Origin: Lachnospiraceae bacterium MA2020
Lineage (GTDB): Bacteria > Bacillota > Clostridia > Lachnospirales > Lachnospiraceae
Direction: 5' to 3'
Length of the DNA: 64,000 bases
Assembly: GCA_000746015.1 (NCBI GenBank)
Contig: JQKK01000015.1
Location: 1 to 64,000, forward strand
In this document: positions 1 to 64,000 of the stretch, piece by piece
Numbering within the stretch: the stretch's first letter is position 1
Layout: every line of letters starts with the position of its first letter
Made by a program: the position numbers and the translations under genes
The notes under the pieces: generated by a model
What the model saw: only the letters and a program-made list of their open reading frames with translations
Databases searched by the model: none
What the model was told of the DNA's origin: nothing

Positions 1-41
1 TGAATATTCCGTTGCGGCGGAGCCGCCTGTCCGGTGTGGCG

Positions 42-56
42 TGAGCCACCTGTCCG
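42..56 (+). repeat. IS21 terminal inverted repeat, istB end
   Basis: TGAGCCACCTGTCCG is the exact reverse complement of 2572-2586. Related copies follow or precede it: GAGCCGCCTGTCCGG at about 20-34 and a partial TGAACCACC at about 65-73, so this end is also multi-copy. Confidence 0.8.
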
Positions 57-94
57 GACAGGTATGAACCACCGCGTTATCTGTACATTAACAA

Positions 95-871
95 TTACAT
101 ACGGTCAGTTGCTGATAGGCCATATACTTCTCTCATGGATAAATCCTTTGACGGATCTATAGGGACTATGTTGATTACATAACCATCATGAATGATTCTA
201 TCAAGGATTGCATCCGCTACAGGCGAGGCATCACCTCCGAGCTGTTCATACCATCCATCTTTAGTGTATTGTGAGCAAAAGATAGTAGAGGATCTCTTTC
301 TTCTTCGATGGAGAAGCTCAAGAATGTCCGTCTGTTCATCCTGTGAAGGTTTTAAAAGAAGCCACTCATCAATAATGAGAAGAATCGGATTTGCGTACTT
401 TGCCAGAATCTTCCTGTAAGTGCCGTTTTCCTTAGCTGCCTTAAGGTCAATGAGCAAATCTGGCAGGCGTACATACTTGGTGTTGTAGTAATGCTTGCAT
501 GCTTCCATGCCTAAAGCACATGCCATATAGCTTTTACCACTACCTGTTGCTCCGGTGATAAAGATATTCCTATGATCAACGATGTATTCGCAAGTGGCAA
601 GGCGCTTGATCATATCCTTATTGAGCTTTCGTCCTGATGTGTAGTCTATATCTGCTATACTAGCTGATGGTTGGTCAAACTCAGCATTTTTTATGAGACG
701 CTTCAACCTGTTACTCTTGCGATTACTGTATTCAGTATCAACAAGAAGTCCAAAACGATCTTCGAAGGAAACCTCTTTCATTGAAGGATCATCAACTTGT
801 ATGCGAAAAGCATCAGCCATTGAGGTTAGCCTCATTTCGATAAGTTTATCTATGGTTGCCTGATTGGTCAT
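95..871 (-). CDS. istB: IS21 helper ATPase IstB
   Basis: IstB is the AAA+ helper of IS21 transposition; it binds DNA and ATP and activates the IstA transposase at the target. The 258-aa protein has a Walker A motif GATGSGKS around residues 107-114 and a Walker B strand ILLIIDE around 163-169, and normal family length. It begins two bases after istA ends, so the two are likely translated from one mRNA. The ATG start is preceded by GGAGGAAAT. Nothing looks broken, so the element may still be active. Confidence 0.93.
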   Translation of the reverse strand: MTNQATIDKLIEMRLTSMADAFRIQVDDPSMKEVSFEDRFGLLVDTEYSNRKSNRLKRLIKNAEFDQPSASIADIDYTSGRKLNKDMIKRLATCEYIVDHRNIFITGATGSGKSYMACALGMEACKHYYNTKYVRLPDLLIDLKAAKENGTYRKILAKYANPILLIIDEWLLLKPSQDEQTDILELLHRRRKRSSTIFCSQYTKDGWYEQLGGDASPVADAILDRIIHDGYVINIVPIDPSKDLSMREVYGLSATDRM

Positions 872-873
872 GA

Positions 874-2418
874 TTATTTCCTCCTATAGTAGTCAGCACC
901 TCTGGTGATGCTCTTAGAACTGCCTTTATGGGTGTCAGCACTGTTGTCTTTACTCTGTGTTGAATTATTATTCGAAGTGGCAAGAATGTTACTTACACTC
1001 TTGTAGCTAGGACTCTGAGTATAATTAAGTGCTTTTCTACATGCTTCTTCCAAGCGTGCTGATGAATATTTATCAGACATTTTTAGAAGGCCCATGCAGG
1101 CTCTGTATGATTGCTGTTCTACCCGTTTTGAACGGAGGATTGAATCTATGACTTTGGCTGTGTTTTTACCTATCCTTTCTGCCCACTTACGGAAGCGTTC
1201 GCCATTCCATTCAAGGTATTCTTGATGGTCTTTTGGCATATGCTCGGTAATGGTGCTGTATTGACCTTTACGCCCGTATAAGCGCATGTGAGAAGCAATA
1301 CGGGTATAATTATAGAAAACTTCAATGATAGTGTTAGTAATTCTGACATCTACCTTTTTTCCGATGTATTCGTATGGAACTGAGTATAGCATTCCATCTA
1401 CGGATATGTGATAATTGAATTGAACAGTGGCTTGCTTACATTCAGCCAGTTCGTATTGGGTAGCTGGTAGTGGTGTCAGTAATGGTAATTCTTCGTTGTG
1501 GAAGAGTTCGTATCGGCTACCCTCTTTCTTTTGGAAAGGACGATGATTGAATTCTTCCAACTTTGCAAATATAGCTGCATTAAGTTCAGATATGGTAAAA
1601 AACTGCTCATTACGCAGGGCTGCGATTATCCATGTTGATATGTTACCAACACTGCCTTCTGCGTTGGGTTTGTCCTTTGGTTTCCTGACTCTTGCTGGTA
1701 TTATGGCAGTTCCATAATGCTCTGCTAACTCATGATAAACTGCATTGATTTTTTGATCATTCCACCCTTTGTTATGAACTACTGCAGTTTTACAGTTGTC
1801 AGGGACAAGGATTTTGGCTACACCACCGAAATAATTATACATGTGAACGTGAGCTTCAATCCATGACTGTTGCTTTTCGTCGGGAAAAGCTTCAACATAA
1901 GCATACTGACTGTAAGTCATTACACCGACGAATATATATGCTTCAGTAGTTTCGCCAGTATATGGATCTACGAGCTTTGCAGTATCACCAGCCCAATCAA
2001 CTTCTACCTGCTCGCCGGGTTTACGATTGATATGCATGGTAGCACGACGTTTACTCTCATCCTGTTGTATGTGATAACAGAACTGGGAATACATCAATGG
2101 ATCTTCACCTGCTTGCTTACAATCCGCCATATATTCTGTCCACAAGAGCTTTTTAGTAACGCCATTTTTCAGAAGCTCTTTGCGAACGTGGTCAAAATCT
2201 GGCATACGCTTTTGTGATACTAATGTTGGAGATGAGAATAGTTGTTTCTCCAAATCGGCATCAGTAGTGCCTTCAGGAAGTGGCCAGGATATATTTAATT
2301 CTTCGGCACGCTTCAAGACTTTAGACACTGTGTTACGCGAACATGGAACAGATAGAGCTATGTTCCGCTTACTGAATTTCAGACTATAAAGTCTGAGAAT
2401 TTCACGATACTTTGTCAT
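874..2418 (-). CDS. istA: IS21 transposase IstA
   Basis: This is the DDE transposase of the IS21 family. The N-terminal part is a helix-turn-helix of the type that reads an IS end; the catalytic core shows the first Asp in VDWAGD, the second in LVPDNCKTAV and the Glu in KPNAEGSV. The open frame extends 26 codons upstream of 2418, but AAGGAGGATCACGACT directly before the ATG at 2418 marks that as the start; the resulting 514 aa fits the family. istB follows with a 2-bp gap. Confidence 0.93.
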   Translation of the reverse strand: MTKYREILRLYSLKFSKRNIALSVPCSRNTVSKVLKRAEELNISWPLPEGTTDADLEKQLFSSPTLVSQKRMPDFDHVRKELLKNGVTKKLLWTEYMADCKQAGEDPLMYSQFCYHIQQDESKRRATMHINRKPGEQVEVDWAGDTAKLVDPYTGETTEAYIFVGVMTYSQYAYVEAFPDEKQQSWIEAHVHMYNYFGGVAKILVPDNCKTAVVHNKGWNDQKINAVYHELAEHYGTAIIPARVRKPKDKPNAEGSVGNISTWIIAALRNEQFFTISELNAAIFAKLEEFNHRPFQKKEGSRYELFHNEELPLLTPLPATQYELAECKQATVQFNYHISVDGMLYSVPYEYIGKKVDVRITNTIIEVFYNYTRIASHMRLYGRKGQYSTITEHMPKDHQEYLEWNGERFRKWAERIGKNTAKVIDSILRSKRVEQQSYRACMGLLKMSDKYSSARLEEACRKALNYTQSPSYKSVSNILATSNNNSTQSKDNSADTHKGSSKSITRGADYYRRK

Positions 2419-2503
2419 AGTCGTGATCCTCCTTAAAATGAATTTACGCAGTACGCGCATTAATATCATTTTAATTGGATCAAGTAACTGGCTCAATATG
2501 CTC

Positions 2504-2586
2504 CGGAATGGTGGCTCATACTTTAACGGAATGGTGGCTCATACTTTAACGGAATAGTGGCTCATTTTTAACGGACAGGTGGCTCA
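2504..2586 (-). repeat. IS21 multiple terminal repeats, istA end
   Basis: Four tandem copies of a CGGAATGGTGGCTCA-type unit start at 2504, 2527, 2550 and 2572, with a period of about 22-23 bp. The first two are identical over 23 bp and the outermost (CGGACAGGTGGCTCA) is the one that matches the other end exactly. In IS21 such repeats are transposase binding sites; that role here is from family knowledge. Confidence 0.8.
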
Positions 2587-2646
2587 ATCAGGTCAAGATT
2601 ATTCACCAATTCATGAGACAATCCCGATATCATATCTAAATTTGTG

Positions 2647-2663
2647 TCGTGCGATCTGCACGA
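2647..2663. other. small inverted repeat downstream of the glycan locus
   Basis: TCGTGC and GCACGA form a 6-bp stem around a 5-base loop in the 176-bp gap between the IS21 end and the last glycan gene. There is no U-rich tail, so it is weak as a terminator; it may be a remnant of an older insertion. Apart from the small ORF at 2694 the gap holds nothing else I can name. Confidence 0.3.
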
Positions 2664-2693
2664 TTCGTGTCTTATTCTAAGGAGGTCGTTCTC

Positions 2694-2768
2694 ATGAACG
2701 CTAAACAAAACATTGTAAATATCCGCTATAATTTGTCGCTTATCACACCAATGCGTTCTTATCTATAA
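2694..2768 (+). CDS. 24-codon ORF with strong RBS, possibly the start of a truncated gene
   Basis: ATG at 2694 follows TAAGGAGGTCGTTCTC, one of the better Shine-Dalgarno sequences in the window, yet the frame stops after 24 codons (MNAKQNIVNIRYN...), overlapping the 3' end of the HAD gene on the other strand. A good start site in front of so short a frame suggests the 5' end of a gene lost by deletion or insertion, perhaps a transposon accessory gene. It is not recognisable from sequence. Confidence 0.3.
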   Translation: MNAKQNIVNIRYNLSLITPMRSYL

Positions 2769-3140
2769 GCATCTTTCTATGATTACTTTATTAAACACAT
2801 CTCTTTTACAATTAAGTGCCACCGCCATATTAATTCCCGATGGCTTCCTGTCATTCACAACAATCCTTTCACCCATCGGAATATTAAACATAATCTCATC
2901 ATATCTGATATTATTATCCTTAAGAAATGAAATTGTTATATCTCGGAATTCATTCGTTCTAGAGGTTAATATTAGAACAAAATCATCGGTAGGAAGCGCA
3001 TTGACATACTCTTTAGCTCCATCAAGCAAGGTATCATGTCCATCAATCTTATATCCGTTATGCTTAACCAAAGTTCCATCCAAATCAAAAATCCAAGTTT
3101 TAGGAAGTGTCGATAAAACTAAAGTATTATCTTGAATCAT
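2763..3140 (-). CDS. small HAD-superfamily phosphatase
   Basis: A short HAD hydrolase (125 aa) with the nucleophile motif FDLDGT at residues 18-23, a second motif ILTSRT and a late VVNDRK segment. There is no large cap domain, as in the KdsC/GmhB-type phosphatases that act on sugar phosphates. The start at 3140 overlaps the stop of the upstream gene as ATGA, implying translational coupling; an in-frame start 30 bp upstream is less likely. It is the last gene of the glycan locus. Dephosphorylation of a sugar-phosphate intermediate is the likely role; the substrate is unknown. Confidence 0.75.
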   Translation of the reverse strand: MIQDNTLVLSTLPKTWIFDLDGTLVKHNGYKIDGHDTLLDGAKEYVNALPTDDFVLILTSRTNEFRDITISFLKDNNIRYDEIMFNIPMGERIVVNDRKPSGINMAVALNCKRDVFNKVIIERCL

Positions 3141-4387
3141 ATTTTCATCTTCTTTTTCAGCATTTCCCATGTGTCGCCATCCTTATAAACTACATTTTCA
3201 AAACTATCAATTGAATACATATCAATTGCTTTCCACTGTGTATCACAGTAGTTATAATCTGGATATAATGCTATTTTTTTGCAATTTGCAGTTCTGATAA
3301 CGTCGCATAATCCGCTTCTAATTCCAATAAATGTTCCTGCTCGTTCAAGAATTGATTTCATTTCAGACAATTCTGCTCTCAATTCTTCTGTTCCAACTAA
3401 TGCCTTCTCTTTTCCACATACATTCGTATAAACTTTGTATCCTCTGTCAGAATAATCTGATACAACCTCATTCCACAGTCCATCCGGTAACGCTGTAACA
3501 GATTTAGCATAAGGAGAAATAATAACACACTTATTATCTTCTAAATCATCCAGTCTATCCCATTTATTCCAGTTTGATGGTTCTACTGGATTAGTATTTT
3601 CTGATAACCCAAATATTCCACAACAATAAATCTTCTCAAGCGGTATCCTCTTCAGCTTAAGCACCTTGTGTAAATTTACTACATACGGTCGATCCTGATG
3701 AGCGATAAAGCAATTCTCATCCTGCGTATATATAACCGCTTGAATAACAGAATCCAATTCTTTCTGTTTTAAAACTTCAATATTTTTGCTTCCAAACAAC
3801 CTTGCTACAGCTGCACTCGAATTTGATGAAACACATATGGCGTAATCGTCATATCCTTTTTTATATAAAAATGTAGGTAAATATGATAGACAAAAATATA
3901 TATCTCCTAACGCATTAAATGGACAAAAAATAATTAGATTTTCCTTGTATTTTTCTTTCAAATCATTCAGTAATTTCTGTCCATAAACTACTCTCTCATA
4001 CTTTCTTTTACGAGTTTCACCCGATAATGAATATTCAGCATAGGTATTATAGTCTACAAGTTTAATCACCTCTCCGGTAAAACCTAATTTTATAAGTTGT
4101 TCATACATAGACTCATAAAATCTTGTAACTATCAGAACTACCGCATTTTCTCCCTGCACTTTCAATACTTCCATTGGTGGAACAACCGATATTCCTTTAT
4201 ATTCGATTCCATGCTTGTTTTTGCTATTATCTATGATAGCTGTCGGTGTCAGATTATTATCTGCTAGCAAATCAGCAAGAGTAAGAGTTGCCTCGCAATG
4301 CCCAAACAAAAAAATTTTTTTCCCAGTTAATCGATTCATATAATAATAAAGAGTTCCAACCATTTCATCATATCTGGCCTGTTCCAT
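3137..4387 (-). CDS. glycosyltransferase-like protein with N-terminal Rossmann-type domain
   Basis: About 416 aa. The N-terminal ~120 residues look like a Rossmann-type nucleotide or sugar binding fold (KKIFLFGHCEAT, then IIDNSK and a GYKG-like turn). The C-terminal half has features of GT-B transferases: VIISPYAKS near the middle and FIGIRSGLCDVIRTA near the end, the latter resembling the acceptor loop of heptosyltransferase-like and TIGR04372-type enzymes. The start at 4387 is chosen because AAAGGA lies 6 bases upstream; the frame is open 20 codons further. It lies in the glycan operon between a small unknown protein and the HAD gene. Transfer of a sugar to a glycan is inferred. Confidence 0.55.
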   Translation of the reverse strand: MEQARYDEMVGTLYYYMNRLTGKKIFLFGHCEATLTLADLLADNNLTPTAIIDNSKNKHGIEYKGISVVPPMEVLKVQGENAVVLIVTRFYESMYEQLIKLGFTGEVIKLVDYNTYAEYSLSGETRKRKYERVVYGQKLLNDLKEKYKENLIIFCPFNALGDIYFCLSYLPTFLYKKGYDDYAICVSSNSSAAVARLFGSKNIEVLKQKELDSVIQAVIYTQDENCFIAHQDRPYVVNLHKVLKLKRIPLEKIYCCGIFGLSENTNPVEPSNWNKWDRLDDLEDNKCVIISPYAKSVTALPDGLWNEVVSDYSDRGYKVYTNVCGKEKALVGTEELRAELSEMKSILERAGTFIGIRSGLCDVIRTANCKKIALYPDYNYCDTQWKAIDMYSIDSFENVVYKDGDTWEMLKKKMKI

Positions 4388-4421
4388 ATGTAGTCCTTTC
4401 ATGCAAATAGTATCTCTTTTG

Positions 4422-4826
4422 TTATGCAAGTATTGACTCAAAAACATCTTCAGCCGACATTATTCCGTTACTCACATAATTCCAAGTACTTCCATAATTC
4501 CTGCTGTCTGTTAATAGAACTAGTTTATCCGAAGGCTCATAACATCTATATATATTAAGAAGCTTTCCCATCTCCATTTCCGAAACAGTAAGATATTCGT
4601 GATTTCCAATCTTTACCGGATAATTAGCGCAGGAAATAATAGCAAGTTTTTTTGATGTATCTTTTATCACCTTGGAATGGCATAACATTTCCACCAGAAT
4701 ATTAACTCCTTCAATGTCAACCAAAACAACTATATCTCTAGTCTCAATATACTCTCCAAGCTGCTCTACTATATCCTGCTGTATCCCAGTCTCAGGATCA
4801 TCTCTTAAATAATCACATCTTGCCAT
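4422..4826 (-). CDS. hypothetical protein of the glycan locus
   Basis: 134 aa, not recognised. It alternates hydrophobic strands (IVVLVDIEGVNIL, KLAIISCAN, KLVLLTD) with charged helices, as in a small Rossmann-like alpha/beta domain, perhaps a detached nucleotide-binding or P-loop-like domain without a visible P-loop. The ATG at 4826 lies 8 bases after GAGGT and overlaps the end of the SIS gene by 14 bp; an upstream GTG in frame is the alternative. Co-transcription with the sugar genes is the only clue to function. Confidence 0.6.
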   Translation of the reverse strand: MARCDYLRDDPETGIQQDIVEQLGEYIETRDIVVLVDIEGVNILVEMLCHSKVIKDTSKKLAIISCANYPVKIGNHEYLTVSEMEMGKLLNIYRCYEPSDKLVLLTDSRNYGSTWNYVSNGIMSAEDVFESILA

Positions 4827-5403
4827 CTGAAAGTACCTCACCTATATGCCCACCCGGATGATTACGCTTAAAGTCTTCAATCGTTAGTCCTCGCTTATTT
4901 GCTATCTGCATTGCAAGTCCCTGCAGAACAATAAGATTAACTGTAGTGGAATTATTTGGCATAATATTCCACATATCGCCTTCATGTTTCAAATTCAATA
5001 CTATATGATTGGGTATTTCCTTCGTCAGTGTGCTGTCTTTTTCAAATGTCAGAAGCCACTTATTTATTTTTCTGTCTTCTAATTTATGGGACAAATATAC
5101 TGATTCAACTGTTTCTCCACTTTTTGTAAGGATTATGACCATATCCCCATCCTTAACAATTCCCATATCACCGTGAACAGCAGAATTAGTATTGAGAAAA
5201 GCTGCATCCATTCCAAGCGAGACCATAGATCCAACAAACTTCTCACAGATAGGAACATTTTTCCCAAGTCCAGAAACAACAATTTTATGTCCACAATCTA
5301 TAGTTTCGGAAGCTTCATCCACCCATCTTCTAAAAGTAGGTTCATCTATAGAATGTATGGAATCGTTTATTTCAACTAACTGATATTCGAAATATTTTAT
5401 CAC
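4813..5403 (-). CDS. SIS-domain sugar-phosphate isomerase, KdsD/KpsF-like
   Basis: 196 aa containing a single SIS (sugar isomerase) domain: VVSGLGKN near 42-49, the phosphate-binding LTKSGET near 92-98 and a C-terminal HPGGHIGE. The last motif matches the NHPGG-type segment of arabinose-5-phosphate isomerases (KdsD/KpsF), but the CBS domains of those proteins are absent, as in the short KpsF-like and HxlB-like isomerases. It would interconvert a ketose and an aldose phosphate for the neighbouring nucleotidyltransferase. It overlaps that gene by 4 bp (ATGA). Confidence 0.8.
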   Translation of the reverse strand: MIKYFEYQLVEINDSIHSIDEPTFRRWVDEASETIDCGHKIVVSGLGKNVPICEKFVGSMVSLGMDAAFLNTNSAVHGDMGIVKDGDMVIILTKSGETVESVYLSHKLEDRKINKWLLTFEKDSTLTKEIPNHIVLNLKHEGDMWNIMPNNSTTVNLIVLQGLAMQIANKRGLTIEDFKRNHPGGHIGEVLSDGKM

Positions 5404-7010
5404 AACACTTCCTCCAGATAATATAAACCGTTATAAAAAGCTCCACAAATAGAGTCGTAATCCTGCCATGCATATGTTGTAAGTGACAGCCATATAACTG
5501 CATGAAGAAGTTTTATCTCATACTCATCTGCTCCTGTCAGTTCGAAAAATTCCTTTTCCAAACCTTCCCACCCATTAGATTCGATAGAAAGTCTTACTTC
5601 GTCATCATCAATGTCTTTTATAACATTTCCATTTACTATGGATTGACCACCTATATCCAATGAAAACTTTTTCAGGTTAAATCTATCATAATTTCCGACT
5701 ATAGAATAATAAAGTTTAGCCCAATCATATCTCTCATCGCCATAATATTCTTCAAATCCGAAGTATCCCCTTGGATCAATAAGTACTGGCTCGCCTTCAT
5801 AACTTATCATAAGATTAGAAAACGTGCAGTCACCATGAATGAACTTAAACTCAGTAGTCATGAGAGCTTCAATTCTCTTTTCAAATCTTTCCTTATAAAA
5901 AAATATATTTCTGCAGTTTCTATTATTGATCCGTATATATTTTTCATTTGTAAACGGAACAAGATGCTCTACCTTGCTTAGCCGCTTCATTGTCTTGTTG
6001 TAATAAGCTTCCTTAATACTAAAACTATCAGAAACAATAGAATCAGCTGCATGAAGCTCTTTTAATGTTGAAACAAGCTTTCTTAGAATTTCTTTCTTTT
6101 GGTCAAAGGATAATTCACAATCGTAAACATTATTCCCCTTAATGTACTCCATCTTAAGAGGTTCATAATCATAAATCTTTGGAAGACCTTTGATACCATA
6201 TTCGGACGCTTTCTTATACCAAGCACATTCTCTCTTTGACAGCTTCTTCCCCTGTTCATCAACAGGAATTTTCGTCAAAATATCGTTTTCAACTGTTATC
6301 TTATTGAAAGGTCTTGTCTTTTCAAGCGCAAGTTTTTCATATTCTTCTAAAATCCCAAATTCTCTTGTCCCAGCAAGACTCCAGACTTTGAACTTCATAT
6401 TCTTTTCCTGCATCCAACGAACAAGTTCACCACTTTCAGGAACATCCTCCAAGAATGATTTGTCCTTAAAAAGAAAGAATCCTGCTACGCCATATTCGAA
6501 GGAACGTTCCTCTGAAAACTCATCATTCTCATATTTCCACCGGCAAGAGAATGACACAGACAGACCAACATAATTCCCATCATTGCAATTATCAGCCTTA
6601 GCCTCCTCTTTACCACTCACATTATTAGAGCGATCATCATTTGACACAGAAAAACTCTTACTGTACTCAGAAGGAAGATCAAAATCATATGGTAAAATAA
6701 GATCCGACCAGATCAGCATAAATTGTTCTTTAGGTGGAATAAGATCAATTGCCTGTTTAACTCCAGAACAAGTCCCTGTTCCAATTGCATCAACCACCTG
6801 ATATTTCACTTCAGAAAACTCTGCAAGATAATTGTGCAATACATCTTTCTTATAATCCGCAATTATTACAAAGCGCTTATCCGGATACTTACGAAACAGA
6901 TGAAACAGCATCGGCAAGTTCTCTACAGGTGCTAAAGCTTTCGGTTTGTTTTTGGTCAGATAGCCAAGGCGTGTTCCTTTACCACCGGCCTGTACGATGA
7001 TATATTCCAT
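5400..7010 (-). CDS. sugar nucleotidyltransferase fused to an aminoglycoside-phosphotransferase-type kinase
   Basis: 536 aa in two domains. Residues 1-230 are an RmlA/GlmU-type nucleotidyltransferase: QAGGKGTRLGYLT...KPKAL at 7-26 and a WSDLIL metal-site strand near 105. Residues ~250-536 are an APH/choline-kinase fold with the catalytic HGDCTFSNLM (about 390) and the metal-binding LIDPRG (about 412). Such fusions phosphorylate and then nucleotidylate a sugar or amino alcohol for a surface polysaccharide. Being next to a SIS isomerase and a HAD phosphatase, it probably activates the sugar they make. The substrate cannot be read from sequence. Confidence 0.8.
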   Translation of the reverse strand: MEYIIVQAGGKGTRLGYLTKNKPKALAPVENLPMLFHLFRKYPDKRFVIIADYKKDVLHNYLAEFSEVKYQVVDAIGTGTCSGVKQAIDLIPPKEQFMLIWSDLILPYDFDLPSEYSKSFSVSNDDRSNNVSGKEEAKADNCNDGNYVGLSVSFSCRWKYENDEFSEERSFEYGVAGFFLFKDKSFLEDVPESGELVRWMQEKNMKFKVWSLAGTREFGILEEYEKLALEKTRPFNKITVENDILTKIPVDEQGKKLSKRECAWYKKASEYGIKGLPKIYDYEPLKMEYIKGNNVYDCELSFDQKKEILRKLVSTLKELHAADSIVSDSFSIKEAYYNKTMKRLSKVEHLVPFTNEKYIRINNRNCRNIFFYKERFEKRIEALMTTEFKFIHGDCTFSNLMISYEGEPVLIDPRGYFGFEEYYGDERYDWAKLYYSIVGNYDRFNLKKFSLDIGGQSIVNGNVIKDIDDDEVRLSIESNGWEGLEKEFFELTGADEYEIKLLHAVIWLSLTTYAWQDYDSICGAFYNGLYYLEEVL

Positions 7011-7015
7011 AATGT

Positions 7016-8149
7016 TTACCCATAAGGCATATATTGCTGAAAATTCAATATAGTTTTATGTTCCAAATTCAATTTCATCAAATCATCATAAGCAAATTGC
7101 GTTGAAGCTATGATATTATCGGCATTTTCCAATACATAATCCGTGGAGAAAATACAATTTCCATATTCTGTCTTCTCTCCGATATTCTGATTTATTGCAT
7201 CACATACTCCGTCTATATCAAGACCAACCATATCAATGAAATGCTCAAGACTTTTTCCTCTTCTTCCAAGTCCCCACAAATAGCATGAACCATCCACTTC
7301 TCTTAAAAGCGATATAACCTCTTTCTTATTGTCCTCAAGCTGAGTTTCAAATGGTACATATGCCTTTAAACGTTCAACTATTGCAGAATGATACTTATAA
7401 TCTGTATCTACGTCCAACGTTTCCAAAATCTGTTTTTCTTTATCCCACTGCTTAGAGAGACGGATATTATCTTTTAATACTTCATTTGTCCATGAACCTT
7501 TTGAATATCTTCTATACACAGCCATTTTACGGTCTATATAATATATCCCACCTCTAAGCGCCCCTTTTATCTGCTGCGCATAGTCAAGCGGAATCACCTT
7601 TTCAAAAAGTAACATATTATCATATATCTTCTTTCTTAGGAAAAGACTCGCAGTAACCAGATATTGTCCGCCGCCAAGAATTACATCCTCAACAGGTAAA
7701 ACCCCATCATGCTCAATAGGTCTGATCTGACTTACCTCTTTTCCATCCTCTGTAACAGTACACCCCCAACAAGCACACATATCACATTCCGGATGCTTTT
7801 CCAAAGCTTCATACTGAAGCTGAAGCTTATTATCATCAATCCAATAGTCATCGCCTTCGCATGTAGCAATGTACTTGCCTTTAGCGACATTTCTAATCAT
7901 ATAGGCAAAAAAATCTGTACCCTTTGAGTATTGATTTTCATCTTCTAAGACTGCCCGTATTTTATCTGGATATTCCAAAATCAGCTCTTCAATATACTTT
8001 CTTGTTCCATCTGTTGAATCATCGTCATGGATGATGATTTCATATTCAAAGTCAGTTTTTTGAGAGAGCATGCTTTCAACCGCCTTAGGTAAATATGCTA
8101 TTTGGTTATATGTAATACAGATAATACTTACCTGACAATTTTCATCCAA
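7016..8149 (-). CDS. family 2 glycosyltransferase with C-terminal Rossmann-like tail
   Basis: 377 aa. The GT-A domain begins VSIICITYNQ; it has the nucleotide-sugar motif HDDDSTDGT (about 40-48) and an acidic EGDDYW (about 98-103) that should hold the metal. Residues ~290-377 are a separate Rossmann-like domain (CYLWGLGRRGKS, then DGVCDAIN). It starts with TTG, 1 bp after the radical SAM stop, with AGAGGA upstream; no ATG in frame fits. It is a paralogue of the protein at 9606-10739, so the two probably add related sugars in sequence. Confidence 0.88.
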   Translation of the reverse strand: MDENCQVSIICITYNQIAYLPKAVESMLSQKTDFEYEIIIHDDDSTDGTRKYIEELILEYPDKIRAVLEDENQYSKGTDFFAYMIRNVAKGKYIATCEGDDYWIDDNKLQLQYEALEKHPECDMCACWGCTVTEDGKEVSQIRPIEHDGVLPVEDVILGGGQYLVTASLFLRKKIYDNMLLFEKVIPLDYAQQIKGALRGGIYYIDRKMAVYRRYSKGSWTNEVLKDNIRLSKQWDKEKQILETLDVDTDYKYHSAIVERLKAYVPFETQLEDNKKEVISLLREVDGSCYLWGLGRRGKSLEHFIDMVGLDIDGVCDAINQNIGEKTEYGNCIFSTDYVLENADNIIASTQFAYDDLMKLNLEHKTILNFQQYMPYG

Positions 8150-9529
8150 TTAACTATCCTCTGCAAGTTCTGTAATCTTTAATATCTTTCCATTGTACCC
8201 GGCATGCTCCAACATCGTCTTTATAACATCTTCACTCCAATGAAGTGCTATAACTATAGACACATCCTTATCCAGGTCTTCAAAATGATTTATTCCATAT
8301 ATAGGATGTCCTAAATAGCTGAGCCCATCCATCTTCCTATCCAAGCAATAACATAATTTACTTTCATTTTTAAGCCTGCTTGCAAGCGCCTTTCCAACAG
8401 CCGTCATTCCATAAACTACTACTTTTGTTCCATCAGTAACCTTATCCAGCTTTTCCATAAAACCATCATCACAAAAAATTGATTCCATCAGAGAATACAT
8501 CTTTCTTGTCTTGATATATGGCTCAGGTCCAAGACCGCTTTCTCTTCCACCTCCCCAGTCATGAACCTTAGGATGGGAAAGCATAGGGTCTTTCATAACC
8601 TCAAGGAAATCTTGATGATTTGGATGATATACATTCCTTACATCCAACATCCATTCCTTCATCCCAACTTCTCCCCATGGATCAAATGGGCGAAGTCTTA
8701 CATAATCAGCACCAAATTCTTCTATACATCTTCTGGCAAATTCAGGAAGCTTTTTATAATTCGCATTCTGATATACCGTTGCCAGTTCAAGATAATTAAT
8801 TATTCCCTGTTCCCTTAATGATTTCACAAAGCGCAGATTTTCAATAAGCTTCTCTACCGGCTGATCAGTTCCCGATAGTTCCCTGTATATATCATCTTCA
8901 AAAGAAAGAACCGTTATCGCTACAGATAAATTGTATTGTCCAAGATTAGAAATCTGGTTCCAATGTTTTTCATCAAATAGTGATCCGTTTGTTTCAAGAG
9001 TAACTGAAATCTCAGAAGGAGCAGATACAGGCTCCCATTCCGACAAAAGTTTAAGGGTATGCCTACTTGCAAATAGTTCCCCCAAACCATTTGCACTAAC
9101 ATGTTTTACATAAGGAAGCGCTTTTCTTAATTCTTCATCAATCCTGTTATATTTCTCTTCCAGAACATTTGCATCAACCTTAGACAGACGTCCTGGAATT
9201 GCACACATGACACAATGGTAATTACATACATTTTCATACGCCAGATAAAGAGATTCAGGAAATCTAGGAACTTCTTCAATCTCAATCTCATTATCCGAAA
9301 CATTGTTATTGGCAACAAATGGACACTGATTCACGTTACAGTTTGAATGATCACCCTTTGCATGCATCTCTCTTATGAGATTTGCAGCATCACTATGATA
9401 AATCTCATCCAAAGTATTCTTTGCAAGATGTCCAATCACTCCACCATCATTGAGCCAACCACATATCCTGACAGCACCATCCTCGTTAATAACCTGTATG
9501 AAATTTAATGTCCTTTTGCAAAGCTTCAT
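8150..9529 (-). CDS. radical SAM protein with N-terminal SPASM-like cysteines and C-terminal Rossmann-like domain
   Basis: 459 aa. The radical SAM cluster CNYHCVMC lies at residues 102-109, unusually far in. Ahead of it are Cys4, Cys23, Cys64 and Cys69 in a segment that reads like a SPASM/twitch module (INEDGAVRICGW and an IYHSD turn), normally found after the core. The last ~90 residues are a Rossmann-like domain (KVVVYGMTAVGKAL, CLDRK), like the tails of the neighbouring transferases. The start at 9529 follows AGAGGG by 9 bases; a TTG seven codons upstream is less likely. A radical modification of a sugar or glycan is inferred. Confidence 0.8.
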   Translation of the reverse strand: MKLCKRTLNFIQVINEDGAVRICGWLNDGGVIGHLAKNTLDEIYHSDAANLIREMHAKGDHSNCNVNQCPFVANNNVSDNEIEIEEVPRFPESLYLAYENVCNYHCVMCAIPGRLSKVDANVLEEKYNRIDEELRKALPYVKHVSANGLGELFASRHTLKLLSEWEPVSAPSEISVTLETNGSLFDEKHWNQISNLGQYNLSVAITVLSFEDDIYRELSGTDQPVEKLIENLRFVKSLREQGIINYLELATVYQNANYKKLPEFARRCIEEFGADYVRLRPFDPWGEVGMKEWMLDVRNVYHPNHQDFLEVMKDPMLSHPKVHDWGGGRESGLGPEPYIKTRKMYSLMESIFCDDGFMEKLDKVTDGTKVVVYGMTAVGKALASRLKNESKLCYCLDRKMDGLSYLGHPIYGINHFEDLDKDVSIVIALHWSEDVIKTMLEHAGYNGKILKITELAEDS

Positions 9530-9605
9530 ATACAAATACCCTCTATACAAATAAGTTAAACATTATTTTGAATATATTATATGTAAAAAACCTATAAATA
9601 ACACA

Positions 9606-10739
9606 TCAAGATCGAGGCATATACTTGAACATATTGATTATTTGCCCGCCAAAATTTGTTGAAAGCAAATAATTATATGCTCCCTCAACAGATGCAAGAA
9701 TAACCTCTGCATTTTTCATTGTTTCTGATGAACTTATAATTATGTTCCCCAGTTCTGTAGTTCCACCAACATTTTCATCTTTAATATCAGCCGCTCCCGC
9801 AATGTATATATTTATATCATTACAGAATTTTTCTAAGTCTCTCCCCCTTAGTCCCAATCCCCAAATGTAAATATTTCCATCGGTATTATGTAAAAGCTTG
9901 ATTATTTCATCTTTATTACCCATGAGCTGGTCATAGTAGCTAATCTGATAATCATTTATTCTTTCAGTTATAACATCATGATATTTACCATCAGTTTCCC
10001 TATCTAAAATTCTTAGTATTTCCTTTTCCTGCTCGCATTGCTTACTCATCACAGAGTTTTCTCCAGTCAGAGCAACTGTCTGGGAACCCTTTGAATATCT
10101 GCGATAAGCAGCCATAGGCTTATCTATATAGACTATTCCGCCCCGTAGTGCTCCCTTCATCTGATACACGTAGTCAAGGCTTCTTATTTTCTCGAATTCC
10201 ATCATATTGTCATACATGCTTTTCCTAAAAAAGAGGCTATTTGTTGCCAGATACATCCCGCCACCCATAATAACTTCTTCAATTGATAGAATCCGATTCT
10301 CTTTTGCAGGTCTTATATTTCCAAGTTCATGTTTTCCATCCTCAGATACCATTACAGCCTGACATGCGCACATATCACATTCCGGATGTTTTTCCAATGC
10401 TTCGTACTGAAGCTGTAGTTTATTATCATCAATCCAATAATCATCTCCTTCGCAAAGCGCAATATACTTACCTGTCGCTATGTTCTCCACTGTATCTTTG
10501 AAGAAATCTTCTCCTTTTGAAAAAAGATTCTCCGGATTTATAACAGTCCTTACTTTCCCCTGATGTCTGGTCTGATATTCTTGTGCAATCCTTGACGTTT
10601 CATCTGTAGAAGCGTCATCACGAACAATTACTTCATAATCAAAACTTGTTTTCTGACGAAGTATACTATCTAATGCTTGCCTAATATAATCCTGCTGATT
10701 ATATGTAACACATATCACGCTAACTGCATATTCACTCAT
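9606..10739 (-). CDS. family 2 glycosyltransferase, paralogue of the one at 7016
   Basis: 377 aa with a GT-A domain (VSVICVTYNQQ, RDDASTDET near 41-49, CEGDDYWIDDNKLQLQYEAL near 97-116) and the same C-terminal Rossmann-like tail (YIWGLGLRGRDLEKF). It matches the protein at 7016 along its whole length, most closely around the acidic motif and the KGALRGGI-YID segment, so the two arose by duplication with the radical SAM gene between them. Its start overlaps the DAHP synthase stop by 8 bp. Confidence 0.88.
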   Translation of the reverse strand: MSEYAVSVICVTYNQQDYIRQALDSILRQKTSFDYEVIVRDDASTDETSRIAQEYQTRHQGKVRTVINPENLFSKGEDFFKDTVENIATGKYIALCEGDDYWIDDNKLQLQYEALEKHPECDMCACQAVMVSEDGKHELGNIRPAKENRILSIEEVIMGGGMYLATNSLFFRKSMYDNMMEFEKIRSLDYVYQMKGALRGGIVYIDKPMAAYRRYSKGSQTVALTGENSVMSKQCEQEKEILRILDRETDGKYHDVITERINDYQISYYDQLMGNKDEIIKLLHNTDGNIYIWGLGLRGRDLEKFCNDINIYIAGAADIKDENVGGTTELGNIIISSSETMKNAEVILASVEGAYNYLLSTNFGGQIINMFKYMPRS

Positions 10740-11766
10740 AAGTCCCTTTTTCCATTAAATTCAAAATCAGATTATTGGTCTTATCCCATCCAAGACAAGG
10801 ATCTGTTATGGATTTGCCATAAGTTCCTTCATCAATCATCTGGTTTCCATCTTCGAGATAGCTTTCAATCATAATACCCTTAACTAAAACATTTATAGTT
10901 TTGTTTCTCCTACATGATGCAAGAACATCTTCAGCAATCCTGCACTGTTCCAAATACTGTTTATTTGAATTAGAATGATTGCAGTCTACAATAACAGATG
11001 GATTACACAGATTCTGTTTATAGTACATATCATGTAATTTCATCAGATTTTCATAGTAATAGTTTGGAACATTCTCTCCAGCAATATTTGTATATCCACG
11101 TAAGATAGAATGTGCATACTTATTTCCTTCTGTCTGAGCTTCCCAACCTCCCACAATAATACTTTGCTTTTGCTGGGCTGCTGAAACAGCATTTAACATT
11201 ACTGATAAATTTCCACTTGTAGGATTTTTCATTCCAACTGGAATCCCCAATCCACTGGCAGCCAGCCTATGCTCCTGATCCTCTACTGATCTAGCTCCAA
11301 CAGCCATATAGACCAATAAATCAGAAACATATGGATGCAGTCCCGGATATAGAAGTTCATCAGCTGCGTACATTCCTGTTTTCTGAATGACATGTTGATG
11401 AAGTTCTCGTACTGCTTTGATTCCCGATACTAAATCATCCTGTCCACTTGCAGCCAATGGTCTGTGAATCATCCCTTTATATCCACCGCCATTTGTTCTA
11501 GGTTTACCAGTATATACTCTTGGAATTAAAATAAAGACATCTTTCACTTTCTCCTGAAGCCCGGCAAGACGACTTACATAATCCAATACAGCATCTTCCC
11601 TATCTGCCGAACATGGTCCTACAATAATAATCTTTTTAGCTGATTGTCCTGAAAGTACCATGCAGATTTCTGAAAGGAGCTTGGATCTTTCACCTTTCTC
11701 TTGTTCAGAAATAGCAAATTCATTACAAAGTTCTTCAACTTTTGGAAGTTTTTGAATCAGCTTCAT
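10732..11766 (-). CDS. class I DAHP synthase (3-deoxy-7-phosphoheptulonate synthase)
   Basis: 344 aa with the hallmarks of AroF/G/H-type enzymes: IIVGPCSAD (about 47-55), the RVYTGKPRTNGGGYKG loop, ARSVEDQEHR, GMKNPTSGN, IVDCNHSN and a late ITDPCLGW. It condenses phosphoenolpyruvate with erythrose-4-phosphate. No other aromatic-pathway gene is near; it is instead embedded in the glycan operon, overlapping a glycosyltransferase. It may boost shikimate-pathway flux for an aromatic decoration, or make a 3-deoxy-heptulosonate destined for the glycan. The reaction call is strong; the pathway is open. Confidence 0.92.
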   Translation of the reverse strand: MKLIQKLPKVEELCNEFAISEQEKGERSKLLSEICMVLSGQSAKKIIIVGPCSADREDAVLDYVSRLAGLQEKVKDVFILIPRVYTGKPRTNGGGYKGMIHRPLAASGQDDLVSGIKAVRELHQHVIQKTGMYAADELLYPGLHPYVSDLLVYMAVGARSVEDQEHRLAASGLGIPVGMKNPTSGNLSVMLNAVSAAQQKQSIIVGGWEAQTEGNKYAHSILRGYTNIAGENVPNYYYENLMKLHDMYYKQNLCNPSVIVDCNHSNSNKQYLEQCRIAEDVLASCRRNKTINVLVKGIMIESYLEDGNQMIDEGTYGKSITDPCLGWDKTNNLILNLMEKGTYE

Positions 11767-11781
11767 GTAAATGCTTCCTTC

Positions 11782-12963
11782 CTATAGCTCTACCGGCCTT
11801 TTCAACTCAGCAGACATATATGCAGCATATATTATTCGAACTGTATCATAAGCTAAAGCAAATCCGGACCTTGGCTTCCTGTCATAATAAACAGACTCGA
11901 TAAAATCCCTCATTTCATCCGTATATCCACGAATTATCTCGTCTTCCAAAAATGGAAAATTCCATCCTGTTTTTTGTGGTAACATCTCTGATAAATAAAC
12001 ATCTGAAAGATTATCTTCATCTAAAAAATACGTTTCCATCATATTTGACATCGTGAGCCTGCAATTTATAGCTGCATCATTGCAATATAATTCCACATAG
12101 TTCTTACTTCCACCAAGCAGTGTATCAGTTGCCATTACTACAGCTTTAGTTTTATCGGAAAAAGAAAGAATTACTGTTCCAAAATCCTCAACATCATGCG
12201 GCCTTGCTGCAATATGCCTATGCTCATACTCTGATAAACCCTTAGTAATGGTTTCCATATCCGCATAAACACTTTCGACCTTTATCTCAGTATTCCTTGC
12301 TTCTGCTTCAACTGACTTAAGCCACAAAATTGCTGTTAACGGATGTGCACCAGTTCTTATAAAGGTTCCTCCTCCCGTCCTATTCCATTCGCCTGCAACA
12401 GGAGAACTTGAACCTTTAAGACTTTCCTCGCCCTTAGCAAACAATATCCTGCTCTTTTTTTTGCGAATAATTTCAGCTGATTTTACAACTGCAGGAGCAT
12501 AGACAAAGTTTTCAGCATACATGAATTTGCTTTTAGAATTATTCACAATATATTGAAGAGAATTCAATCTACTAAGCACTTTATCATACATCTGTACTTT
12601 GGAAACGTTTGTCCCAATTGGCTCAATATCACCTTCATATCCAAAATATCCACTCAAAGGCTTCTCACATATTACATGTTTCCCAGCCATCATGGCTTTT
12701 TCTATCATTTCTTCATGAACGTAAGGCGGTGTACACACATCTATTACATCAATCTCAGGATCATTAATGAGATTCTCGAAATCGAGCGATGCCTTCAAAA
12801 ATCCATATCTCTCACGCATCATTTCTACCTGTTCAAATCTGCGCGCAATGATATGCTTATAACAAACAGGAACACCACTAAATCTTTTTAATGCATTCAT
12901 GTGTAACTCAGTAGCTCTTCCTGCTCCAGCAACTCCCAGACATACCTCACCCTTTGAATTCAT
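11782..12963 (-). CDS. Gfo/Idh/MocA-family oxidoreductase
   Basis: 393 aa. The N-terminal Rossmann fold starts LGVAGAGRATELHM, and the family signature ICEKPLSG (about 95-102) contains the catalytic-region EKP. The C-terminal half is the usual alpha/beta substrate domain. These enzymes oxidise or reduce sugar carbons with NAD(P), often on nucleotide sugars in polysaccharide pathways. Its ATG overlaps the stop of the ATP-grasp gene (ATGA), pairing the two. RBS AAAGGAGACGG. Substrate unknown. Confidence 0.85.
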   Translation of the reverse strand: MNSKGEVCLGVAGAGRATELHMNALKRFSGVPVCYKHIIARRFEQVEMMRERYGFLKASLDFENLINDPEIDVIDVCTPPYVHEEMIEKAMMAGKHVICEKPLSGYFGYEGDIEPIGTNVSKVQMYDKVLSRLNSLQYIVNNSKSKFMYAENFVYAPAVVKSAEIIRKKKSRILFAKGEESLKGSSSPVAGEWNRTGGGTFIRTGAHPLTAILWLKSVEAEARNTEIKVESVYADMETITKGLSEYEHRHIAARPHDVEDFGTVILSFSDKTKAVVMATDTLLGGSKNYVELYCNDAAINCRLTMSNMMETYFLDEDNLSDVYLSEMLPQKTGWNFPFLEDEIIRGYTDEMRDFIESVYYDRKPRSGFALAYDTVRIIYAAYMSAELKRPVEL

Positions 12964-14153
12964 TCCGTCTCCTTTATCTTTACAAGATCATTACGATAAT
13001 CTGTAATTAATATCTGCTCCATTTCCTCTCTGCTTCTGAACATCATAAACAAAAATCCAACCGGCTCTTTTAAATAATTATGGATAACATCTCCTGGTTT
13101 CATTAGCCAGTATTGGCTATATACATACTTGCTATATATATCAATATTTTCTATAGCTTCAATCTCACCATTTTTCGTAGCCATAACTGTTTTATATGCA
13201 TAAAAACCTTCCTGCTTTTCACTACTCGGAAAGTCCGAAACATCAATTCCGCACTTAGCTCTGGTCTCCCAATAATCCCAATCAAAACCATTTAATTGGT
13301 TGGCCGGAACAGAATACATATTGCCAAGAATCCTTCGCATCACTTCTATAATCCATGGTTTGCCATCTGTATATATATACTGTAGATGGAATATGCCATT
13401 TTTAAGCTGTAAAATATCAGCCATTTTTTCAATTTCTTCTATAAGAAAACCTTTGCATTCTTCATATGTATCTGAAGGCCATGTATCTATTTCAACTCTG
13501 TAGGGATTTATGAACGAATATTCATTATTTGATGCTACTGCAACCACTTTTCTGTCTTTTAGAAAAGTACAGAAGCCATATTGCTTTCCTTCTAAATAAG
13601 GTTCAGCAACGATACGCTTTTCTTTAGAATTGGAAAAAGCATAATCCACCGCTGCTTCTATTCCTGATATATCTTCGACCTTCCTAATTCCATTACCGGC
13701 ACTGGCGTCAACAGGCTTTAATATGATAGGAAGAGTCATACATTTTATATCTTTTAAAGCTTGTTCTTTTTTATCAAAGTAAGTAGCTTTTGGTGTAAGA
13801 ATATTATTTGCAAATGCGAACTTCTTAAACTGATCTTTATTATGTAGTGTTAAAATGGTCTGGTAGCTGTCATATCCAGGAAGTCCCAATTTCTCAGCCA
13901 CATACGCAGCTGTATATACTCCAAAATCATTACAGCACTGACAAATAACATCTATTTTTTCATCAACTGCAATTTTTAGAATCAAATCTTTATCCGAGTA
14001 ATCTGCAGGAATCCACTTATCAATCCAGTTTTTGCCAAGTACATCTATCTTTGTTCCTGTTGAAATTATGTAATAGCCAAGCTTTTTTAAGGCTTTGATC
14101 AATCCCAAATCATTATGAGAGGCACATAAGAGTAATGCTATTTTCACTGTCAT
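12960..14153 (-). CDS. ATP-grasp ligase
   Basis: 397 aa with an N-terminal pre-ATP-grasp domain (ALLLCASHNDLGLIKALKKLG) and a carbamoyl-phosphate-synthase-like ATP-grasp core: the LPIILKPVDASAGNGI loop near 145-160, then RIVAEPYLEG and, near 265-280, IIEVMRRILGN. The Glu-rich metal site looks intact. Such proteins join a carboxylate to an amine or thiol using ATP; in a glycan cluster they can attach an amino acid to a sugar. It is the first gene after the 497-bp AT-rich gap, so it may head its own transcription unit. Confidence 0.82.
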   Translation of the reverse strand: MTVKIALLLCASHNDLGLIKALKKLGYYIISTGTKIDVLGKNWIDKWIPADYSDKDLILKIAVDEKIDVICQCCNDFGVYTAAYVAEKLGLPGYDSYQTILTLHNKDQFKKFAFANNILTPKATYFDKKEQALKDIKCMTLPIILKPVDASAGNGIRKVEDISGIEAAVDYAFSNSKEKRIVAEPYLEGKQYGFCTFLKDRKVVAVASNNEYSFINPYRVEIDTWPSDTYEECKGFLIEEIEKMADILQLKNGIFHLQYIYTDGKPWIIEVMRRILGNMYSVPANQLNGFDWDYWETRAKCGIDVSDFPSSEKQEGFYAYKTVMATKNGEIEAIENIDIYSKYVYSQYWLMKPGDVIHNYLKEPVGFLFMMFRSREEMEQILITDYRNDLVKIKETE

Positions 14154-14650
14154 AATCTCGCATCTGCTTTCATCATTATCAAGCTAAATCCACAAGCGTT
14201 ATTAGTATCTAATTAAAAAACAAATCACAATATAAAGTTTTCATAACCTTTACATCCGTATTTATATTTATAATCTATTCTTCTATTTTTTTAGATGATA
14301 CATAAAAATATTTCATTACATATTCTATAGTATCCCCCTTCAGAAAGATTATTAAAAATGTGAAACTGTATACTACCAAGCATCTTTAATATAGTAAAAT
14401 ATACAAGCAAACAGTCCTCGAAACCTCTTATGCATATGTACAGTGCTTGTATTATATAAAATTATTTCCGATGTAAATATTATGTTTTCAAAGTACGAAT
14501 GCAAAATGACCATGAATTATAAACCAATGGAATAACATAACGCACACTATCATGCACATTTACTTCCATACTCTATAAAAAAACTTATTGTCTGTACAGA
14601 TTATAAAGCAAACACACAAAAATCATTTTACGAACACAACTTATGAAACA
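14154..14650. other. 497-bp AT-rich intergenic region
   Basis: No open frame with a plausible start is seen here. The DNA is very AT-rich and separates the 2.8-14.2 kb block from the 14.7-21.1 kb block of the same locus. It is the largest gene-free gap inside the locus and probably holds a promoter for the downstream block (see 14451-14477). I see no clear terminator hairpin with a U tract. Confidence 0.6.
14451..14477 (-). promoter_or_regulatory. possible sigma-A promoter in the gap
   Basis: On the minus strand TTTACA (14472-14477) and a perfect TATAAT (14451-14456) are 15 bp apart, slightly short of the usual 17. In such AT-rich DNA chance matches are common, so this is only a suggestion for the promoter of the ATP-grasp to HAD block. 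Confidence 0.25.
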
Positions 14651-16153
14651 TCAATCCAAAAGATATTCATTTTTTCTTAAATATATGGCACTTAAACGGA
14701 AAGGTATCGGAGAATGCATATAAAGCATATTGCTCCGCCTAGAGCGTTCTTGCATCTCTTTATATATTTTAAGGTATTTACTATAATTTTCTTTATCCTG
14801 CAGATTATCGACCCATGTTCCGTCAATCCTGCTCATAAATTCCTTTACCGCATCTAATATTTCTTCCGGGGTATTATTCTCGATTCTGATTCCCATTGCC
14901 GAATAATGCGAATCGCTCATTGCAGCTTTTTCATCCACTTGCACCATTTCACGAAGAGATAAGTATTTGTTATTATTAATGTCATAATATTTTTTTGGAA
15001 TATAGAGATCATATTCAGTATATTGAATGCCTCCTTGCCCAAAAAGTGGAACAAAATTCACAAAAAGTAATGGTATTCCAAATAAAGAGGCCAAAAGTGC
15101 AATGCCACTTGGTCCACTAACAAATCCTTTTGCCCTAGAAGCTAAATAAATATCCATCCATTCGTTTGGATTCTTCGATGCATAATCTACAAGATTATCA
15201 TGATTATATTCTTTGTCTTCTCTACCCATACGAATTGTCTGAACACTCATTTCATTCAAATAATTAATTGATAGATTATAATCCTCAAAATTAGAATTAC
15301 GAAATGAAAAATCACTTTCGTGAAAAACTTCCTTTTTATTATATCCAATTGATCGAGCTGCCATACAAACATAATTACAACAGATTTTCATATTTTTACA
15401 TACAGACTCAGCTTCATATATTCTATCTTTTTTAAAACTGAAAGGATTAATATATGCCTGAACTTTATATGGATTAAATGATTTTCGATTTCTAAACTTC
15501 TCTAAACACTCTAAATGTATTTCTTCTCTATGATTTCTTAATACATAATCCCAAAACAGTATTTCTTCAGCCTGCGGAACATATATAATCTGTCTCACTA
15601 ATTCTAATAACTCTTTATTGCATACTCTTACAATATCCTGCATATCAGGTAAAAAAACCTTTAAAACATCAGGAGCTTTAGATTCTCGCATTATAGAGAA
15701 AAGTCTAGGAATAAGCTCCCCAATTGCATCAACATATAGATTAAATAATTGAATCTCATTATACCTGTTCTTAATTGTTTTCCATTTTTCTTCATATTCA
15801 AGATGCTTATTTTCTCCATCTGTTATGGATAAATATGACAGCATATTTCCCCTTATACCTATAAGTCTAGTCTTCTTTTCTTTTTCAATTATTTCAAGAG
15901 AAATAATATCTTTATCCACTCCCATTTGTAATAATTGTACAACAATCTCATCATATTTATAATATGATGAAACATAAATCTTTCTAATATTCATCTTCAA
16001 TATTTCTTCTGGTGAAACAATTGGAACCCCTAAAATTGATTTTCCTTGTAACTCTGGGTTATTATCAACAAATGCAGAAATATGGAAATTTGCAGCCATA
16101 AAAAATTGAATACCATAATAACCAGCTCCAAAAATAACATATTGTTCATTCAT
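14651..16153 (-). CDS. TIGR04372-like glycosyltransferase with N-terminal Rossmann-type domain
   Basis: 500 aa. The first ~90 residues are a Rossmann-type domain (YVIFGAGYYGIQFF, AFVDNNPELQGK, ILGVPIVSPEE). The C-terminal half has the hallmarks of the TIGR04372 family: TIRMGRED, then GFVSGPSGIALLASLFGIPLLF, the acceptor and nucleotide loop of a GT-B enzyme. The middle is helical and charged. The codon use and DNA are more AT-rich than in genes on either side of the block. Transfer of a sugar during glycan assembly is inferred. It ends the AT-rich block. Confidence 0.7.
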   Translation of the reverse strand: MNEQYVIFGAGYYGIQFFMAANFHISAFVDNNPELQGKSILGVPIVSPEEILKMNIRKIYVSSYYKYDEIVVQLLQMGVDKDIISLEIIEKEKKTRLIGIRGNMLSYLSITDGENKHLEYEEKWKTIKNRYNEIQLFNLYVDAIGELIPRLFSIMRESKAPDVLKVFLPDMQDIVRVCNKELLELVRQIIYVPQAEEILFWDYVLRNHREEIHLECLEKFRNRKSFNPYKVQAYINPFSFKKDRIYEAESVCKNMKICCNYVCMAARSIGYNKKEVFHESDFSFRNSNFEDYNLSINYLNEMSVQTIRMGREDKEYNHDNLVDYASKNPNEWMDIYLASRAKGFVSGPSGIALLASLFGIPLLFVNFVPLFGQGGIQYTEYDLYIPKKYYDINNNKYLSLREMVQVDEKAAMSDSHYSAMGIRIENNTPEEILDAVKEFMSRIDGTWVDNLQDKENYSKYLKIYKEMQERSRRSNMLYMHSPIPFRLSAIYLRKNEYLLD

Positions 16154-16226
16154 TTACACTTCGTCCTCTAAATAATAGATAAATAAAATATATACTGTCC
16201 AATCAGCTAATTAAAGATTATCGCTT

Positions 16227-17279
16227 TCATATCTTCGATACAAACCATTTCAAATCTCCAAATGGAGTACCTTCTTTCAGAATATTTATGTTTATTTCAT
16301 TAAACATTTTATTATCATATCTTACATATAGTTTATCTAATTCATCTCTTTCTATAACTATTTCATACCTTTCTATAATGTCACCTTCCATATCTAATTT
16401 AAATATATATCCATCGCTTGAAATGAAGAAAAGATCTCCTTTTTCAGAAAATACTTCATTTAATGAGTAAAAGTTTGTTGTATTAAATACAGAGCATTTA
16501 TGAAATGACTTGAAATTATTTGATAAATCTAATGTAAGGACACCACCAGAACTCCCCCCCTTTAAAAGAAATACTTTAGTATTTTCAACAGTTATATTAA
16601 AAAATCCACCTTCACCCAATTCTAATTGCTCAACCAAACCTGATTTTTTGTCGATTTTCAATAAAGTGCTACATTGAAACGGAGAAATCCATGCATCTGT
16701 CAAACTTTCTGTCATGTTGTTATACCCATATCCATCTTTTATATAAGTATCACTTCTAATACAATTTTGCGTATTCAACTCTAATTCATATCCGATACAA
16801 CCATTAGACATAATAAAATAAAAAACACTATTATCTAAGAATCCTCCTATACAATTATCAATGCCTCTTTCTAATACTTTTGGATATACAATTTTTTCCT
16901 TTGTTTTAATGTTTATTTCCACAAGTGCTTCTGTTGACACACCTGTTGGCACAAAAAATATTTTGTCATTATATACCGTTGCATAATTAAAAATTTGATC
17001 ATAATTATATAAGTGATCGGACAAATCAATATATAAAAAATCATCTAAAATCAAATTATAGCAACATATATTTTCTGCTTGGTTTGGAACAAACCATATT
17101 TCATTATTTACTAAAATTGCCTCTTCATACAAAATCTCTTTGACACTTTCTTTTTCAAATAAGCCCACAAAAAATACTTTTAAGCTTTTTAAATCATAAT
17201 AAAAAAGAGCATTGCTATTGTTTGCGCAAAAATATATTTTGTCATTATATAAAACTCCAGCATTTGATGCTAATCTCAT
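16227..17279 (-). CDS. predicted beta-propeller protein
   Basis: 350 aa, no known family recognised. About seven repeats of a pattern with a hydrophobic strand, an aromatic pair and a closing D-x-x-x are visible: YNDKIYFCANNS, VNNEIWFVPNQ, YNDKIFFVPTG, LDNSVFYFIMSN, TKVFLLKGG, KGDLFFISSDG. This is what a seven-bladed, Kelch-like propeller looks like. There is no signal peptide or membrane segment, so it should be cytoplasmic. Its place between a radical SAM enzyme and a glycosyltransferase suggests a scaffold or sugar-binding role, which is a guess. Confidence 0.6.
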   Translation of the reverse strand: MRLASNAGVLYNDKIYFCANNSNALFYYDLKSLKVFFVGLFEKESVKEILYEEAILVNNEIWFVPNQAENICCYNLILDDFLYIDLSDHLYNYDQIFNYATVYNDKIFFVPTGVSTEALVEINIKTKEKIVYPKVLERGIDNCIGGFLDNSVFYFIMSNGCIGYELELNTQNCIRSDTYIKDGYGYNNMTESLTDAWISPFQCSTLLKIDKKSGLVEQLELGEGGFFNITVENTKVFLLKGGSSGGVLTLDLSNNFKSFHKCSVFNTTNFYSLNEVFSEKGDLFFISSDGYIFKLDMEGDIIERYEIVIERDELDKLYVRYDNKMFNEININILKEGTPFGDLKWFVSKI

Positions 17280-17332
17280 CTTAAATCAAAAGCATAATAT
17301 ATATGCCATTCTCCTCCCTACCTTTATAATTG

Positions 17333-18430
17333 CTATTCATAGCAATACTTACACATTTTAGGGATATTCCCACTTAAATGCGCTCTCCTTAAAGTCATAT
17401 ACGACGAATCATTCCATATACTACTAAATTTTTCTGCATTCCCCATATCACAAACATTAGCATCACAAATAGTGCAGCATGGTACAGTTTTCATTTCTCC
17501 AGTAATGTAGGCTCTTTGAAAAAGCCAATCACAAAACCTCTTCTCCCTAATATTGTATTTATCCGCCCCTGACCAAAATGCAACTTCAATTCCTCTTTTT
17601 TTCCCTTCTTCAATAATATTCAAACACCTTTTCATAATATCCTCATCAAGAGAATAAGAATCTGTAATATTTTTTTCCTTATTTTTCTGCTCAAACTTTT
17701 CTGTTCCCCAACTCGATATTGTCATAGAATAAACAACTCTCGTAAAATGCATATATTCAGCAAGATTCAACACATCTTCCATTTCATGTACATTTTCTTT
17801 CTGAACAAGCATCCAACAGCTCGTCCTCCAAGCCTCATTCTTAGACTCTGCATACTTATTCAACATCTTTACATTTTCCACTACCTGTTCAAAATTTGAA
17901 CCTTTTCGGATTCCTTCAAAAGTTTTCTTTTTAGCTCCATCAATTGATATCTGTATTTCACCAATCTTTTCGTCAATTAACCTTCTATAATTATCATTCA
18001 AATGCAATAGTGAGCCATTTGTTACTGTCCTAGTCCATATTCTCCTATTCACAGTCTCTCTAACCATATTAAAAAAATCAGGATTAAGTAGTGGTTCCCC
18101 TATACCCTGAAGTTTTACTTCAACTAACCCATACTGCTCATTCAATGAATCTCTATATTTTTCAAATGTCATTTGTGCCGGTCTATTTTTTGAAATATAA
18201 TCATCACTCATCAAACACATTGTGCATCTAAAATTACATATACTAGAGACTTCATAATCCATCTTAATTGGCATATAATCAACCACTTCTGAATATCCAT
18301 TATTAAGACATTTAAAATAATTATCATAATTCTCTTTTCGTTTAGGAAACAGATTAAAACCTTCATTTAAAATACGTTCATATTCAATTTTATTTGGCGA
18401 TGGAGCCGGCAATCCCATATTTTTTCCCAT
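17333..18430 (-). CDS. radical SAM protein with SPASM-like C-terminus
   Basis: 365 aa. The cluster motif CNFRCTMC lies at residues 65-72, followed by the GIGEPLLNPD strand-loop typical of MoaA/SPASM enzymes. The C-terminus adds cysteines in CCTICDANVC and CKYCYE, with a FSSIWND turn, consistent with auxiliary iron-sulfur clusters. SPASM enzymes modify peptides or sugars; here a sugar or glycan substrate is suggested by the neighbouring UGM-like and epimerase genes. Confidence 0.85.
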   Translation of the reverse strand: MGKNMGLPAPSPNKIEYERILNEGFNLFPKRKENYDNYFKCLNNGYSEVVDYMPIKMDYEVSSICNFRCTMCLMSDDYISKNRPAQMTFEKYRDSLNEQYGLVEVKLQGIGEPLLNPDFFNMVRETVNRRIWTRTVTNGSLLHLNDNYRRLIDEKIGEIQISIDGAKKKTFEGIRKGSNFEQVVENVKMLNKYAESKNEAWRTSCWMLVQKENVHEMEDVLNLAEYMHFTRVVYSMTISSWGTEKFEQKNKEKNITDSYSLDEDIMKRCLNIIEEGKKRGIEVAFWSGADKYNIREKRFCDWLFQRAYITGEMKTVPCCTICDANVCDMGNAEKFSSIWNDSSYMTLRRAHLSGNIPKMCKYCYE

Positions 18431-18449
18431 AAAGCTATTATCATCCCCT

Positions 18450-19556
18450 CTAATTTAGTTTTCCCATCAACTCCCATACGTTTTCGAAACATTGTCCTAT
18501 TGTTAAATAACGGTAGGTTCCAAGTCTTCCTACCGCATATACATCTTTAGGCAAATTGTTTAAGTAAAGCATAGCCTTTTCTTTTTCAGATTTTATATTA
18601 TATGAATAAAGTTTATTACTATGCGATGGGACCTCCATCACTAATAAAGTATACGGGGACTTGTGTCCCGTAATTGCCTTATATTCTACTATCCTTGTAT
18701 ATTTTTCTGTATTAGGATAATGTATAAAATGATGTCCATCCTTAAAAGCATACTCCACAGGTAATACTATGGGATAAAAATCTCTTCCCATATAACGTAA
18801 TTCACCATATGTATTTTCCATAAGATCATCCAAAGCTATCGTAGAAATAATTATGTCAGCTCGAATTTTTTCATTATCTAGGTATACAATTTTCTTTTCT
18901 AAATCAACTTTTTCAATAGTTTTACCTAGAATGACTTTTGCATCTTTTACACAAAAATCAAAAAATCTGTTATAACCTGTTTCCTCTATAGGATAAGCAT
19001 GATTTGGTTTTCCTATAGCCAACTCTACAGTTCTATCACCTTTTTGTATTGGCCGCCCCTTCACTGACCACGAAAAATCCTCAAAAACTTTATTGCTGTC
19101 CACTTCCCACATTTTCTCGGTATATGTTTTTACATATTTCCCGTATAATGTAGGACCTACAGAATTCAGCCAACCATCTTCAAGATTTGTAGCATCATTA
19201 CATTTCGGAAGATTATCAAGTTCTCTAAGAATTTTCTCTTTATCTGGCATCAACTGAATATCATCCCAATGTATTGGGAATGAATAAAAGTTCCTATCCT
19301 TTTCTATATAGGTATCTAGATAAAGATGAAATAATCTCATTGGAACGATTTCATTTATATAATTAAATATCTTCTCATTTTCCACATGGAACGGGCGTGG
19401 ACCCTCGGTATACGGATGCCCACCCCAAAAAAAAGTGTGACATCCTCCCCCAAGATAATTATTTTTTTCTATTATAGTAACATCATATTTTTTTGCAGAT
19501 AATTCTCTTGCTGCAGCACAACCTGTTACCCCACCACCTAGTATTATTGCCTTCAT
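18450..19556 (-). CDS. FAD-dependent UDP-galactopyranose-mutase-like flavoprotein
   Basis: 368 aa. The N-terminal dinucleotide motif [16 protein letters not shown] and the [13 protein letters not shown] segment place it with FAD amine-oxidase and UDP-galactopyranose mutase (Glf)-like proteins. It also has a conserved-looking GPRPFH loop and a late [15 protein letters not shown] stretch like the RY/GRL.Y.Y.dM end of Glf. It could make a furanose nucleotide sugar; the sequence is diverged from true Glf, so a different flavin reaction is possible. It overlaps the epimerase gene by 4 bp. Confidence 0.7.
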
Positions 19557-20404
19557 TTGATACTCCTAACTTTTGCCTCTTCTACTACTTCATCCAAGAT
19601 ATCTGATATCGACTTCGAATGATAACCATCAATTAACGCTTTTGAACAATTAATATAAAACCCATCTGTTCCCTCAATAAAATTTACCATTGATTTTGAT
19701 TTAATCCTTTTACACAAATTTGAAATCAGTTGTTCTACTCGTATCTTCTCCTCTGTTCCCATTATATAAGTTTCTGAACCTTCCATTTTCCCCTTTACTA
19801 AAGTAGCTACAAAATCACAAATATCTTCAATTTCAACTACATTATTAAACAAACCTTTTGGATTATAAACATCAATTTTTTCATTTTTATACAATGATAT
19901 AGCCGTATTTATAAGCCAATTCGAATTACATTCTTTTCCTATTACTCCCGGAAGAATCAAAATTCTATTGTTTATACCGCTTTCTCTAATAAGTTTTTCT
20001 GCTACTAGTTTTGAAATACCATAACTATCTGTACCTTTATGAGGTGTATCTTCTCTTAGTTCCCCCGAAACATTTCCATACGATGAAACCGCAGCCAAGT
20101 ATATGATCTTACTGATACCATTATTTTTTGCGAAATCTATAATATTTTTAGTACCAATTATATTTCCAACCACATATTCATCCATTTTTCTATTCTTTCT
20201 CGGATTTACAGCTGCTGCATGAATAATGGCATCAGCATAGATACCAACATCTAGCGGTTTTGAAATATCCCTTACAATTATGTTCTCTCTTAGTTCCCTT
20301 TTCTCTGTACGTACTATACCAATCGTATCATGACCATTTTTTGAAAAATGGCTCATCATATAAGAACCAATAAAACCATTTGCTCCTGTAATGATTACTT
20401 TCAT
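19553..20404 (-). CDS. NAD-dependent sugar epimerase/dehydratase
   Basis: 283 aa short-chain-dehydrogenase-type protein: the NAD motif [12 protein letters not shown] (5-16), IHAAAVNP, and the catalytic YGISK (Tyr and Lys near 126-130). It belongs to the extended SDR family that epimerises, reduces or dehydrates nucleotide sugars. At 283 aa it is shorter than UDP-glucose 4-epimerase and closer to RmlD-like or GDP-sugar reductases. Coupled with the flavoprotein by an ATGA overlap. Confidence 0.85.
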
Positions 20405-20611
20405 ATATACCCCACAATTGATATTTATTATAATAAGTCGTTATAAATGAATAGATAAAAATCAACCATACATCATTAATCACAAATACATGCGAGATAT
20501 TCAGTCACTTTGCCTTCAAATAGGTAGTTCCATAAATTATTTGTTCCGAATAAAAGACCTGCGTGTTGTCCATTCCAATATACTTGTAACATGTATCATA
20601 TAGCGTCGCGC

Positions 20612-20992
20612 CTAAAAATACACTTCTACACCCACTTCAAATATAATAGGGTGCCCCTCTTTATTTAACGAAAGATCATGAATTTTTCTTAAATCCAAAA
20701 CACTTAATAAAAGATTTGATTTTACAACAATTTCATTATTATAGGTGTTTTTCGCATAATCATAAGTTCTTTTACAAATATTTTTCATTAACTCAGATTC
20801 TTTATGTGTCACCCCCACTAACAGCAGTAAATCATGTTCACTCTTTATCCCTAAATCATGCATAGAATCAACATATTTCCATAATTTTGAATTATCATCT
20901 ACATGTATTGGAAACCCTGTCAAATTAAAAAACTCTATTTTAAATACCTGAATAAATAAGTTTGGTAAATGCCTTTTTGGAATTATTTTCAC
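20612..20992 (-). CDS. hypothetical protein
   Basis: 126 aa, not recognised. It is rich in Ile, Lys and Asn with no membrane segment or clear motif. The start MKIIPKRHLPN has no strong RBS, and gaps of about 165 and 207 bp separate it from its neighbours, unlike the tight packing elsewhere. It may be a remnant of a larger gene or a locus-specific small protein. Confidence 0.4.
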   Translation of the reverse strand: MKIIPKRHLPNLFIQVFKIEFFNLTGFPIHVDDNSKLWKYVDSMHDLGIKSEHDLLLLVGVTHKESELMKNICKRTYDYAKNTYNNEIVVKSNLLLSVLDLRKIHDLSLNKEGHPIIFEVGVEVYF

Positions 20993-21156
20993 AATTATAA
21001 TACTCTTTGGCTGAAATATGCATGTAATATACTCTCTGTATTATTCTTTAAAATTGAAAAACTCCTTAAATTAATAGAATTTCTTCGAAAAAATAAATTC
21101 TACCAATAGAATAAATTCATTTTATTCATAACTGTTTTTATAATTTGCATTTATTG

Positions 21157-21819
21157 TTACTCGAAAAATATAAAACTATAATCCCCAGTATATCTCCACT
21201 CTTTATACAACCATTCCCATTCATCCACTGCATAATAGCTTGCACAGGTAAGCTGCCAATAGAGCATGTTCACTTCTTCTTTATCATTACGAAAACTTTC
21301 TACCATTATGTAGCTGTTTCCTTTGCTAACTCTTTCTATCTCCTGAACTGCTTTCTTTAGATCAAAAATCTTAAGGTTGTGCAATGTTGTAAGTGAAATA
21401 ACAAGATCAAAACTGTTATCTTCAAAAGGAAGTTTTGTTGCATTTCCTTTTACCAGCTTGTCTCGAATTTCCTCTTTTGCATGTTCCAATGCATAGTCCG
21501 AAATATCGATTCCTGTAACTTCAATCCCCGGAACCACCTGTGTAAATTCATAGAGAAGATGCGCCATTCCACAGCCTACATCAAGAATTTTCATCCCAGG
21601 CTTTAATGTATAATGCTCTGCCATTTTCTCAGCAACACTTCGCCATCTTCCATCATAACGATAACCACCATAACCATATTTCCGATCACCATCCCAGTAA
21701 TCAAAACCATATTGTTTGGCAATAACTGCACATTCTGCTTTGTCATCACTTGTAACTCTTCCGATATAGTCACGTTTTGTTGCCTTATGAAGTTCTGAAA
21801 TAAAATCAATATATGCCAT
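21157..21819 (-). CDS. class I SAM-dependent methyltransferase
   Basis: 220 aa. The SAM-binding core is clear: ILDVGCGMAHLL (motif I), the acidic end of strand two in VTGIDISDYAL, then NATKLPFEDNSFDLVISL (motifs II-III). It would methylate a small molecule, probably an OH or N on the sugar. The gene lies 15 bp downstream of the transketolase C subunit and ends the heptose/transketolase block. Confidence 0.88.
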   Translation of the reverse strand: MAYIDFISELHKATKRDYIGRVTSDDKAECAVIAKQYGFDYWDGDRKYGYGGYRYDGRWRSVAEKMAEHYTLKPGMKILDVGCGMAHLLYEFTQVVPGIEVTGIDISDYALEHAKEEIRDKLVKGNATKLPFEDNSFDLVISLTTLHNLKIFDLKKAVQEIERVSKGNSYIMVESFRNDKEEVNMLYWQLTCASYYAVDEWEWLYKEWRYTGDYSFIFFE

Positions 21820-21834
21820 ACTTTCAATCCTAAA

Positions 21835-22749
21835 CTATTCCATCATCTGCAAAATTGTTTCTTTTATCTGCGTTCTTCCAATTCCATTAGCTATCTTTAC
21901 TTCCTCATGAGTTCCATATCCTTTTGAAAAACTATGTAATCCCAAACGTCTGAATTTAATGCCTCTACCATATTCAGCTATTACTTCGGAAACAGCACTT
22001 CCAAGACCACCTATGATGTTGTGATCCTCAACAGTAAGTATTGCTTTTGTCTCATCTATTGCCTTTTGAACTATTTTTTCATCTAAAGGTTTCAAAGTAT
22101 GAATATTCAGAACTCTTATGCTATAGTTTTCTGCAGTTAACTCATCTGTTATAGCAAGTACATCATTACATATATTTCCTGTTGAAATAACTGTAAGATC
22201 ATTTCCTTCACGTAAAGTTATTCCCTTACCAATCTCAAAATCATAGTCTTCCTTATATATTTCTGCCTCTCTATTTGTACCCAGCCTCAAATATACCGGA
22301 CCAATATATTCGTAAGCAGCTTGCGTTGCCTTTTTAACTTCCATAGGTGACGCTGGATTTATTATTGTCAGATTTGGAAGATTTCTTAACCCACCTAAAT
22401 CTTCAGTTGAATGGTGGGTTGGTCCCAATACGCTATATACTTCTCCTGCGCCTGTTCCAACTATCTTTACATTCTGATTTTGAAGACATACATCATTTCT
22501 TATAAATTCAAACGCCCTATAGGCAAGAAAAGCGCCAATAGTATATGCAAATGGGATTTTTCCACATGACGCCATGCCCGCTGCCATACCAATCATGTTT
22601 GCCTCGGATATTCCTAAATTTAAATACTGTTTTGGAAAATCTGCTCTGAATTTATCATATACAATTGCTCCATTATCAGAAATAAGGGCATATACACGTT
22701 TATCTTTTTCTACCAGATCATGTAGTGTTTCCAAGTATGCACTGCGCAT
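21835..22749 (-). CDS. transketolase, C-terminal subunit
   Basis: 304 aa covering the pyrimidine-binding and C-terminal domains of transketolase. Visible are LGISEANMIGMAAGMA (the region that holds the Glu activating thiamine), the STEDLGGLRNLP stretch and the C-terminal VEDHNIIGGLGSAVSE. It forms an active two-subunit enzyme with the gene 3 bp upstream. Split transketolases in secondary pathways often act on one special sugar phosphate; here the heptose genes make sedoheptulose-7-phosphate a natural product. Confidence 0.9.
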   Translation of the reverse strand: MRSAYLETLHDLVEKDKRVYALISDNGAIVYDKFRADFPKQYLNLGISEANMIGMAAGMASCGKIPFAYTIGAFLAYRAFEFIRNDVCLQNQNVKIVGTGAGEVYSVLGPTHHSTEDLGGLRNLPNLTIINPASPMEVKKATQAAYEYIGPVYLRLGTNREAEIYKEDYDFEIGKGITLREGNDLTVISTGNICNDVLAITDELTAENYSIRVLNIHTLKPLDEKIVQKAIDETKAILTVEDHNIIGGLGSAVSEVIAEYGRGIKFRRLGLHSFSKGYGTHEEVKIANGIGRTQIKETILQMME

Positions 22750-22752
22750 ATG

Positions 22753-23574
22753 TTATCTCAAATCCTCCTCTGTTAATCCCAGTTCTTTCATAAGTATTGG
22801 AAGTTCTGATTCATTCGGCATCCTGTAGTGCCATATCGGAACATTCTCCATAAATGAAACACCCTTGCCCTTTATAGTATTAGATACAATCAGTGTAGGC
22901 TGCTTTTCTTTTCTTGAAAGAAGCGCTTCTCGGATTTCTTTATGGTCATGTCCATTTATTTCAACTACATTCCATCCAAATGCTTTCCATTTATCTGCAA
23001 AGGGTTTCATATGTACTATCTTTTCCAGCTCATCCATAGCTTGGCATTTATTATGGTCCACAATTACAGTAAGATTCAATAATTCCAAAGTTGGAGCAGA
23101 TAATGCACCTTCCCATACTGAACCTTCCTGACACTCTCCATCGCCAAGCATTACATATACATGATTATTCTTTTCATCTTGCTTTAAAGCATATGCCATA
23201 CCTATTCCAAGCGATAGTCCATGTCCCAATGCGCCCGTAGAAGCTTCAACTCCCGGTATTTCAAAGAGCTTTGGATGTCCGCCAAATGCTGACCCAGGTC
23301 TTCCAACTGTTCTTAATTCTTCCATAGGAAAATATCCAGCAAGTCCCAATGCTGCATATAATGCAAAGCAGGAATGCCCTTTACTTAGAATGAACCTGTC
23401 CCTGCCATCCCATACTGGATTACTCGCATCATATTTAAGTACATCACCAAAATATAGTACGCTTATTACATCTGTAGCTGAAAATGATCCAGCCATATGA
23501 CCCCCACCGGCATGATGCGCTATTTTGTATATTTCCTGCCTAATTTCTTTTGCTTTTAATTCTGTATCTGTCAT
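22753..23574 (-). CDS. transketolase, N-terminal subunit
   Basis: 273 aa covering the thiamine-diphosphate domain: GGGHMAGSFSATD, LSKGHSCFALYA, STGALGHGLSLG and the ThDP/Mg motif GDGECQEGSVWE followed by VIVDHNK. Conserved His residues (in GGGH, KGH and GHG) are present. It pairs with the C subunit downstream. The radical SAM gene lies 8 bp upstream, so all are likely co-expressed. Confidence 0.92.
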   Translation of the reverse strand: MTDTELKAKEIRQEIYKIAHHAGGGHMAGSFSATDVISVLYFGDVLKYDASNPVWDGRDRFILSKGHSCFALYAALGLAGYFPMEELRTVGRPGSAFGGHPKLFEIPGVEASTGALGHGLSLGIGMAYALKQDEKNNHVYVMLGDGECQEGSVWEGALSAPTLELLNLTVIVDHNKCQAMDELEKIVHMKPFADKWKAFGWNVVEINGHDHKEIREALLSRKEKQPTLIVSNTIKGKGVSFMENVPIWHYRMPNESELPILMKELGLTEEDLR

Positions 23575-23582
23575 TGTCCCTC

Positions 23583-24653
23583 TTATATAAAGTTGATATG
23601 ATTTCTATCAGTGCTTAAAAATGTATTTATAAGTTCATTTCTGCTATCATACACACAATGCTGATTACAGTTCTTTTTTGCATTAAAATTCTTGAATAAT
23701 TGCGTAGTCTCTTTCGATTTCCATAAATCACAAAATGATTCATTCTCTATGCTTCCAATACATCCATCAGAGAGATATGCCTTATCATGACAATAGTAAA
23801 CCTTACTATTAGCGGCAATTACACATATAAATTCTTTGATAGGACACTTGCTGTACTGCCGTTCAAAAAAAACACTGTCTGCAAAATCGCCAGTATAAAG
23901 ATCTATAATTCTGAAATGCTCATCATTAAGTTCTTCCTGAAGTTTTAACAAAGCTTCTGAAACTTCATCCTTAAAGCCTCCATGATAACCATAGGTATCA
24001 TTGGTACACATAGGTGAATACTTTACATGATTGGCTCCCAATTTTTTCATGAGCCTTCCCATCTCCGCTACCTGAGAATGGTTTTCTTTTGTTACAACCA
24101 TATTTACACCAAGCTCACAGGATTTATCTTTTATCTCTGCAAATTGCTTTATATTCTCACAAAGGACATCAAAACTTCCTTTTTTTATCCCTCTGATTGT
24201 ACAGTACTCATCATCATTAACTGACTCTATACTTATTCTTACCCATTTAGCTTTTGCTAGCAGCTCAGCTCTTTTACCATTTAGTAAACTTCCATTTGTA
24301 ATGATTGACAGATCAATTCTGGCATTGAGCACTGCTTCGAAGGATTCTTCTATGTACGGATAAAGAAGTGGCTCTCCCCCACCACTGAATGTAACTGCCT
24401 TTACACCAAGTTCTTTCATGCAATCTACTGTTTCAAGCATTTTTTCTCTTGGTATCTCATCGTTTGGATCATATTCATCCAAATCCAGGTATGAATTTCT
24501 ATAATGACAGTAATTACAGTTATGATTACACTTATTTGTAGGCTTTATTCGGATATATACCGGATTACATCTCTCACCCTTTAGTAAATGATCTAATATC
24601 TCCGGATGATAAAAAATCTTCAATTGACTATATGGTGTTTCATTTCTATTCAT
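23583..24653 (-). CDS. radical SAM protein, first of a related pair
   Basis: 356 aa with the cluster motif CNHNCNYC at 42-49, TFSGGGEPLLYP as the SAM-binding strand and C-terminal cysteines (SKCPIKEFIC, YYCHDKAY, CNQHCVYD) consistent with one or two auxiliary clusters. The N-terminus (IFYHPEILDHLLKGE) and the last residues (HINFI) match those of the next upstream gene, so the two are paralogues. Its place between transketolase and heptose genes suggests action on a sugar phosphate or nucleotide sugar. Confidence 0.85.
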   Translation of the reverse strand: MNRNETPYSQLKIFYHPEILDHLLKGERCNPVYIRIKPTNKCNHNCNYCHYRNSYLDLDEYDPNDEIPREKMLETVDCMKELGVKAVTFSGGGEPLLYPYIEESFEAVLNARIDLSIITNGSLLNGKRAELLAKAKWVRISIESVNDDEYCTIRGIKKGSFDVLCENIKQFAEIKDKSCELGVNMVVTKENHSQVAEMGRLMKKLGANHVKYSPMCTNDTYGYHGGFKDEVSEALLKLQEELNDEHFRIIDLYTGDFADSVFFERQYSKCPIKEFICVIAANSKVYYCHDKAYLSDGCIGSIENESFCDLWKSKETTQLFKNFNAKKNCNQHCVYDSRNELINTFLSTDRNHINFI

Positions 24654-24660
24654 AGCAACC

Positions 24661-25722
24661 TCAAATAAAATTCACATGTTCTCCCGGATACTTGAGTTCA
24701 TTCAAGTATTTATTAATCTCATCAAGTCTGCATGCCTCTCTGCATATTTCATTTATATCTGATGAATTGATCAGATTATTTATCTCTTTTCTCTTTTGGC
24801 TATTCCATATTTCTTCAAATGTATTCTCGTTTATGTTTCCATATTTATATTTATCTGTTCCTATATGTGCAACACAAGGCCATACATTTCCATGTGCATC
24901 TATATGTGCCATAAAAGGTAACCCCAAACACTGCTTATAGCATTTCTCACGATGCATCTTTTTCATCGCATTTGCTCTAAAATAGATTGAGAAATCTTCT
25001 GTTTCATATTCTTTAATTTCTTTTTCTAAATCCATCAGCTTTTCATAATCAATCTGAAATTTATTTTCACTATGCAGATGCTGTGAATATGGCTTTATAG
25101 TAAAATAATCAACTCCAATTTTTCTCAAGCTTTTTGCCATGTCTGGAAGCTGATTGATATTCTGAGGCAATAACAGACACTGTACTCCCAGAGTTGTTTT
25201 GTAATCTCTATCTTTTTTTATCCTTACTACATCTTCCAAATTATTTTTTACTCTAGCCAAGTCCCCTTTAGGAGTCCTCTGGATTTCGTAATATGATTTT
25301 TCTTCAAAACTGGCAATACTAAATCTAATCCATGTAAATGCACCAAGACACTCTTTAGCAGCATCTTTGTTAAACAATGCAGCATTCGAACTCATTGCCA
25401 CATCTACACCACATGCCTTGATCTGATTTACTATCTCGGGCATATCTTTATTGAGCATTGGCTCACCCTCACCAGAACAGATCACACTCTTTAATCCCCT
25501 AGTACTCATATGTCTGATATCTCTGAGTATCACATCCTTTTCAAGAAAGACTGGTTTATATCCCAGATAGTCTACTGCGCAAAAAACACATCTATGATTA
25601 CATGCTCCACTTGGCGATATCTCTATCTCAACTGGATAAATATTTTCTCCATTAAGCCATCTTGCCACTGCTTCCGGATGATATATGAGCTTATGTGAAT
25701 CCATCCTGATATTATCTGCCAT
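24661..25722 (-). CDS. radical SAM protein, second of a related pair
   Basis: 353 aa. The cluster motif CNHRCVFC lies at 41-48, the SAM strand is ICSGEGEPMLN, and Cys residues near the end (YKQCLGLPF, VWPCVAHIG, CREAC) look like a SPASM module with the usual IWNS turn. The N-terminal LIYHPEAVARWLNGE and the C-terminal HVNFI are shared with the paralogue at 23583, from which it is separated by 7 bp. Function on a sugar is inferred from context only. Confidence 0.85.
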   Translation of the reverse strand: MADNIRMDSHKLIYHPEAVARWLNGENIYPVEIEISPSGACNHRCVFCAVDYLGYKPVFLEKDVILRDIRHMSTRGLKSVICSGEGEPMLNKDMPEIVNQIKACGVDVAMSSNAALFNKDAAKECLGAFTWIRFSIASFEEKSYYEIQRTPKGDLARVKNNLEDVVRIKKDRDYKTTLGVQCLLLPQNINQLPDMAKSLRKIGVDYFTIKPYSQHLHSENKFQIDYEKLMDLEKEIKEYETEDFSIYFRANAMKKMHREKCYKQCLGLPFMAHIDAHGNVWPCVAHIGTDKYKYGNINENTFEEIWNSQKRKEINNLINSSDINEICREACRLDEINKYLNELKYPGEHVNFI

Positions 25723-25734
25723 AATTCCCCTTTT

Positions 25735-27270
25735 TTATATATTCAAAAGCGTTCCTGCAAATTTAAGCACATCCACTTTTTCCACTGACTCCCTGTTTCC
25801 TACTATATTTGCTCCAAGGGCTCCTGCTATATTCCCGAGGAAAAGCCCCGTTTCCATTGATGCTCCTGCTGCAGCATATATCCCTGATATGGAGTAAAAT
25901 GCATCCCCCGCACCTATAGTGTCCTTTACACTGAGTGTAAAAGCAGGTGACGAATCAATAACTCCATCATCGCAAGACTTTGCACCATCAGATCCTCTTG
26001 TAAGCCACCCCTTGCCATTCAAATGCTTACATAGCATTCTTAAAGCTTCATCTTCATCATCATCTGATACCTCAGGGAAAGCCATTCCTAATTCTGCCTG
26101 GTCTAATGAAAATCTGTCTGCCCTATGGTATTTCGTGATTATATTCTTTCCATGATTTGATGAATTTGTCTGGCAGTTTAAAATCATATATTTAGATTTT
26201 TCCTGAACGATATCTCTTATCTTATTTTTGATCAGACCATGACCAAAATCACATAAGAATACAACATCGAATTCTTCTATATTTTTTTTCAAATACTCGA
26301 CGATACTTTCCCATGTTTTCCTATCATATCGAGGTTTTTCCGGAATATTTGTTACTGCCAGTATTTTTCTATATTCCTCACGTTTTGCATCCATGGTTAA
26401 GTATCTATGCTTTATAATTGTTGGAAATACTTCACTTTTTACAAATTCAGTATTAATTTTATCTGCAATTTGCTTATCCAAAAGTTCTTGAATTTCAATC
26501 TCATTTCCAATAGCTGACAAAAGCGTTACATTATCACAAAAAGATGATAAATGTCTCGCTATAGCTAGGCTGCCTCCTAGATGCATCTCATCAGAATTCA
26601 CTCTTGCAGAATAGCCGGCATCCTTACTCATAAGCCCCTGCAATCTGCAATATGTATACCTGTCAATTATGACATCTCCAATTACAAGAACTTTCATATC
26701 CTTGATTTTGTCAGTCAAAGATATGATTTCCTCCATATTATGTCTTTTCTTAAAGTCCTCCATAAAACAAACAACTTCTTTTGGAAGTGCTGATAATCCA
26801 ATATTTATCAGCTTAGTTGAACTGAACACTTCACCGGTCGTATACCGTACAGTTCCTCCATGTTTTTCAACCAACTCTCTTTCGGGACGCATATTCTTAG
26901 TTACATCAGCATCCTCATTGGCATACTCAGCACCTTTTACATAATAATCAGGTTCAACCGCTTCTACTATGTCATCTACCGTATAGCCTTCAGACACCAT
27001 ACAGTAATCCACATATTCTATTGCTGACAGAAACTTTAGTCTCTGTTCATCATTAAAATATGGTCTGTCTGGACCCTTTCTGACAAATTCTGCTGCTGTT
27101 ATAGATACAACTAGTACATCAGCCATTGCTTTTGCCTGCTCTAGATGCGTGATATGACCGGCATGTACGAGATCAAAAACCCCATGACACAATGCAATTT
27201 TTTTTCTATCAGCTTTAAGTATAGGTCGAATCTTCTCCTTAAATTCAGCCTTAGTTACTATCTTCCCCAT
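25735..27270 (-). CDS. bifunctional heptose-phosphate adenylyltransferase/kinase, HldE-like with swapped domains
   Basis: 511 aa. Residues 1-150 are a cytidylyltransferase-type domain (CHGVFDLVHAGHI with the HxGH motif, then VSITAAEF and YYVKGAEY), matching the HldE adenylyltransferase half. Residues ~185-511 are a PfkB-family kinase (VIGDVIIDRY, then DTIGAGDAF with the catalytic Asp). In E. coli HldE the kinase comes first; here the order is reversed. Together with GmhA, GmhB and the epimerase it would convert heptose-7-phosphate to a nucleotide-activated heptose. The nucleotide (ADP or other) is not certain. Confidence 0.85.
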   Translation of the reverse strand: MGKIVTKAEFKEKIRPILKADRKKIALCHGVFDLVHAGHITHLEQAKAMADVLVVSITAAEFVRKGPDRPYFNDEQRLKFLSAIEYVDYCMVSEGYTVDDIVEAVEPDYYVKGAEYANEDADVTKNMRPERELVEKHGGTVRYTTGEVFSSTKLINIGLSALPKEVVCFMEDFKKRHNMEEIISLTDKIKDMKVLVIGDVIIDRYTYCRLQGLMSKDAGYSARVNSDEMHLGGSLAIARHLSSFCDNVTLLSAIGNEIEIQELLDKQIADKINTEFVKSEVFPTIIKHRYLTMDAKREEYRKILAVTNIPEKPRYDRKTWESIVEYLKKNIEEFDVVFLCDFGHGLIKNKIRDIVQEKSKYMILNCQTNSSNHGKNIITKYHRADRFSLDQAELGMAFPEVSDDDEDEALRMLCKHLNGKGWLTRGSDGAKSCDDGVIDSSPAFTLSVKDTIGAGDAFYSISGIYAAAGASMETGLFLGNIAGALGANIVGNRESVEKVDVLKFAGTLLNI

Positions 27271-27294
27271 CTTATCCTCTAAATTGCTCCTCGT

Positions 27295-28287
27295 TCAACT
27301 CAAATATTCAAACCAGTCCTTTGTTGCTTCCTTTATACTGTCTGCTGTCCACACTGGAGCCTTTCTCCAGTAATCTATGTTCTCAAGAATATGCTCTACT
27401 CCCTCTTCCAAAGATACTTTAGGATGCCAGTTAAGCATTGTATTTATCTTTGTCGTATCTGCCCAGGTACAGTCAGGCTCTCCCGGCCTTTTAGGAATAT
27501 GAATTACATCATCCTCCGTTCCACCAAGTAGCTCTACGAGCCTGTTTACTGAATAGGTATGTTCACTTCCAACATTAAAACGCTCCCCTACCACATCTGA
27601 CTGTGCTGCGGTATAGAAAGCATCCACAATATCAGTCACATACGTAAAGTCTCTTGTCTGTTCACCTGTTCCTACTACTGTGTATGGTTTACCTGCAAGT
27701 TTCTGTCCAAGGAAAACCCCAAATACTGCCCCATACGTTCCTGATGTTCTTGAGCGCGGTCCGTATACATTAAAGAGACACAGCGAAACAACTGGCAATT
27801 TATATACTTTTGCATAGTGAAGCGCCAGTTCTTCACCAAGTCTTTTTGTCAATGCATAAGGATATTCTGGTCTGATATCCGCATCCTCATTGGTTGGAAA
27901 TTTATCTGGAATTCCATAGCACGAAGAAGAAGCAGTGTACATAAATCTTTTAATCCCGGATTTTTTTGCCGCTTCAAGTACACTGAATGTGCCATCCACG
28001 TTTGAATGAAAATAATCCTGAGGTCTTTGGATTGAAGGAACTATATCTGCAAGTGCTGCAAAGTGAAATACCCAGTCAGCTCCTTCAAAAACAGGCGCTA
28101 TTTTTTCACTATCGCAGATATCAGCTTCTAAAATTCTTAAATTGGGATTATCTATTTGATGGACGAGGTTCTCAGGACGCCCGGTACTGAAATTATCAAC
28201 AACGCGTACTTCATGCCCTTCAGCAAGTAGCCTGTCTACCATATGTGAACCAATAAAGCCGCAGCCTCCTGTAACAACTGATACCAT
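27295..28287 (-). CDS. nucleotide-sugar epimerase (extended SDR)
   Basis: 330 aa. NAD motif VTGGCGFIGSHM at the N-terminus, then VDNFSTG, FHFAALADIVPS and the catalytic YALTK (Tyr/Lys about 143-147), plus a C-terminal sugar-binding region (RDFTYVTDIVDAF). It resembles UDP-glucose 4-epimerase and other SDRs acting on C4-C6. Being next to HldE-, GmhB- and GmhA-like genes it is a good candidate for epimerising the activated heptose, though the sequence itself is of the GalE kind rather than HldD. Confidence 0.85.
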   Translation of the reverse strand: MVSVVTGGCGFIGSHMVDRLLAEGHEVRVVDNFSTGRPENLVHQIDNPNLRILEADICDSEKIAPVFEGADWVFHFAALADIVPSIQRPQDYFHSNVDGTFSVLEAAKKSGIKRFMYTASSSCYGIPDKFPTNEDADIRPEYPYALTKRLGEELALHYAKVYKLPVVSLCLFNVYGPRSRTSGTYGAVFGVFLGQKLAGKPYTVVGTGEQTRDFTYVTDIVDAFYTAAQSDVVGERFNVGSEHTYSVNRLVELLGGTEDDVIHIPKRPGEPDCTWADTTKINTMLNWHPKVSLEEGVEHILENIDYWRKAPVWTADSIKEATKDWFEYLS

Positions 28288-28334
28288 TCCCTCAACTCTC
28301 CATTTCTTAAAAAATTCAAGTCAATTTGTAATAT

Positions 28335-28886
28335 TTATTCTCTTGCAGTCCTCTTAACAATTATATCTAGGGCTTTTTTTAAATCGTCACATATATAATC
28401 TGGATGAATATCTTTCTTTTCCTCCTGTTTTCCGTATCCAGTGCGGACAAGAATGGTTTTTATTCCTACGTTTTTACCAGTCTGAATATCTATTTCTCTA
28501 TCACCGATAAAAAATGATTTATTAAGGTCTATGTCAAAATCGTTGCAAGCAATTTCTATAAGACCAATGTTAGGCTTTCGACACCTACACTTAATGCTGT
28601 ATTTTGTTACTATTCCTTCTAAATGATGTGGACAGTAATACACTGCGTCAACTCTTGTCGTTTCTTTTAGAAGGTTATTCATTTTTATAAGTTCTTCTTC
28701 AGAGAAGAGCCCTCTTGCCACTCCACTTTGGTTGGTAATCACTATTGCAAGCATCCCTGCTTCATGAATTTTCTTTATGCAATCTGTCACAAAAGGGTAT
28801 ATTGGCATATCATCAATTTGCTTTACATATCCATATTCTTCAACAATTACACCGTCTCGATCCAAAAAAATTGCTCCGCTACTCAT
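28335..28886 (-). CDS. gmhB: heptose bisphosphate phosphatase, GmhB-like
   Basis: 183 aa HAD phosphatase of the HisB/GmhB type: FLDRDGVIVEEYGYV at 7-21, ITNQSG, and the zinc loop seen as YCPHHLEG...CRCRKP. The last motif FIGDREIDI provides the magnesium Asp. It removes the C7 phosphate from D-glycero-manno-heptose-1,7-bisphosphate. Its ATG overlaps the gmhA stop (TAATG), tying the two steps together. Confidence 0.9.
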   Translation of the reverse strand: MSSGAIFLDRDGVIVEEYGYVKQIDDMPIYPFVTDCIKKIHEAGMLAIVITNQSGVARGLFSEEELIKMNNLLKETTRVDAVYYCPHHLEGIVTKYSIKCRCRKPNIGLIEIACNDFDIDLNKSFFIGDREIDIQTGKNVGIKTILVRTGYGKQEEKKDIHPDYICDDLKKALDIIVKRTARE

Positions 28887-29455
28887 TAAATCTGAACGCC
28901 ATCTCTTTCTGTGATTATGTCAACAATTTCTTGCAATATCAGATTGTGGATAGATTCCACAATGCCATATTTATGACAAGGTACATACACATTTTTATCA
29001 CCAAGTTTTCTTATTGGATTATCCTCATCAAATCCTGTAAATGTGTAGACATCAACTTTTTTGTCTCTAGCCTCCTGTATCGCATTTAAAACGTTCTGTG
29101 ATCTTCCGGAGCTACTGATAGCTACAAGCAAATCTCCGTCTGATGCTAAAAATGATAGTGGTCTTGCAAAAATTTGTTCATAACCATAATCATTTCCAAT
29201 ACAAGTAATAACTGCCGAGTCATAGAGGCTATAAGTGTTCATTCCTCCATTTTTCATATAGTCAGCAGTCATATGACATGCAATTGCCGCACTTCCACCA
29301 TTTCCTATAAAAAAAATCCTTGCTCCGCATTTTTTTATATTGCTAAATCCTTCAATCAGATTCTTTATTCCATCTTCATATTTGAAATTATTCCTACTGG
29401 TTCCAAATTCAGTGCTACTTAATATATCAATTAGTTTTTTTGTATACTCATCCAT
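28886..29455 (-). CDS. gmhA: phosphoheptose isomerase, GmhA-like
   Basis: 189 aa SIS-domain protein: GNGGSAAIACHMTADY (about 50-65), SLYDSAVITCIGNDYGYE, AISSSGRSQNV, and late HNLILQEIVD. These are the substrate-binding and catalytic regions of GmhA. It converts sedoheptulose-7-phosphate to D-glycero-D-manno-heptose-7-phosphate. In the same block a transketolase can make sedoheptulose-7-phosphate, so the pathway may be self-contained. Confidence 0.92.
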   Translation of the reverse strand: MDEYTKKLIDILSSTEFGTSRNNFKYEDGIKNLIEGFSNIKKCGARIFFIGNGGSAAIACHMTADYMKNGGMNTYSLYDSAVITCIGNDYGYEQIFARPLSFLASDGDLLVAISSSGRSQNVLNAIQEARDKKVDVYTFTGFDEDNPIRKLGDKNVYVPCHKYGIVESIHNLILQEIVDIITERDGVQI

Positions 29456-29468
29456 ATTTTTCCCCTAG

Positions 29469-30587
29469 CTATAAGCTAATTGAATTGTCCTTTATTATTT
29501 TCGCAATTGAATCTATCTGCTTTACCTGTAAATCCTCAAATAGTGGAAGTACTATAACTTGATTGGACAGTTGCCTCGCCATCTTAAGATTTGCGTTCTT
29601 ATATCGATTTTTAAAGCAAGCTTGATCTGCCGTTAATGGGTAGAAATACTTTCGACTGTATATATTATGTTCAGCAAGTAATCTATGTAGTTCGTCTCTG
29701 TTCTTGCCATATTTTTTTTCTACAAAAATCGGAAAATATGCATAATTCCTTGTAGCAATAACATCTGGCTTCGGTATTCTGATTCCCGGGACATCGCTCA
29801 AAAGCTGACTATACAATTCATATGATTTCTTACGCGCATTCAATACTTCATCAATATACTTTAAATTGCATAGCCCCATAATCGCAGAGAATTCATTCAT
29901 CTTGCCATTTGCACCTACAGAAGCTGTTAATTCCTCATTTCGAATACCAAAGTCTTTAAGATCATACATTTTTGAATACATATCCTGATCTTTGCAAACC
30001 ACAGCGCCGCCTTCTATTGTGTGGAATACTTTAGTTGCATGAAAGCTGAATATTGCAGCATCGCCATAGTTACCAATACCTTTATTATGATATTTAATCC
30101 CAAACGCATGCGCTGCATCGTAAATTACTTTTAAGCTATATTTATCAGCAATTTCTTTTATCTTTTCTATGTTGCATATATTACCGTATACGTGCACCGG
30201 TACTATCGCTACTGTTTTAGGTGTTATTAATTCTTCTATTTTTTTTTCATCTATTGTTCCATCAGATTCCTTAACATCACAAAATACAGGTTCAAGATGA
30301 TTTCTTACAATAGCATGTGTTGTGGAAACAAAAGTGAAAGGAGTAGTGATTACCTCACTTCCCTCAGGAAATCCAAATGATTGTATGACAAGCTCAAGCG
30401 CTGTATGTCCATTTACGGTTAAAGATATAAGTGGCACATCCAAGTAATCTTGTAGCTCTTTTTCAAGTTGCTGATGATATTTACCCATATTAGTGAGCCA
30501 TCTGCTCTCCCACAATGGTTTGATAGCTTCAATAAACTCCTCATATGGAGGCATTGAAGATCGTGTGACATATATTGGTTTATCCAT
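29469..30587 (-). CDS. DegT/DnrJ/EryC1/StrS-family PLP aminotransferase
   Basis: 372 aa. The PLP-binding region reads IFSFHATKVFHTIEGG, with the Schiff-base Lys in HATK, preceded by VIYDAAHAFG whose Asp pairs with the PLP nitrogen, and SLTVNGHTALEL near the N-terminus. These enzymes add an amino group to a keto nucleotide sugar (or, rarely, dehydrate it). It is the first enzyme gene after loaP and 13 bp upstream of gmhA, so an aminated sugar is likely in the final glycan. Confidence 0.92.
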   Translation of the reverse strand: MDKPIYVTRSSMPPYEEFIEAIKPLWESRWLTNMGKYHQQLEKELQDYLDVPLISLTVNGHTALELVIQSFGFPEGSEVITTPFTFVSTTHAIVRNHLEPVFCDVKESDGTIDEKKIEELITPKTVAIVPVHVYGNICNIEKIKEIADKYSLKVIYDAAHAFGIKYHNKGIGNYGDAAIFSFHATKVFHTIEGGAVVCKDQDMYSKMYDLKDFGIRNEELTASVGANGKMNEFSAIMGLCNLKYIDEVLNARKKSYELYSQLLSDVPGIRIPKPDVIATRNYAYFPIFVEKKYGKNRDELHRLLAEHNIYSRKYFYPLTADQACFKNRYKNANLKMARQLSNQVIVLPLFEDLQVKQIDSIAKIIKDNSISL

Positions 30588-30620
30588 TCATGTCCCTCTA
30601 TCTTTTAAGTTGATTCTTGA

Positions 30621-30670
30621 GATTCTAGTGTCTGTCAATATTAATGGAATCTGGTGCTTGTCAACATTAA
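30621..30670 (-). repeat. two imperfect 24-bp tandem repeats before the aminotransferase gene
   Basis: Copies at 30621-30644 and 30647-30670 agree at about 19 of 24 positions and both contain TTGACA on the minus strand. The outer copy also forms an 8-bp hairpin (AATCTGGT with ACCAGATT, 30648-30677). They lie in the 148-bp gap between loaP and the aminotransferase gene, so they could be a second promoter region, a protein-binding site or a LoaP-responsive hairpin. Confidence 0.4.
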
Positions 30671-30735
30671 CCAGATTATATTTTAATATATATATAATTA
30701 TCAATATGCCTAATAAAAAATAATAGATGCAGAAG

Positions 30736-31503
30736 TCATCCTATCTTCTCCACCTGATCTACTGATAATTCTATATCTATTAACTCATTAAACATCATTA
30801 TCTTTGATGTCAATTTACGTTTTTGTAGATTTACTTTGTCTACCACAAATATTCTATCGATATAAGTTCCACTTATATCTCTAACCTTATCTCCTGGATA
30901 TATACCAATATCATATGTATTTGAAATGCTTCCAAGAGTTAGATTCTTTTGTCGTGCATCCTCTATCCACTGGATCTTCTCATCTTCCTCTGTCCAAAGA
31001 CCAAACTTTATGCGACGTTTCTTTCCAAACACTTCTGTCTCTACGATAGCTCTCCGACGTCGTAGTTCAATCTTTGTTATGTTTTTAGCATATTTTTCAA
31101 GCGGACCTATGATACGATTGATCCGACTTCCATTACTTGACTCCACATAGCTTACAGTCATTATTCCATTTGAAAGGATCGACTCAAGGAAATCTGCATC
31201 ATCTTGTGTTATTGCTGTAAACTTCTTTTCATCCTCATCGTCTTCTACACCAAGTACTTTTGAAAACTCATGTATTATCATCTTAGATTTTGCCATCATT
31301 ACTTGTTTTGGATAATCTGTATCTACCAAGATGTATCCTGGAAAAAGACATTTATAATTAATCTGACTTATACCACCAGTCCTTGTTACATCCTCAAACT
31401 GTGGTATAAGAAACTTGTTGTATTCACTTTTTGATAATACTCGTTTTAGTTCTTGCACAAGACTCTGTTCATAGCCAGTTCTTGTTTGTATTACATACCA
31501 CAT
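30736..31503 (-). CDS. loaP: NusG-like transcription antiterminator, LoaP type
   Basis: 255 aa. The N-terminal NGN domain begins MWYVIQTRTGYEQSL and includes the FLIPQFED and LFPGYILVDT strands; a KOW-like segment (YPGDKVRDISG) is near residues 200-215. NusG paralogues of this size at the head of long polysaccharide operons in Firmicutes are LoaP antiterminators that load on RNA polymerase at a leader hairpin and let it read through terminators. The start at 31503 has GGGGAGAGGTAAAT upstream; the open frame runs 23 codons further. It precedes about 28 kb of co-directional glycan genes. Confidence 0.85.
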   Translation of the reverse strand: MWYVIQTRTGYEQSLVQELKRVLSKSEYNKFLIPQFEDVTRTGGISQINYKCLFPGYILVDTDYPKQVMMAKSKMIIHEFSKVLGVEDDEDEKKFTAITQDDADFLESILSNGIMTVSYVESSNGSRINRIIGPLEKYAKNITKIELRRRRAIVETEVFGKKRRIKFGLWTEEDEKIQWIEDARQKNLTLGSISNTYDIGIYPGDKVRDISGTYIDRIFVVDKVNLQKRKLTSKIMMFNELIDIELSVDQVEKIG

Positions 31504-31528
31504 ATTTACCTCTCCCCTATAAAAAATC

Positions 31529-31569
31529 ATGGCTTCGCCATCACACACCCGAGAATAAAAAAGTGTGTG
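31529..31569 (-). promoter_or_regulatory. two adjacent leader hairpins before loaP
   Basis: On the minus strand CACACAC (31563-31569) pairs with GTGTGTG (31542-31548), and directly after it ATGGC-GAA-GCCAT (31529-31541) forms a tight hairpin followed by GATTTTTTAT. The second looks like a minimal intrinsic terminator. Compact leader hairpins of this kind are what LoaP needs for loading in the cases I know, so this is a candidate target site. Confidence 0.5.
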
Positions 31570-31639
31570 CATGATTCCACTTTGTTCAATATGACTCCCA
31601 TGATCGACAGAGCCGCTTGCATGCTTATCATATTTCTTC

Positions 31640-31700
31640 GTTTAAAATAATAAAACGCAAAAACAAAACTACATAAGCATATAGTTAGTCCTTGCGTTTT
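31640..31700 (-). terminator. terminator-like hairpin in the loaP leader (attenuator)
   Basis: AAAACGCAA (31692-31700 on the minus strand) pairs with TTGCGTTTT (31652-31660), with an inner AACTA/TAGTT stem, and is followed by TTATTATTTT. It sits about 100-145 bases after the presumed transcription start and 150 bases before loaP. The left arm is part of a small leader ORF, so ribosome position could decide whether the hairpin forms. Confidence 0.5.
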
Positions 31701-31707
31701 CCATCAT
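31669..31707 (-). CDS. 12-residue leader ORF overlapping the attenuator hairpin
   Basis: MMENARTNYMLM with a GAGGGGGTATTGAA ribosome binding site just upstream. Its codons cover the left arm and loop of the hairpin at 31652-31700. There is no run of one amino acid codon as in classical amino-acid attenuators, so a starvation sensor is not evident. Confidence 0.4.
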   Translation of the reverse strand: MMENARTNYMLM

Positions 31708-31802
31708 TTCAATACCCCCTCAGATACTTTCCCCCTAATATCGTGATGCTCCACCACCACGAGAGTTTGTTAGATGTTAGAATATATATTGTGCTTGAAG
31801 AT

Positions 31803-31811
31803 ATTATAGCA
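31803..31811 (-). promoter_or_regulatory. extended -10 promoter for the loaP operon
   Basis: On the minus strand TGCTATAAT is a perfect extended -10 (TGnTATAAT). No good -35 is present at 17-18 bp, which extended -10 promoters tolerate. Transcription would begin near 31796 and give a leader of about 290 bases. Confidence 0.5.
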
Positions 31812-31925
31812 TACAATTTATTCCCTTTGTGTCTTTTTGTCCGTGCAGTATACAATATAACAGGAGCAAAAGTCTTCTTTCACTGCAAGTTTACTTGCAT
31901 GTAGAAGAATGACTTTATGCCCCGC

Positions 31926-31978
31926 CCAAATATTCGCGTTCTCGTGGTGCGAAGCGCCACGAGAACGCGAATATTTGG
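31926..31978. repeat. long perfect palindrome between the tarJ-like gene and loaP
   Basis: Arms 31926-31947 and 31957-31978 are exact 22-bp reverse complements around a 9-base loop, and the loop can add another GC pair. No U-rich tract follows on either side, so it is not a simple terminator. It is more GC-rich than its surroundings. Confidence 0.75.
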
Positions 31979-31979
31979 A

Positions 31980-32067
31980 GGGATTGCGAGATACTACGAA
32001 CACTTAGCGAACGAAAGTGAGCTTAGTGAGAGTGTATGCAGCGCTGCATGAAATGCGAAGCAATCCC
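31980..32067. repeat. structured intergenic repeat-like element
   Basis: An 8-bp inverted repeat (GGGATTGC at 31980-31987, GCAATCCC at 32060-32067) encloses a 14-bp perfect palindrome ATGCAGCGCTGCAT (32036-32049) and a stretch rich in near-repeats of GTGAGCTTAGTGAGAGTG. The composition differs from the AT-rich neighbourhood. It reads like a dispersed intergenic repeat of the MITE/REP kind that I associate with Lachnospiraceae genomes; a genome search would settle it. Confidence 0.45.
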
Positions 32068-32080
32068 TGTTATATATCAT

Positions 32081-33106
32081 TCATTCACATACCATTATCT
32101 TACAATAGTCTTCCTTTTTATCCCGCATTATTTCCAATCCTTTTTCTAGTTCTTCCAACTTTAATCTATGCGTAATAAGTTTATCCGGTTGCACATTTCC
32201 TTCTGCCAGTCTTTTTATAACATAGTGCCAGTCATCGTCTATCTTACCTGTAAACCTTGAGTTCCATGTGCCGAGAATTCTTAATTGCTTTCTCAATATT
32301 TTCCAGTATACTTTTTGTGGAAATTCTATATCTGATGCAGGGTTACCTGCTGTTACCATTGTGCCTTCCGGTGCTAACAGCTCTAACCCCTGAAGTATGC
32401 TTTCCTTTTTTCCAACACACTCAAAATAGAGATTCACATCTATATCTTTTTCCCACTTTTCAAAGTACCTGTCTTCTGCAACTCCAAGTTCCATTACTCT
32501 ATTCTTTTGAGAAGTCTTATTTCCTATTACATAAACATTTCTATAGCCAGCTTCAAGCAAAAAACTTACTATTAGAAGACCAATAGTTCCTAGTCCACAC
32601 ACTACTATATTTGCTGAATTTACTAGCTTAAATTCATCTGTTCCTTTTCTTATTGCATACACCGCTACTGCCATAGGCTCAAGCATTGCAGCATTTTCAT
32701 AAGAAACATCATCCGGCAATTCTATCAGATTAGATTCCGGTACGGCTGCAAGCTGTGCAAATCCCCCATTACTTCTGGATCCAAGATAATTGTAATTACT
32801 GCACATCTCATATTTCTCTGTCTGGCACATCTTACACTTTCTACATGGAATCAATGGAAAAACACCAACTCTTTTTCCTATCCACTTCTCACTTACTTTT
32901 GTTCCTATCGATTTTACTATTCCAGAAAACTCATGTCCTATGATAAGTGGATATACATGAGCATCTCCACGATAAACTCGTGGAACATCTGAGCCGCAGA
33001 TACCACAGGCTTTAACCTCTAGTAAAACCTCATTTTCCTTTATTTTGGGATCAGCTATTTCTTCATATCTTATATCACTTTTCTGATGCAGTACCCATGC
33101 TTTCAT
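32081..33106 (-). CDS. zinc-dependent medium-chain polyol(-phosphate) dehydrogenase, possibly TarJ-like
   Basis: 341 aa. Catalytic zinc ligands are seen in CGICGSD (Cys near 37) and GHEFSG; the structural zinc cysteines are in CRKCKMCQTEKYEMC; the NAD fold is VVCGLGTIGLLIVSF. It resembles galactitol-1-phosphate, sorbitol and ribitol-5-phosphate dehydrogenases. It overlaps the IspD/TarI-type gene by 4 bp. In TarI/TarJ pairs the dehydrogenase makes ribitol-5-phosphate from ribulose-5-phosphate for the cytidylyltransferase, so a CDP-polyol is the probable product. Confidence 0.8.
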   Translation of the reverse strand: MKAWVLHQKSDIRYEEIADPKIKENEVLLEVKACGICGSDVPRVYRGDAHVYPLIIGHEFSGIVKSIGTKVSEKWIGKRVGVFPLIPCRKCKMCQTEKYEMCSNYNYLGSRSNGGFAQLAAVPESNLIELPDDVSYENAAMLEPMAVAVYAIRKGTDEFKLVNSANIVVCGLGTIGLLIVSFLLEAGYRNVYVIGNKTSQKNRVMELGVAEDRYFEKWEKDIDVNLYFECVGKKESILQGLELLAPEGTMVTAGNPASDIEFPQKVYWKILRKQLRILGTWNSRFTGKIDDDWHYVIKRLAEGNVQPDKLITHRLKLEELEKGLEIMRDKKEDYCKIMVCE

Positions 33107-33813
33107 TTCTCAAATACCATCCTAAAATGCTCGACATCTTTTTGCGTTGTTACTTTTACATTTGATTCATCACCATCTATCATGGCAATATTCATACCCG
33201 CAAGCATTGCAACTTCTGATGCACCGTTTATCTTTAAGATTTTTTCAGGCAATAATTCTATATTTGCCTTATAGTATTTATCCATATTAAAGAGTTCCGG
33301 TGCTTGCCCTGCAAATATCTTTGATCTTTCAAGAAGCTTTGTTATTCTTTTGCCATCTTCACTTAAGTATACTGTATCTTTCATTGGAAGAACCGGCATC
33401 ACTCCATCATTCCCCGGTAATGCCTTGTAACAACGTTCTATCAATTTCTCTGCCAAAAATGGTCTCGCTGCATCATGTACCAAAACCGTACTATTACTTG
33501 CATCTTTTTCCTTTTCTATATCATTAATGATAGCCTTCATTCCATTTAGTATTGATAGTTGACGATTTGCCCCGGGCTCAGCAGTTCCGGCAATTTTTTT
33601 ACTATTCAATCCTGATTTTTCCGCATCGTAAATAATCTCCTTCAGCCACGCATTATCTGCTACTATGTACACTTTATCTATATAATTGCAATTCAATAAT
33701 GGTTTTAGTGCATAGCTGGTCATCATATGCCCACTGGCTTTTATATACTGCTTTGGAAGGTTGGTTTTCGCTCTTTTCCCGACTCCTCCTGATAACAACA
33801 AAGCATAATTCAT
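33103..33813 (-). CDS. IspD/TarI-family cytidylyltransferase
   Basis: 236 aa: ALLLSGGVGKRAKTNLPKQYI at the N-terminus (the CTP loop), VLVHDAARPF with the metal Asp in the middle and late KVTTQKDVEHF. IspD and TarI cannot be told apart reliably by eye. The direct link to a polyol dehydrogenase and a LicD transferase favours TarI (CTP + ribitol-5-phosphate to CDP-ribitol) over isoprenoid synthesis. The ATG at 33813 follows GGAG by 8 bases. Confidence 0.82.
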   Translation of the reverse strand: MNYALLLSGGVGKRAKTNLPKQYIKASGHMMTSYALKPLLNCNYIDKVYIVADNAWLKEIIYDAEKSGLNSKKIAGTAEPGANRQLSILNGMKAIINDIEKEKDASNSTVLVHDAARPFLAEKLIERCYKALPGNDGVMPVLPMKDTVYLSEDGKRITKLLERSKIFAGQAPELFNMDKYYKANIELLPEKILKINGASEVAMLAGMNIAMIDGDESNVKVTTQKDVEHFRMVFEK

Positions 33814-33828
33814 AAATATCACTCCATT

Positions 33829-36072
33829 TTAGATTTCGAAATTTGCAATCATCACCGGTTTGCTATAAGAAGTAAACACAGGGACAAATGGCGATGGACT
33901 ACCATAATAAGCATCATAAGTATCAGCTAATATTTCTGCTTTTGATGGAATAGCAGAAATCATATCAAAAGACTCATCGATAGTCTTCTCACTCAGCATT
34001 TCAAATATCTGACGTGCAAGATCCTTGTTAACGCCAGACCAAACTTCTCTATTATCCGGATACAATGCAATACCTACATCAATACGATCAGAACTGCTTT
34101 CCATTATTTCAAACCGTTTCTGTAAAGCATCAATTAAAATATCTCTATTTTCTATTAATTCACTCACGCCGAGACAATACAGCAGCTTCTTTTTCTGGCC
34201 TTCTTTATTGCCAACTTTTTTAGTATCGCTCTTTACTGCTATCTTCTCCTGCCATATGTTCTTTGTATCATCTCCTGCAAAAGTAGTTAATGCATCTACA
34301 TACTGTTCTTTAATATTTTCAGACTGTACGATTATTTCATCAGCAAATACTACCCCTGGAGCTGTCACATAGTGCTTGAGATTATATTGATCATTTACAT
34401 CTTCTTTACAAAATTCAGATGTTTGTGCAATAGGTTTATATATGATCTTTGTAGCATATTTTCTAAGATTTTCTGCATAAAAATCAGATGGAACTGTTGT
34501 ACATGGATTAGCTCCATCATAGGGATTTTGAATATATACTACATCCGGACAGTGAAGTGCAATATCATATGTCTTCCAATACGTATATGTAATGTTTTTA
34601 GGGTATTCATCAATATGTATTGATGATTCTATATCTTCAGTTTTAGTAATTATATTTCCTAGAAAGTCTTTCATCAGAAGTGGCAAAGGAACAACATATA
34701 CATCATAGATTTCTTTATCAATATCTAAATAGATTTTTTCAAAGCTTCTCCATTCGCGATAACCTATTGACAGGAATAATATTTCTTTTCTGCCCATAAT
34801 ATACTTTTTTATTGTCTTTTCTACTTCATCTATCATTTTTTTACTTCTCAGATTTTTTTCATTAGCATTTCCATTCGTTAACTCCTCATAGTCCATTCCC
34901 AAAGCATCAAAAAGCTCCTGTAAGTGTGTTTTTATTATTTCTACTTTCTCACTTTTCTCACCCAATACTTCTGAAATAAAACTATTAAAATCTTCTACAA
35001 GCTGCTGCGCCTCGGCTATATTATCAAATGTATCATTGTCTTCTGATATAAGTCTTTTGATCTCATTAATGCATTCTTTTGAAATCGTTTTCAGTGAATA
35101 ACTTAGATCTGGAGTAGGTCTTTTCAGCATTTCCGATTTAAACTTGAAACCAGGAAGTGATTCGCCTGCCAATTCTTCAAATGCTTTTTTCTGACCTTCA
35201 AAAAAAGGATAATCATGCCCTGTCCATACTTTTCTAATCTCGCAATAGTTACCATACCTATGACTTAATATAGCATTATAGCAAGCCGGAACCGGTATCA
35301 TAGTATCTTCAAAAGGTAATCTGATAAAACTATCATAAAAAGATTTATCTTCTGCCGCGCTTGTTCCATTTTTTAAAACTTGTGGAAAAATCTGTCCTAT
35401 ACTTTTACTTTCATCCTTACTCACTCTTCTCATTAGTTTTTCAACCAACTTATATAATTTGACTACTGTATCCCGATCTTCGAGTTTCCTATCAAAATAT
35501 ACTGAATACTTATTTTCTATTTGTTCAAGATTATATATTATAGACTCTTCATGGATACTTTTATTCAATATTCCATTAGCAAGAGCCAGTATTTTCATAA
35601 TTTCTTTATCGCGTTCTTTTTCCTTATCCATATCTTCATACAGATAATCCTTTACAAAGATATCAACACCTGTAAGCCAGGGGAAATTATAATGTTGTTT
35701 TAAATAATCCAATTCAAAGCAAACACTCGAGTTATTTACAACTTCTGTAATAAATAGCCAGTGATTGTCTTTTTTCTCATAGTCGTATATTACATATCCT
35801 TTCTTTAGTTCTTTGTCGGCAATACTTTTGAATTTATCATAATCTTCTCGAAGCATGGATATATCTATATCGTCATCCCAAGGGACAAAACCTCCATGGC
35901 GTACTGCACCCAGCAAAGTCCCCCAATCTGCAAAATATTTGATTCCATTTTTCTCACAAATACGGTCTACTTCAGCAAGAACATCCAGCGCTATTGCCCA
36001 TGCCTGCTTGATTGCAGTCGGTATATAAAAACCATTTCTGACTTCATCCTTAAAGAAATCTACAGAACGCAT
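33829..36072 (-). CDS. LicD-family phosphotransferase with extra C-terminal domains
   Basis: 747 aa. The LicD domain is at ~30-150: WGTLLGAVRHGGFVPWDDDID (about 50-70, partly quoted from memory of the family) with the DDDID metal site, then TGVDIFV. A linker follows, then a GT-B-like domain (~428-600: GRKEILFLSIGYREW, VVYIQNPYDG, VFADEIIVQSE) recalling CDP-glycerol glycerophosphotransferase-type folds, and a last domain at ~628-745 that is shared with the other LicD protein here. LicD relatives move phosphocholine or polyol-phosphate from a CDP donor to a glycan. The CDP-forming gene is 15 bp downstream. Confidence 0.8.
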   Translation of the reverse strand: MRSVDFFKDEVRNGFYIPTAIKQAWAIALDVLAEVDRICEKNGIKYFADWGTLLGAVRHGGFVPWDDDIDISMLREDYDKFKSIADKELKKGYVIYDYEKKDNHWLFITEVVNNSSVCFELDYLKQHYNFPWLTGVDIFVKDYLYEDMDKEKERDKEIMKILALANGILNKSIHEESIIYNLEQIENKYSVYFDRKLEDRDTVVKLYKLVEKLMRRVSKDESKSIGQIFPQVLKNGTSAAEDKSFYDSFIRLPFEDTMIPVPACYNAILSHRYGNYCEIRKVWTGHDYPFFEGQKKAFEELAGESLPGFKFKSEMLKRPTPDLSYSLKTISKECINEIKRLISEDNDTFDNIAEAQQLVEDFNSFISEVLGEKSEKVEIIKTHLQELFDALGMDYEELTNGNANEKNLRSKKMIDEVEKTIKKYIMGRKEILFLSIGYREWRSFEKIYLDIDKEIYDVYVVPLPLLMKDFLGNIITKTEDIESSIHIDEYPKNITYTYWKTYDIALHCPDVVYIQNPYDGANPCTTVPSDFYAENLRKYATKIIYKPIAQTSEFCKEDVNDQYNLKHYVTAPGVVFADEIIVQSENIKEQYVDALTTFAGDDTKNIWQEKIAVKSDTKKVGNKEGQKKKLLYCLGVSELIENRDILIDALQKRFEIMESSSDRIDVGIALYPDNREVWSGVNKDLARQIFEMLSEKTIDESFDMISAIPSKAEILADTYDAYYGSPSPFVPVFTSYSKPVMIANFEI

Positions 36073-36134
36073 GTATTTTCCCCTTATAAATAATAGAAAA
36101 TTCTGTATATAAAATTTATCAAAATTTTAATACA

Positions 36135-36168
36135 GAAAAAAGGCTCCACCCAGAACAGATGGAGCCTT
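36135..36168 (-). terminator. flagellin gene terminator
   Basis: AAGGCTCCA (36160-36168) and TGGAGCCTT (36140-36148) form a 9-bp stem on the minus strand, followed by TTTTTTC. It lies 70 bp after the flagellin stop and isolates it from the LicD-TarI-TarJ genes. Confidence 0.9.
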
Positions 36169-36237
36169 ACGCCTAGGATTGCTTATTGTCTAAACAAAAA
36201 GTCAATTCAAATATAAAATTAAGCAACAAATTCAGTA

Positions 36238-37077
36238 TTAGCCAAGGATTGAAAGGATTCCCTGCTTCTGCTGATTAGCCTGTGCAAGCATTGACTGTCC
36301 AGCCTGTGCAAGAATATTGGCATTAGAGAATTTAACCATCTCTGAAGCCATATCTGTATCACGAATCTCTGCCTCAGCACTCTGAGTATTCTCAGCAATG
36401 TTATCAAGATTCTTGATTGTGTGCTCAAGTCTGTTCTGAAGAGCACCGAGCTTAGATCTCTGATTAGAAACAGATGTAATAGCAGCCTTAATAGTACTGA
36501 TTCCACCTGTGATAACAGATCCATTCGCATTAGTAACCAGATTCTTAATACCACTAACACCGAGACTTGTAGAATCCATCTTGCAGATATCAATGCCGAT
36601 CATCTGACCATTCTCTGAACCAATCTGAAGACTCTTATTTGTAAAATTACCATTAAGAAGCATCTGGTCATTGAATGCTGTGGTAGACTGAACTCTATCA
36701 ATCTCAGATGTAAGAGCTGTAATCTCCTGGCTGATATAAGCTCTATCGTCAGACTTAAGTGTATCATTAGCAGCCTTTGTGGTCAGCTCACTCATTCTCT
36801 GAAGCATATCCTGTACTTCCTGAAGAGCACCTTCAGCTGTCTGTACTACAGAGATACCATCCTGTGCGTTTGCAGAAGCCTGTGTAAGACCTCTTACCTG
36901 ACGGCGCATCTTTTCAGATATAGCCAATCCTGCTGCATCGTCCGCTGCTCTGTTGATCTTGTATCCTGATGAAAGCTTCTCAGTAGACTTTTTAAGTGTG
37001 CCCTGAGTGATGTTATAATTTCTGTTTGCGTTGATTGCAGAGATATTGTGCTGTACGCCATTGTTAATGCTACCCAT
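36238..37077 (-). CDS. flagellin
   Basis: 279 aa, the filament subunit. The N-terminal D0/D1 region (NISAINANRNY, KSTEKLSSGYKINRAADDAAGLAIS, shown here in two parts) and the C-terminal D1/D0 region (LGALQNRLEHTI, ending QQKQGILSILG) are well conserved; the variable middle is short, so it is a minimal flagellin. The start at 37077 is set by AAGGAGGTTTACT upstream; the frame is open for 46 codons more but that stretch is leader. It has its own sigma-D promoter and terminator. LicD genes on both sides suggest that the filament may carry a phosphate-linked glycan. Confidence 0.95.
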   Translation of the reverse strand: MGSINNGVQHNISAINANRNYNITQGTLKKSTEKLSSGYKINRAADDAAGLAISEKMRRQVRGLTQASANAQDGISVVQTAEGALQEVQDMLQRMSELTTKAANDTLKSDDRAYISQEITALTSEIDRVQSTTAFNDQMLLNGNFTNKSLQIGSENGQMIGIDICKMDSTSLGVSGIKNLVTNANGSVITGGISTIKAAITSVSNQRSKLGALQNRLEHTIKNLDNIAENTQSAEAEIRDTDMASEMVKFSNANILAQAGQSMLAQANQQKQGILSILG

Positions 37078-37094
37078 AGTAAACCTCCTTGTCT

Positions 37095-37120
37095 GATGTC
37101 TACCGCCTATCGGTGACATC
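37095..37120 (-). promoter_or_regulatory. hairpin next to the flagellin ribosome binding site, possible CsrA region
   Basis: GATGTC-A...ACCG-ATAGG-CGGT-A-GACATC folds into a two-part stem (37095-37120) directly before ACAAGGAGGT, which holds the Shine-Dalgarno and matches the CsrA-type ANGGA core. Another AGGA lies in a possible CCGG-stem loop at 37178-37196, and ACGCCG (37194-37199) can pair with CGGCGT (37121-37126). hag leaders in Bacillus are controlled by CsrA in this way; here it is an inference. Confidence 0.4.
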
Positions 37121-37262
37121 ACGCCGTCAAATCCTTTTGAACGGGTTGAATTGTAATAAGTATTTTTATAATAAGCTCCGGCTCCTAGGCTACCGGCGTT
37201 TATTATCTGATTCAAGCGAATTAATGTATCATTTTGTATACGTTATTCACTTTTCATCCTTT

Positions 37263-37289
37263 ATATCGACTATGTTTTAAAAAACTTTA
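37263..37289 (-). promoter_or_regulatory. sigma-D (sigma-28) promoter of the flagellin gene
   Basis: On the minus strand TAAA, 15 bp, GTCGATAT fits the Gram-positive motility consensus TAAA-N15-GCCGATAT with one mismatch. It would give a leader of about 175 bases before the flagellin start. Confidence 0.85.
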
Positions 37290-37327
37290 GTCCTAAATGA
37301 TAAAAATATTGTACTTTATTTAATACA

Positions 37328-39181
37328 TTATGTCAGTATATTTATGTTCTGAATCATTACGGGCTTTTTTTCATTTGTAGCTTCAAGCATCTCAGCGCAT
37401 GAATCCCCGTATAATCCAGAAGCAGCTGATAATGCCGCTTTAGAAGAATCCGACCTGTCAATTATTCCTATTTGTTCTTTTTCAAAATCATTTATAATAT
37501 CAATATACTTTTGTATAAATATCTCACCAACTGCATCCCTTAATTCTTCTGTAATTTTATCCGGTCGCCATATAATAGCAATGTTTTCTCTATTTGATTT
37601 CATAATTTCAAAAACATTTTTGATTTTTTCCAATGCCTGATCCTTGTACTCAAACAGTACGCTGTTTGTTGTAAGATAGAGCATTACTTTTCTTGGCTTT
37701 TTGCCATCACCTTCAAGTATCTCTCTCCATTCTTCCGGTATTTTAATTTTTTGAGTATTTACACTCTCGGGCATGTTCTGATCCGCATTTTGATTCTTTA
37801 TCGCTATTCCAAGTGCATCTGCAATTTCTACTTCCGTGCTAGAATAGTCTTGAATAACTGTTTTTCTAGAAATATTGCGAAACTCATTTGCTAATCCCCC
37901 ATCGTCTCCGTAGTATATATCGGCACTTTTAAGTATTTCTTCAATGGGTTTATTGATTTCAAATACACATCCATTATTCTTTTTATACTTATTTAAAATA
38001 TCTCCAAACTCTGTAACCAGTTTGGGGGCTACAAGGTCTAAAGCCATATCTTCTGTTTTTAAGAAAATATCAGGCATCCATATGACATCTATCTTATCGT
38101 TGTTTTCAGAGAAAAAATCTAGCACTCGTCGTATCTTATCAATTGCCTTATCACAATGGATAAGCATCTCTTTTACTGATATATGGTAAAGTACGGTCTT
38201 TTTTCCTACATTCTTTTTAAATACAGAACTATCTATTTCTGCTTCCTTTATATGCTCAATCTGCAAAGTATGATATGCATTATCGTCGAGCTGCTTCTGA
38301 TAAGAAGGATAATCATGTGCCCCCCGTTCCTGCCTTGGCATTATATAGCTTTCACCAAATCTTTTTGTAAGAACGGCATTATACCCTAGCGGAATAGGAA
38401 TCTTTATATTTTCAAACTGCACAGCTGTTATGTACTTAAAACATTCTTTTGGGAATTTTTTTGTTTTGTCTTTGGTATATTCGTCGTATCTCGTAACGTA
38501 GTCGGCATCTTCTTCCGCTGTTAGACGACATACTTGATCATAGAGGATTTCAAGCTGATTATTGATTGGTCTGTCTGTATTGAAAGCATACCCCGTGATA
38601 TGCTGTAATTCTACAAGCGCCATTGCCAGCGCGTTATTGAGAGTTTTTCCGCTCGCATTGTTTTGTCTGTCCAGGGCTATGGCTGCATCTATTTTTCCAA
38701 GAGTATCAAGAATAAATTTTTCATCTTCCGGATTCCTTGGAATATAGTAATAAGGAAATATATCAAGACCTCTCATGAACGGACAGCCATAATGCCGCTC
38801 AAGATAGCTTCTTTCGAATGAAGTTTCCCTACTATCCGTTATATGAGTGAAATTCATGCAATACCATTCTCTGGTGTAGGGATTCAATATGTTATATTTA
38901 TCCGGATATACCTCAGACAATATTTCCATAAATCTGATATAGTCATCCCCCACAAGCCCCATATCCACATCATCATCCCATGGTATAAAGCCACGCTCTC
39001 TGATTGCTCCAAGCAGTGTTCCATACGCTGCAAAGATTTTTATTCCATTCTCTTTGCAAAGATTAACTATATCGTCAATTATCGTGAGATCCACCGCCCA
39101 CACTCGCTTCATAATCTCACTTATAGTGAATCCCCGACGAGTTTCCTCTTCAAAAAAACTATCCTCAAATATTACCGCCAT
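37328..39181 (-). CDS. LicD-family phosphotransferase with two repeated C-terminal domains
   Basis: 617 aa. The LicD domain spans ~25-145 with GTLLGAIRERGFIPWDDDVD at 54-73 and RGLDIFPYYY. Two copies of a ~120-residue domain follow, at ~328-446 (KTVLYHISVKEML ... DIYYGDDGG) and ~497-614 (KVMLYLTTNSVLF ... KPVMIQN). A third copy ends the other LicD protein. Its start overlaps the preceding AAA gene region by only a 3-bp gap, suggesting coupling. It is upstream of flagellin and likely moves a phospho-substituent onto a surface or flagellar glycan. Confidence 0.8.
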   Translation of the reverse strand: MAVIFEDSFFEEETRRGFTISEIMKRVWAVDLTIIDDIVNLCKENGIKIFAAYGTLLGAIRERGFIPWDDDVDMGLVGDDYIRFMEILSEVYPDKYNILNPYTREWYCMNFTHITDSRETSFERSYLERHYGCPFMRGLDIFPYYYIPRNPEDEKFILDTLGKIDAAIALDRQNNASGKTLNNALAMALVELQHITGYAFNTDRPINNQLEILYDQVCRLTAEEDADYVTRYDEYTKDKTKKFPKECFKYITAVQFENIKIPIPLGYNAVLTKRFGESYIMPRQERGAHDYPSYQKQLDDNAYHTLQIEHIKEAEIDSSVFKKNVGKKTVLYHISVKEMLIHCDKAIDKIRRVLDFFSENNDKIDVIWMPDIFLKTEDMALDLVAPKLVTEFGDILNKYKKNNGCVFEINKPIEEILKSADIYYGDDGGLANEFRNISRKTVIQDYSSTEVEIADALGIAIKNQNADQNMPESVNTQKIKIPEEWREILEGDGKKPRKVMLYLTTNSVLFEYKDQALEKIKNVFEIMKSNRENIAIIWRPDKITEELRDAVGEIFIQKYIDIINDFEKEQIGIIDRSDSSKAALSAASGLYGDSCAEMLEATNEKKPVMIQNINILT

Positions 39182-39184
39182 ACC

Positions 39185-40783
39185 CTATACCGTTCCCTCA
39201 AATAACACCTTATCCCCTATCTGCACTTGCTTTACGCCCTGCTCTTTTTTCATATTAAAGTTAAAGCTGAGCATATAACCAGTATCAAGTTTCCAATAAT
39301 CAAGATACTCGCTAATCTGTTTCTCACCGTCTGAGTTGTACCTCTCCCCTCGCCATATTTTAAGTTCGATGATGTACTGATTACCAAGATAGTCAACTAT
39401 GATATCTGTTCTTTTTTGGTCACGAGTCTGTGCCTCTATATAATAGTTTCCGGTTCCATTTATTATCGGTTTCAAATATAACAAAAATCTTTCCCTGCCA
39501 TCTTTTTCGGCAAATGTTTCTGTATTTTCACCATATATCTGATTATAGGCTTCTATAAACCTTTCCATTATAAGAGGCATATCAAGTTTTCCATCTTTGA
39601 CAAATCTATTTCTATCCATTGATGCAGACTGTTTTATATCATTATCATCTACATTCTCCCCAAGAAAATGGTTATATAGCAGTGTTTCAAATATCCTGTT
39701 TGAAATGACTATAGTATTATGATATTCCCTAATAAATCCATACATTCTAAGCTGGCTTTGTGCCTCATCATAAGGTAAATATTCAAGCACTTCACCATTC
39801 ATCAGTATTCTTCGAAGTTTCTTTTTTAATTCAGGATAATTTGTCAGTTTTCCCATTAAAGATTCAAACAACGTTATATTTGATTCTTTTAGCAATAACC
39901 TGACTGCATCATCAATTCCATACTTTGTCCACCTCTCAGACAGACAGCTAAACTTTTCACTCATAACTTCCGAAGTGTCAACTATCTGGCATATCTTACT
40001 GACAAGAAAAGGATATCCTTGGGTATAATCTCTGATCAAGCAAGCAATCTCTGATGTATCCATTCCTGTATGATGATCCGCCTCATACTCATCCAGCATT
40101 CCTTTTATGCCTTCTTCAGACAGACTCATATCTATATTGAAATCTGCTGCTATATTCCATGGACTGTTTACTTTATGCTCATCATCAGGTCGTATTTTGC
40201 TTTTCAAGTGCTTGACATCCGTCACACCTGCCAGTATTACAGACTGAAATGTAATAAAATTCTGATTTTTCTCATGCTTCAAATAATTTGATCTTAACTT
40301 AGCTAAAAAGTCAAAGAATACCTGATTATTGGTAGCAGTATCAACTTCATCAATGATCAAAACAATCTTCTTTTCGTTTGTTTTACACCATTTATTAAAT
40401 ACTTTAAATATATCATTAAGCTTTATTTCTTTATCTTCTTCAGAAAGATTACTTAAATCATCATAATATTCATCCGGTATGGGATTATCCATGCTATCCT
40501 TGGCATCGCAAAAAACCCCCGCTAATCCCTTTGTGAAGTCACTCTCATTATCAAAATCAGCGTCAGTAATATCCTGAAAGTCAATGCTTATAACATCATA
40601 TTCATGTTGCAAACATCTTTCCAGTTCATTTATAGTAGTTGTTTTACCATACTGTCTTGCACGATTTATTGTAAAATACTTGCCCGCATCGATAAGTTTT
40701 TTTATCTCTTTTACTCTTTCTGAAAGATCAACCATATAGTGCTTGGATGGTATACATACTGCTGTTGTATTAAACTCTTTCAT
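39185..40783 (-). CDS. AAA-ATPase with C-terminal PD-(D/E)XK nuclease-like domain
   Basis: 532 aa. It has the start typical of the predicted AAA-ATPase family (FNTTAVCIPSKHYMVDLSERV), Walker A NRARQYGKTTT, Walker B VLIIDEVDTA and the C-terminal nuclease-like core with TDIIVDYLGNQYIIELKIW (Asp and ExK). These proteins are abundant in Bacteroidetes and Firmicutes; their role is unclear and is often suggested to be mobile or defence related. The start at 40783 agrees with the family and follows GTGGAG; the frame continues 16 codons upstream. Confidence 0.82.
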   Translation of the reverse strand: MKEFNTTAVCIPSKHYMVDLSERVKEIKKLIDAGKYFTINRARQYGKTTTINELERCLQHEYDVISIDFQDITDADFDNESDFTKGLAGVFCDAKDSMDNPIPDEYYDDLSNLSEEDKEIKLNDIFKVFNKWCKTNEKKIVLIIDEVDTATNNQVFFDFLAKLRSNYLKHEKNQNFITFQSVILAGVTDVKHLKSKIRPDDEHKVNSPWNIAADFNIDMSLSEEGIKGMLDEYEADHHTGMDTSEIACLIRDYTQGYPFLVSKICQIVDTSEVMSEKFSCLSERWTKYGIDDAVRLLLKESNITLFESLMGKLTNYPELKKKLRRILMNGEVLEYLPYDEAQSQLRMYGFIREYHNTIVISNRIFETLLYNHFLGENVDDNDIKQSASMDRNRFVKDGKLDMPLIMERFIEAYNQIYGENTETFAEKDGRERFLLYLKPIINGTGNYYIEAQTRDQKRTDIIVDYLGNQYIIELKIWRGERYNSDGEKQISEYLDYWKLDTGYMLSFNFNMKKEQGVKQVQIGDKVLFEGTV

Positions 40784-40849
40784 TGTAATATTATCTCCAC
40801 TTTGATGTAGTAATTCTTCCTGTCGTTTCATTATTGTTAATCATAGTTA

Positions 40850-41158
40850 CTACGGCTCCACTACTTCTAATTCATAGTCATCTCCGGCAAGTCTACCCTT
40901 AGTTTTCATTATTATCGAAAGAGGATCATAATAATCCAAATCCAATTCTTTTAAGTGCAGTTTCATCATATCTCGATTACGCGGAAAGCAGCGCAATTCT
41001 AACAAATCTTCAAAATCCTTAAAAGATGGATTCGTATTTATCCCAAATGCCAAATCCATAGGATTATCATCAAAATTCTCAACAGAGACTTTCTGATTTT
41101 TATAATCTGCCGTTATCCTGGACATTAACTTACCTTTATGTTTATACAAAAGAATCAT
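40850..41158 (-). CDS. small conserved-looking hypothetical protein
   Basis: 102 aa. The core RCFPRNRDMMKLHLKELDLD-YYDPL-IIMKTKGR recalls small Firmicutes proteins that I have seen beside toxin-like or AAA genes, but I cannot name a family with confidence. The start at 41158 has AAGGATAAT upstream; an ATG 11 codons later is the alternative. It sits 66 bp upstream of the AAA/nuclease gene and could be its partner. Confidence 0.5.
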   Translation of the reverse strand: MILLYKHKGKLMSRITADYKNQKVSVENFDDNPMDLAFGINTNPSFKDFEDLLELRCFPRNRDMMKLHLKELDLDYYDPLSIIMKTKGRLAGDDYELEVVEP

Positions 41159-41209
41159 ATTATCCTTATTCCTCTTGATTATTTATAATATATACTTTTC
41201 AGCTTACCA

Positions 41210-41253
41210 ATTCTATTATATCACTCTTCACCTAAATAACAAAAGCTCGAGAA
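41210..41253 (+). repeat. direct repeat, left copy
   Basis: ATTATATCACT..TTCA.C.AAATAACAAAAGCTCGAGAA occurs here and again at 45128-45164, with a few mismatches and a 2-bp indel. The two copies flank the two ATPase/TOPRIM cassettes. Confidence 0.6.
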
Positions 41254-41283
41254 GCCGAGAAAACAGGCTTAACGAGCTTTTGT
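41239..41283 (-). terminator. hairpin overlapping the end of the TOPRIM gene
   Basis: ACAAAAGCTCG (41273-41283 on the minus strand) pairs with CGAGCTTTTGT (41239-41249), an 11-bp stem whose left arm includes the last codons and stop of the TOPRIM gene. The tail is TTATTTAGG, so termination may be partial. Confidence 0.55.
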
Positions 41284-42018
41284 TAATGAATTCTTTAAAA
41301 TCCTTTTTATTTCATTGTCAAATCTCATAGCAGCCTTACACTTCTGAGTCACTATTTCCCAGTTTTCTGCCACTTTATCTGCAAATACAGCGTAAGTACG
41401 TACATTTTTCTTATCTCCTCTGACACGAATCCCATGATATTCTTTCTTTTTTGCTATGATTGTTCTCCATGGATCCTTATAAGTCTCAATGTCATTCATT
41501 TCATCATATGCAGCCACAACCCAAGCATCCGTACTATCACAAGGGATAACAAAAACTACGTTATCATTGTTTTCTGCCTTAAGCGCTTTTGATAGCATCT
41601 CTTCACCATGTCCCATAATTCCATTGATTCCATTCTCATGGTCTATACATGGAATTACTACAGGACATTCGTCACCATGATTGTCGCAATACAGTGGAAA
41701 TACTCTACCTTTGCTCTCACAAATCGTTGAATCACATAAACAATGTATTTCTTTTTCTTTTCTGATTACATCCCCATCCATCTGTATAACAACTGCATCT
41801 ATTTTAGGCTGTACTTCTTTCATCAACGCACTAATAGATTCTGTTTCTTCACACCATTTCCAGACGCCTTTCCATCCATTGCCATATCTTCCAAGCATGT
41901 CTCGCTCTGGTTGAAGTGAAAGATATCTGTTAGTCTCACCTGAAATTTTATCTATTACAGCTTTCATAATAAGATAATCTGTAGGTCCTTCCGAAACTAT
42001 TCCAATTACTTTGCTCAT
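41269..42018 (-). CDS. TOPRIM-domain nuclease partner (DUF4276/AbiLii/AriB-like)
   Basis: 249 aa. The N-terminal GIVSEGPTDYL gives the TOPRIM Glu, and VVIQMDGDV the DxD pair. Near the middle DSTDAWVVAAYDE is a feature of DUF4276/RloB-like proteins. Such proteins are partners of AAA ATPases in anti-phage pairs (AbiL, PARIS and relatives), where the TOPRIM protein is the toxic nuclease. Its ATG overlaps the ATPase stop as ATGA, as expected for a two-gene system. The frame opens 13 codons earlier but that overlaps the ATPase. Confidence 0.75.
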   Translation of the reverse strand: MSKVIGIVSEGPTDYLIMKAVIDKISGETNRYLSLQPERDMLGRYGNGWKGVWKWCEETESISALMKEVQPKIDAVVIQMDGDVIRKEKEIHCLCDSTICESKGRVFPLYCDNHGDECPVVIPCIDHENGINGIMGHGEEMLSKALKAENNDNVVFVIPCDSTDAWVVAAYDEMNDIETYKDPWRTIIAKKKEYHGIRVRGDKKNVRTYAVFADKVAENWEIVTQKCKAAMRFDNEIKRILKNSLTKAR

Positions 42019-43202
42019 AACAGTTCCGGAACTCCTCCCAATACACCATTGATCCACAGTCTGGATAAAGGCTGATTCATCTCAATAAGTTTATCAGAAA
42101 CCTGTATCCTCCGTATCTCTACATGTCCATACTTATTTCTCTCTGTTGTAAACAGTCTGATATCATCATTAGACAAATCTAGTCCATCAAGAACAAGTGG
42201 ATTATGAGTCGTTATAAATACAGTTTTATCTTCCTCGATTATTTTATTGCTAAATATTTCTGCTACCTTTCTGGCAAGTCTCGGATTCATAGCATGATCA
42301 AAACTATCTATTGCAAACATTTTGGGTGCTTTCTCATGCATAGCCAATGCAAGCATGAATAAAACATACAATGCACCTTCGCTGGCATCATAACCGGTAA
42401 AGGATGCCGTATCCTTTAGATACCTATCCTTAAATTCAATTATCTGTTGAGTAGTAGGAACACTGGGATTCAAAATTGTTTTCTTAGGTTTGCTAACCTT
42501 AAACTCTGATGCCCAATCAATCAATTCAAGCATGTCCTCCATATACATAGTCCCAAACATACAATCCCCATTGTCTTCATGAATAAGATCTTGTATTGCC
42601 TCAGCAAGCCTGCCGCCATTTAATCCTATCGGATTAATCTGCATTGGATCGGCAACAGTTCCTCTAAGTGTTAATGTATCAGGCTGATATATTCCATAGT
42701 CCCCTATATATTTGGCAGCATTCGAATATTCCTTTGCTGAAAGTGATTCAGATATAGTGAAATATCCAATCTTATTGTTAAGCTGTGCACTAGTCCTATT
42801 GCTACGTCCATAAACAGTTTCTCCATCACATGAAACACTTTCTGCAAAGTATTTCCATGAATCATCTTCATTTGGAACTGTAAGATGGTTGATATATTCA
42901 TAATTGTGATAATCCAATCCCCAGCTCACTGAGAAATCAACAGTTTTTGATTCTTTCTCAATAGACAGAAATTTTGATTTATATAAAGACGATGCACTAA
43001 GTCTAACCCCTTTTCTCTGTAAGCTATTCGAATTAACTCTATCTGTCATTGACGCACTTAAAACTCCAATTGCTTCAAGTACAGATGATTTACCTGAACC
43101 ATTTGCTCCAATAAATACATTTACTCTGCCAGGTTCAAACGAAACATTATATAATGATTTAAAATTTTGTATGGAAATCTTTTTAAGCTTTAATTCACTC
43201 AT
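42015..43202 (-). CDS. AAA15/21-type ATPase of a defence pair
   Basis: 395 aa SMC/ABC-like ATPase. N-terminal KLKKISIQNFKSL leads to Walker A GANGSGKSS (about 33-41); Walker B is MFAIDSFDHAMNP, in which the usual catalytic Glu position is not an Asp-Glu pair, and the H-loop is FITTHNP. A long insert between the halves is normal for OLD-type ATPases. It pairs with the TOPRIM gene downstream. RBS AAGGAGTGCATTTTA. Confidence 0.82.
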   Translation of the reverse strand: MSELKLKKISIQNFKSLYNVSFEPGRVNVFIGANGSGKSSVLEAIGVLSASMTDRVNSNSLQRKGVRLSASSLYKSKFLSIEKESKTVDFSVSWGLDYHNYEYINHLTVPNEDDSWKYFAESVSCDGETVYGRSNRTSAQLNNKIGYFTISESLSAKEYSNAAKYIGDYGIYQPDTLTLRGTVADPMQINPIGLNGGRLAEAIQDLIHEDNGDCMFGTMYMEDMLELIDWASEFKVSKPKKTILNPSVPTTQQIIEFKDRYLKDTASFTGYDASEGALYVLFMLALAMHEKAPKMFAIDSFDHAMNPRLARKVAEIFSNKIIEEDKTVFITTHNPLVLDGLDLSNDDIRLFTTERNKYGHVEIRRIQVSDKLIEMNQPLSRLWINGVLGGVPELL

Positions 43203-43391
43203 TAAAATGCACTCCTTATAATAGAAAAAGCTATATACAAATTTAAATTAAGTATAACACTTTTTCAAAAAACAGCCTATCTAAATTTTAAAATTTCCAG
43301 ACTTTATGCTTTATCTCGCGTATTTAGAAATTACAAAAATTCAATTTTAGCGTTATCTAAATTATATTAAAGAATGCTACCTGATACCAAA

Positions 43392-43655
43392 TTATGTCAT
43401 ATCTGCTTTAACATCACTCCAGCACTTAGCATTCCCAAGATTTCCCCAAGCGTTCCTGTCATCAGAAAGGATAAATGCATCATCAGCTATATTTTCTCCT
43501 GATAATACGCAATTGAGCGAATCTATCAGCATAACAAATGCCTGTGCAGATGCCTTCTCAAAATCCTTTCTGAAAAGATTCCCTTCAGGCAAGTCAGCAT
43601 TCCACCCCATGACAAAAGAATCATACATTTTTTCTATATTAATCTGGCTTTCCAT
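43392..43655 (-). CDS. small hypothetical protein of the ATPase/TOPRIM-like cassette
   Basis: 87 aa, acidic, no membrane segment, not recognised. Its start lies inside the end of the P-loop gene (17-bp overlap), so it is translated from the same mRNA and probably belongs to that system. It could be an inhibitor or accessory subunit; there is no direct evidence. Confidence 0.5.
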   Translation of the reverse strand: MESQINIEKMYDSFVMGWNADLPEGNLFRKDFEKASAQAFVMLIDSLNCVLSGENIADDAFILSDDRNAWGNLGNAKCWSDVKADMT

Positions 43656-44622
43656 TATCAAATTTTATACCATTTATTACATTCTTTATTTTTTCTACAT
43701 TTACATCCTGCAAGTAGAAATCGCTTAAATGGCTTTTTTCGTATTTCATATACTTACTGTCTTTCGTACTTTCTATCAATAAATCGGTAAAATATCTTTC
43801 CCAACTTACATATTTCTCACTGTCTATTTCCTCATACGGTGCATCAATTATGTTTTCATTGATTTTGCTAACGATTCCGGCTTTTAATATTAACCATTCA
43901 AAGGATTCCGGCAAAAAAATTGCTATCTTTATATTGCTAAGCCGCTGTTTATTCACAAGATCCTCTATTTCAGCACCTATAGCCGCACCGTCAGCAATTA
44001 TTACTACATCTTTTTTGTCGTTTTCTTTCAATATTCTAAGTATATTAGACTTTCCACCTGCCGATATACAATTAATATTATTATCTTCTGAGACATTTCT
44101 AAAAAATTGATACCCAGATTTTTCATCTTCCGTAATTATTACTTCAGGCAGAAAAGGAAGTGCTCCCTTATATGGGTTATCATACATCCTATATATTTCA
44201 GAATAAACTTTTCTGAACTTCTTATTTTTTTCTCCCTGTAACTCATATATTTCTTCTACACTATACGGTAACTGAGCAAGATAGTTACGGGTAATAATTA
44301 GAAAGTAATTGCTACTTCCATCTACTCTATCAGCAAAATCCTTAGATTTCACAAATTTACTGTCTTCGTCAATTACAACTATTGAATCCGAAATTTTCGC
44401 TAAATTATCTTCCCAATCTTTACCTTCAAGTGTCAAAATACTTTTATCGCATGAAATACTAACGCCACTTTCTCGACCAAAGCTGTTGTAATCGCGTATC
44501 ATATCATACAATGTTGTCTTTCCACGTCCGCTCTCACCTTTTAAGATTGTAATATTTCTTCTTAATTCAAATTGATATGAATTTCTGGAGTTCTTTATTT
44601 TAACTCGACATATTCCTCTCAT
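43639..44622 (-). CDS. P-loop protein with TOPRIM-like C-terminal half
   Basis: 327 aa. Walker A GESGRGKTT is at ~29-37 and a Walker B-like SIVVIDED at ~86; the NTPase part is short (~130 residues) and includes LIITRNYLAQLPYSV. The C-terminal half has IITEDEKSGYQFF, then CISAGGKSNIL and VVIIADGAAIGAEI, in the order and spacing of a TOPRIM fold (Glu, GG turn, Asp). I know similar unnamed proteins only from Firmicutes. It overlaps the gene upstream by 4 bp and the small gene downstream by 17 bp. Role unknown; defence or DNA/RNA surveillance is an inference. Confidence 0.6.
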   Translation of the reverse strand: MRGICRVKIKNSRNSYQFELRRNITILKGESGRGKTTLYDMIRDYNSFGRESGVSISCDKSILTLEGKDWEDNLAKISDSIVVIDEDSKFVKSKDFADRVDGSSNYFLIITRNYLAQLPYSVEEIYELQGEKNKKFRKVYSEIYRMYDNPYKGALPFLPEVIITEDEKSGYQFFRNVSEDNNINCISAGGKSNILRILKENDKKDVVIIADGAAIGAEIEDLVNKQRLSNIKIAIFLPESFEWLILKAGIVSKINENIIDAPYEEIDSEKYVSWERYFTDLLIESTKDSKYMKYEKSHLSDFYLQDVNVEKIKNVINGIKFDNGKPD

Positions 44623-45074
44623 TTCTCAAGCTCCCTAAGATAGTATCCTCCCGCATCCAAAAAATCATTCATATTATGAACCACAAGATTCTTCCCATTC
44701 ATTATTTTTATATCAAAACCATCTTCTCCGAAATTCATGACATGAAACAGATTTATAGTAAAGCTTTTTTCTTTTGCCAACTCTAAAATCCATTTTGCAC
44801 AGTTATTACCGCAATTTGAAGCATTAAATATTTTCCCCGGAAAATGTTTCATCAAAATCAATGCTTTCACGCCACCGGATAGCTGAAGAGGTGATATATT
44901 TCCTAAAACCGGGCTTTTTATATTATTGGCATCAATTACTTCCGAATGATCAATATCCTCAATAATTGTTCTCGCAAAATCCTCTAAGATCCAGCTATCC
45001 TCATATCTGTTCTTAAAGAAAACAGATGTATTATATATTGCATTTTCCCTATCTCCAAACCATACTCTAAGCAT
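44619..45074 (-). CDS. DUF4869-like protein
   Basis: 151 aa. The sequence (LRVWFGDRENAIYNTSVFFKN, quoted in part, then NASNCGNNCAKWIL and a late VVHNMNDFLDAGGYYL) resembles what I recall as DUF4869, a family without assigned function found beside P-loop proteins. AAGGAGAGCAGATTT precedes the ATG. It is the first gene of the three-gene cassette and is coupled to the P-loop gene by ATGA. Confidence 0.6.
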   Translation of the reverse strand: MLRVWFGDRENAIYNTSVFFKNRYEDSWILEDFARTIIEDIDHSEVIDANNIKSPVLGNISPLQLSGGVKALILMKHFPGKIFNASNCGNNCAKWILELAKEKSFTINLFHVMNFGEDGFDIKIMNGKNLVVHNMNDFLDAGGYYLRELEK

Positions 45075-45127
45075 AAATCTGCTCTCCTTTTAATTATTTA
45101 TATTTATTTTTTATGCTTATTATTTCC

Positions 45128-45164
45128 ATTATATCACTTCATCCAAATAACAAAAGCTCGAGAA
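45128..45164 (+). repeat. direct repeat, right copy
   Basis: Second copy of the ~40-bp repeat at 41210-41253. Here it lies in the gap between the helicase stop and the DUF4869-like start, where AAAGCT and AGCTTT can form a weak hairpin after the helicase gene. Confidence 0.6.
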
Positions 45165-45229
45165 ACCATTAAATCCAGCCTCCCAAGCTTTGTATAAAAA
45201 ATAGCTGGCAAATTCATAATTATAGCTAG

Positions 45230-48200
45230 TCAGTTTAACAACTCCAGCAATTCATCATTTGTAAGTGTCATTATTGATTTCTGTTCTCCCGAAAGTATTG
45301 CATCTGCAAGGTCTTTTTTTGCTTCCTGCATCTCTATGATTCTTTCTTCTATGGTATTTTTTGCTATAAGTTTATATACCGTTACTGCTTTCTTTTGGCC
45401 TATACGATGTGCTCGATCTGTTGCCTGATTTTGTGCAGCTACATTCCACCACGGATCATAGTGTATGACCATATCTGCACCAGTAAGGTTAAGACCTGTT
45501 CCTCCTGCTTTTAGTGAAATCAAAAATACCGGTACATCACCCTCATTAAAGTCATGGACGAACTTCATTCGCTTCTCTTTTGATGTGGCACCTGTTATCT
45601 TGAAATATGGTATTTTTTCAGCCTCAAGGTCCTTTTCCAATAACTCCAGCATGGATGTGAATTGTGAAAAAATAAGCATCCTGTGTCCTCCACCAATAGC
45701 ATTTTTCACAAGCTCTATACACGCTTCTCTTTTTGCACTGTCACCATCATAGTCTTCAAACATCAATGATGGATCACAGCAAATCTGCCTTATGTGAGTA
45801 AGCTCCGCAAAAATCTTTATCTTATCCTCACTACCATCCTTATTATCAGAAAGCATTCCTTTCATTTTTAAAACTTGCGCATCGTATAACTCACGCTGCT
45901 TTTTATCAAACTTTGCATATCTGATCTCTTCCAGTTTAGGAGGGAGGTCTTTCAAAACATCCTCTTTTCTACGTCTCAAAATAAACGGTCCAACCATATT
46001 TTTGAGGCGGGCAGTTGCTTTTTCATCTTTATTTTTAGTAATCGGTGATTCAAAATCTGCTGCAAATTTACTGTAATCATACAAAAATCCAGGCATCAAG
46101 TAATCAAATATACTCCACAATTCCGCAAGTCTGTTTTCTATAGGCGTACCTGTAAGAGCCATTCTCATATCAGCATTCATTATCTTTACAGCCTTGGTCA
46201 TTGCAGCCTTTGAATTTTTGATATACTGCGCCTCATCTATTACCATGAACGTGAAATGCTTGTCTTTATAAGTATTCACATCCGCTCTAAGCTGGTCATA
46301 GCTCGTAATATATACATCTGCCCCATCATCTGTTCCGACCAGTTCTAAAATCTTCTTTCTAGCAGAAACAGTACCTGCTACCGGCTGTACTTTTAATTCT
46401 GGTGCAAATCTGTTAATTTCCTCTTCCCAGTTATATACTAAAGAAGCCGGGCAAACTACAAGTGATGTTTTATAATCTTCTTTTTGCTTCAGCGTACACA
46501 TAACACTAATAGTTTCCAACGTCTTTCCAAGTCCCATTTCGTCAGCTAAAATACCACCAAAGCCATTCTCCGTTACAGTTCTCATCCACTTATGCCCATA
46601 TACCTGATATTGCCTGAGTGTTTCCTGCATATTTTCCGGTATTTCGTAATCAGCATCTCTTATAGTCTTAAAGCCTTTAACCAGTGTCCTATAGGTTTTA
46701 TCTCGATTACATACAATTTCCTCATGCTTTTCCAACAATTTATCCAGATACAACGCTCTGAATAATGGAACTTTTGCATTATTTTTAATCAATTCCTCAA
46801 CGGACATATTAATTCCATCAGCCATTGTTTCTATTGATTCAAACGAAAGATCATCACTTAGATCAAGGAAGCTTCCATCCTTTAGCTTATAAAACTTCTT
46901 TTTGAGCTTATAGCTTTTATATACTTTTGCAAGTTCTTCTCTGGATATATTCCTGGAAAGCAGATCTATGTCAAGCAATCCGCTCTCAACAGATATCTTA
47001 AAATCAAACTTAGGCGCATCTGCTACAGAATGCCCCATGAAATCGCTCGATCCCATTACTTCTCCATAGCGTGAAAGCTCGCTAACGCCATCTGTTATTA
47101 TTCTGAAAAGAGTCTCATCTCCCTTTGGTGAAAAATACATCTGGGCGTCATTATTCCATTCTGTAAAATACTTCTTTATACAATCTATAACCCTATATTC
47201 CTGCTTAAGATCATGATATTCTTTTTTATCAGAACTACTCGAAAAGCCATGTTCCGGTAAATTATAGGTTTTGTCATCATAAGATACTTCACATACTGCA
47301 CTGCATCTGCCATCTACAATATCCAGCTTAAATTTGAACTCTGCTTCGGGCGGAAGCATGGCTTCAACTTCATTTCCGGATTTATCCTCATAATTGATAT
47401 AAGGATTATCTATCATTCCCGGTACAACTCGATAATAGAATTCTGCAAGTCGGTTTTTACCTACATGAAAATCAATGTTTCCAATATGATCTGCAATCCC
47501 AAAGAAAGGTTGTAGCGCAGCCCATTCCACATCGGGTATCTTTCCAAACTTAGTATCACTTATTATATATTTTCCACTTTGACCTCTTAAAACAACAGGC
47601 ATCTTTCCTTTAATCTTAATACCAATCAGCTTTCCCGAATAATCCTTCATTGACTGACTATAAATATCTATTTTTGTTTTTACTTCTCCAACATGAAGCA
47701 TACCCTTTTTTGCTTCCTGTTTATTTTCATACTCGACATCCATTCCTTCGGTTAGAGAATAAAATCTGTCAAGTGACGCGCCTTCGAGTACTTCATGGCT
47801 TTCTACAGCTACACCTTTCCCATAGTAACCATAATAGCCCCTTGAAGCCAGTTTGTGGTTTATCCTGTCTGCATCTCCAATGCGTCCGAATATATACTCA
47901 AGCCACTTTTCACTTTCTTCGGTTACAGTTTCTTTGGAAAAATCCAATTTTAAGCTCTTTCCCAATGAAAACTCTTTATCGTTTTCCATTGCATCCTGAA
48001 ACAGTCTGTAATTTTTAAGTATCAATCCCTTTCCGCCATTTTTTGAAATCTTAAATGTCAGATTCATCTCATTATCGCTTATTAGAATTCGCGGAATGAT
48101 AGATATATTCTTCTCTTTATCTTTTTCTTTTTGTTCTTCAGGCACTTCAAATATCGCATTATTTTCTAAAAACGAGAATAGCTTTTCGGCTTTTTTATCA

Positions 48201-49045
48201 GTCGCATCTCCGGGATTATACTCATTTACATATTTCCAGACAAGATTGAGTGCCGCTATCTCATGTCCACATAACGGAGATTTGAATCCATATCTATACT
48301 TCCATTCATAGCCATATCCGTAACCGCTGCAAGTGCAAGAATGGTCTTTAATACCATCCTGCGCAATAGTCATTACAGCATGAGCTGTTTCAAATCTATC
48401 TTCAGTAACAGTATAGATTTTCAGCATCTGTCTGCCATCTTCACCGTACTCTATTTTAGGCTCTTCTTTAAATTTTGTCTCATCAACAAAAACCTTCGCA
48501 CGATTAAGTGCGTACTGCGTTGTATCCTCATTCTTTACAATAGCGGGTACATCAAAGAATACTGCATCATCGATTGTCGCATCATCAAATTTCCATGAAC
48601 TGACCTTTTTAGGAATTACATCTTCTTTCTTTTTCTGCTTTTGAAGAAGAGTCATATCACGCTCATAGCTTTCTGCCAGGAGTCTCTCTTCTCTTTCTTC
48701 ATCAGTTTCAGTAAATATCCATTTGCCATGTTTTTGCTCCCACAACAGTAGAAGCGCTGCTTCATGTGAACATGGTTTCCTAAATGAGCCATACCACTTA
48801 TTAGATCTTGACGAAGAACAGGTACAATCAAAACGATCCGGATCCCAATTCTCAGAAAATCTGGTTGGAGCATCGCTTATCGTCGGATTATACTGATTTG
48901 CAATAATTGCTGATGCATATCTGTCATTACATACAAACCTACTGTATTTCCCCTTATCAATGAAGTTTTTAGCAGTCTGAAGCTGCTTTTCAGTAAAGAA
49001 ACGTCTCCAACTTCTCTCTTCACGTTTGGCAATATTATCCGGCAT
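45230..49045 (-). CDS. SNF2-family helicase with SWIM zinc finger
   Basis: 1271 aa. N-terminal SWIM-like cysteines (CTCSSS...CSHEAALL, about 75-95) and a second set CTCSG...CGHEIAAL near 240-265; a long middle region; then the SNF2 ATPase from ~820: DEMGLGKTLE (motif I), VIDEAQYIKN (II), ALTGTPIENRL (III), and SLKAGGTGLNLTGAD...ATDRAHRIGQ (V and VI). These ATPases remodel or translocate on DNA. Long SWIM-SNF2 proteins are common in Firmicutes chromosomes and also in defence loci. RBS AGGAGATTTTAAAA. Confidence 0.92.
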   Translation of the reverse strand: MPDNIAKREERSWRRFFTEKQLQTAKNFIDKGKYSRFVCNDRYASAIIANQYNPTISDAPTRFSENWDPDRFDCTCSSSRSNKWYGSFRKPCSHEAALLLLWEQKHGKWIFTETDEEREERLLAESYERDMTLLQKQKKKEDVIPKKVSSWKFDDATIDDAVFFDVPAIVKNEDTTQYALNRAKVFVDETKFKEEPKIEYGEDGRQMLKIYTVTEDRFETAHAVMTIAQDGIKDHSCTCSGYGYGYEWKYRYGFKSPLCGHEIAALNLVWKYVNEYNPGDATDKKAEKLFSFLENNAIFEVPEEQKEKDKEKNISIIPRILISDNEMNLTFKISKNGGKGLILKNYRLFQDAMENDKEFSLGKSLKLDFSKETVTEESEKWLEYIFGRIGDADRINHKLASRGYYGYYGKGVAVESHEVLEGASLDRFYSLTEGMDVEYENKQEAKKGMLHVGEVKTKIDIYSQSMKDYSGKLIGIKIKGKMPVVLRGQSGKYIISDTKFGKIPDVEWAALQPFFGIADHIGNIDFHVGKNRLAEFYYRVVPGMIDNPYINYEDKSGNEVEAMLPPEAEFKFKLDIVDGRCSAVCEVSYDDKTYNLPEHGFSSSSDKKEYHDLKQEYRVIDCIKKYFTEWNNDAQMYFSPKGDETLFRIITDGVSELSRYGEVMGSSDFMGHSVADAPKFDFKISVESGLLDIDLLSRNISREELAKVYKSYKLKKKFYKLKDGSFLDLSDDLSFESIETMADGINMSVEELIKNNAKVPLFRALYLDKLLEKHEEIVCNRDKTYRTLVKGFKTIRDADYEIPENMQETLRQYQVYGHKWMRTVTENGFGGILADEMGLGKTLETISVMCTLKQKEDYKTSLVVCPASLVYNWEEEINRFAPELKVQPVAGTVSARKKILELVGTDDGADVYITSYDQLRADVNTYKDKHFTFMVIDEAQYIKNSKAAMTKAVKIMNADMRMALTGTPIENRLAELWSIFDYLMPGFLYDYSKFAADFESPITKNKDEKATARLKNMVGPFILRRRKEDVLKDLPPKLEEIRYAKFDKKQRELYDAQVLKMKGMLSDNKDGSEDKIKIFAELTHIRQICCDPSLMFEDYDGDSAKREACIELVKNAIGGGHRMLIFSQFTSMLELLEKDLEAEKIPYFKITGATSKEKRMKFVHDFNEGDVPVFLISLKAGGTGLNLTGADMVIHYDPWWNVAAQNQATDRAHRIGQKKAVTVYKLIAKNTIEERIIEMQEAKKDLADAILSGEQKSIMTLTNDELLELLN

Positions 49046-49133
49046 TTTTAAAATCTCCTAAAAAATATTATCATTTAAGTATAGTAATCGACATACCGAT
49101 TATTATAACTAATATTTATGCTCTCTGCCAACC

Positions 49134-50450
49134 CTAAAACACCGATATATACTCCGTCACTTTCTGCTGTATACGTCTCAGCTCGCTCTCGAGATCGGAC
49201 TGTGAATCGGATTTGATGAGCTCGCTTATCTCACTGTCAGCCAGCTGCATGGCTCCTTCATATGCCGAAAACTGAGGCTCTGCCTGACCATTTTCTATCA
49301 CACTGCTGATCATTTGTGAGTGAAGTGTGCGATCCGCATCCGCCATATCTTCTGTAAAGATTGTTTCTGCCGAATCATCCTCCATCACACTTTTTAATAC
49401 TGATGCTGCCGATGTGTCTTCAAATATCTTTCTCTGCACTTCTTCAGAAGTCGTCAGAAACTTCATAAATTCCCATGCAAGAGCTTTATGCTCGCTTCTG
49501 CTGCTCATTGCCACATCAAGTGAATCCACGCGGGATGTATTTTTCCCATTTTCTCCCTGAGGCATAGGTATGCAATCCCATTGAAAGTTTGAATATTTCT
49601 TTATCTTATACGGATATGTCTTATAAGTGCGGTATTCCGCCAGAGTAAGCGGCATAAATGCAACCTTGCCGGCATCAAAGTTTTCCTGAGTGACAGCCTG
49701 CGATCCGTTTAGTTCATTTAATGTTATCATATACGCTACTGCTTTTTTCAGCTCTTCACTGGTAAAATTGCATTTCTTTCCATTTGAAGAAAACATCACT
49801 GCACCATTTGCAGCTGCAGCATCCTGCCAACTATACTTGAAGATTCCAAACTGATCTACAATACCATCACCATCTGTATCTTTTGTTACTTTTTTGCAGA
49901 TATCATAGAGGTCTTTCAGCGTATAATCAGCCTTCGGTATCTCGATCCCCTCCGTAGCAAGCAGTGTCTTGTTTACAAACATTATATACGGAACAGTCTC
50001 GATTGGAAGAGCATACTGGGTATTGTCAGTTATACCGGCTTCCAACGCTGTAGAATATATTTTACTACTGTCAAAAGAAGTATCAGTCTCCATCCAGTTA
50101 TCAAGCTTCTCGATAATATTTAACTGAGCAAACTTATCAAAATCTTTATTTTGGATCATCATCACATCAGGAGCCTTGTCCATGAGTATCTTCTCGCTAA
50201 GCCACTCCGAATAATCTTCTTTCATTATCCCCTTAACATAGTTGACTTTCACGTTAGGATGAAGCTTTTCAAACTCCGCTATAGCCTCATCATATACGAC
50301 ATAGCTGTCCTGAACCGCAACATCCCAGTTATTGCCGCCAAACATTGCAAACTCCAACTCGACATTTTGGCTATGATATGCACTTAATGTAAATATCGCT
50401 GTAACAGCCATTGCAGCAGTTGCAGCGACCAGATTTCTTATCCTTATCAT
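49134..50450 (-). CDS. extracellular solute-binding protein family 1, membrane-anchored
   Basis: 438 aa with an N-terminal hydrophobic segment (NLVAATAAMAVTAIFTLSA) but no lipobox Cys, so it may be anchored or secreted without lipidation. The body is a family 1 binding protein: APDVMMIQNKDFDKFA, YALPIETVPYIMFVNK, and a calcium-like DTDGDGIVDQFG. It follows the response regulator by 8 bp. Instead of serving an importer (none follows), it may feed ligand to the kinase. Confidence 0.85.
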   Translation of the reverse strand: MIRIRNLVAATAAMAVTAIFTLSAYHSQNVELEFAMFGGNNWDVAVQDSYVVYDEAIAEFEKLHPNVKVNYVKGIMKEDYSEWLSEKILMDKAPDVMMIQNKDFDKFAQLNIIEKLDNWMETDTSFDSSKIYSTALEAGITDNTQYALPIETVPYIMFVNKTLLATEGIEIPKADYTLKDLYDICKKVTKDTDGDGIVDQFGIFKYSWQDAAAANGAVMFSSNGKKCNFTSEELKKAVAYMITLNELNGSQAVTQENFDAGKVAFMPLTLAEYRTYKTYPYKIKKYSNFQWDCIPMPQGENGKNTSRVDSLDVAMSSRSEHKALAWEFMKFLTTSEEVQRKIFEDTSAASVLKSVMEDDSAETIFTEDMADADRTLHSQMISSVIENGQAEPQFSAYEGAMQLADSEISELIKSDSQSDLESELRRIQQKVTEYISVF

Positions 50451-50458
50451 ATCGCGCC

Positions 50459-51115
50459 TCAGTGTCCATTGCGTCTTTCAAGTGCCCATATCGCCAGCTG
50501 TGTCCTGTCACGAAGTCCAAGCTTCTCTAATATGGTAGACAGATAGTTTCTCACTGTACCTTGAGAAAAGCTGAGGATTTCTGAGATTTCCTTATTACTA
50601 TGTCCCTTCGCAACCTCTTTGATGATCTTCCATTCATTCTCATTTAATTCCGAAGCAAGCTCCTCATCAACTGCAATTGTAGCATTATCCTGCTGCACTG
50701 ATGAGAAGAATTTCAGTACTTTGGATGCAATATCCGGATTGAGCATAGCCTGTCCCTGGTACACCACTTTTATGGCCTTTACAAGCTCTTCCGTACTGAT
50801 ACCCTTTAACAGATATCCGCTTGCTCCAAATCTGATTGCATCATATACATATTCATCATCGTCAAATGTTGTAAGAATTATTATCTTTACATCCGGATAG
50901 TTTTCCTTTACGAGTTTTGTGCAGGCTACACCATCCATCTTCGGCATTCTTACATCCATAAGTATCACATCGGGAGCAGTCCTTTTTAAAGCCTCCAATA
51001 CTTCGTCTCCATCCCCTACAACACCGGATACACTTATATCTTCCTCTGTATTAAGTACGATTTTTAAGCTTTCTCGTATAAGCTGCTGATCGTCAGCAAT
51101 CATCACGTTGATCAT
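50459..51115 (-). CDS. NarL/FixJ-family response regulator
   Basis: 218 aa. Receiver domain with the phosphoacceptor Asp in VILMDVRMPKMDG (about 54), Thr in ILTTFDDDE and the Lys in YLLKG; C-terminal LuxR-type helix-turn-helix (GHSNKEISEIL-SFSQGTVRNYL). It is phosphorylated by the kinase 4 bp upstream and probably controls the sugar transport genes. The target is not shown by sequence. Confidence 0.93.
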   Translation of the reverse strand: MINVMIADDQQLIRESLKIVLNTEEDISVSGVVGDGDEVLEALKRTAPDVILMDVRMPKMDGVACTKLVKENYPDVKIIILTTFDDDEYVYDAIRFGASGYLLKGISTEELVKAIKVVYQGQAMLNPDIASKVLKFFSSVQQDNATIAVDEELASELNENEWKIIKEVAKGHSNKEISEILSFSQGTVRNYLSTILEKLGLRDRTQLAIWALERRNGH

Positions 51116-52434
51116 TTTTCGCCCCTTCTCATCGGTATATATGCCTCAATCTCAAATCCATTATCACTCTTGAATGTAATCTGCCCCTGAAGCATCTCTA
51201 CTCTTTCCCTCATGTGTCTAAGTCCAAAACCTTCATCTATAAAATCTGCGCCCTGACCATCATCTCTAATGTCGATTCGCAGCATAAAGTCATTTCTATG
51301 AAGTACTATGTCGATCTTTTTTGCCTTTCCATGACGTATGGAATTTGTTATACCCTCCTGGATAAGTCTGTAGATTGCATGCTCTTCATCTTCTCCGAGC
51401 CACAAAGCATCTACGTTACAGTCAAAACTTATCTCCGTATTTGCCACATGCTCGGTTTTTTCGATCAATGCTCTCACCGCCTGCAAGAGATTCTGTCGTT
51501 CAAGTGCATCGGGCCTAAGCTGACTTACTGACTTCCTCACATCGACAATTCCCTGCCTGCAAACTTCACTTAATAGATTCAGCTGCGATTTAAGTGTATC
51601 AGAAGCACCGGCTGACAAAGCAACGCATGCATCAAGTCCTGCCGCAAGGCCGGTAAGCGTATGTCCTATAGTGTCATGCACCTCTCTCGCTATACGATTA
51701 CGCTCCATAACCTTTGCCATGCGGGCATTTTCATCCATCAGTTCTTCATATTTTAAGTTGCTTTCCCTTAGCATTTCATTTGCTAGGGTAAGTCTTTCGT
51801 ATAGGTCATTTATATTATCGATGGTTTTTTGCTTATGTACAATAAGCATCAGACAAAAAATGAAAAACAAAACTATGGAAATAGCATTTATCATACTGAA
51901 AAGTGCTGTAAGATAAGCCTGGGTCTTGGCAGAAAAGACTGATATAAGATCGGATATCATCCACGCTCCATGCCTTACGATAGCTGCTGATGGGCTTGTC
52001 GCGATGTATATAAGCACTCCGGCTCCCATCATCATATACCAGTGCTCGTAGTGCTTTGTGTATAAGAGACAATTGGCAAATGCCCATAAAAATAATCCAT
52101 TATAATTAAAATCAAGAGCAACTGTAACGGATAAACACAAAATGAAATCAAAGACTATAGAAGATATTTCAATCTTTCTTGATAAAGTAAGCTGTCTGAG
52201 TATCCACGAAAACCCGAGCAAGATTACAGCGGCGCATACCCAAAACTGCACCCGCTGCATATTCCCCGGCAACGATCCAACTTCGTTTAAAAAACTGCGC
52301 GCTTTACCACTACTGACCACTCTATGCATACTTACTCTGACAAATGTAACGTAAAATAGAGCATCAATAGACAGGATCACGTACATTATAAGCATTATGA
52401 TCTTTAGTTTTCCATCAGTCCTCGAAATCTCCAT
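51112..52434 (-). CDS. HisKA_3-type sensor histidine kinase
   Basis: 440 aa. About five or six membrane segments fill residues 10-205, with little extracellular sequence; a coiled linker (INDLYERLTLANEML) leads to the phosphoacceptor EVHDTIGHTLTGL, then the HATPase N box EGITNSIRHGKA and G box DDGQGADFIDEGFGLRHM. The lack of a large sensor domain suggests that it depends on the neighbouring tethered binding proteins for ligand detection. Overlaps the regulator by 4 bp. Confidence 0.92.
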   Translation of the reverse strand: MEISRTDGKLKIIMLIMYVILSIDALFYVTFVRVSMHRVVSSGKARSFLNEVGSLPGNMQRVQFWVCAAVILLGFSWILRQLTLSRKIEISSIVFDFILCLSVTVALDFNYNGLFLWAFANCLLYTKHYEHWYMMMGAGVLIYIATSPSAAIVRHGAWMISDLISVFSAKTQAYLTALFSMINAISIVLFFIFCLMLIVHKQKTIDNINDLYERLTLANEMLRESNLKYEELMDENARMAKVMERNRIAREVHDTIGHTLTGLAAGLDACVALSAGASDTLKSQLNLLSEVCRQGIVDVRKSVSQLRPDALERQNLLQAVRALIEKTEHVANTEISFDCNVDALWLGEDEEHAIYRLIQEGITNSIRHGKAKKIDIVLHRNDFMLRIDIRDDGQGADFIDEGFGLRHMRERVEMLQGQITFKSDNGFEIEAYIPMRRGEK

Positions 52435-52440
52435 CCTGTT

Positions 52441-53418
52441 TTACTGCCATCCCCTCGAATTATTCTCATCAAGATTATCTTTTGTAAACATCGATACTTT
52501 CACTAAGATATTGCTCTCTACCTTTTTCCCTTCAAGGTAGTCATACGCAGTTTCTGCCGCTATCCTTCCCATTTCCATCGGATACTGGGCTGCAGTACCT
52601 GCCATCTTTCCATCGATTATCATTTTCTTGCCATCAGGTGAGCCATCTACACCATAAACAAGTATATCCTTGCCGGCGATACCGTACCTGTCAAGAGCTG
52701 CCAATGCCCCCAGCGCTGACGGATCATTATTGCCAAATACAACATCAAAATCCCTAAAGTTTTTTATGAGTTTACTCATTTCCTCATTTGCAACTTCTAT
52801 CTCAGATGTATTGTCTATAGTCATAACAATCTTATATCTGTCATCATCTGATATTTCATCCTTGAAACCTTCAAGCCTGCCTATAGTTGACGCTACTGTC
52901 TTGTGGTATAGTGCAAGTATCCTCGCACCGTCCGGGAATCGCTTTTTCATATCACGCGCCACAAGCTGTCCTGCACGATACTGATCTGACTGTATGACAG
53001 ATATGACATTAGATGTATCTGATACTCCTGTATCCACTACAAAAACAGCAACTCCTCTGTCTCTGCATATTTTTAAGATGTCGCCTACGTTATCGCAGTC
53101 TACAGGATTTGCAAAAAGAACTGAAATACCCTCATCTATCATTTCCAGTATCTCTTCATTCTGCCTCTGCTGATTTTGTGCCGGATCACGGGTTATAAGC
53201 TTATCACCATGTGCTTCCACTACATTTCGGATGCTTCCGTTTAGTGACGTAAAATATGGATTATTCATGGTCATATATGTTGCACCAAAGATACGTGGCT
53301 CCTCTTCCACCTCGTAATCTATCAGCTTAAATGATACAAAGAATGCTATCATTATAAGTGCCATACCGGTGATGCACAGCAAAAGCATATTTTTTTTTGA
53401 CTTTAAGAATTTTTCCAT
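52441..53418 (-). CDS. membrane-tethered RbsB-like sugar-binding sensor
   Basis: 325 aa. One N-terminal membrane helix (MLLLCITGMALIMIAFFVSF) with no lipobox or cleavage site, then a periplasmic-binding-protein fold of the ribose type: FGATYMTMNNPYF, FANPVDCDNVG, VFGNNDPSALGALAALDR, VYGVDGSPDGKK. Its ligand loops resemble those of the RbsB-like lipoprotein at 56099, so both may bind the same sugar. It lies 6 bp upstream of the kinase, which suggests a sensing role. Confidence 0.85.
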   Translation of the reverse strand: MEKFLKSKKNMLLLCITGMALIMIAFFVSFKLIDYEVEEEPRIFGATYMTMNNPYFTSLNGSIRNVVEAHGDKLITRDPAQNQQRQNEEILEMIDEGISVLFANPVDCDNVGDILKICRDRGVAVFVVDTGVSDTSNVISVIQSDQYRAGQLVARDMKKRFPDGARILALYHKTVASTIGRLEGFKDEISDDDRYKIVMTIDNTSEIEVANEEMSKLIKNFRDFDVVFGNNDPSALGALAALDRYGIAGKDILVYGVDGSPDGKKMIIDGKMAGTAAQYPMEMGRIAAETAYDYLEGKKVESNILVKVSMFTKDNLDENNSRGWQ

Positions 53419-53458
53419 AAAGCATCTTCCTTTCGACGCCTCTGATTAGATTAAATAA

Positions 53459-53480
53459 GGGAGTGAGAAACCTCACTCCC
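53459..53480 (-). terminator. hairpin after the permease gene
   Basis: GGGAGTGAG and CTCACTCCC (9-bp stem, 4-base loop) follow the permease stop by a few bases and are followed by TTATTTAAT on the minus strand. It may terminate or reduce transcription into the sensor genes. Confidence 0.65.
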
Positions 53481-53486
53481 TATAGA

Positions 53487-54476
53487 TCATGCCTTTGCCT
53501 TATCTTTTGTCCTAAAGAAGTCAATCATTACAGCAAGTAAGATTACAACACCCTTTACTACTGTCTGCCAGAAGGAATTGACATTCATAAGGTTAAGTCC
53601 ATTATTCAAAATTCCTATGATAAGAGCACCTATCAATGTTCCGCTGAGTTTACCTGATCCACCGGCCATTGATGTTCCGCCGACTACAACTGCTGCGATC
53701 GCATCCATTTCAGCACCTTCACCGGCTGTTGGCTGTCCTGAGTACATTCTTGAGGCAAGAATTATACCGGCAATACCTGCCATAACTCCAGAATAAGAAT
53801 ATACCAGAAACTTAACTTTTGCAACATTTATACCGGAAAACTTAGCTGCCAGTGGGTTTCCACCTACAGCATAGATATAACGTCCTACACGTGTCCTGTT
53901 AAGTATGAGCATTGAAATGATGAAAATGATCACCATTATGATGACTGGTACAGGAATTCCTGCTGCGTAGCCTGCTCCGAGCCACTGCCACTCTTTTGAT
54001 ACAACTCGTACAGGTGAACCGCCTGTATATACACCTGCCAGACCTCTCGCGATATTCATTGTTGCAAGTGTAACAATGAAAGGAGGTATTGTTGTTTTTG
54101 AGATAACAAATCCATTAAAAAGACCAAAAATTATACCTATTATAATACCTACGATAAAGGCAACTCCTATCGGCATGTTGTATCTGGATACACATCCGGC
54201 TGCAAGTACACCCGAAAGAGCTATGATAGATCCAACTGAAAGATCGATTCCACCAAGGATGATTACCATCGTCATTCCACATGCCAGCAAAAGGTTGGTC
54301 GATATCTGTCTAAGTACGTTAAACAGATTCTTAACTGTCAGAAAGTACTGACTGGTTCCCGGGAATATTCCCAAAAATACACAAAGCACTACAAGTGCTA
54401 CCAAAATACCCAGGTTTTCTGAAAAGAAACGTCCTGCCGCAGTAGTTGATGCAGCCTTCTTTTTACTCTCGCTCAT
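53487..54476 (-). CDS. Rbs-type ABC transporter permease
   Basis: 329 aa, eight to ten membrane helices. It has the RbsC/XylH/AraH-type signatures: GMTMVIILGGIDLSVGSIIAL (in part), the ribose-permease loop NRTRVGRYIYAVGGNP and AVVVGGTSMAGGSG. It forms the channel for the sugar carried by the binding protein at 56099, powered by the ATPase upstream. RBS GGGAGGATAAA. Confidence 0.92.
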   Translation of the reverse strand: MSESKKKAASTTAAGRFFSENLGILVALVVLCVFLGIFPGTSQYFLTVKNLFNVLRQISTNLLLACGMTMVIILGGIDLSVGSIIALSGVLAAGCVSRYNMPIGVAFIVGIIIGIIFGLFNGFVISKTTIPPFIVTLATMNIARGLAGVYTGGSPVRVVSKEWQWLGAGYAAGIPVPVIIMVIIFIISMLILNRTRVGRYIYAVGGNPLAAKFSGINVAKVKFLVYSYSGVMAGIAGIILASRMYSGQPTAGEGAEMDAIAAVVVGGTSMAGGSGKLSGTLIGALIIGILNNGLNLMNVNSFWQTVVKGVVILLAVMIDFFRTKDKAKA

Positions 54477-54533
54477 TTTATCCTCCCTATCGTCCCTGCT
54501 GTTTAATAAAGTCGGAGCTTTGCTCAGACTTTA

Positions 54534-56027
54534 TTAAATAGCCGCCAAGTGCATAATTGCTTCCTGTGATATTTCGCTATGGTCGAGGCATCCCTTTACC
54601 TCGCCCTCAGCCATAACATATATGCGGTCGCTCATGTTGATTATCTCCGGAAGCTCTGAGGAGATCATTATAATTGACACTCCCTGTTTTACAAGACGAT
54701 TCATGATTGCATATATTTCTGACTTTGCTCCTACATCGATTCCTCTTGTAGGCTCATCAAGTATAAGTATCTTTGGATCTGTTGCCAGCCAGCGGCCTAT
54801 AAGAACCTTCTGCTGATTTCCACCTGAAAGATTGCCTATCGTCTGCTGCTGCGAAGGAGTCTTTGTTTTCATCATATCGATAAACTTCTGCGTTATCTCT
54901 CCTTCTTTTTTGCCATTAACTTTCAAATTTTTGACAAACTGCTCAAGCACTTCTATCGTTGTGTTGTACTTGATATCCTGAATAAGATACAGGCCCTGCT
55001 CTTTTCGGCTTTCCGGTACAAATGCTATTCCTTTTTTCATGGCTTCATTAGGATTATGTATCACCGTCTTTTCGCCATTTATATAGATATCACCTTTTAC
55101 ATTTCCGGATAATCCAAAAATAGCCTGCATTGTTTCACTTCGTCCTGCACCCACCAATCCTGAAAATCCAATAATCTCGCCTTTGTGCAGCTTAAATGAA
55201 ACATTTCTTACCTTATTTCCATCACTGAGGTTTTCAACTCTTAAGAGCTCTTCACCTGGCTCTAAGAAATCTCTTTCATAGTAAGAGGTCAATGTACGTC
55301 CAACCATCAGAGCGATAAGCTCATCTCTTGAAGTCTCAGAAACAACCCTTGTACCTACGCTCTCACCATCTCGCATGATAGTTACGCGGTCACAGATTTC
55401 CTGAAGCTCACTCATCTTATGAGAAATATAGATAATTCCTACTCCATGTGAAGTAAGATCTCTCATGATCTTAAATAAGTTATCTACTTCTTTCTCTGCG
55501 ATAGATGATGTAGGCTCATCCATTACAAGAATTTTGGAATGCGTAGAAACAGCTTTTGTTATCTCAACCATCTGCTGCTTTGCGATTGGCAGATCTTTGA
55601 CAAGTGAAGATGCTTTAATATCCATTCCGAGCTCATCTAAGATTTTCTGCGCCTCCTCTTCCTGTTTTGCAAGGTCAACAGTTACGCCATTTCCGAGTTC
55701 TCTTCCTAAGAAGATATTTTCTGCAACACTCATGTATGGTACAAGTACGAGCTCCTGATGTATGATAGCTACACCATTTGCCTCTGCATCCTGTACGCTT
55801 CCTATTTTCACTTTTTTACCATTTATCTCAATTTCGCCGCCATCAGCACGATATATTCCGCCAAGGACCTTGATAAGAGTAGACTTTCCTGCACCATTCT
55901 CGCCCAACAGTGCATGAACTTCACCTGCTTTCAATTCCAGGCTGACATTATTGAGCGCCTTTACACCGGGGAAGGTCTTGGTAATATTTTTCATCCTGAG
56001 AATCGTATTTGAATTTTTGTCGCCCAC
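54534..56027 (-). CDS. sugar ABC transporter ATP-binding protein, RbsA/MglA-like
   Basis: 497 aa with two ABC cassettes. First: LLGENGAGKSTLIKVL (Walker A), LPIAKQQMVEI region, ILVMDEPTSSI (Walker B). Second: degenerate GLVGAGRSETMQ, intact NLSGGNQQKVLIGRW and ILILDEPTRGIDVG. This is the normal arrangement of ribose/galactose-type ATPases. It uses a GTG start after GGAGGTAATACT. Sits between permease and binding protein. Confidence 0.93.
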   Translation of the reverse strand: MGDKNSNTILRMKNITKTFPGVKALNNVSLELKAGEVHALLGENGAGKSTLIKVLGGIYRADGGEIEINGKKVKIGSVQDAEANGVAIIHQELVLVPYMSVAENIFLGRELGNGVTVDLAKQEEEAQKILDELGMDIKASSLVKDLPIAKQQMVEITKAVSTHSKILVMDEPTSSIAEKEVDNLFKIMRDLTSHGVGIIYISHKMSELQEICDRVTIMRDGESVGTRVVSETSRDELIALMVGRTLTSYYERDFLEPGEELLRVENLSDGNKVRNVSFKLHKGEIIGFSGLVGAGRSETMQAIFGLSGNVKGDIYINGEKTVIHNPNEAMKKGIAFVPESRKEQGLYLIQDIKYNTTIEVLEQFVKNLKVNGKKEGEITQKFIDMMKTKTPSQQQTIGNLSGGNQQKVLIGRWLATDPKILILDEPTRGIDVGAKSEIYAIMNRLVKQGVSIIMISSELPEIINMSDRIYVMAEGEVKGCLDHSEISQEAIMHLAAI

Positions 56028-56051
56028 AGTATTACCTCCACACTTTAGTGA

Positions 56052-56076
56052 TAGGAGGGGAAAAAATCCCCTCCTA
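56052..56076 (-). terminator. intercistronic hairpin between binding protein and ATPase genes
   Basis: TAGGAGGGGA and TCCCCTCCTA form a 10-bp stem with a short A/T loop. Such hairpins between rbsB-like and rbsA-like genes let the binding protein be made in excess. There is no strong U tract, so read-through is expected. Confidence 0.6.
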
Positions 56077-56098
56077 CTATTATCAAATCTTTATTTAA

Positions 56099-57163
56099 TC
56101 ACTGCCAGCCGTCTGTACCATAGTCATTTACGTTGTCAGATGTGATAAGGAATGTATCTACAGGATATGTATCCTCAACACTTTCACCGTTCATAACCTT
56201 GTACATGATCTCAACAGCCTTATCTGCGATAGATACAGGAGACTGAGCGCCTGTTCCTTCGATAAGTGAGCTGTCAGATGCAAGCTCTGCCTTGATATCA
56301 GGTGAGCCGTCAACGCCGTAGATCTTGCAATCCTTGATACCTGCTGCGTTTGCTGCTGCAAGTGCACCAAGAGCTGTAGGATCGTTTCCACCAAAGATAG
56401 CTACTACATCAGGATGAGCCTGAAGAAGGTCTTCTGCGATACCAAGTGAAACTTCGAGGTTACCCTTAGCATCCTGCTGAGCTACTACTGTGAAGCCGTG
56501 TCCATCGATAGCATCGAGGAATCCGTTTGTTCTGTCTACTACAGACTGCATTGTTGGAGAGTCAAGAACGATGATCTCGCCGCCGTCCGGGCACTTCTTA
56601 ACGAGGTCTTCACCAACAACCTTACCTGCATTGTAGTTATCTGATCCTGTGTATGATACGAGGTATGACATATCAGCAACCTGTGTATCAAAACCAACCA
56701 TAGGAACGCCTGCTTCTTTTGCCTGATCAAGTGCAGGAGCGATACCTTCTGCATCAACAGGGTTCATGAAGAGACCGTCAAGGTTCTGTGAAAGCATATC
56801 TTCAACCTGAGAGATCTGCTTTGAAACATCATTACCAGGATCTGTGAATACGATCTCGTCGCCGTTTGCCTCAACCTTTTCCTTCATCTCGTTCTGAATT
56901 GTAACGAAGAATGGGTTTGTACCGTCCATACATGTATAACCGAACTTATAGTGTTTTCCACTGTCAGCCGATGTGTCCGCAGCTGCCTCTGATGCTGCAG
57001 GAGCCTCTGATGCTGCAGGAGCCTCTGATGCCTTGTCAGCGGCTGCCTCTGATGCTGCAGGTGCTGCTGAGTCAGCCTGACCTGATGAGCCTGAGCTGCC
57101 ACATGCTGTGAGTGAACCAACCATAGCCATTGTCAAAAATGCTGCTAATAACTTTCTTTTCAT
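56099..57163 (-). CDS. sugar ABC transporter substrate-binding lipoprotein, RbsB-like
   Basis: 354 aa. The signal peptide ends in the lipobox LTAC, followed by a Ser/Ala/Glu-rich linker (~residues 25-70) made of repeated APAASEA units and then the ribose-binding-type fold (YTCMDGTNPFF, FMNPVDAEGI, FGGNDPTALGALAAAN, VYGVDGSPD-like). It binds sugar outside the cell for the permease and ATPase. The start is 57163, after CTAGGAGGATAGGT; the frame continues 26 codons upstream. Confidence 0.92.
   Translation of the reverse strand: MKRKLLAAFLTMAMVGSLTACGSSGSSGQADSAAPAASEAAADKASEAPAASEAPAASEAAADTSADSGKHYKFGYTCMDGTNPFFVTIQNEMKEKVEANGDEIVFTDPGNDVSKQISQVEDMLSQNLDGLFMNPVDAEGIAPALDQAKEAGVPMVGFDTQVADMSYLVSYTGSDNYNAGKVVGEDLVKKCPDGGEIIVLDSPTMQSVVDRTNGFLDAIDGHGFTVVAQQDAKGNLEVSLGIAEDLLQAHPDVVAIFGGNDPTALGALAAANAAGIKDCKIYGVDGSPDIKAELASDSSLIEGTGAQSPVSIADKAVEIMYKVMNGESVEDTYPVDTFLITSDNVNDYGTDGWQ
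56985..57061 (-). repeat. 18-bp tandem repeat in the linker of the binding protein
   Basis: GCCTCTGATGCTGCAGGA is repeated at 56985, 57003 and partly 57021, with another copy at 57045. It codes for the APAASE linker repeats and could change copy number by slippage without breaking the frame. Confidence 0.7.
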
Positions 57164-57187
57164 ACCTATCCTCCTAGAAAAATACAT

Positions 57188-57206
57188 GCAAGATTTTTTA
57201 TCTTGC
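57188..57206 (-). other. leader hairpin before the binding protein gene
   Basis: GCAAGAT-N5-ATCTTGC forms a 7-bp stem 25-43 bp upstream of the start codon. It may stabilise the abundant mRNA. No further regulatory element is recognised in this gap. Confidence 0.4.
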
Positions 57207-57240
57207 CCCCTTGTTATGATAATATTACCAACAAAAAACA

Positions 57241-57297
57241 AAAAAAGCAGCTGTCATTCGTCATTTTGTACATGTGACAAATGTCAGTTGCTTTTTT
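57241..57297 (-). terminator. terminator after the GH32 gene
   Basis: Arms of 23 bases (57241-57263 and 57275-57297) pair with about three mismatches; A runs and T runs at the two ends make it work in either direction. It separates the GH32/importer operon from the Rbs-type operon. Confidence 0.8.
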
Positions 57298-57314
57298 GTG
57301 TTGTATACTTTTAC

Positions 57315-58808
57315 TCAGTTTGTACTTAATTTATAGCTTGTTATGTCTATGCTTGCCTCTCCATCAGCGCTAAATGAAACTCTTTCTGCAGTAAGTGGTG
57401 TGTAAATTGCCGTCGTTATTACCTTCTCTCCACCATTTACAAAGATTTCTGCACTATATCTGTCGAGGATTACTCTAAGCTCGAGTTCTCTATTTTTACT
57501 GTTTTCAACGAGACTCTTTCTCTGATGTATGAGTGCCCGTCTGCTGCCTGAGTGCATTCTGTCAATCTCCAATACGCCACTCTCAGGTACAAATTTAAGT
57601 GAAGTATAGAAATTTTCATCTTCAGCAAATCTAATCTCGAAGCTCTTATAGACGCCATCGGCATCCTGCGGACGTACCTTGATATCTATGTCAAGACATC
57701 TTCCATTTATCCCTTCAAATGAAATGGATTTATCTATTTTTACATCATGGTACTCACATTTTTTGCCTCGTAATGACTCTATCTCCTTTGCAGGCTTCTG
57801 ACAAAGTCGCCCTTCCTTAAGGAAAAGCTCTCTTGGCATACTCATCTGACCTGCCCATTTGGCATCGCCTTCACGAATCGAGCAGGCATCCCAGTTTTGC
57901 ATCCAGCCTATCATAAGCCTTCTTCCATCCTCAGACAAAACTGTCTGAGGCGCATAGAAGTCTATTCCATAATCTATGGACTGAAAATGTTCTGCGGTAA
58001 ATTCACCGGTTTTCTCATCAAAGTCTCCGATAACGCAAAGTGTTCCGTTACCATTGATAAACTCATAACCCTCAGCCAGCATATCCTGTGGGCTCACAAG
58101 CAAAACCCATTTGTTATCGAGTTTGAAGAAATCCGGGCATTCCCACATTTTTCCATAACGGCATCCGTTCGCTATAAGGACCTTCCAATAATTCCATTCA
58201 AATCCATCTTTACTTCTATAAAGTAGTATCTGACCGCTGCCATCTGCAGGTCTGCTGCCAATTGCAGCTATATAGCCGCCATCTTCAGTTCTCCATATCT
58301 TCGGATCACGAAAATCAGTCTTGCTGGCATTTTCCGGAATCTTCTCGGAAGTGATCACAGGATTATTTTCATATTTCTTATAATCAACTCCATCTCCAAT
58401 CGCTATGTTCTGAGTCTGAAATTCGTGTCTTACTCCATTATCATCAGTAAAAACTCTGACTCCGGTATACATGAGTAATTGTCTGCCATCTTCAATATCT
58501 ATAGCACTTCCGGAAAAACAACCAAAACTATCGTACTCTTCATCCGGTGCAAGAGCTGCCGGTCTGTACTCCCATTTCAGCAGGTCATCACTTACAGCAT
58601 GACCCCAATGCATCGAATCCCAATGCGACGCATATGGATGATACTGATAAAACATATGATATTTGCCGCCGTAACGACTAAAACCATTAGGATCGTTCAT
58701 CCACCCCGTCCTTGGAGTCAGATGAAACAAAGGTCTTTCCTCTCTAGCAATTTCCTTTTCTTTTTCAAGCTCATATGCACGAGCTTTTTCTAGCATTTCA
58801 CCAACCAT
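57315..58808 (-). CDS. GH32 beta-fructosidase (sucrose/fructan hydrolase)
   Basis: 497 aa. The nucleophile motif WMNDPNG is near residue 36, the stabilising Asp is in FRDPKIW and the acid/base Glu in WECPD; CFSGSAI and a C-terminal beta-sandwich complete the GH32 plan. There is no signal peptide, so it cleaves sucrose or short fructans inside the cell. It is the last gene of the LacI-controlled operon. The ATG at 58808 follows GAGGAG by 8 bases; GTG at 58817 is the alternative. Confidence 0.95.
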   Translation of the reverse strand: MVGEMLEKARAYELEKEKEIAREERPLFHLTPRTGWMNDPNGFSRYGGKYHMFYQYHPYASHWDSMHWGHAVSDDLLKWEYRPAALAPDEEYDSFGCFSGSAIDIEDGRQLLMYTGVRVFTDDNGVRHEFQTQNIAIGDGVDYKKYENNPVITSEKIPENASKTDFRDPKIWRTEDGGYIAAIGSRPADGSGQILLYRSKDGFEWNYWKVLIANGCRYGKMWECPDFFKLDNKWVLLVSPQDMLAEGYEFINGNGTLCVIGDFDEKTGEFTAEHFQSIDYGIDFYAPQTVLSEDGRRLMIGWMQNWDACSIREGDAKWAGQMSMPRELFLKEGRLCQKPAKEIESLRGKKCEYHDVKIDKSISFEGINGRCLDIDIKVRPQDADGVYKSFEIRFAEDENFYTSLKFVPESGVLEIDRMHSGSRRALIHQRKSLVENSKNRELELRVILDRYSAEIFVNGGEKVITTAIYTPLTAERVSFSADGEASIDITSYKLSTN

Positions 58809-58825
58809 TAGTGGCACTCCTCATA

Positions 58826-60493
58826 TCATTTGTTATTAAAATTATCATAGTACTTTTGATATACTTCCAAAAGCTTATCTATTCTATAGTCCTTGAGCTC
58901 TGCAAGGTATACATCCCAGTCTGCATCGGTAAATCCATTCATGATCCAGTCAGATTTATGCGCATCAATTGATTTTGTAACGTCTGCCTGAATATTTGAG
59001 ATTTCCTCATTATCTTCCCTTGTCATAAATACATTTGGATATATATTCTTTGTATTCATATCAGGAGTATAGATATCCTTTATCCAATCAAGTCTGTACT
59101 GCGCATCATCCGGGCATGTAACATATTTTCCATAATACTCATCAAGTACAGCGAGCGGTCCTCCAACACACTCTGCCTCTCTTACTTCTACAGGTGATGC
59201 ATCTCCAAGCGGCGCATGCTTAAGCATCTTTTCACCATTGTCATTCTCAGAAAGCTCAAAGATATCAAATTCATCATCTTCGCCATAGGTTCCCCAGTTA
59301 TTCTGTGGAGACTGGAAAGGATCATACATCTGATCAAGCCATGCACATACCAGCGCAGGCTCCTTTGCAACCGCTGTGACAACACATCTTCCTCTGTCAA
59401 AACCACTTGTATAAGAACCATTCTGAGGAGTGATGTTTCTCACATCAGCTGTAAGTGCAGGAAGTGGAACCCAGTCCTCAAGATTTGCGATATTTGCAAC
59501 ATCCCAGCTGAAGCACACTCCATATCTACCTGACTTACCCTTTGATACATAAGTTGACCACTCCTGGGTAAATGCCTCCGGGTCTATAAGGTTCTCTTCA
59601 TAGAGCTTGTGAAGCCATGCTATACCCTTTTTATATCCTTCCTGAGTTGCACTGCATACAACCTTTCCTTCATCATTGACCGCAATGTGCTTTCCTTTGT
59701 CTGCATCACCAATGCCTTCTCCGAAGCCGTTTATTAAGATAGCCGGATCCTGTCCGCCGTCATTTACGATACATGACATAGGGATTATTGAACCTTCTAT
59801 GCCAAACTCTTTCTGAAGAGCATCCGCATTATCTCTAAACGCGATCAACACTTTTTCGAGATCATCAGTAGTTTCAGGTACCTCAAGTCCGAGGAAATCA
59901 AGCCACTTTTTATTGATAAAGCTCATATTGTCGATTGTCTGTATTGCAGTCTTTTCGCTTCCAAGCTGCTCAATCCATGGCAATGCCCAGATATGGCCAT
60001 CTACATCGGTGCACATGCTTCTATACTCAGGATAATCATCAAAAACTTTCTTGAGATTTGGCATATAATTGTCTATATATTCTTCAAGATTGATAATTAC
60101 GCCTTGCTCTGCATACTTCAAAAGGTCGCTGTCACTAAAAGATGCTGTAAATACAAAATCCGGCAATGTATTTATATTCGCCATTTCAAGCGAGATCTTA
60201 TCAGCCCACTGATCTGACTGAATCGCATTCCAGTCAACATGTACATTTGTCTCCTCTTCAAGGCGCTTAAAGATCGTCCTCTTATTTGGATCAGATTCAG
60301 TGTTTGCCGGATAGCTAGTTAGTCCTTTGATAGTCTTTGTCTCTTTCAAAGGAAACGCAAGACTCTCCTTGTCAACAACCTGCATCTCACCACTGCTCAA
60401 AGATGCTGCCTTACTGCTGCATCCCACAGTGCTGCACGCTATCACCATTGTCAGTGATACTGCCATGATAATTTTGAAAATTTTGTTCTTCAT
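58826..60493 (-). CDS. oligosaccharide ABC transporter substrate-binding lipoprotein
   Basis: 555 aa, a long LplA-type family 1 binding protein. Signal peptide with lipobox STVGC (Cys25), then DKISLEMANINTLPDFVF and a calcium-free large fold ending in helices. Long binding proteins of this type bind oligosaccharides. It is followed 8-17 bp downstream by GH32 and preceded by two permease genes; the natural ligand is therefore probably sucrose or fructo-oligosaccharides. Confidence 0.9.
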   Translation of the reverse strand: MKNKIFKIIMAVSLTMVIACSTVGCSSKAASLSSGEMQVVDKESLAFPLKETKTIKGLTSYPANTESDPNKRTIFKRLEEETNVHVDWNAIQSDQWADKISLEMANINTLPDFVFTASFSDSDLLKYAEQGVIINLEEYIDNYMPNLKKVFDDYPEYRSMCTDVDGHIWALPWIEQLGSEKTAIQTIDNMSFINKKWLDFLGLEVPETTDDLEKVLIAFRDNADALQKEFGIEGSIIPMSCIVNDGGQDPAILINGFGEGIGDADKGKHIAVNDEGKVVCSATQEGYKKGIAWLHKLYEENLIDPEAFTQEWSTYVSKGKSGRYGVCFSWDVANIANLEDWVPLPALTADVRNITPQNGSYTSGFDRGRCVVTAVAKEPALVCAWLDQMYDPFQSPQNNWGTYGEDDEFDIFELSENDNGEKMLKHAPLGDASPVEVREAECVGGPLAVLDEYYGKYVTCPDDAQYRLDWIKDIYTPDMNTKNIYPNVFMTREDNEEISNIQADVTKSIDAHKSDWIMNGFTDADWDVYLAELKDYRIDKLLEVYQKYYDNFNNK

Positions 60494-60527
60494 AATCCTC
60501 TTTCCTCCCTATGCTATTTTTAGGCTC

Positions 60528-61424
60528 TCACCCTTTAACTGAACCAACCATAATTCCGCTGTCAAAATACTTTTGGAAAAACGGGTACATTATAAGTAAC
60601 GGTAAGCTCGATATAATAATCGTTGCATACTTCAGCAATTCTGCGAGCTGCGCTCTTGCTGCTGTGCTCTGCATATCAGCGATCATTCCTGACTCAGGCT
60701 GATTTTGTATAAGGATTGAACGAAGCACCAGCTGCAACGGCTGCTTTGATGCATCATTTATGTAGATCATCGCATCAAAATAGCTGTTCCACATGCCTAC
60801 AAACTGCCAAAGTGCCAATACTGTGATCACCGGCATACATACCGGCATTAATATTTTTACAAAAAACACTATGTCATCAGCTCCATCAACCTCAGCTGCT
60901 TCTCTTAGCTCAGATGGGATATTCTGGTAATAAGTCCGGGCAATTATCATATTCCATACGCTGAAAGAACCCGGTAGGATTACCGCCCACATAGTGTTAA
61001 GAAGTCCCATATTACTGATAAGAAGATATGTAGGGATAAGGCCGCCGCCAAAAAACATTGTTATCACAAATATTACGTTGAAGAATCCCTTACCTTTAAA
61101 ATCTTTTCTTGACATCGGGTATGCTGCCAGTAAAGTTACTCCAACAGAGATTGTGGTAAAAAGTACAGAATATACAATAGCATTTCTAAAGCCTGTCCAA
61201 ATCTGCGGATTTGTAAGTACTCTCTCATACGCCGTTGTCGTCCACTTACTTAAGTCAAAGGTTATTCCACTGTTTTGCAGCGTCACAGGATCCATAAATG
61301 AAGCTACGACTATATATATGATCGGAACTATGATAGCAAGAACAAAAATTGCTAAAAATGTAAAGCCACCACCAAGCAGAATTTTATCTGAAAGCGGAAT
61401 ATGTCTGAATTTTCTTTTTCTCAT
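60528..61424 (-). CDS. carbohydrate ABC permease, LplC/YtcP-like
   Basis: 298 aa, six membrane helices and the CUT1 EAA-type loop ELREAAEVDGADDIVFFVKI with the following PVCMP. N-terminus with basic residues (RKRKFRHIP). The start 61424 follows AAAGGA by 7 bases and leaves a 1-bp gap to the partner permease. No ATPase gene is near; these importers usually share a distant MsmK-type ATPase. Confidence 0.92.
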   Translation of the reverse strand: MRKRKFRHIPLSDKILLGGGFTFLAIFVLAIIVPIIYIVVASFMDPVTLQNSGITFDLSKWTTTAYERVLTNPQIWTGFRNAIVYSVLFTTISVGVTLLAAYPMSRKDFKGKGFFNVIFVITMFFGGGLIPTYLLISNMGLLNTMWAVILPGSFSVWNMIIARTYYQNIPSELREAAEVDGADDIVFFVKILMPVCMPVITVLALWQFVGMWNSYFDAMIYINDASKQPLQLVLRSILIQNQPESGMIADMQSTAARAQLAELLKYATIIISSLPLLIMYPFFQKYFDSGIMVGSVKG

Positions 61425-61425
61425 A

Positions 61426-62319
61426 TCAGAGTCCTTTCCCGTCATTCATCTTTGAAACGACCTTGTTTACTATAAGTAGAAGTATGACATTTATAACTGT
61501 ATTAAAAAGTCCTACTGCAGTCGAAAAGCTGTAATCACCATCAAGAAGACCTTTTTTGTAAACATATGTCGCTATGATCTCTGAGCTTGCAAGATTGAGA
61601 TCTGTCTGAAGGGCATATGCCTTCTCAAAGCCGATACTCATTATGTTTCCAGCCTGAAGTATAAACTGTATAACAACCATATCCTTTATAGCAGGCCACT
61701 CAACTACCTTTATCTGCTGCCAGAGGTTCGCGCCATCCATGACTGCTGCCTCGCGAAGCTCCTGACTTGCTCCTGCAAGTGCCGCTGTGTACATGATTGA
61801 TGCCCATCCTGCTCCCTGCCATATTCCTGAAGCTATGTAGATGGAGCGAAACGCTCCTGGCATTGTCATGAAGTTTATTTGTGAGCCAAGCACCTGATTA
61901 ACAGGACCTGTAACGGAAAGAAGTATCCTTACCAATCCACATAAAACTATTACTGATATGAAATTAGGAAGGTACAGAATAGTCTGAAGCTTTTGTCTGA
62001 GTCCTATACTACGGATACGATTAAGTATCAATGCCAATATGATTGGAATCGGAAATCCCCATGCCAGACCAAATATACTGAGTTTCAAAGTGTTGGCTAA
62101 ATAACTCAAGAAATCCGGTGAAGAAAGAAACCTCTGAAAATACTTTAATCCTACCCATCGGCTCCCAAATATTCCTCTTATCGGATTATAGTCCATAAAT
62201 CCGATAAGTATGCCGCCCATTGGTATGTACTTAAATATGATTGTCAGAAGTAATGCAGGCATCAAAAATATCAGATACAGCTGCCAATGCTTTTTGACGT
62301 AAACAAGCGTTTTACCCAT
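61426..62319 (-). CDS. carbohydrate ABC permease, LplB-like
   Basis: 297 aa with six membrane helices and the EAA loop ELREAAVMDGANLWQQIKVVEWP (residues ~190-212, quoted in part as known signature). N-terminal MGKTLVYVKKHWQLYL is typical of LplB. First gene of the operon, 52 bp downstream of the promoter region. Pairs with the permease downstream. Confidence 0.92.
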   Translation of the reverse strand: MGKTLVYVKKHWQLYLIFLMPALLLTIIFKYIPMGGILIGFMDYNPIRGIFGSRWVGLKYFQRFLSSPDFLSYLANTLKLSIFGLAWGFPIPIILALILNRIRSIGLRQKLQTILYLPNFISVIVLCGLVRILLSVTGPVNQVLGSQINFMTMPGAFRSIYIASGIWQGAGWASIMYTAALAGASQELREAAVMDGANLWQQIKVVEWPAIKDMVVIQFILQAGNIMSIGFEKAYALQTDLNLASSEIIATYVYKKGLLDGDYSFSTAVGLFNTVINVILLLIVNKVVSKMNDGKGL

Positions 62320-62335
62320 AATGTTACCTACCTTT

Positions 62336-62508
62336 TACATTTGCACAACTGCTGCTGTGCTTCTGGATAGAATCATATTTTATAATTGTGCATTTGTCAA
62401 CCTAATTTGTATGTTTGCACATCTTTTTATGAATTATTAACAGTAGTCCTCTTTTGAATTTGTTACATTTGACCTATTGTCTCATAAATTATTTTACATT
62501 TGACACAC
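62336..62508 (+). promoter_or_regulatory. five repeated operator-like motifs in the divergent region
   Basis: Copies of T(A/G)(C/T)(A/G)TTTG(C/T/A)(C/A) type start at 62336 (TACATTTGCACAAC), 62389 (TGCATTTGTCAACC), 62410 (TATGTTTGCACATC), 62464 (TACATTTGACCTAT) and 62495 (TACATTTGACACAC), all in the same orientation. They surround both promoters and are good candidates for binding by the LacI-family regulator. Confidence 0.5.
62372..62400 (-). promoter_or_regulatory. sigma-A promoter of the importer/GH32 operon
   Basis: TTGACA, 17 bp, TATGAT on the minus strand: only one mismatch to consensus. It overlaps an operator-like copy at 62389, so the regulator could block it. Confidence 0.85.
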
Positions 62509-62517
62509 AATGTAAAA
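62492..62517. promoter_or_regulatory. palindrome overlapping the lacI promoter
   Basis: TTTTACATT-N8-AATGTAAAA, a perfect 9-bp inverted repeat across the -35 and spacer of the lacI promoter. It is a likely autoregulatory operator. Confidence 0.6.
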
Positions 62518-62528
62518 TAGCTTAAAAT
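62500..62528 (+). promoter_or_regulatory. sigma-A promoter of the lacI-type gene
   Basis: TTGACA (62500-62505), 17 bp, TAAAAT (62523-62528). The start codon is 31 bp further on. Confidence 0.8.
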
Positions 62529-62558
62529 TAATCCATAATCAGAAACGGGGATACGAAT

Positions 62559-63629
62559 ATGAACACACGAGTAACAATACAGGACATTGCAGATGCCTTA
62601 AATCTATCAAGAAACACAGTTTCAAAGGCAATAAATAATACCGGGACTATTGCAGACTCCACAAGAGATCTTGTCTTAAACAAGGCTGCAGAGATGGGAT
62701 ACAAACAATTTTCATATATAGATATCAAATCAAAGAAAATTAAAGAAACCGGTAAAAACACCAATTTATCGATGGAACTTGCTTTTATCACCACTTCAAG
62801 GCTTGACAGTGCACACTTTGGCTCCACCATGATCGATAAAATACAGCATGAGCTCTCAGAGATAGGATGCTCTCTCACCATATACAGGGTGCTTCCATCA
62901 GAGATTGAAGAATGCAGGCTCCCACTGAGCCTTAGCCTTGAGCGCATTTCCGGCATTTTCTGTGCAGAAGTTTTCAACATACCCTACTGCCGGATGCTTG
63001 CTTCACTGGATACACCCGTACTATTTATCGATTCTCCATGTATAATGAGTGAAGAACCGCTTAAATCCGATATCCTGCTTATGGATAATGAATCCTATTC
63101 ATATTCACTTATAAAAGACTTTAAGGACAAAGGTTATGCGCAAGTAGGATTTGTTGGAGACATATATCACTGCCGTTCTTTCTATGAGAGATATACGTCA
63201 TTTAGAAATGCATTGGATTTTTGGGGACTTGAATTTAATAAAGATTTTTGTATGACCGGTACCGAAGGCAGAGCTTATGCTGAAAGGACTGTAAACTATC
63301 AGGACTATATACTGGAGAGCATTAAAAACATGAAAAAGCTCCCGGATATGTTTATCTGTGCAAATGACTTTGTTGCATTTGACCTGATGAGAGCTCTAAG
63401 ACAACTAAATATCACAGTCCCGGATGATGTAATGATCTGTGGTTTTGATAATTCTCACGAATCCACGCTCGTCATGCCGACACTTACCACAGTGCATATA
63501 CACAGTCAGCTCATGGGGCACGAAGCCGTAGAGCTCCTGCTATCCCGCATAAAAGAGCCTTCGCTGAACTACCGCATAATGCATACCGAGACAAACCTGA
63601 TATATAGAGAGTCAGTCAGGTGGAGCTGA
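62559..63629 (+). CDS. LacI-family transcriptional regulator
   Basis: 356 aa. The DNA-binding domain is TIQDIADALNLSRNTVSKAIN with the hinge-side VLNKAAEMGYK; the C-terminal sugar-binding domain includes VGFVGDIYHCRSFYERY, ICANDFVAFDLMRAL and VMICGFDN. It is the only plus-strand gene of the sugar region and is divergent from the importer operon, so repression of that operon until a fructan-type sugar binds is the natural model. Confidence 0.92.
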   Translation: MNTRVTIQDIADALNLSRNTVSKAINNTGTIADSTRDLVLNKAAEMGYKQFSYIDIKSKKIKETGKNTNLSMELAFITTSRLDSAHFGSTMIDKIQHELSEIGCSLTIYRVLPSEIEECRLPLSLSLERISGIFCAEVFNIPYCRMLASLDTPVLFIDSPCIMSEEPLKSDILLMDNESYSYSLIKDFKDKGYAQVGFVGDIYHCRSFYERYTSFRNALDFWGLEFNKDFCMTGTEGRAYAERTVNYQDYILESIKNMKKLPDMFICANDFVAFDLMRALRQLNITVPDDVMICGFDNSHESTLVMPTLTTVHIHSQLMGHEAVELLLSRIKEPSLNYRIMHTETNLIYRESVRWS

Positions 63630-63636
63630 CAGAAAA

Positions 63637-63671
63637 TACCCTCCTTACTGGTTTGTCCAGTAAAGAGGGTA
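63637..63671. terminator. bidirectional terminator between lacI and tyrS
   Basis: TACCCTC-C-TTACTGG and CCAGTAA-A-GAGGGTA pair over 14 bp with one internal mismatch. It lies between two convergent genes. U-rich sequence after it is weak (CATTTCATT). Confidence 0.75.
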
Positions 63672-63704
63672 CATTTCATTATGACAATCCCTTATTTTTT
63701 GCTA

Positions 63705-64000
63705 TTACACAGTTACTTTCTTAAAGTTCTTCTTTCCTTTACGAACCATGACGCCATCACCAAATGAATCTTTAGTATATGTTGTCTTAACGTCAGTCAC
63801 TTTCTCGTCATTAAAAAGAACGCCGCCCTGCTCTACTGCACGACGTGCTTCACTTCTGGTTGGGCAAAGTCCTGCTGAAACAAGAACCTGAAGAATATCA
63901 ACAACTCCATCCCTGAAGTCCTCTTCCTTAAGAGCAACAGATGGAACATTAGCCATATCTCCGCCGCCGGCAAACAGTGCTCTTGCACCATCCTGAGCCT
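63705..64000 (-). CDS. tyrS: tyrosyl-tRNA synthetase, C-terminal part
   Basis: The frame is open to the window edge and its last ~98 codons are present: ALFAGGGD, then an S4 RNA-binding domain (DILQVLVSAGLCPTRSEARR, EQGGVLFND). This is the C-terminal end of the enzyme that charges tRNA-Tyr; the catalytic part lies beyond 64000. An internal ATG at 63956 is not the start. Confidence 0.9.
   Translation of the reverse strand, partial: AQDGARALFAGGGDMANVPSVALKEEDFRDGVVDILQVLVSAGLCPTRSEARRAVEQGGVLFNDEKVTDVKTTYTKDSFGDGVMVRKGKKNFKKVTV

Follow-up and report, generated by a model that had tools for sequence, protein, structure and literature searches.

The window, the whole 64,000-nucleotide stretch of DNA that we analysed, carries a co-directional run of genes on the minus strand from position 30587 to position 21157 (Table 1). 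A preliminary description of this DNA had named a heptose-activation set, two radical SAM proteins, both halves of a transketolase and a methyltransferase, and all of these genes proved to be open reading frames of the run with Pfam or NCBIfam matches. The interval it gave for them, 21835-29455, does hold the heptose, radical SAM and transketolase genes, and leaves the methyltransferase gene just outside. The run begins with a sugar aminotransferase gene, whose product has DesI as its best NCBIfam match (286 bits, cut-off 650), and at its head lies a NusG paralogue that, judged by sequence, is possibly an antiterminator. Downstream of the run, after a gap of about 750 bases, follow a small SDR, possibly a reductase of a branch ketone, and a GLF-like flavoprotein, which possibly contracts the ring of a sugar. 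The host, a gut-type Gram-positive bacterium, belongs to the Bacillota, and its closest named relative is Lachnospiraceae bacterium NK4A144.

Table 1. Features of the gene run and of the surrounding island in the window
Feature	Position	Strand	Match or remark
LoaP-like NusG paralogue	30736..31572	-	At head of run; NF033641 99 bits, cut-off 125
DegT/DnrJ-type sugar aminotransferase	29469..30587	-	First gene of run; PF01041 331 bits
GmhA-like SIS isomerase	28886..29455	-	SIS_2 (Pfam)
GmhB-like HAD-IIIA phosphatase	28335..28886	-	PRK08942 158 bits, cut-off 178
Extended SDR, epimerase type, base heptose set	27295..28287	-	PF01370
HldE-like fusion, reverse order: nucleotidyltransferase (N) and PfkB kinase (C)	25735..27270	-	CTP_transf and PfkB
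Radical SAM A	24661..25722	-	Radical SAM/SPASM (Pfam/NCBIfam)
Radical SAM B, paralogue of A	23583..24653	-	Radical SAM/SPASM; 27% identical to A
Split transketolase, N-terminal (ThDP-binding) subunit	22753..23574	-	Transketolase_N 156 bits
Split transketolase, C-terminal subunit	21835..22749	-	Transket_pyr and Transketolase_C
Class I SAM methyltransferase	21157..21819	-	Methyltransf_31 83 bits
Small SDR	19553..20404	-	Relatives beside transketolase/methyltransferase genes elsewhere
UDP-galactopyranose-mutase-like (GLF-like) flavoprotein	18450..19556	-	PF03275 76 bits; TIGR00031 100, cut-off 304
GFO/IDH-type oxidoreductase	11782-12963		Same island

Homologues of GmhA, the kinase, GmhB, the nucleotidyltransferase and the epimerase all lie within this one locus, and the enzyme types are those of the ADP-heptose pathway (GmhA, HldE, GmhB, HldD; E. 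coli K-12 gmhA, hldE and rfaD were compared). Identity to the E. coli proteins is 34% for GmhA, 34% and 22% for the two HldE domains and 26% for HldD. The heptose enzymes miss the NCBI curated cut-offs and are thus diverged relatives: the isomerase reached 95 bits against TIGR00441 (cut-off 209), the two fusion domains 105 against 345 and 96 against 181.5, and the extended SDR stayed below every cut-off, with 181 for LegB, 177 for GalE and 111 for HldD (cut-off 275). The cluster further differs from the ADP-heptose pathway in the reversed order of the fusion, whose residues 11-120 align with 325-439 of E. coli HldE and residues 194-490 with 13-303, in its isomerase site and in its radical SAM/ThDP/methyltransferase extension. 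In all 12 aligned isomerases of the family, that of the window included, E65 is replaced by Asp and the loop with R69 is missing; we take both residues to be catalytic in GmhA. The base-set SDR, 82-84% identical in loci L011 and L052-L054, shows the motif SSSCYG...YALTK by eye; the Asp-Glu dehydratase motif, also looked for by eye, is absent, and for this reason we rejected a role as 4,6-dehydratase. The stretches of L011, L052, L053 and L054 showed no GmhB.

We searched for the same gene order in other genomes, as the preliminary description had suggested. Lachnospiraceae bacterium NK4A144 (L005) shares the order from GmhA to the GLF-like gene, and a genome of another class of the same phylum (G420; L011) that from GmhA to the methyltransferase, without GmhB, so the run is more than a chance arrangement. 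What stands of the earlier interpretation is that heptose-activation genes, here diverged ones, are linked with radical SAM and methyltransferase genes, the host being a member of the Bacillota. The methyltransferase is 94% identical in L005, 84% in L011 and 45% in the viral contig L036, and the GLF-like flavoprotein 80% in L005, where it and the SDR follow the run without a gap. Relatives of the small SDR occur in L005 (42%), L052 (29%) and, weakly, L053 (27% over 154 aa), and the SDRs at the matching place in L054 and L026 show no clear kinship to it. The DegT gene is optional, none adjoining GmhA in L005. In genome G289 the fusion, isomerase, phosphatase and SDR genes are present, with no radical SAM protein of the cassette family in the genome and no transketolase in the stretches examined around the heptose genes. 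Named phage records gave two partial matches to the fusion. Three Pseudomonas aeruginosa plasmids match solely its nucleotidyltransferase part, which in the one plasmid examined is a stand-alone gene with another gene set around it.

Radical SAM and ThDP genes proved to be tightly linked. We compared 34 loci that contain the HldE-like fusion. The radical SAM family is present in 23 of them, and a ThDP enzyme accompanies it in all 23, against 3 of the 11 loci without it (Fisher 9e-6, uncorrected for relatedness). These 23 ThDP enzymes belong to three interchangeable classes: eight are split transketolases, ten PDH-E1-like and five ALS/YerE-like. The E1-like assignment has a weak profile (51-86 bits) in L033, L034 and L039-L042; the Pfam E1 domain was found in both such loci tested, L033 and L040, the second E1 subunit of L033 falling below the Pfam cut-off. 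In the PDB, the viral ALS-like enzyme matched 8rph best, the structure of JanthE (PMC12188165), an enzyme that a review (PMC12247030) terms YerE-like. Among viral contigs, 60 of 69 radical SAM loci hold a ThDP gene, nine of the 69 sharing contigs with the 34 fusion loci. For loci of at least 12 kb the figures are 52 of 55, the three without a ThDP gene being L094, L106 and L111, against 0 of 31 control loci. Relatives of a phage contig that carries the module supplied the controls, 80 loci of which three (L141, L142, L144) are contigs with part of the module; a DegT control query gave two loci, one on its own contig, and was not used. In L036, L039 and L056 a ThDP enzyme occurs with no radical SAM gene within the stretch examined, and G810, the genome of L056, encodes no radical SAM protein of the cassette family.

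In a draw of 250 genomes the fusion was found in at least six and the radical SAM protein in at least five; these are lower bounds because few candidates (e.g. three or five) were scored per genome. All five radical SAM genomes are among the six with the fusion. The independent occurrence of heptose and radical SAM genes, which the preliminary description would have taken as a refutation, was seen only in part: G289 has the heptose genes and no radical SAM protein of this family. Scans of viral contigs with radical SAM A and with the N-terminal transketolase subunit of the window, singly, yielded no relative, and the viral radical SAM protein had no match in named phage records. PHROG assigns the viral ThDP and isomerase genes to families without a named function. 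Phage-like contigs carry most of a predicted pathway for branching an activated sugar.

Our preferred reading, to which we give slightly better than even credence, is that these genes direct the synthesis of an activated C-branched heptose, with nine carbons in all, destined for a putative surface glycan. Sedoheptulose-7-phosphate (S7P) would be drawn from the ordinary pentose-phosphate pool and turned into a heptose with a presumed nucleotide (NDP-heptose) by the GmhA-like isomerase, the fusion kinase, the GmhB-like phosphatase, the nucleotidyltransferase and the epimerase. A twitch-type radical SAM enzyme, probably one of the two encoded here, would then convert one ring carbon, whose position we likewise infer, into a ketone, a step that would replace the 4,6-dehydratase or dehydrogenase of known branched-sugar pathways. 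Onto this ketone the split transketolase would transfer a hydroxyacetyl unit from a putative ketose donor, yielding a tertiary alcohol. An SDR may reduce the branch ketone afterwards, and the methyltransferase would attach a methyl group.

The ketone-making step was assessed from the radical SAM family and from a predicted model of protein A. Across 87 distinct members of the family, C41, C45 and C48 (CX3CX2C) are present in 100% and the auxiliary residues C265, C283, C327 and C331 in 98-99%. A-type and B-type proteins each occur without the other in some loci; L052-L054, for example, have a B-like copy and no A-like one. The model of A (pLDDT 88.9) has DesII as its best fold match (PDB 8hzv, 338 residues, Z 27.3). 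DesII is a radical SAM deaminase/dehydrogenase that takes a nucleotide sugar, dehydrogenates TDP-quinovose and can yield a ketone (PMC11434129); by sequence, however, A lies outside the DesII family (14% identity; TIGR04426 52 bits, cut-off 450). BtrN, a twitch radical SAM dehydrogenase described as catalysing the two-electron oxidation of an aminocyclitol (PMC9012708), resembles A in its three radical SAM and four auxiliary Cys and is its top PDB sequence match (4m7t), yet this match is weak (29 bits) and the fold score (Z 19.2) lower than that of DesII. Peptide-modifying enzymes also fit the model well (SuiB, Z 24.5; SkfB, Z 24.4). We propose from the model that A is a sugar dehydrogenase that would make the ketone. 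Besides this DesII-like predicted fold, the GFO/IDH-type protein is a candidate for making the keto-sugar, and it or the second SDR of the island could be the ketone maker instead.

A related possibility, which we consider unlikely, is that the radical SAM protein catalyses a dehydration, an epimerisation or a lyase reaction, and the ThDP enzyme adds its carbon unit to a ketone or aldehyde from another enzyme of the island, such as the GFO/IDH-type oxidoreductase. This would accord with the presence of that oxidoreductase, with the adjoining DegT aminotransferase being nearest to DesI, with DesII itself deaminating (PMC11434129), and with the epimerases and peptide enzymes found among twitch/SPASM folds. 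Against it, the tight link between radical SAM and ThDP genes suggests that one enzyme makes the other's substrate. A Cys can act as the donor in radical SAM epimerases. In this family the seven cluster ligands are the sole conserved Cys residues; one further Cys, present in 67% of members, is replaced by Tyr in A. This disfavours a Cys-donor epimerase, and we rejected that assignment for A.

The split transketolase of the window keeps the ThDP and catalytic residues H26, H66, H100, G154-D155-G156, E160, N185, H261, E411 and H473 (E. coli numbering), and has Gly and Leu in place of H461 and D469, two sugar-recognition residues. Both were lost in nine of the ten cassette transketolases compared (two of the ten partial) and kept in six of eight non-cassette split copies, including the second copy of the host. 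The other two non-cassette copies, L233 (G971) and L238 (G1007), have also lost them, so this change is found outside the module as well. The R520 column was misaligned among the split enzymes in this ten-plus-eight comparison and was not used; the difference at R520 comes from other alignments, and L036, the one viral transketolase compared (L026, L084, L122 and L123 were left out), keeps Arg there. A tree was built without the partial cassette copies of G827 and G810 and without frames of about 580-670 residues; in it seven of eight cassette transketolases, that of the window among them, formed one clade (support 96/94), with L036, L009 and E. coli TktA on long branches. The Solidesulfovibrio enzyme (L009) keeps H461 and D469 and lies outside this clade, and its gene is read in the direction leading away from those for the SIS protein, the fusion and the radical SAM proteins. 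We propose that the C-terminal subunit, with its altered sugar site, would function as a C2 carboligase.

S7P is the textbook substrate of GmhA, and the preliminary description had cast the split transketolase as a private source of it, with the radical SAM enzymes and methyltransferase decorating ADP-heptose. The adjoining transketolase and GmhA genes, the intact catalytic ThDP residues and the canonical sugar site of the Solidesulfovibrio copy all agree with such a supply, but we reject this role for the transketolase and regard the account as a whole as highly improbable. A second split transketolase of the host has a canonical site and lies next to an Rpe-like gene (assigned by eye), while the cassette enzyme is without H461 and D469; related loci have in its place PDH-E1-like or YerE-like enzymes, from which S7P is not expected; and the base heptose genes exist in G289 without an adjoining transketolase. 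Also very unlikely is a pathway in which the ThDP enzyme acts first, as in lincosamide octose biosynthesis, where a ThDP-built octulose phosphate is isomerised and activated: the sub-cut-off scores and altered isomerase site mean that the GmhA-like and HldE-like enzymes could take an unusual or longer ketose phosphate (e.g. octulose), but pyruvate-using E1-like or ALS-like enzymes would, on mechanistic grounds, give 1-deoxyketoses, which an aldose-ketose isomerase could not convert to aldoses, and the isomerase and kinase set of G289 has no adjoining ThDP genes.

A branching step after activation, as we favour, would place the cluster beside the known pathways to C-branched sugars, where the same three ThDP classes stand next to sugar-activation genes as makers or proposed makers of the branch: YerE for yersiniose, E1-like enzymes of the aldgamycin and kibdelomycin type, and proposed split transketolases for miharamycin and amipurimycin (PMC12247030). 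A ThDP carboligase from one of these classes was found linked to nucleotide-sugar genes here as well. The cluster differs in its heptose-type activation genes and in its radical SAM enzyme, which stands in the place of the other ketone makers of known pathways. According to section 2.3 of the same review, ketone branching by transketolases is unproven and none of 13 candidates has been tested in vitro (PMC12247030). Those 13 are all from Streptomycetes, whereas the split transketolases described here come from Bacillota, Solidesulfovibrio and viral contigs.

Distant bacteria and phage-like contigs show the same pairing of radical SAM and ThDP enzymes. With somewhat less than even confidence, we suggest that a radical SAM dehydrogenase and an interchangeable ThDP carboligase may form a general two-enzyme module for C-branched nucleotide-heptoses, common to gut Bacillota, Solidesulfovibrio and Azospirillum plasmids and tailed-phage contigs and undescribed in the literature searched, where searches aimed at this gene combination returned no paper. 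The module supplies split-transketolase candidates from other phyla than that of the Streptomycetes, and it assigns the ThDP enzyme a specific partner in the DesII-like radical enzyme, a potential source of the ketone. The question of ketone branching is thereby opened to test. If the proposal is true, it would add a new kind of branched sugar for bacterial surface glycans.

The minus-strand genes from 30587 down to 21157 form a tight run, in which neighbours are 3 to 47 bases apart or overlap by a single base, and Pfam together with NCBIfam placed every gene named in the preliminary description, confirming its claimed content. The heptose enzymes scored under the curated NCBIfam cut-offs: the isomerase is 34% identical to E. 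coli K-12 GmhA and the base-set epimerase-type SDR 26% identical to HldD, and in the HldE-like fusion the nucleotidyltransferase precedes the kinase, the reverse of E. coli HldE. The same order recurs in other genomes. In the closest named relative, Lachnospiraceae bacterium NK4A144, it is identical from GmhA to the GLF-like gene, with the fusion 92% identical; genome G420, of the same phylum and another class, keeps GmhA, SDR, fusion, radical SAM A, radical SAM B, TktN, TktC and methyltransferase in order and lacks GmhB. The methyltransferase and small SDR genes adjoin in NK4A144, whereas they lie apart in the window. Two plasmids, from Solidesulfovibrio carbinolicus and Azospirillum oryzae, carry a version of the cassette. 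A search of an open-access library found no paper on this gene combination.

We then scored 34 fusion loci from genomes, plasmids and viral contigs, the window included, with profiles built from the same set. Each of the 23 loci in which the radical SAM family occurs also carries a thiamine diphosphate (ThDP) enzyme (relatedness uncorrected): a split transketolase in eight (window, L005, L009, L011, L026, L052-L054), a PDH-E1-like enzyme in ten (L010, L012, L029, L032-L034, L037, L040-L042) and an ALS/YerE-like enzyme in five (L030, L031, L035, L043, L044). Fusion loci without radical SAM have a ThDP enzyme in 3 of 11 cases (L036, L039, L056), and at least two of the remaining eight are cut stretches, namely L055, which comes from genome G827, and L027, which shares a contig with L124, a locus carrying an E1-like pair and radical SAM. 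Pfam placed a ThDP-enzyme domain over its cut-off in nine of ten ThDP proteins, the second subunit of L033 falling under it. Six viral radical SAM queries retrieved 69 loci, nine of them sharing contigs with the first set, and 60 have a ThDP gene (relatedness uncorrected). At lengths of at least 12 kb, a ThDP gene was present in 52 of 55 radical SAM loci vs 0 of 31 control loci, which were retrieved by a query protein encoded in the structural region of L029; across all lengths the controls gave 0 of 80, with L141, L142 and L144 on contigs carrying part of the module. On the phage-like contigs (L026, L029-L037, L039-L044, L069-L136) the set of fusion, SIS isomerase, radical SAM and ThDP genes is complete or mostly so, in several cases lying among structural genes (by eye), and their ThDP and SIS genes belong to PHROG families without a named function.

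Genome searches scored few candidates per genome, making the counts lower bounds: the fusion occurs in at least 2 of 392 genomes of the window's order and radical SAM A in at least 3 of 398 of its phylum, own genome counted in both. Among 250 genomes drawn from the class of G420, at least six have the fusion (E up to 1e-60) and at least five the radical SAM family (E up to 1e-45), all five falling within the six (Fisher 7.7e-10; the two draws appear to be the same genome set, since the rows compared agree). One of these genomes, G827, has the two genes on separate short contigs, the radical SAM contig also bearing GmhA-like, TktN and TktC genes; the sixth, G810, has fusion and transketolase, and a search of its genome found no member of this radical SAM family. 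In G289, which belongs to the same family of bacteria as the window's host, genes for the fusion, isomerase, phosphatase and SDR are present. A search of the G289 genome likewise found no member of the radical SAM family, the stretches around its heptose genes have no transketolase, and the sole match of a TktC query in that genome was one 640-residue frame. On their own the heptose genes can thus form a base, of which radical SAM and ThDP enzyme look like an extension.

The cassette transketolase of the window has intact ThDP and catalytic residues, with Gly in place of H461 and Leu in place of D469 (E. coli TktA numbering), residues which we take to serve phosphate and acceptor recognition. 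Both are lost in nine of ten cassette copies (two partial) and kept in that of Solidesulfovibrio (L009). The window's genome encodes a second split transketolase on contig 10, next to a gene that looks Rpe-like by eye, and this copy keeps both. Non-cassette split copies, which outside this genome may or may not be housekeeping, keep both in six of eight; the two that lost both, L233 (G971:C30, about 58 kb) and L238 (G1007:C1, about 70 kb), lie outside the module and are possibly further carbon-branching enzymes. In a 17-row tree, seven of eight cassette copies, one from a viral contig, formed one clade (96/94), with L233 and L238 next to it and the Solidesulfovibrio copy outside. A private supply of sedoheptulose-7-phosphate for GmhA, as proposed earlier, is not supported, the E1-like and YerE-like replacements not being expected to make it.

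The three ThDP classes at these loci are those that a review on tertiary-alcohol-forming ThDP enzymes (PMC12247030) lists for keto-sugar branching: YerE-like decarboxylases, E1-like alpha-keto acid dehydrogenases 2 and split transketolases, the last of them as a proposal. The viral ALS-like enzyme best matches PDB 8rph, which is JanthE according to PMC12188165 and is classed as YerE-like in PMC12247030. A common role open to all three interchangeable classes could be moving a short carbon unit onto a sugar carbonyl.

Seven Cys are conserved in 98-100% of 87 distinct radical SAM family members; three of them serve the radical SAM cluster, and the other four are arranged like those of a twitch domain. 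The predicted model of radical SAM A, a confident one (pLDDT 88.9), has DesII as its best fold match (Foldseek rank 1; Z 27.3 over 338 residues), with lower scores for BlsE (Z 24.7), SuiB (24.5), SkfB (24.4) and BtrN (19.2); PDB sequence matches at E up to 0.001 were BtrN, DesII and SuiB. DesII dehydrogenates TDP-quinovose and BtrN performs a two-electron oxidation of an aminocyclitol, according to PMC11434129 and PMC9012708, respectively. Since a branching ThDP enzyme would need a ketone and inspection by eye found no dehydratase motif in the base-set SDR, we propose radical SAM A as the putative ketone maker, fold likeness being no proof of function; the rival is a GFO/IDH-type oxidoreductase encoded at another place in the island. 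The best reading of the cluster, its chemistry inferred, is that the radical SAM enzyme would oxidise an NDP-heptose, which the ThDP enzyme would then branch. A branch-ketone reductase, though of the aldo-keto reductase family, is known from paulomycin (PMC4753412), and here the small SDR may have such a role. In L005 and L052 this SDR is next to the genes for transketolase or methyltransferase, with weak similarity in L053; SDRs at the matching place in L054 and L026 show no clear relation to it.

Features around the run in the window
Feature	Position	Remark
IS21-type transposase-like gene pair	95-2496	far end of island; by eye
GFO/IDH, ATP-grasp and glycosyltransferase genes	9606-14153	neighbours of DAHP synthase
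DAHP synthase	10732-11766	over aroFGH cut-off
GFO/IDH-type oxidoreductase	11782-12963	
Stretch of about 750 bases	20405-21156	one short open frame, between methyltransferase and SDR
LoaP-like NusG paralogue	30736-31572	head of run; 99 bits, cut-off 125
TarJ-like gene	32081-33106	near flagellin gene; by eye
IspD/TarI-like gene	33103-33822	near flagellin gene; by eye
LicD-like proteins	33829-36072, 37328-39181	flank flagellin gene; by eye
Flagellin gene	36238-37215	upstream of run, between two LicD-like proteins; by eye

The NusG paralogue is a possible processive antiterminator of a long glycan operon, and the DAHP synthase perhaps supplies a heptulosonate-type sugar. Given the flagellin, LicD-like, IspD/TarI-like and TarJ-like genes upstream of the run, the sugar of the cluster may be attached to flagellin or to a wall polymer.
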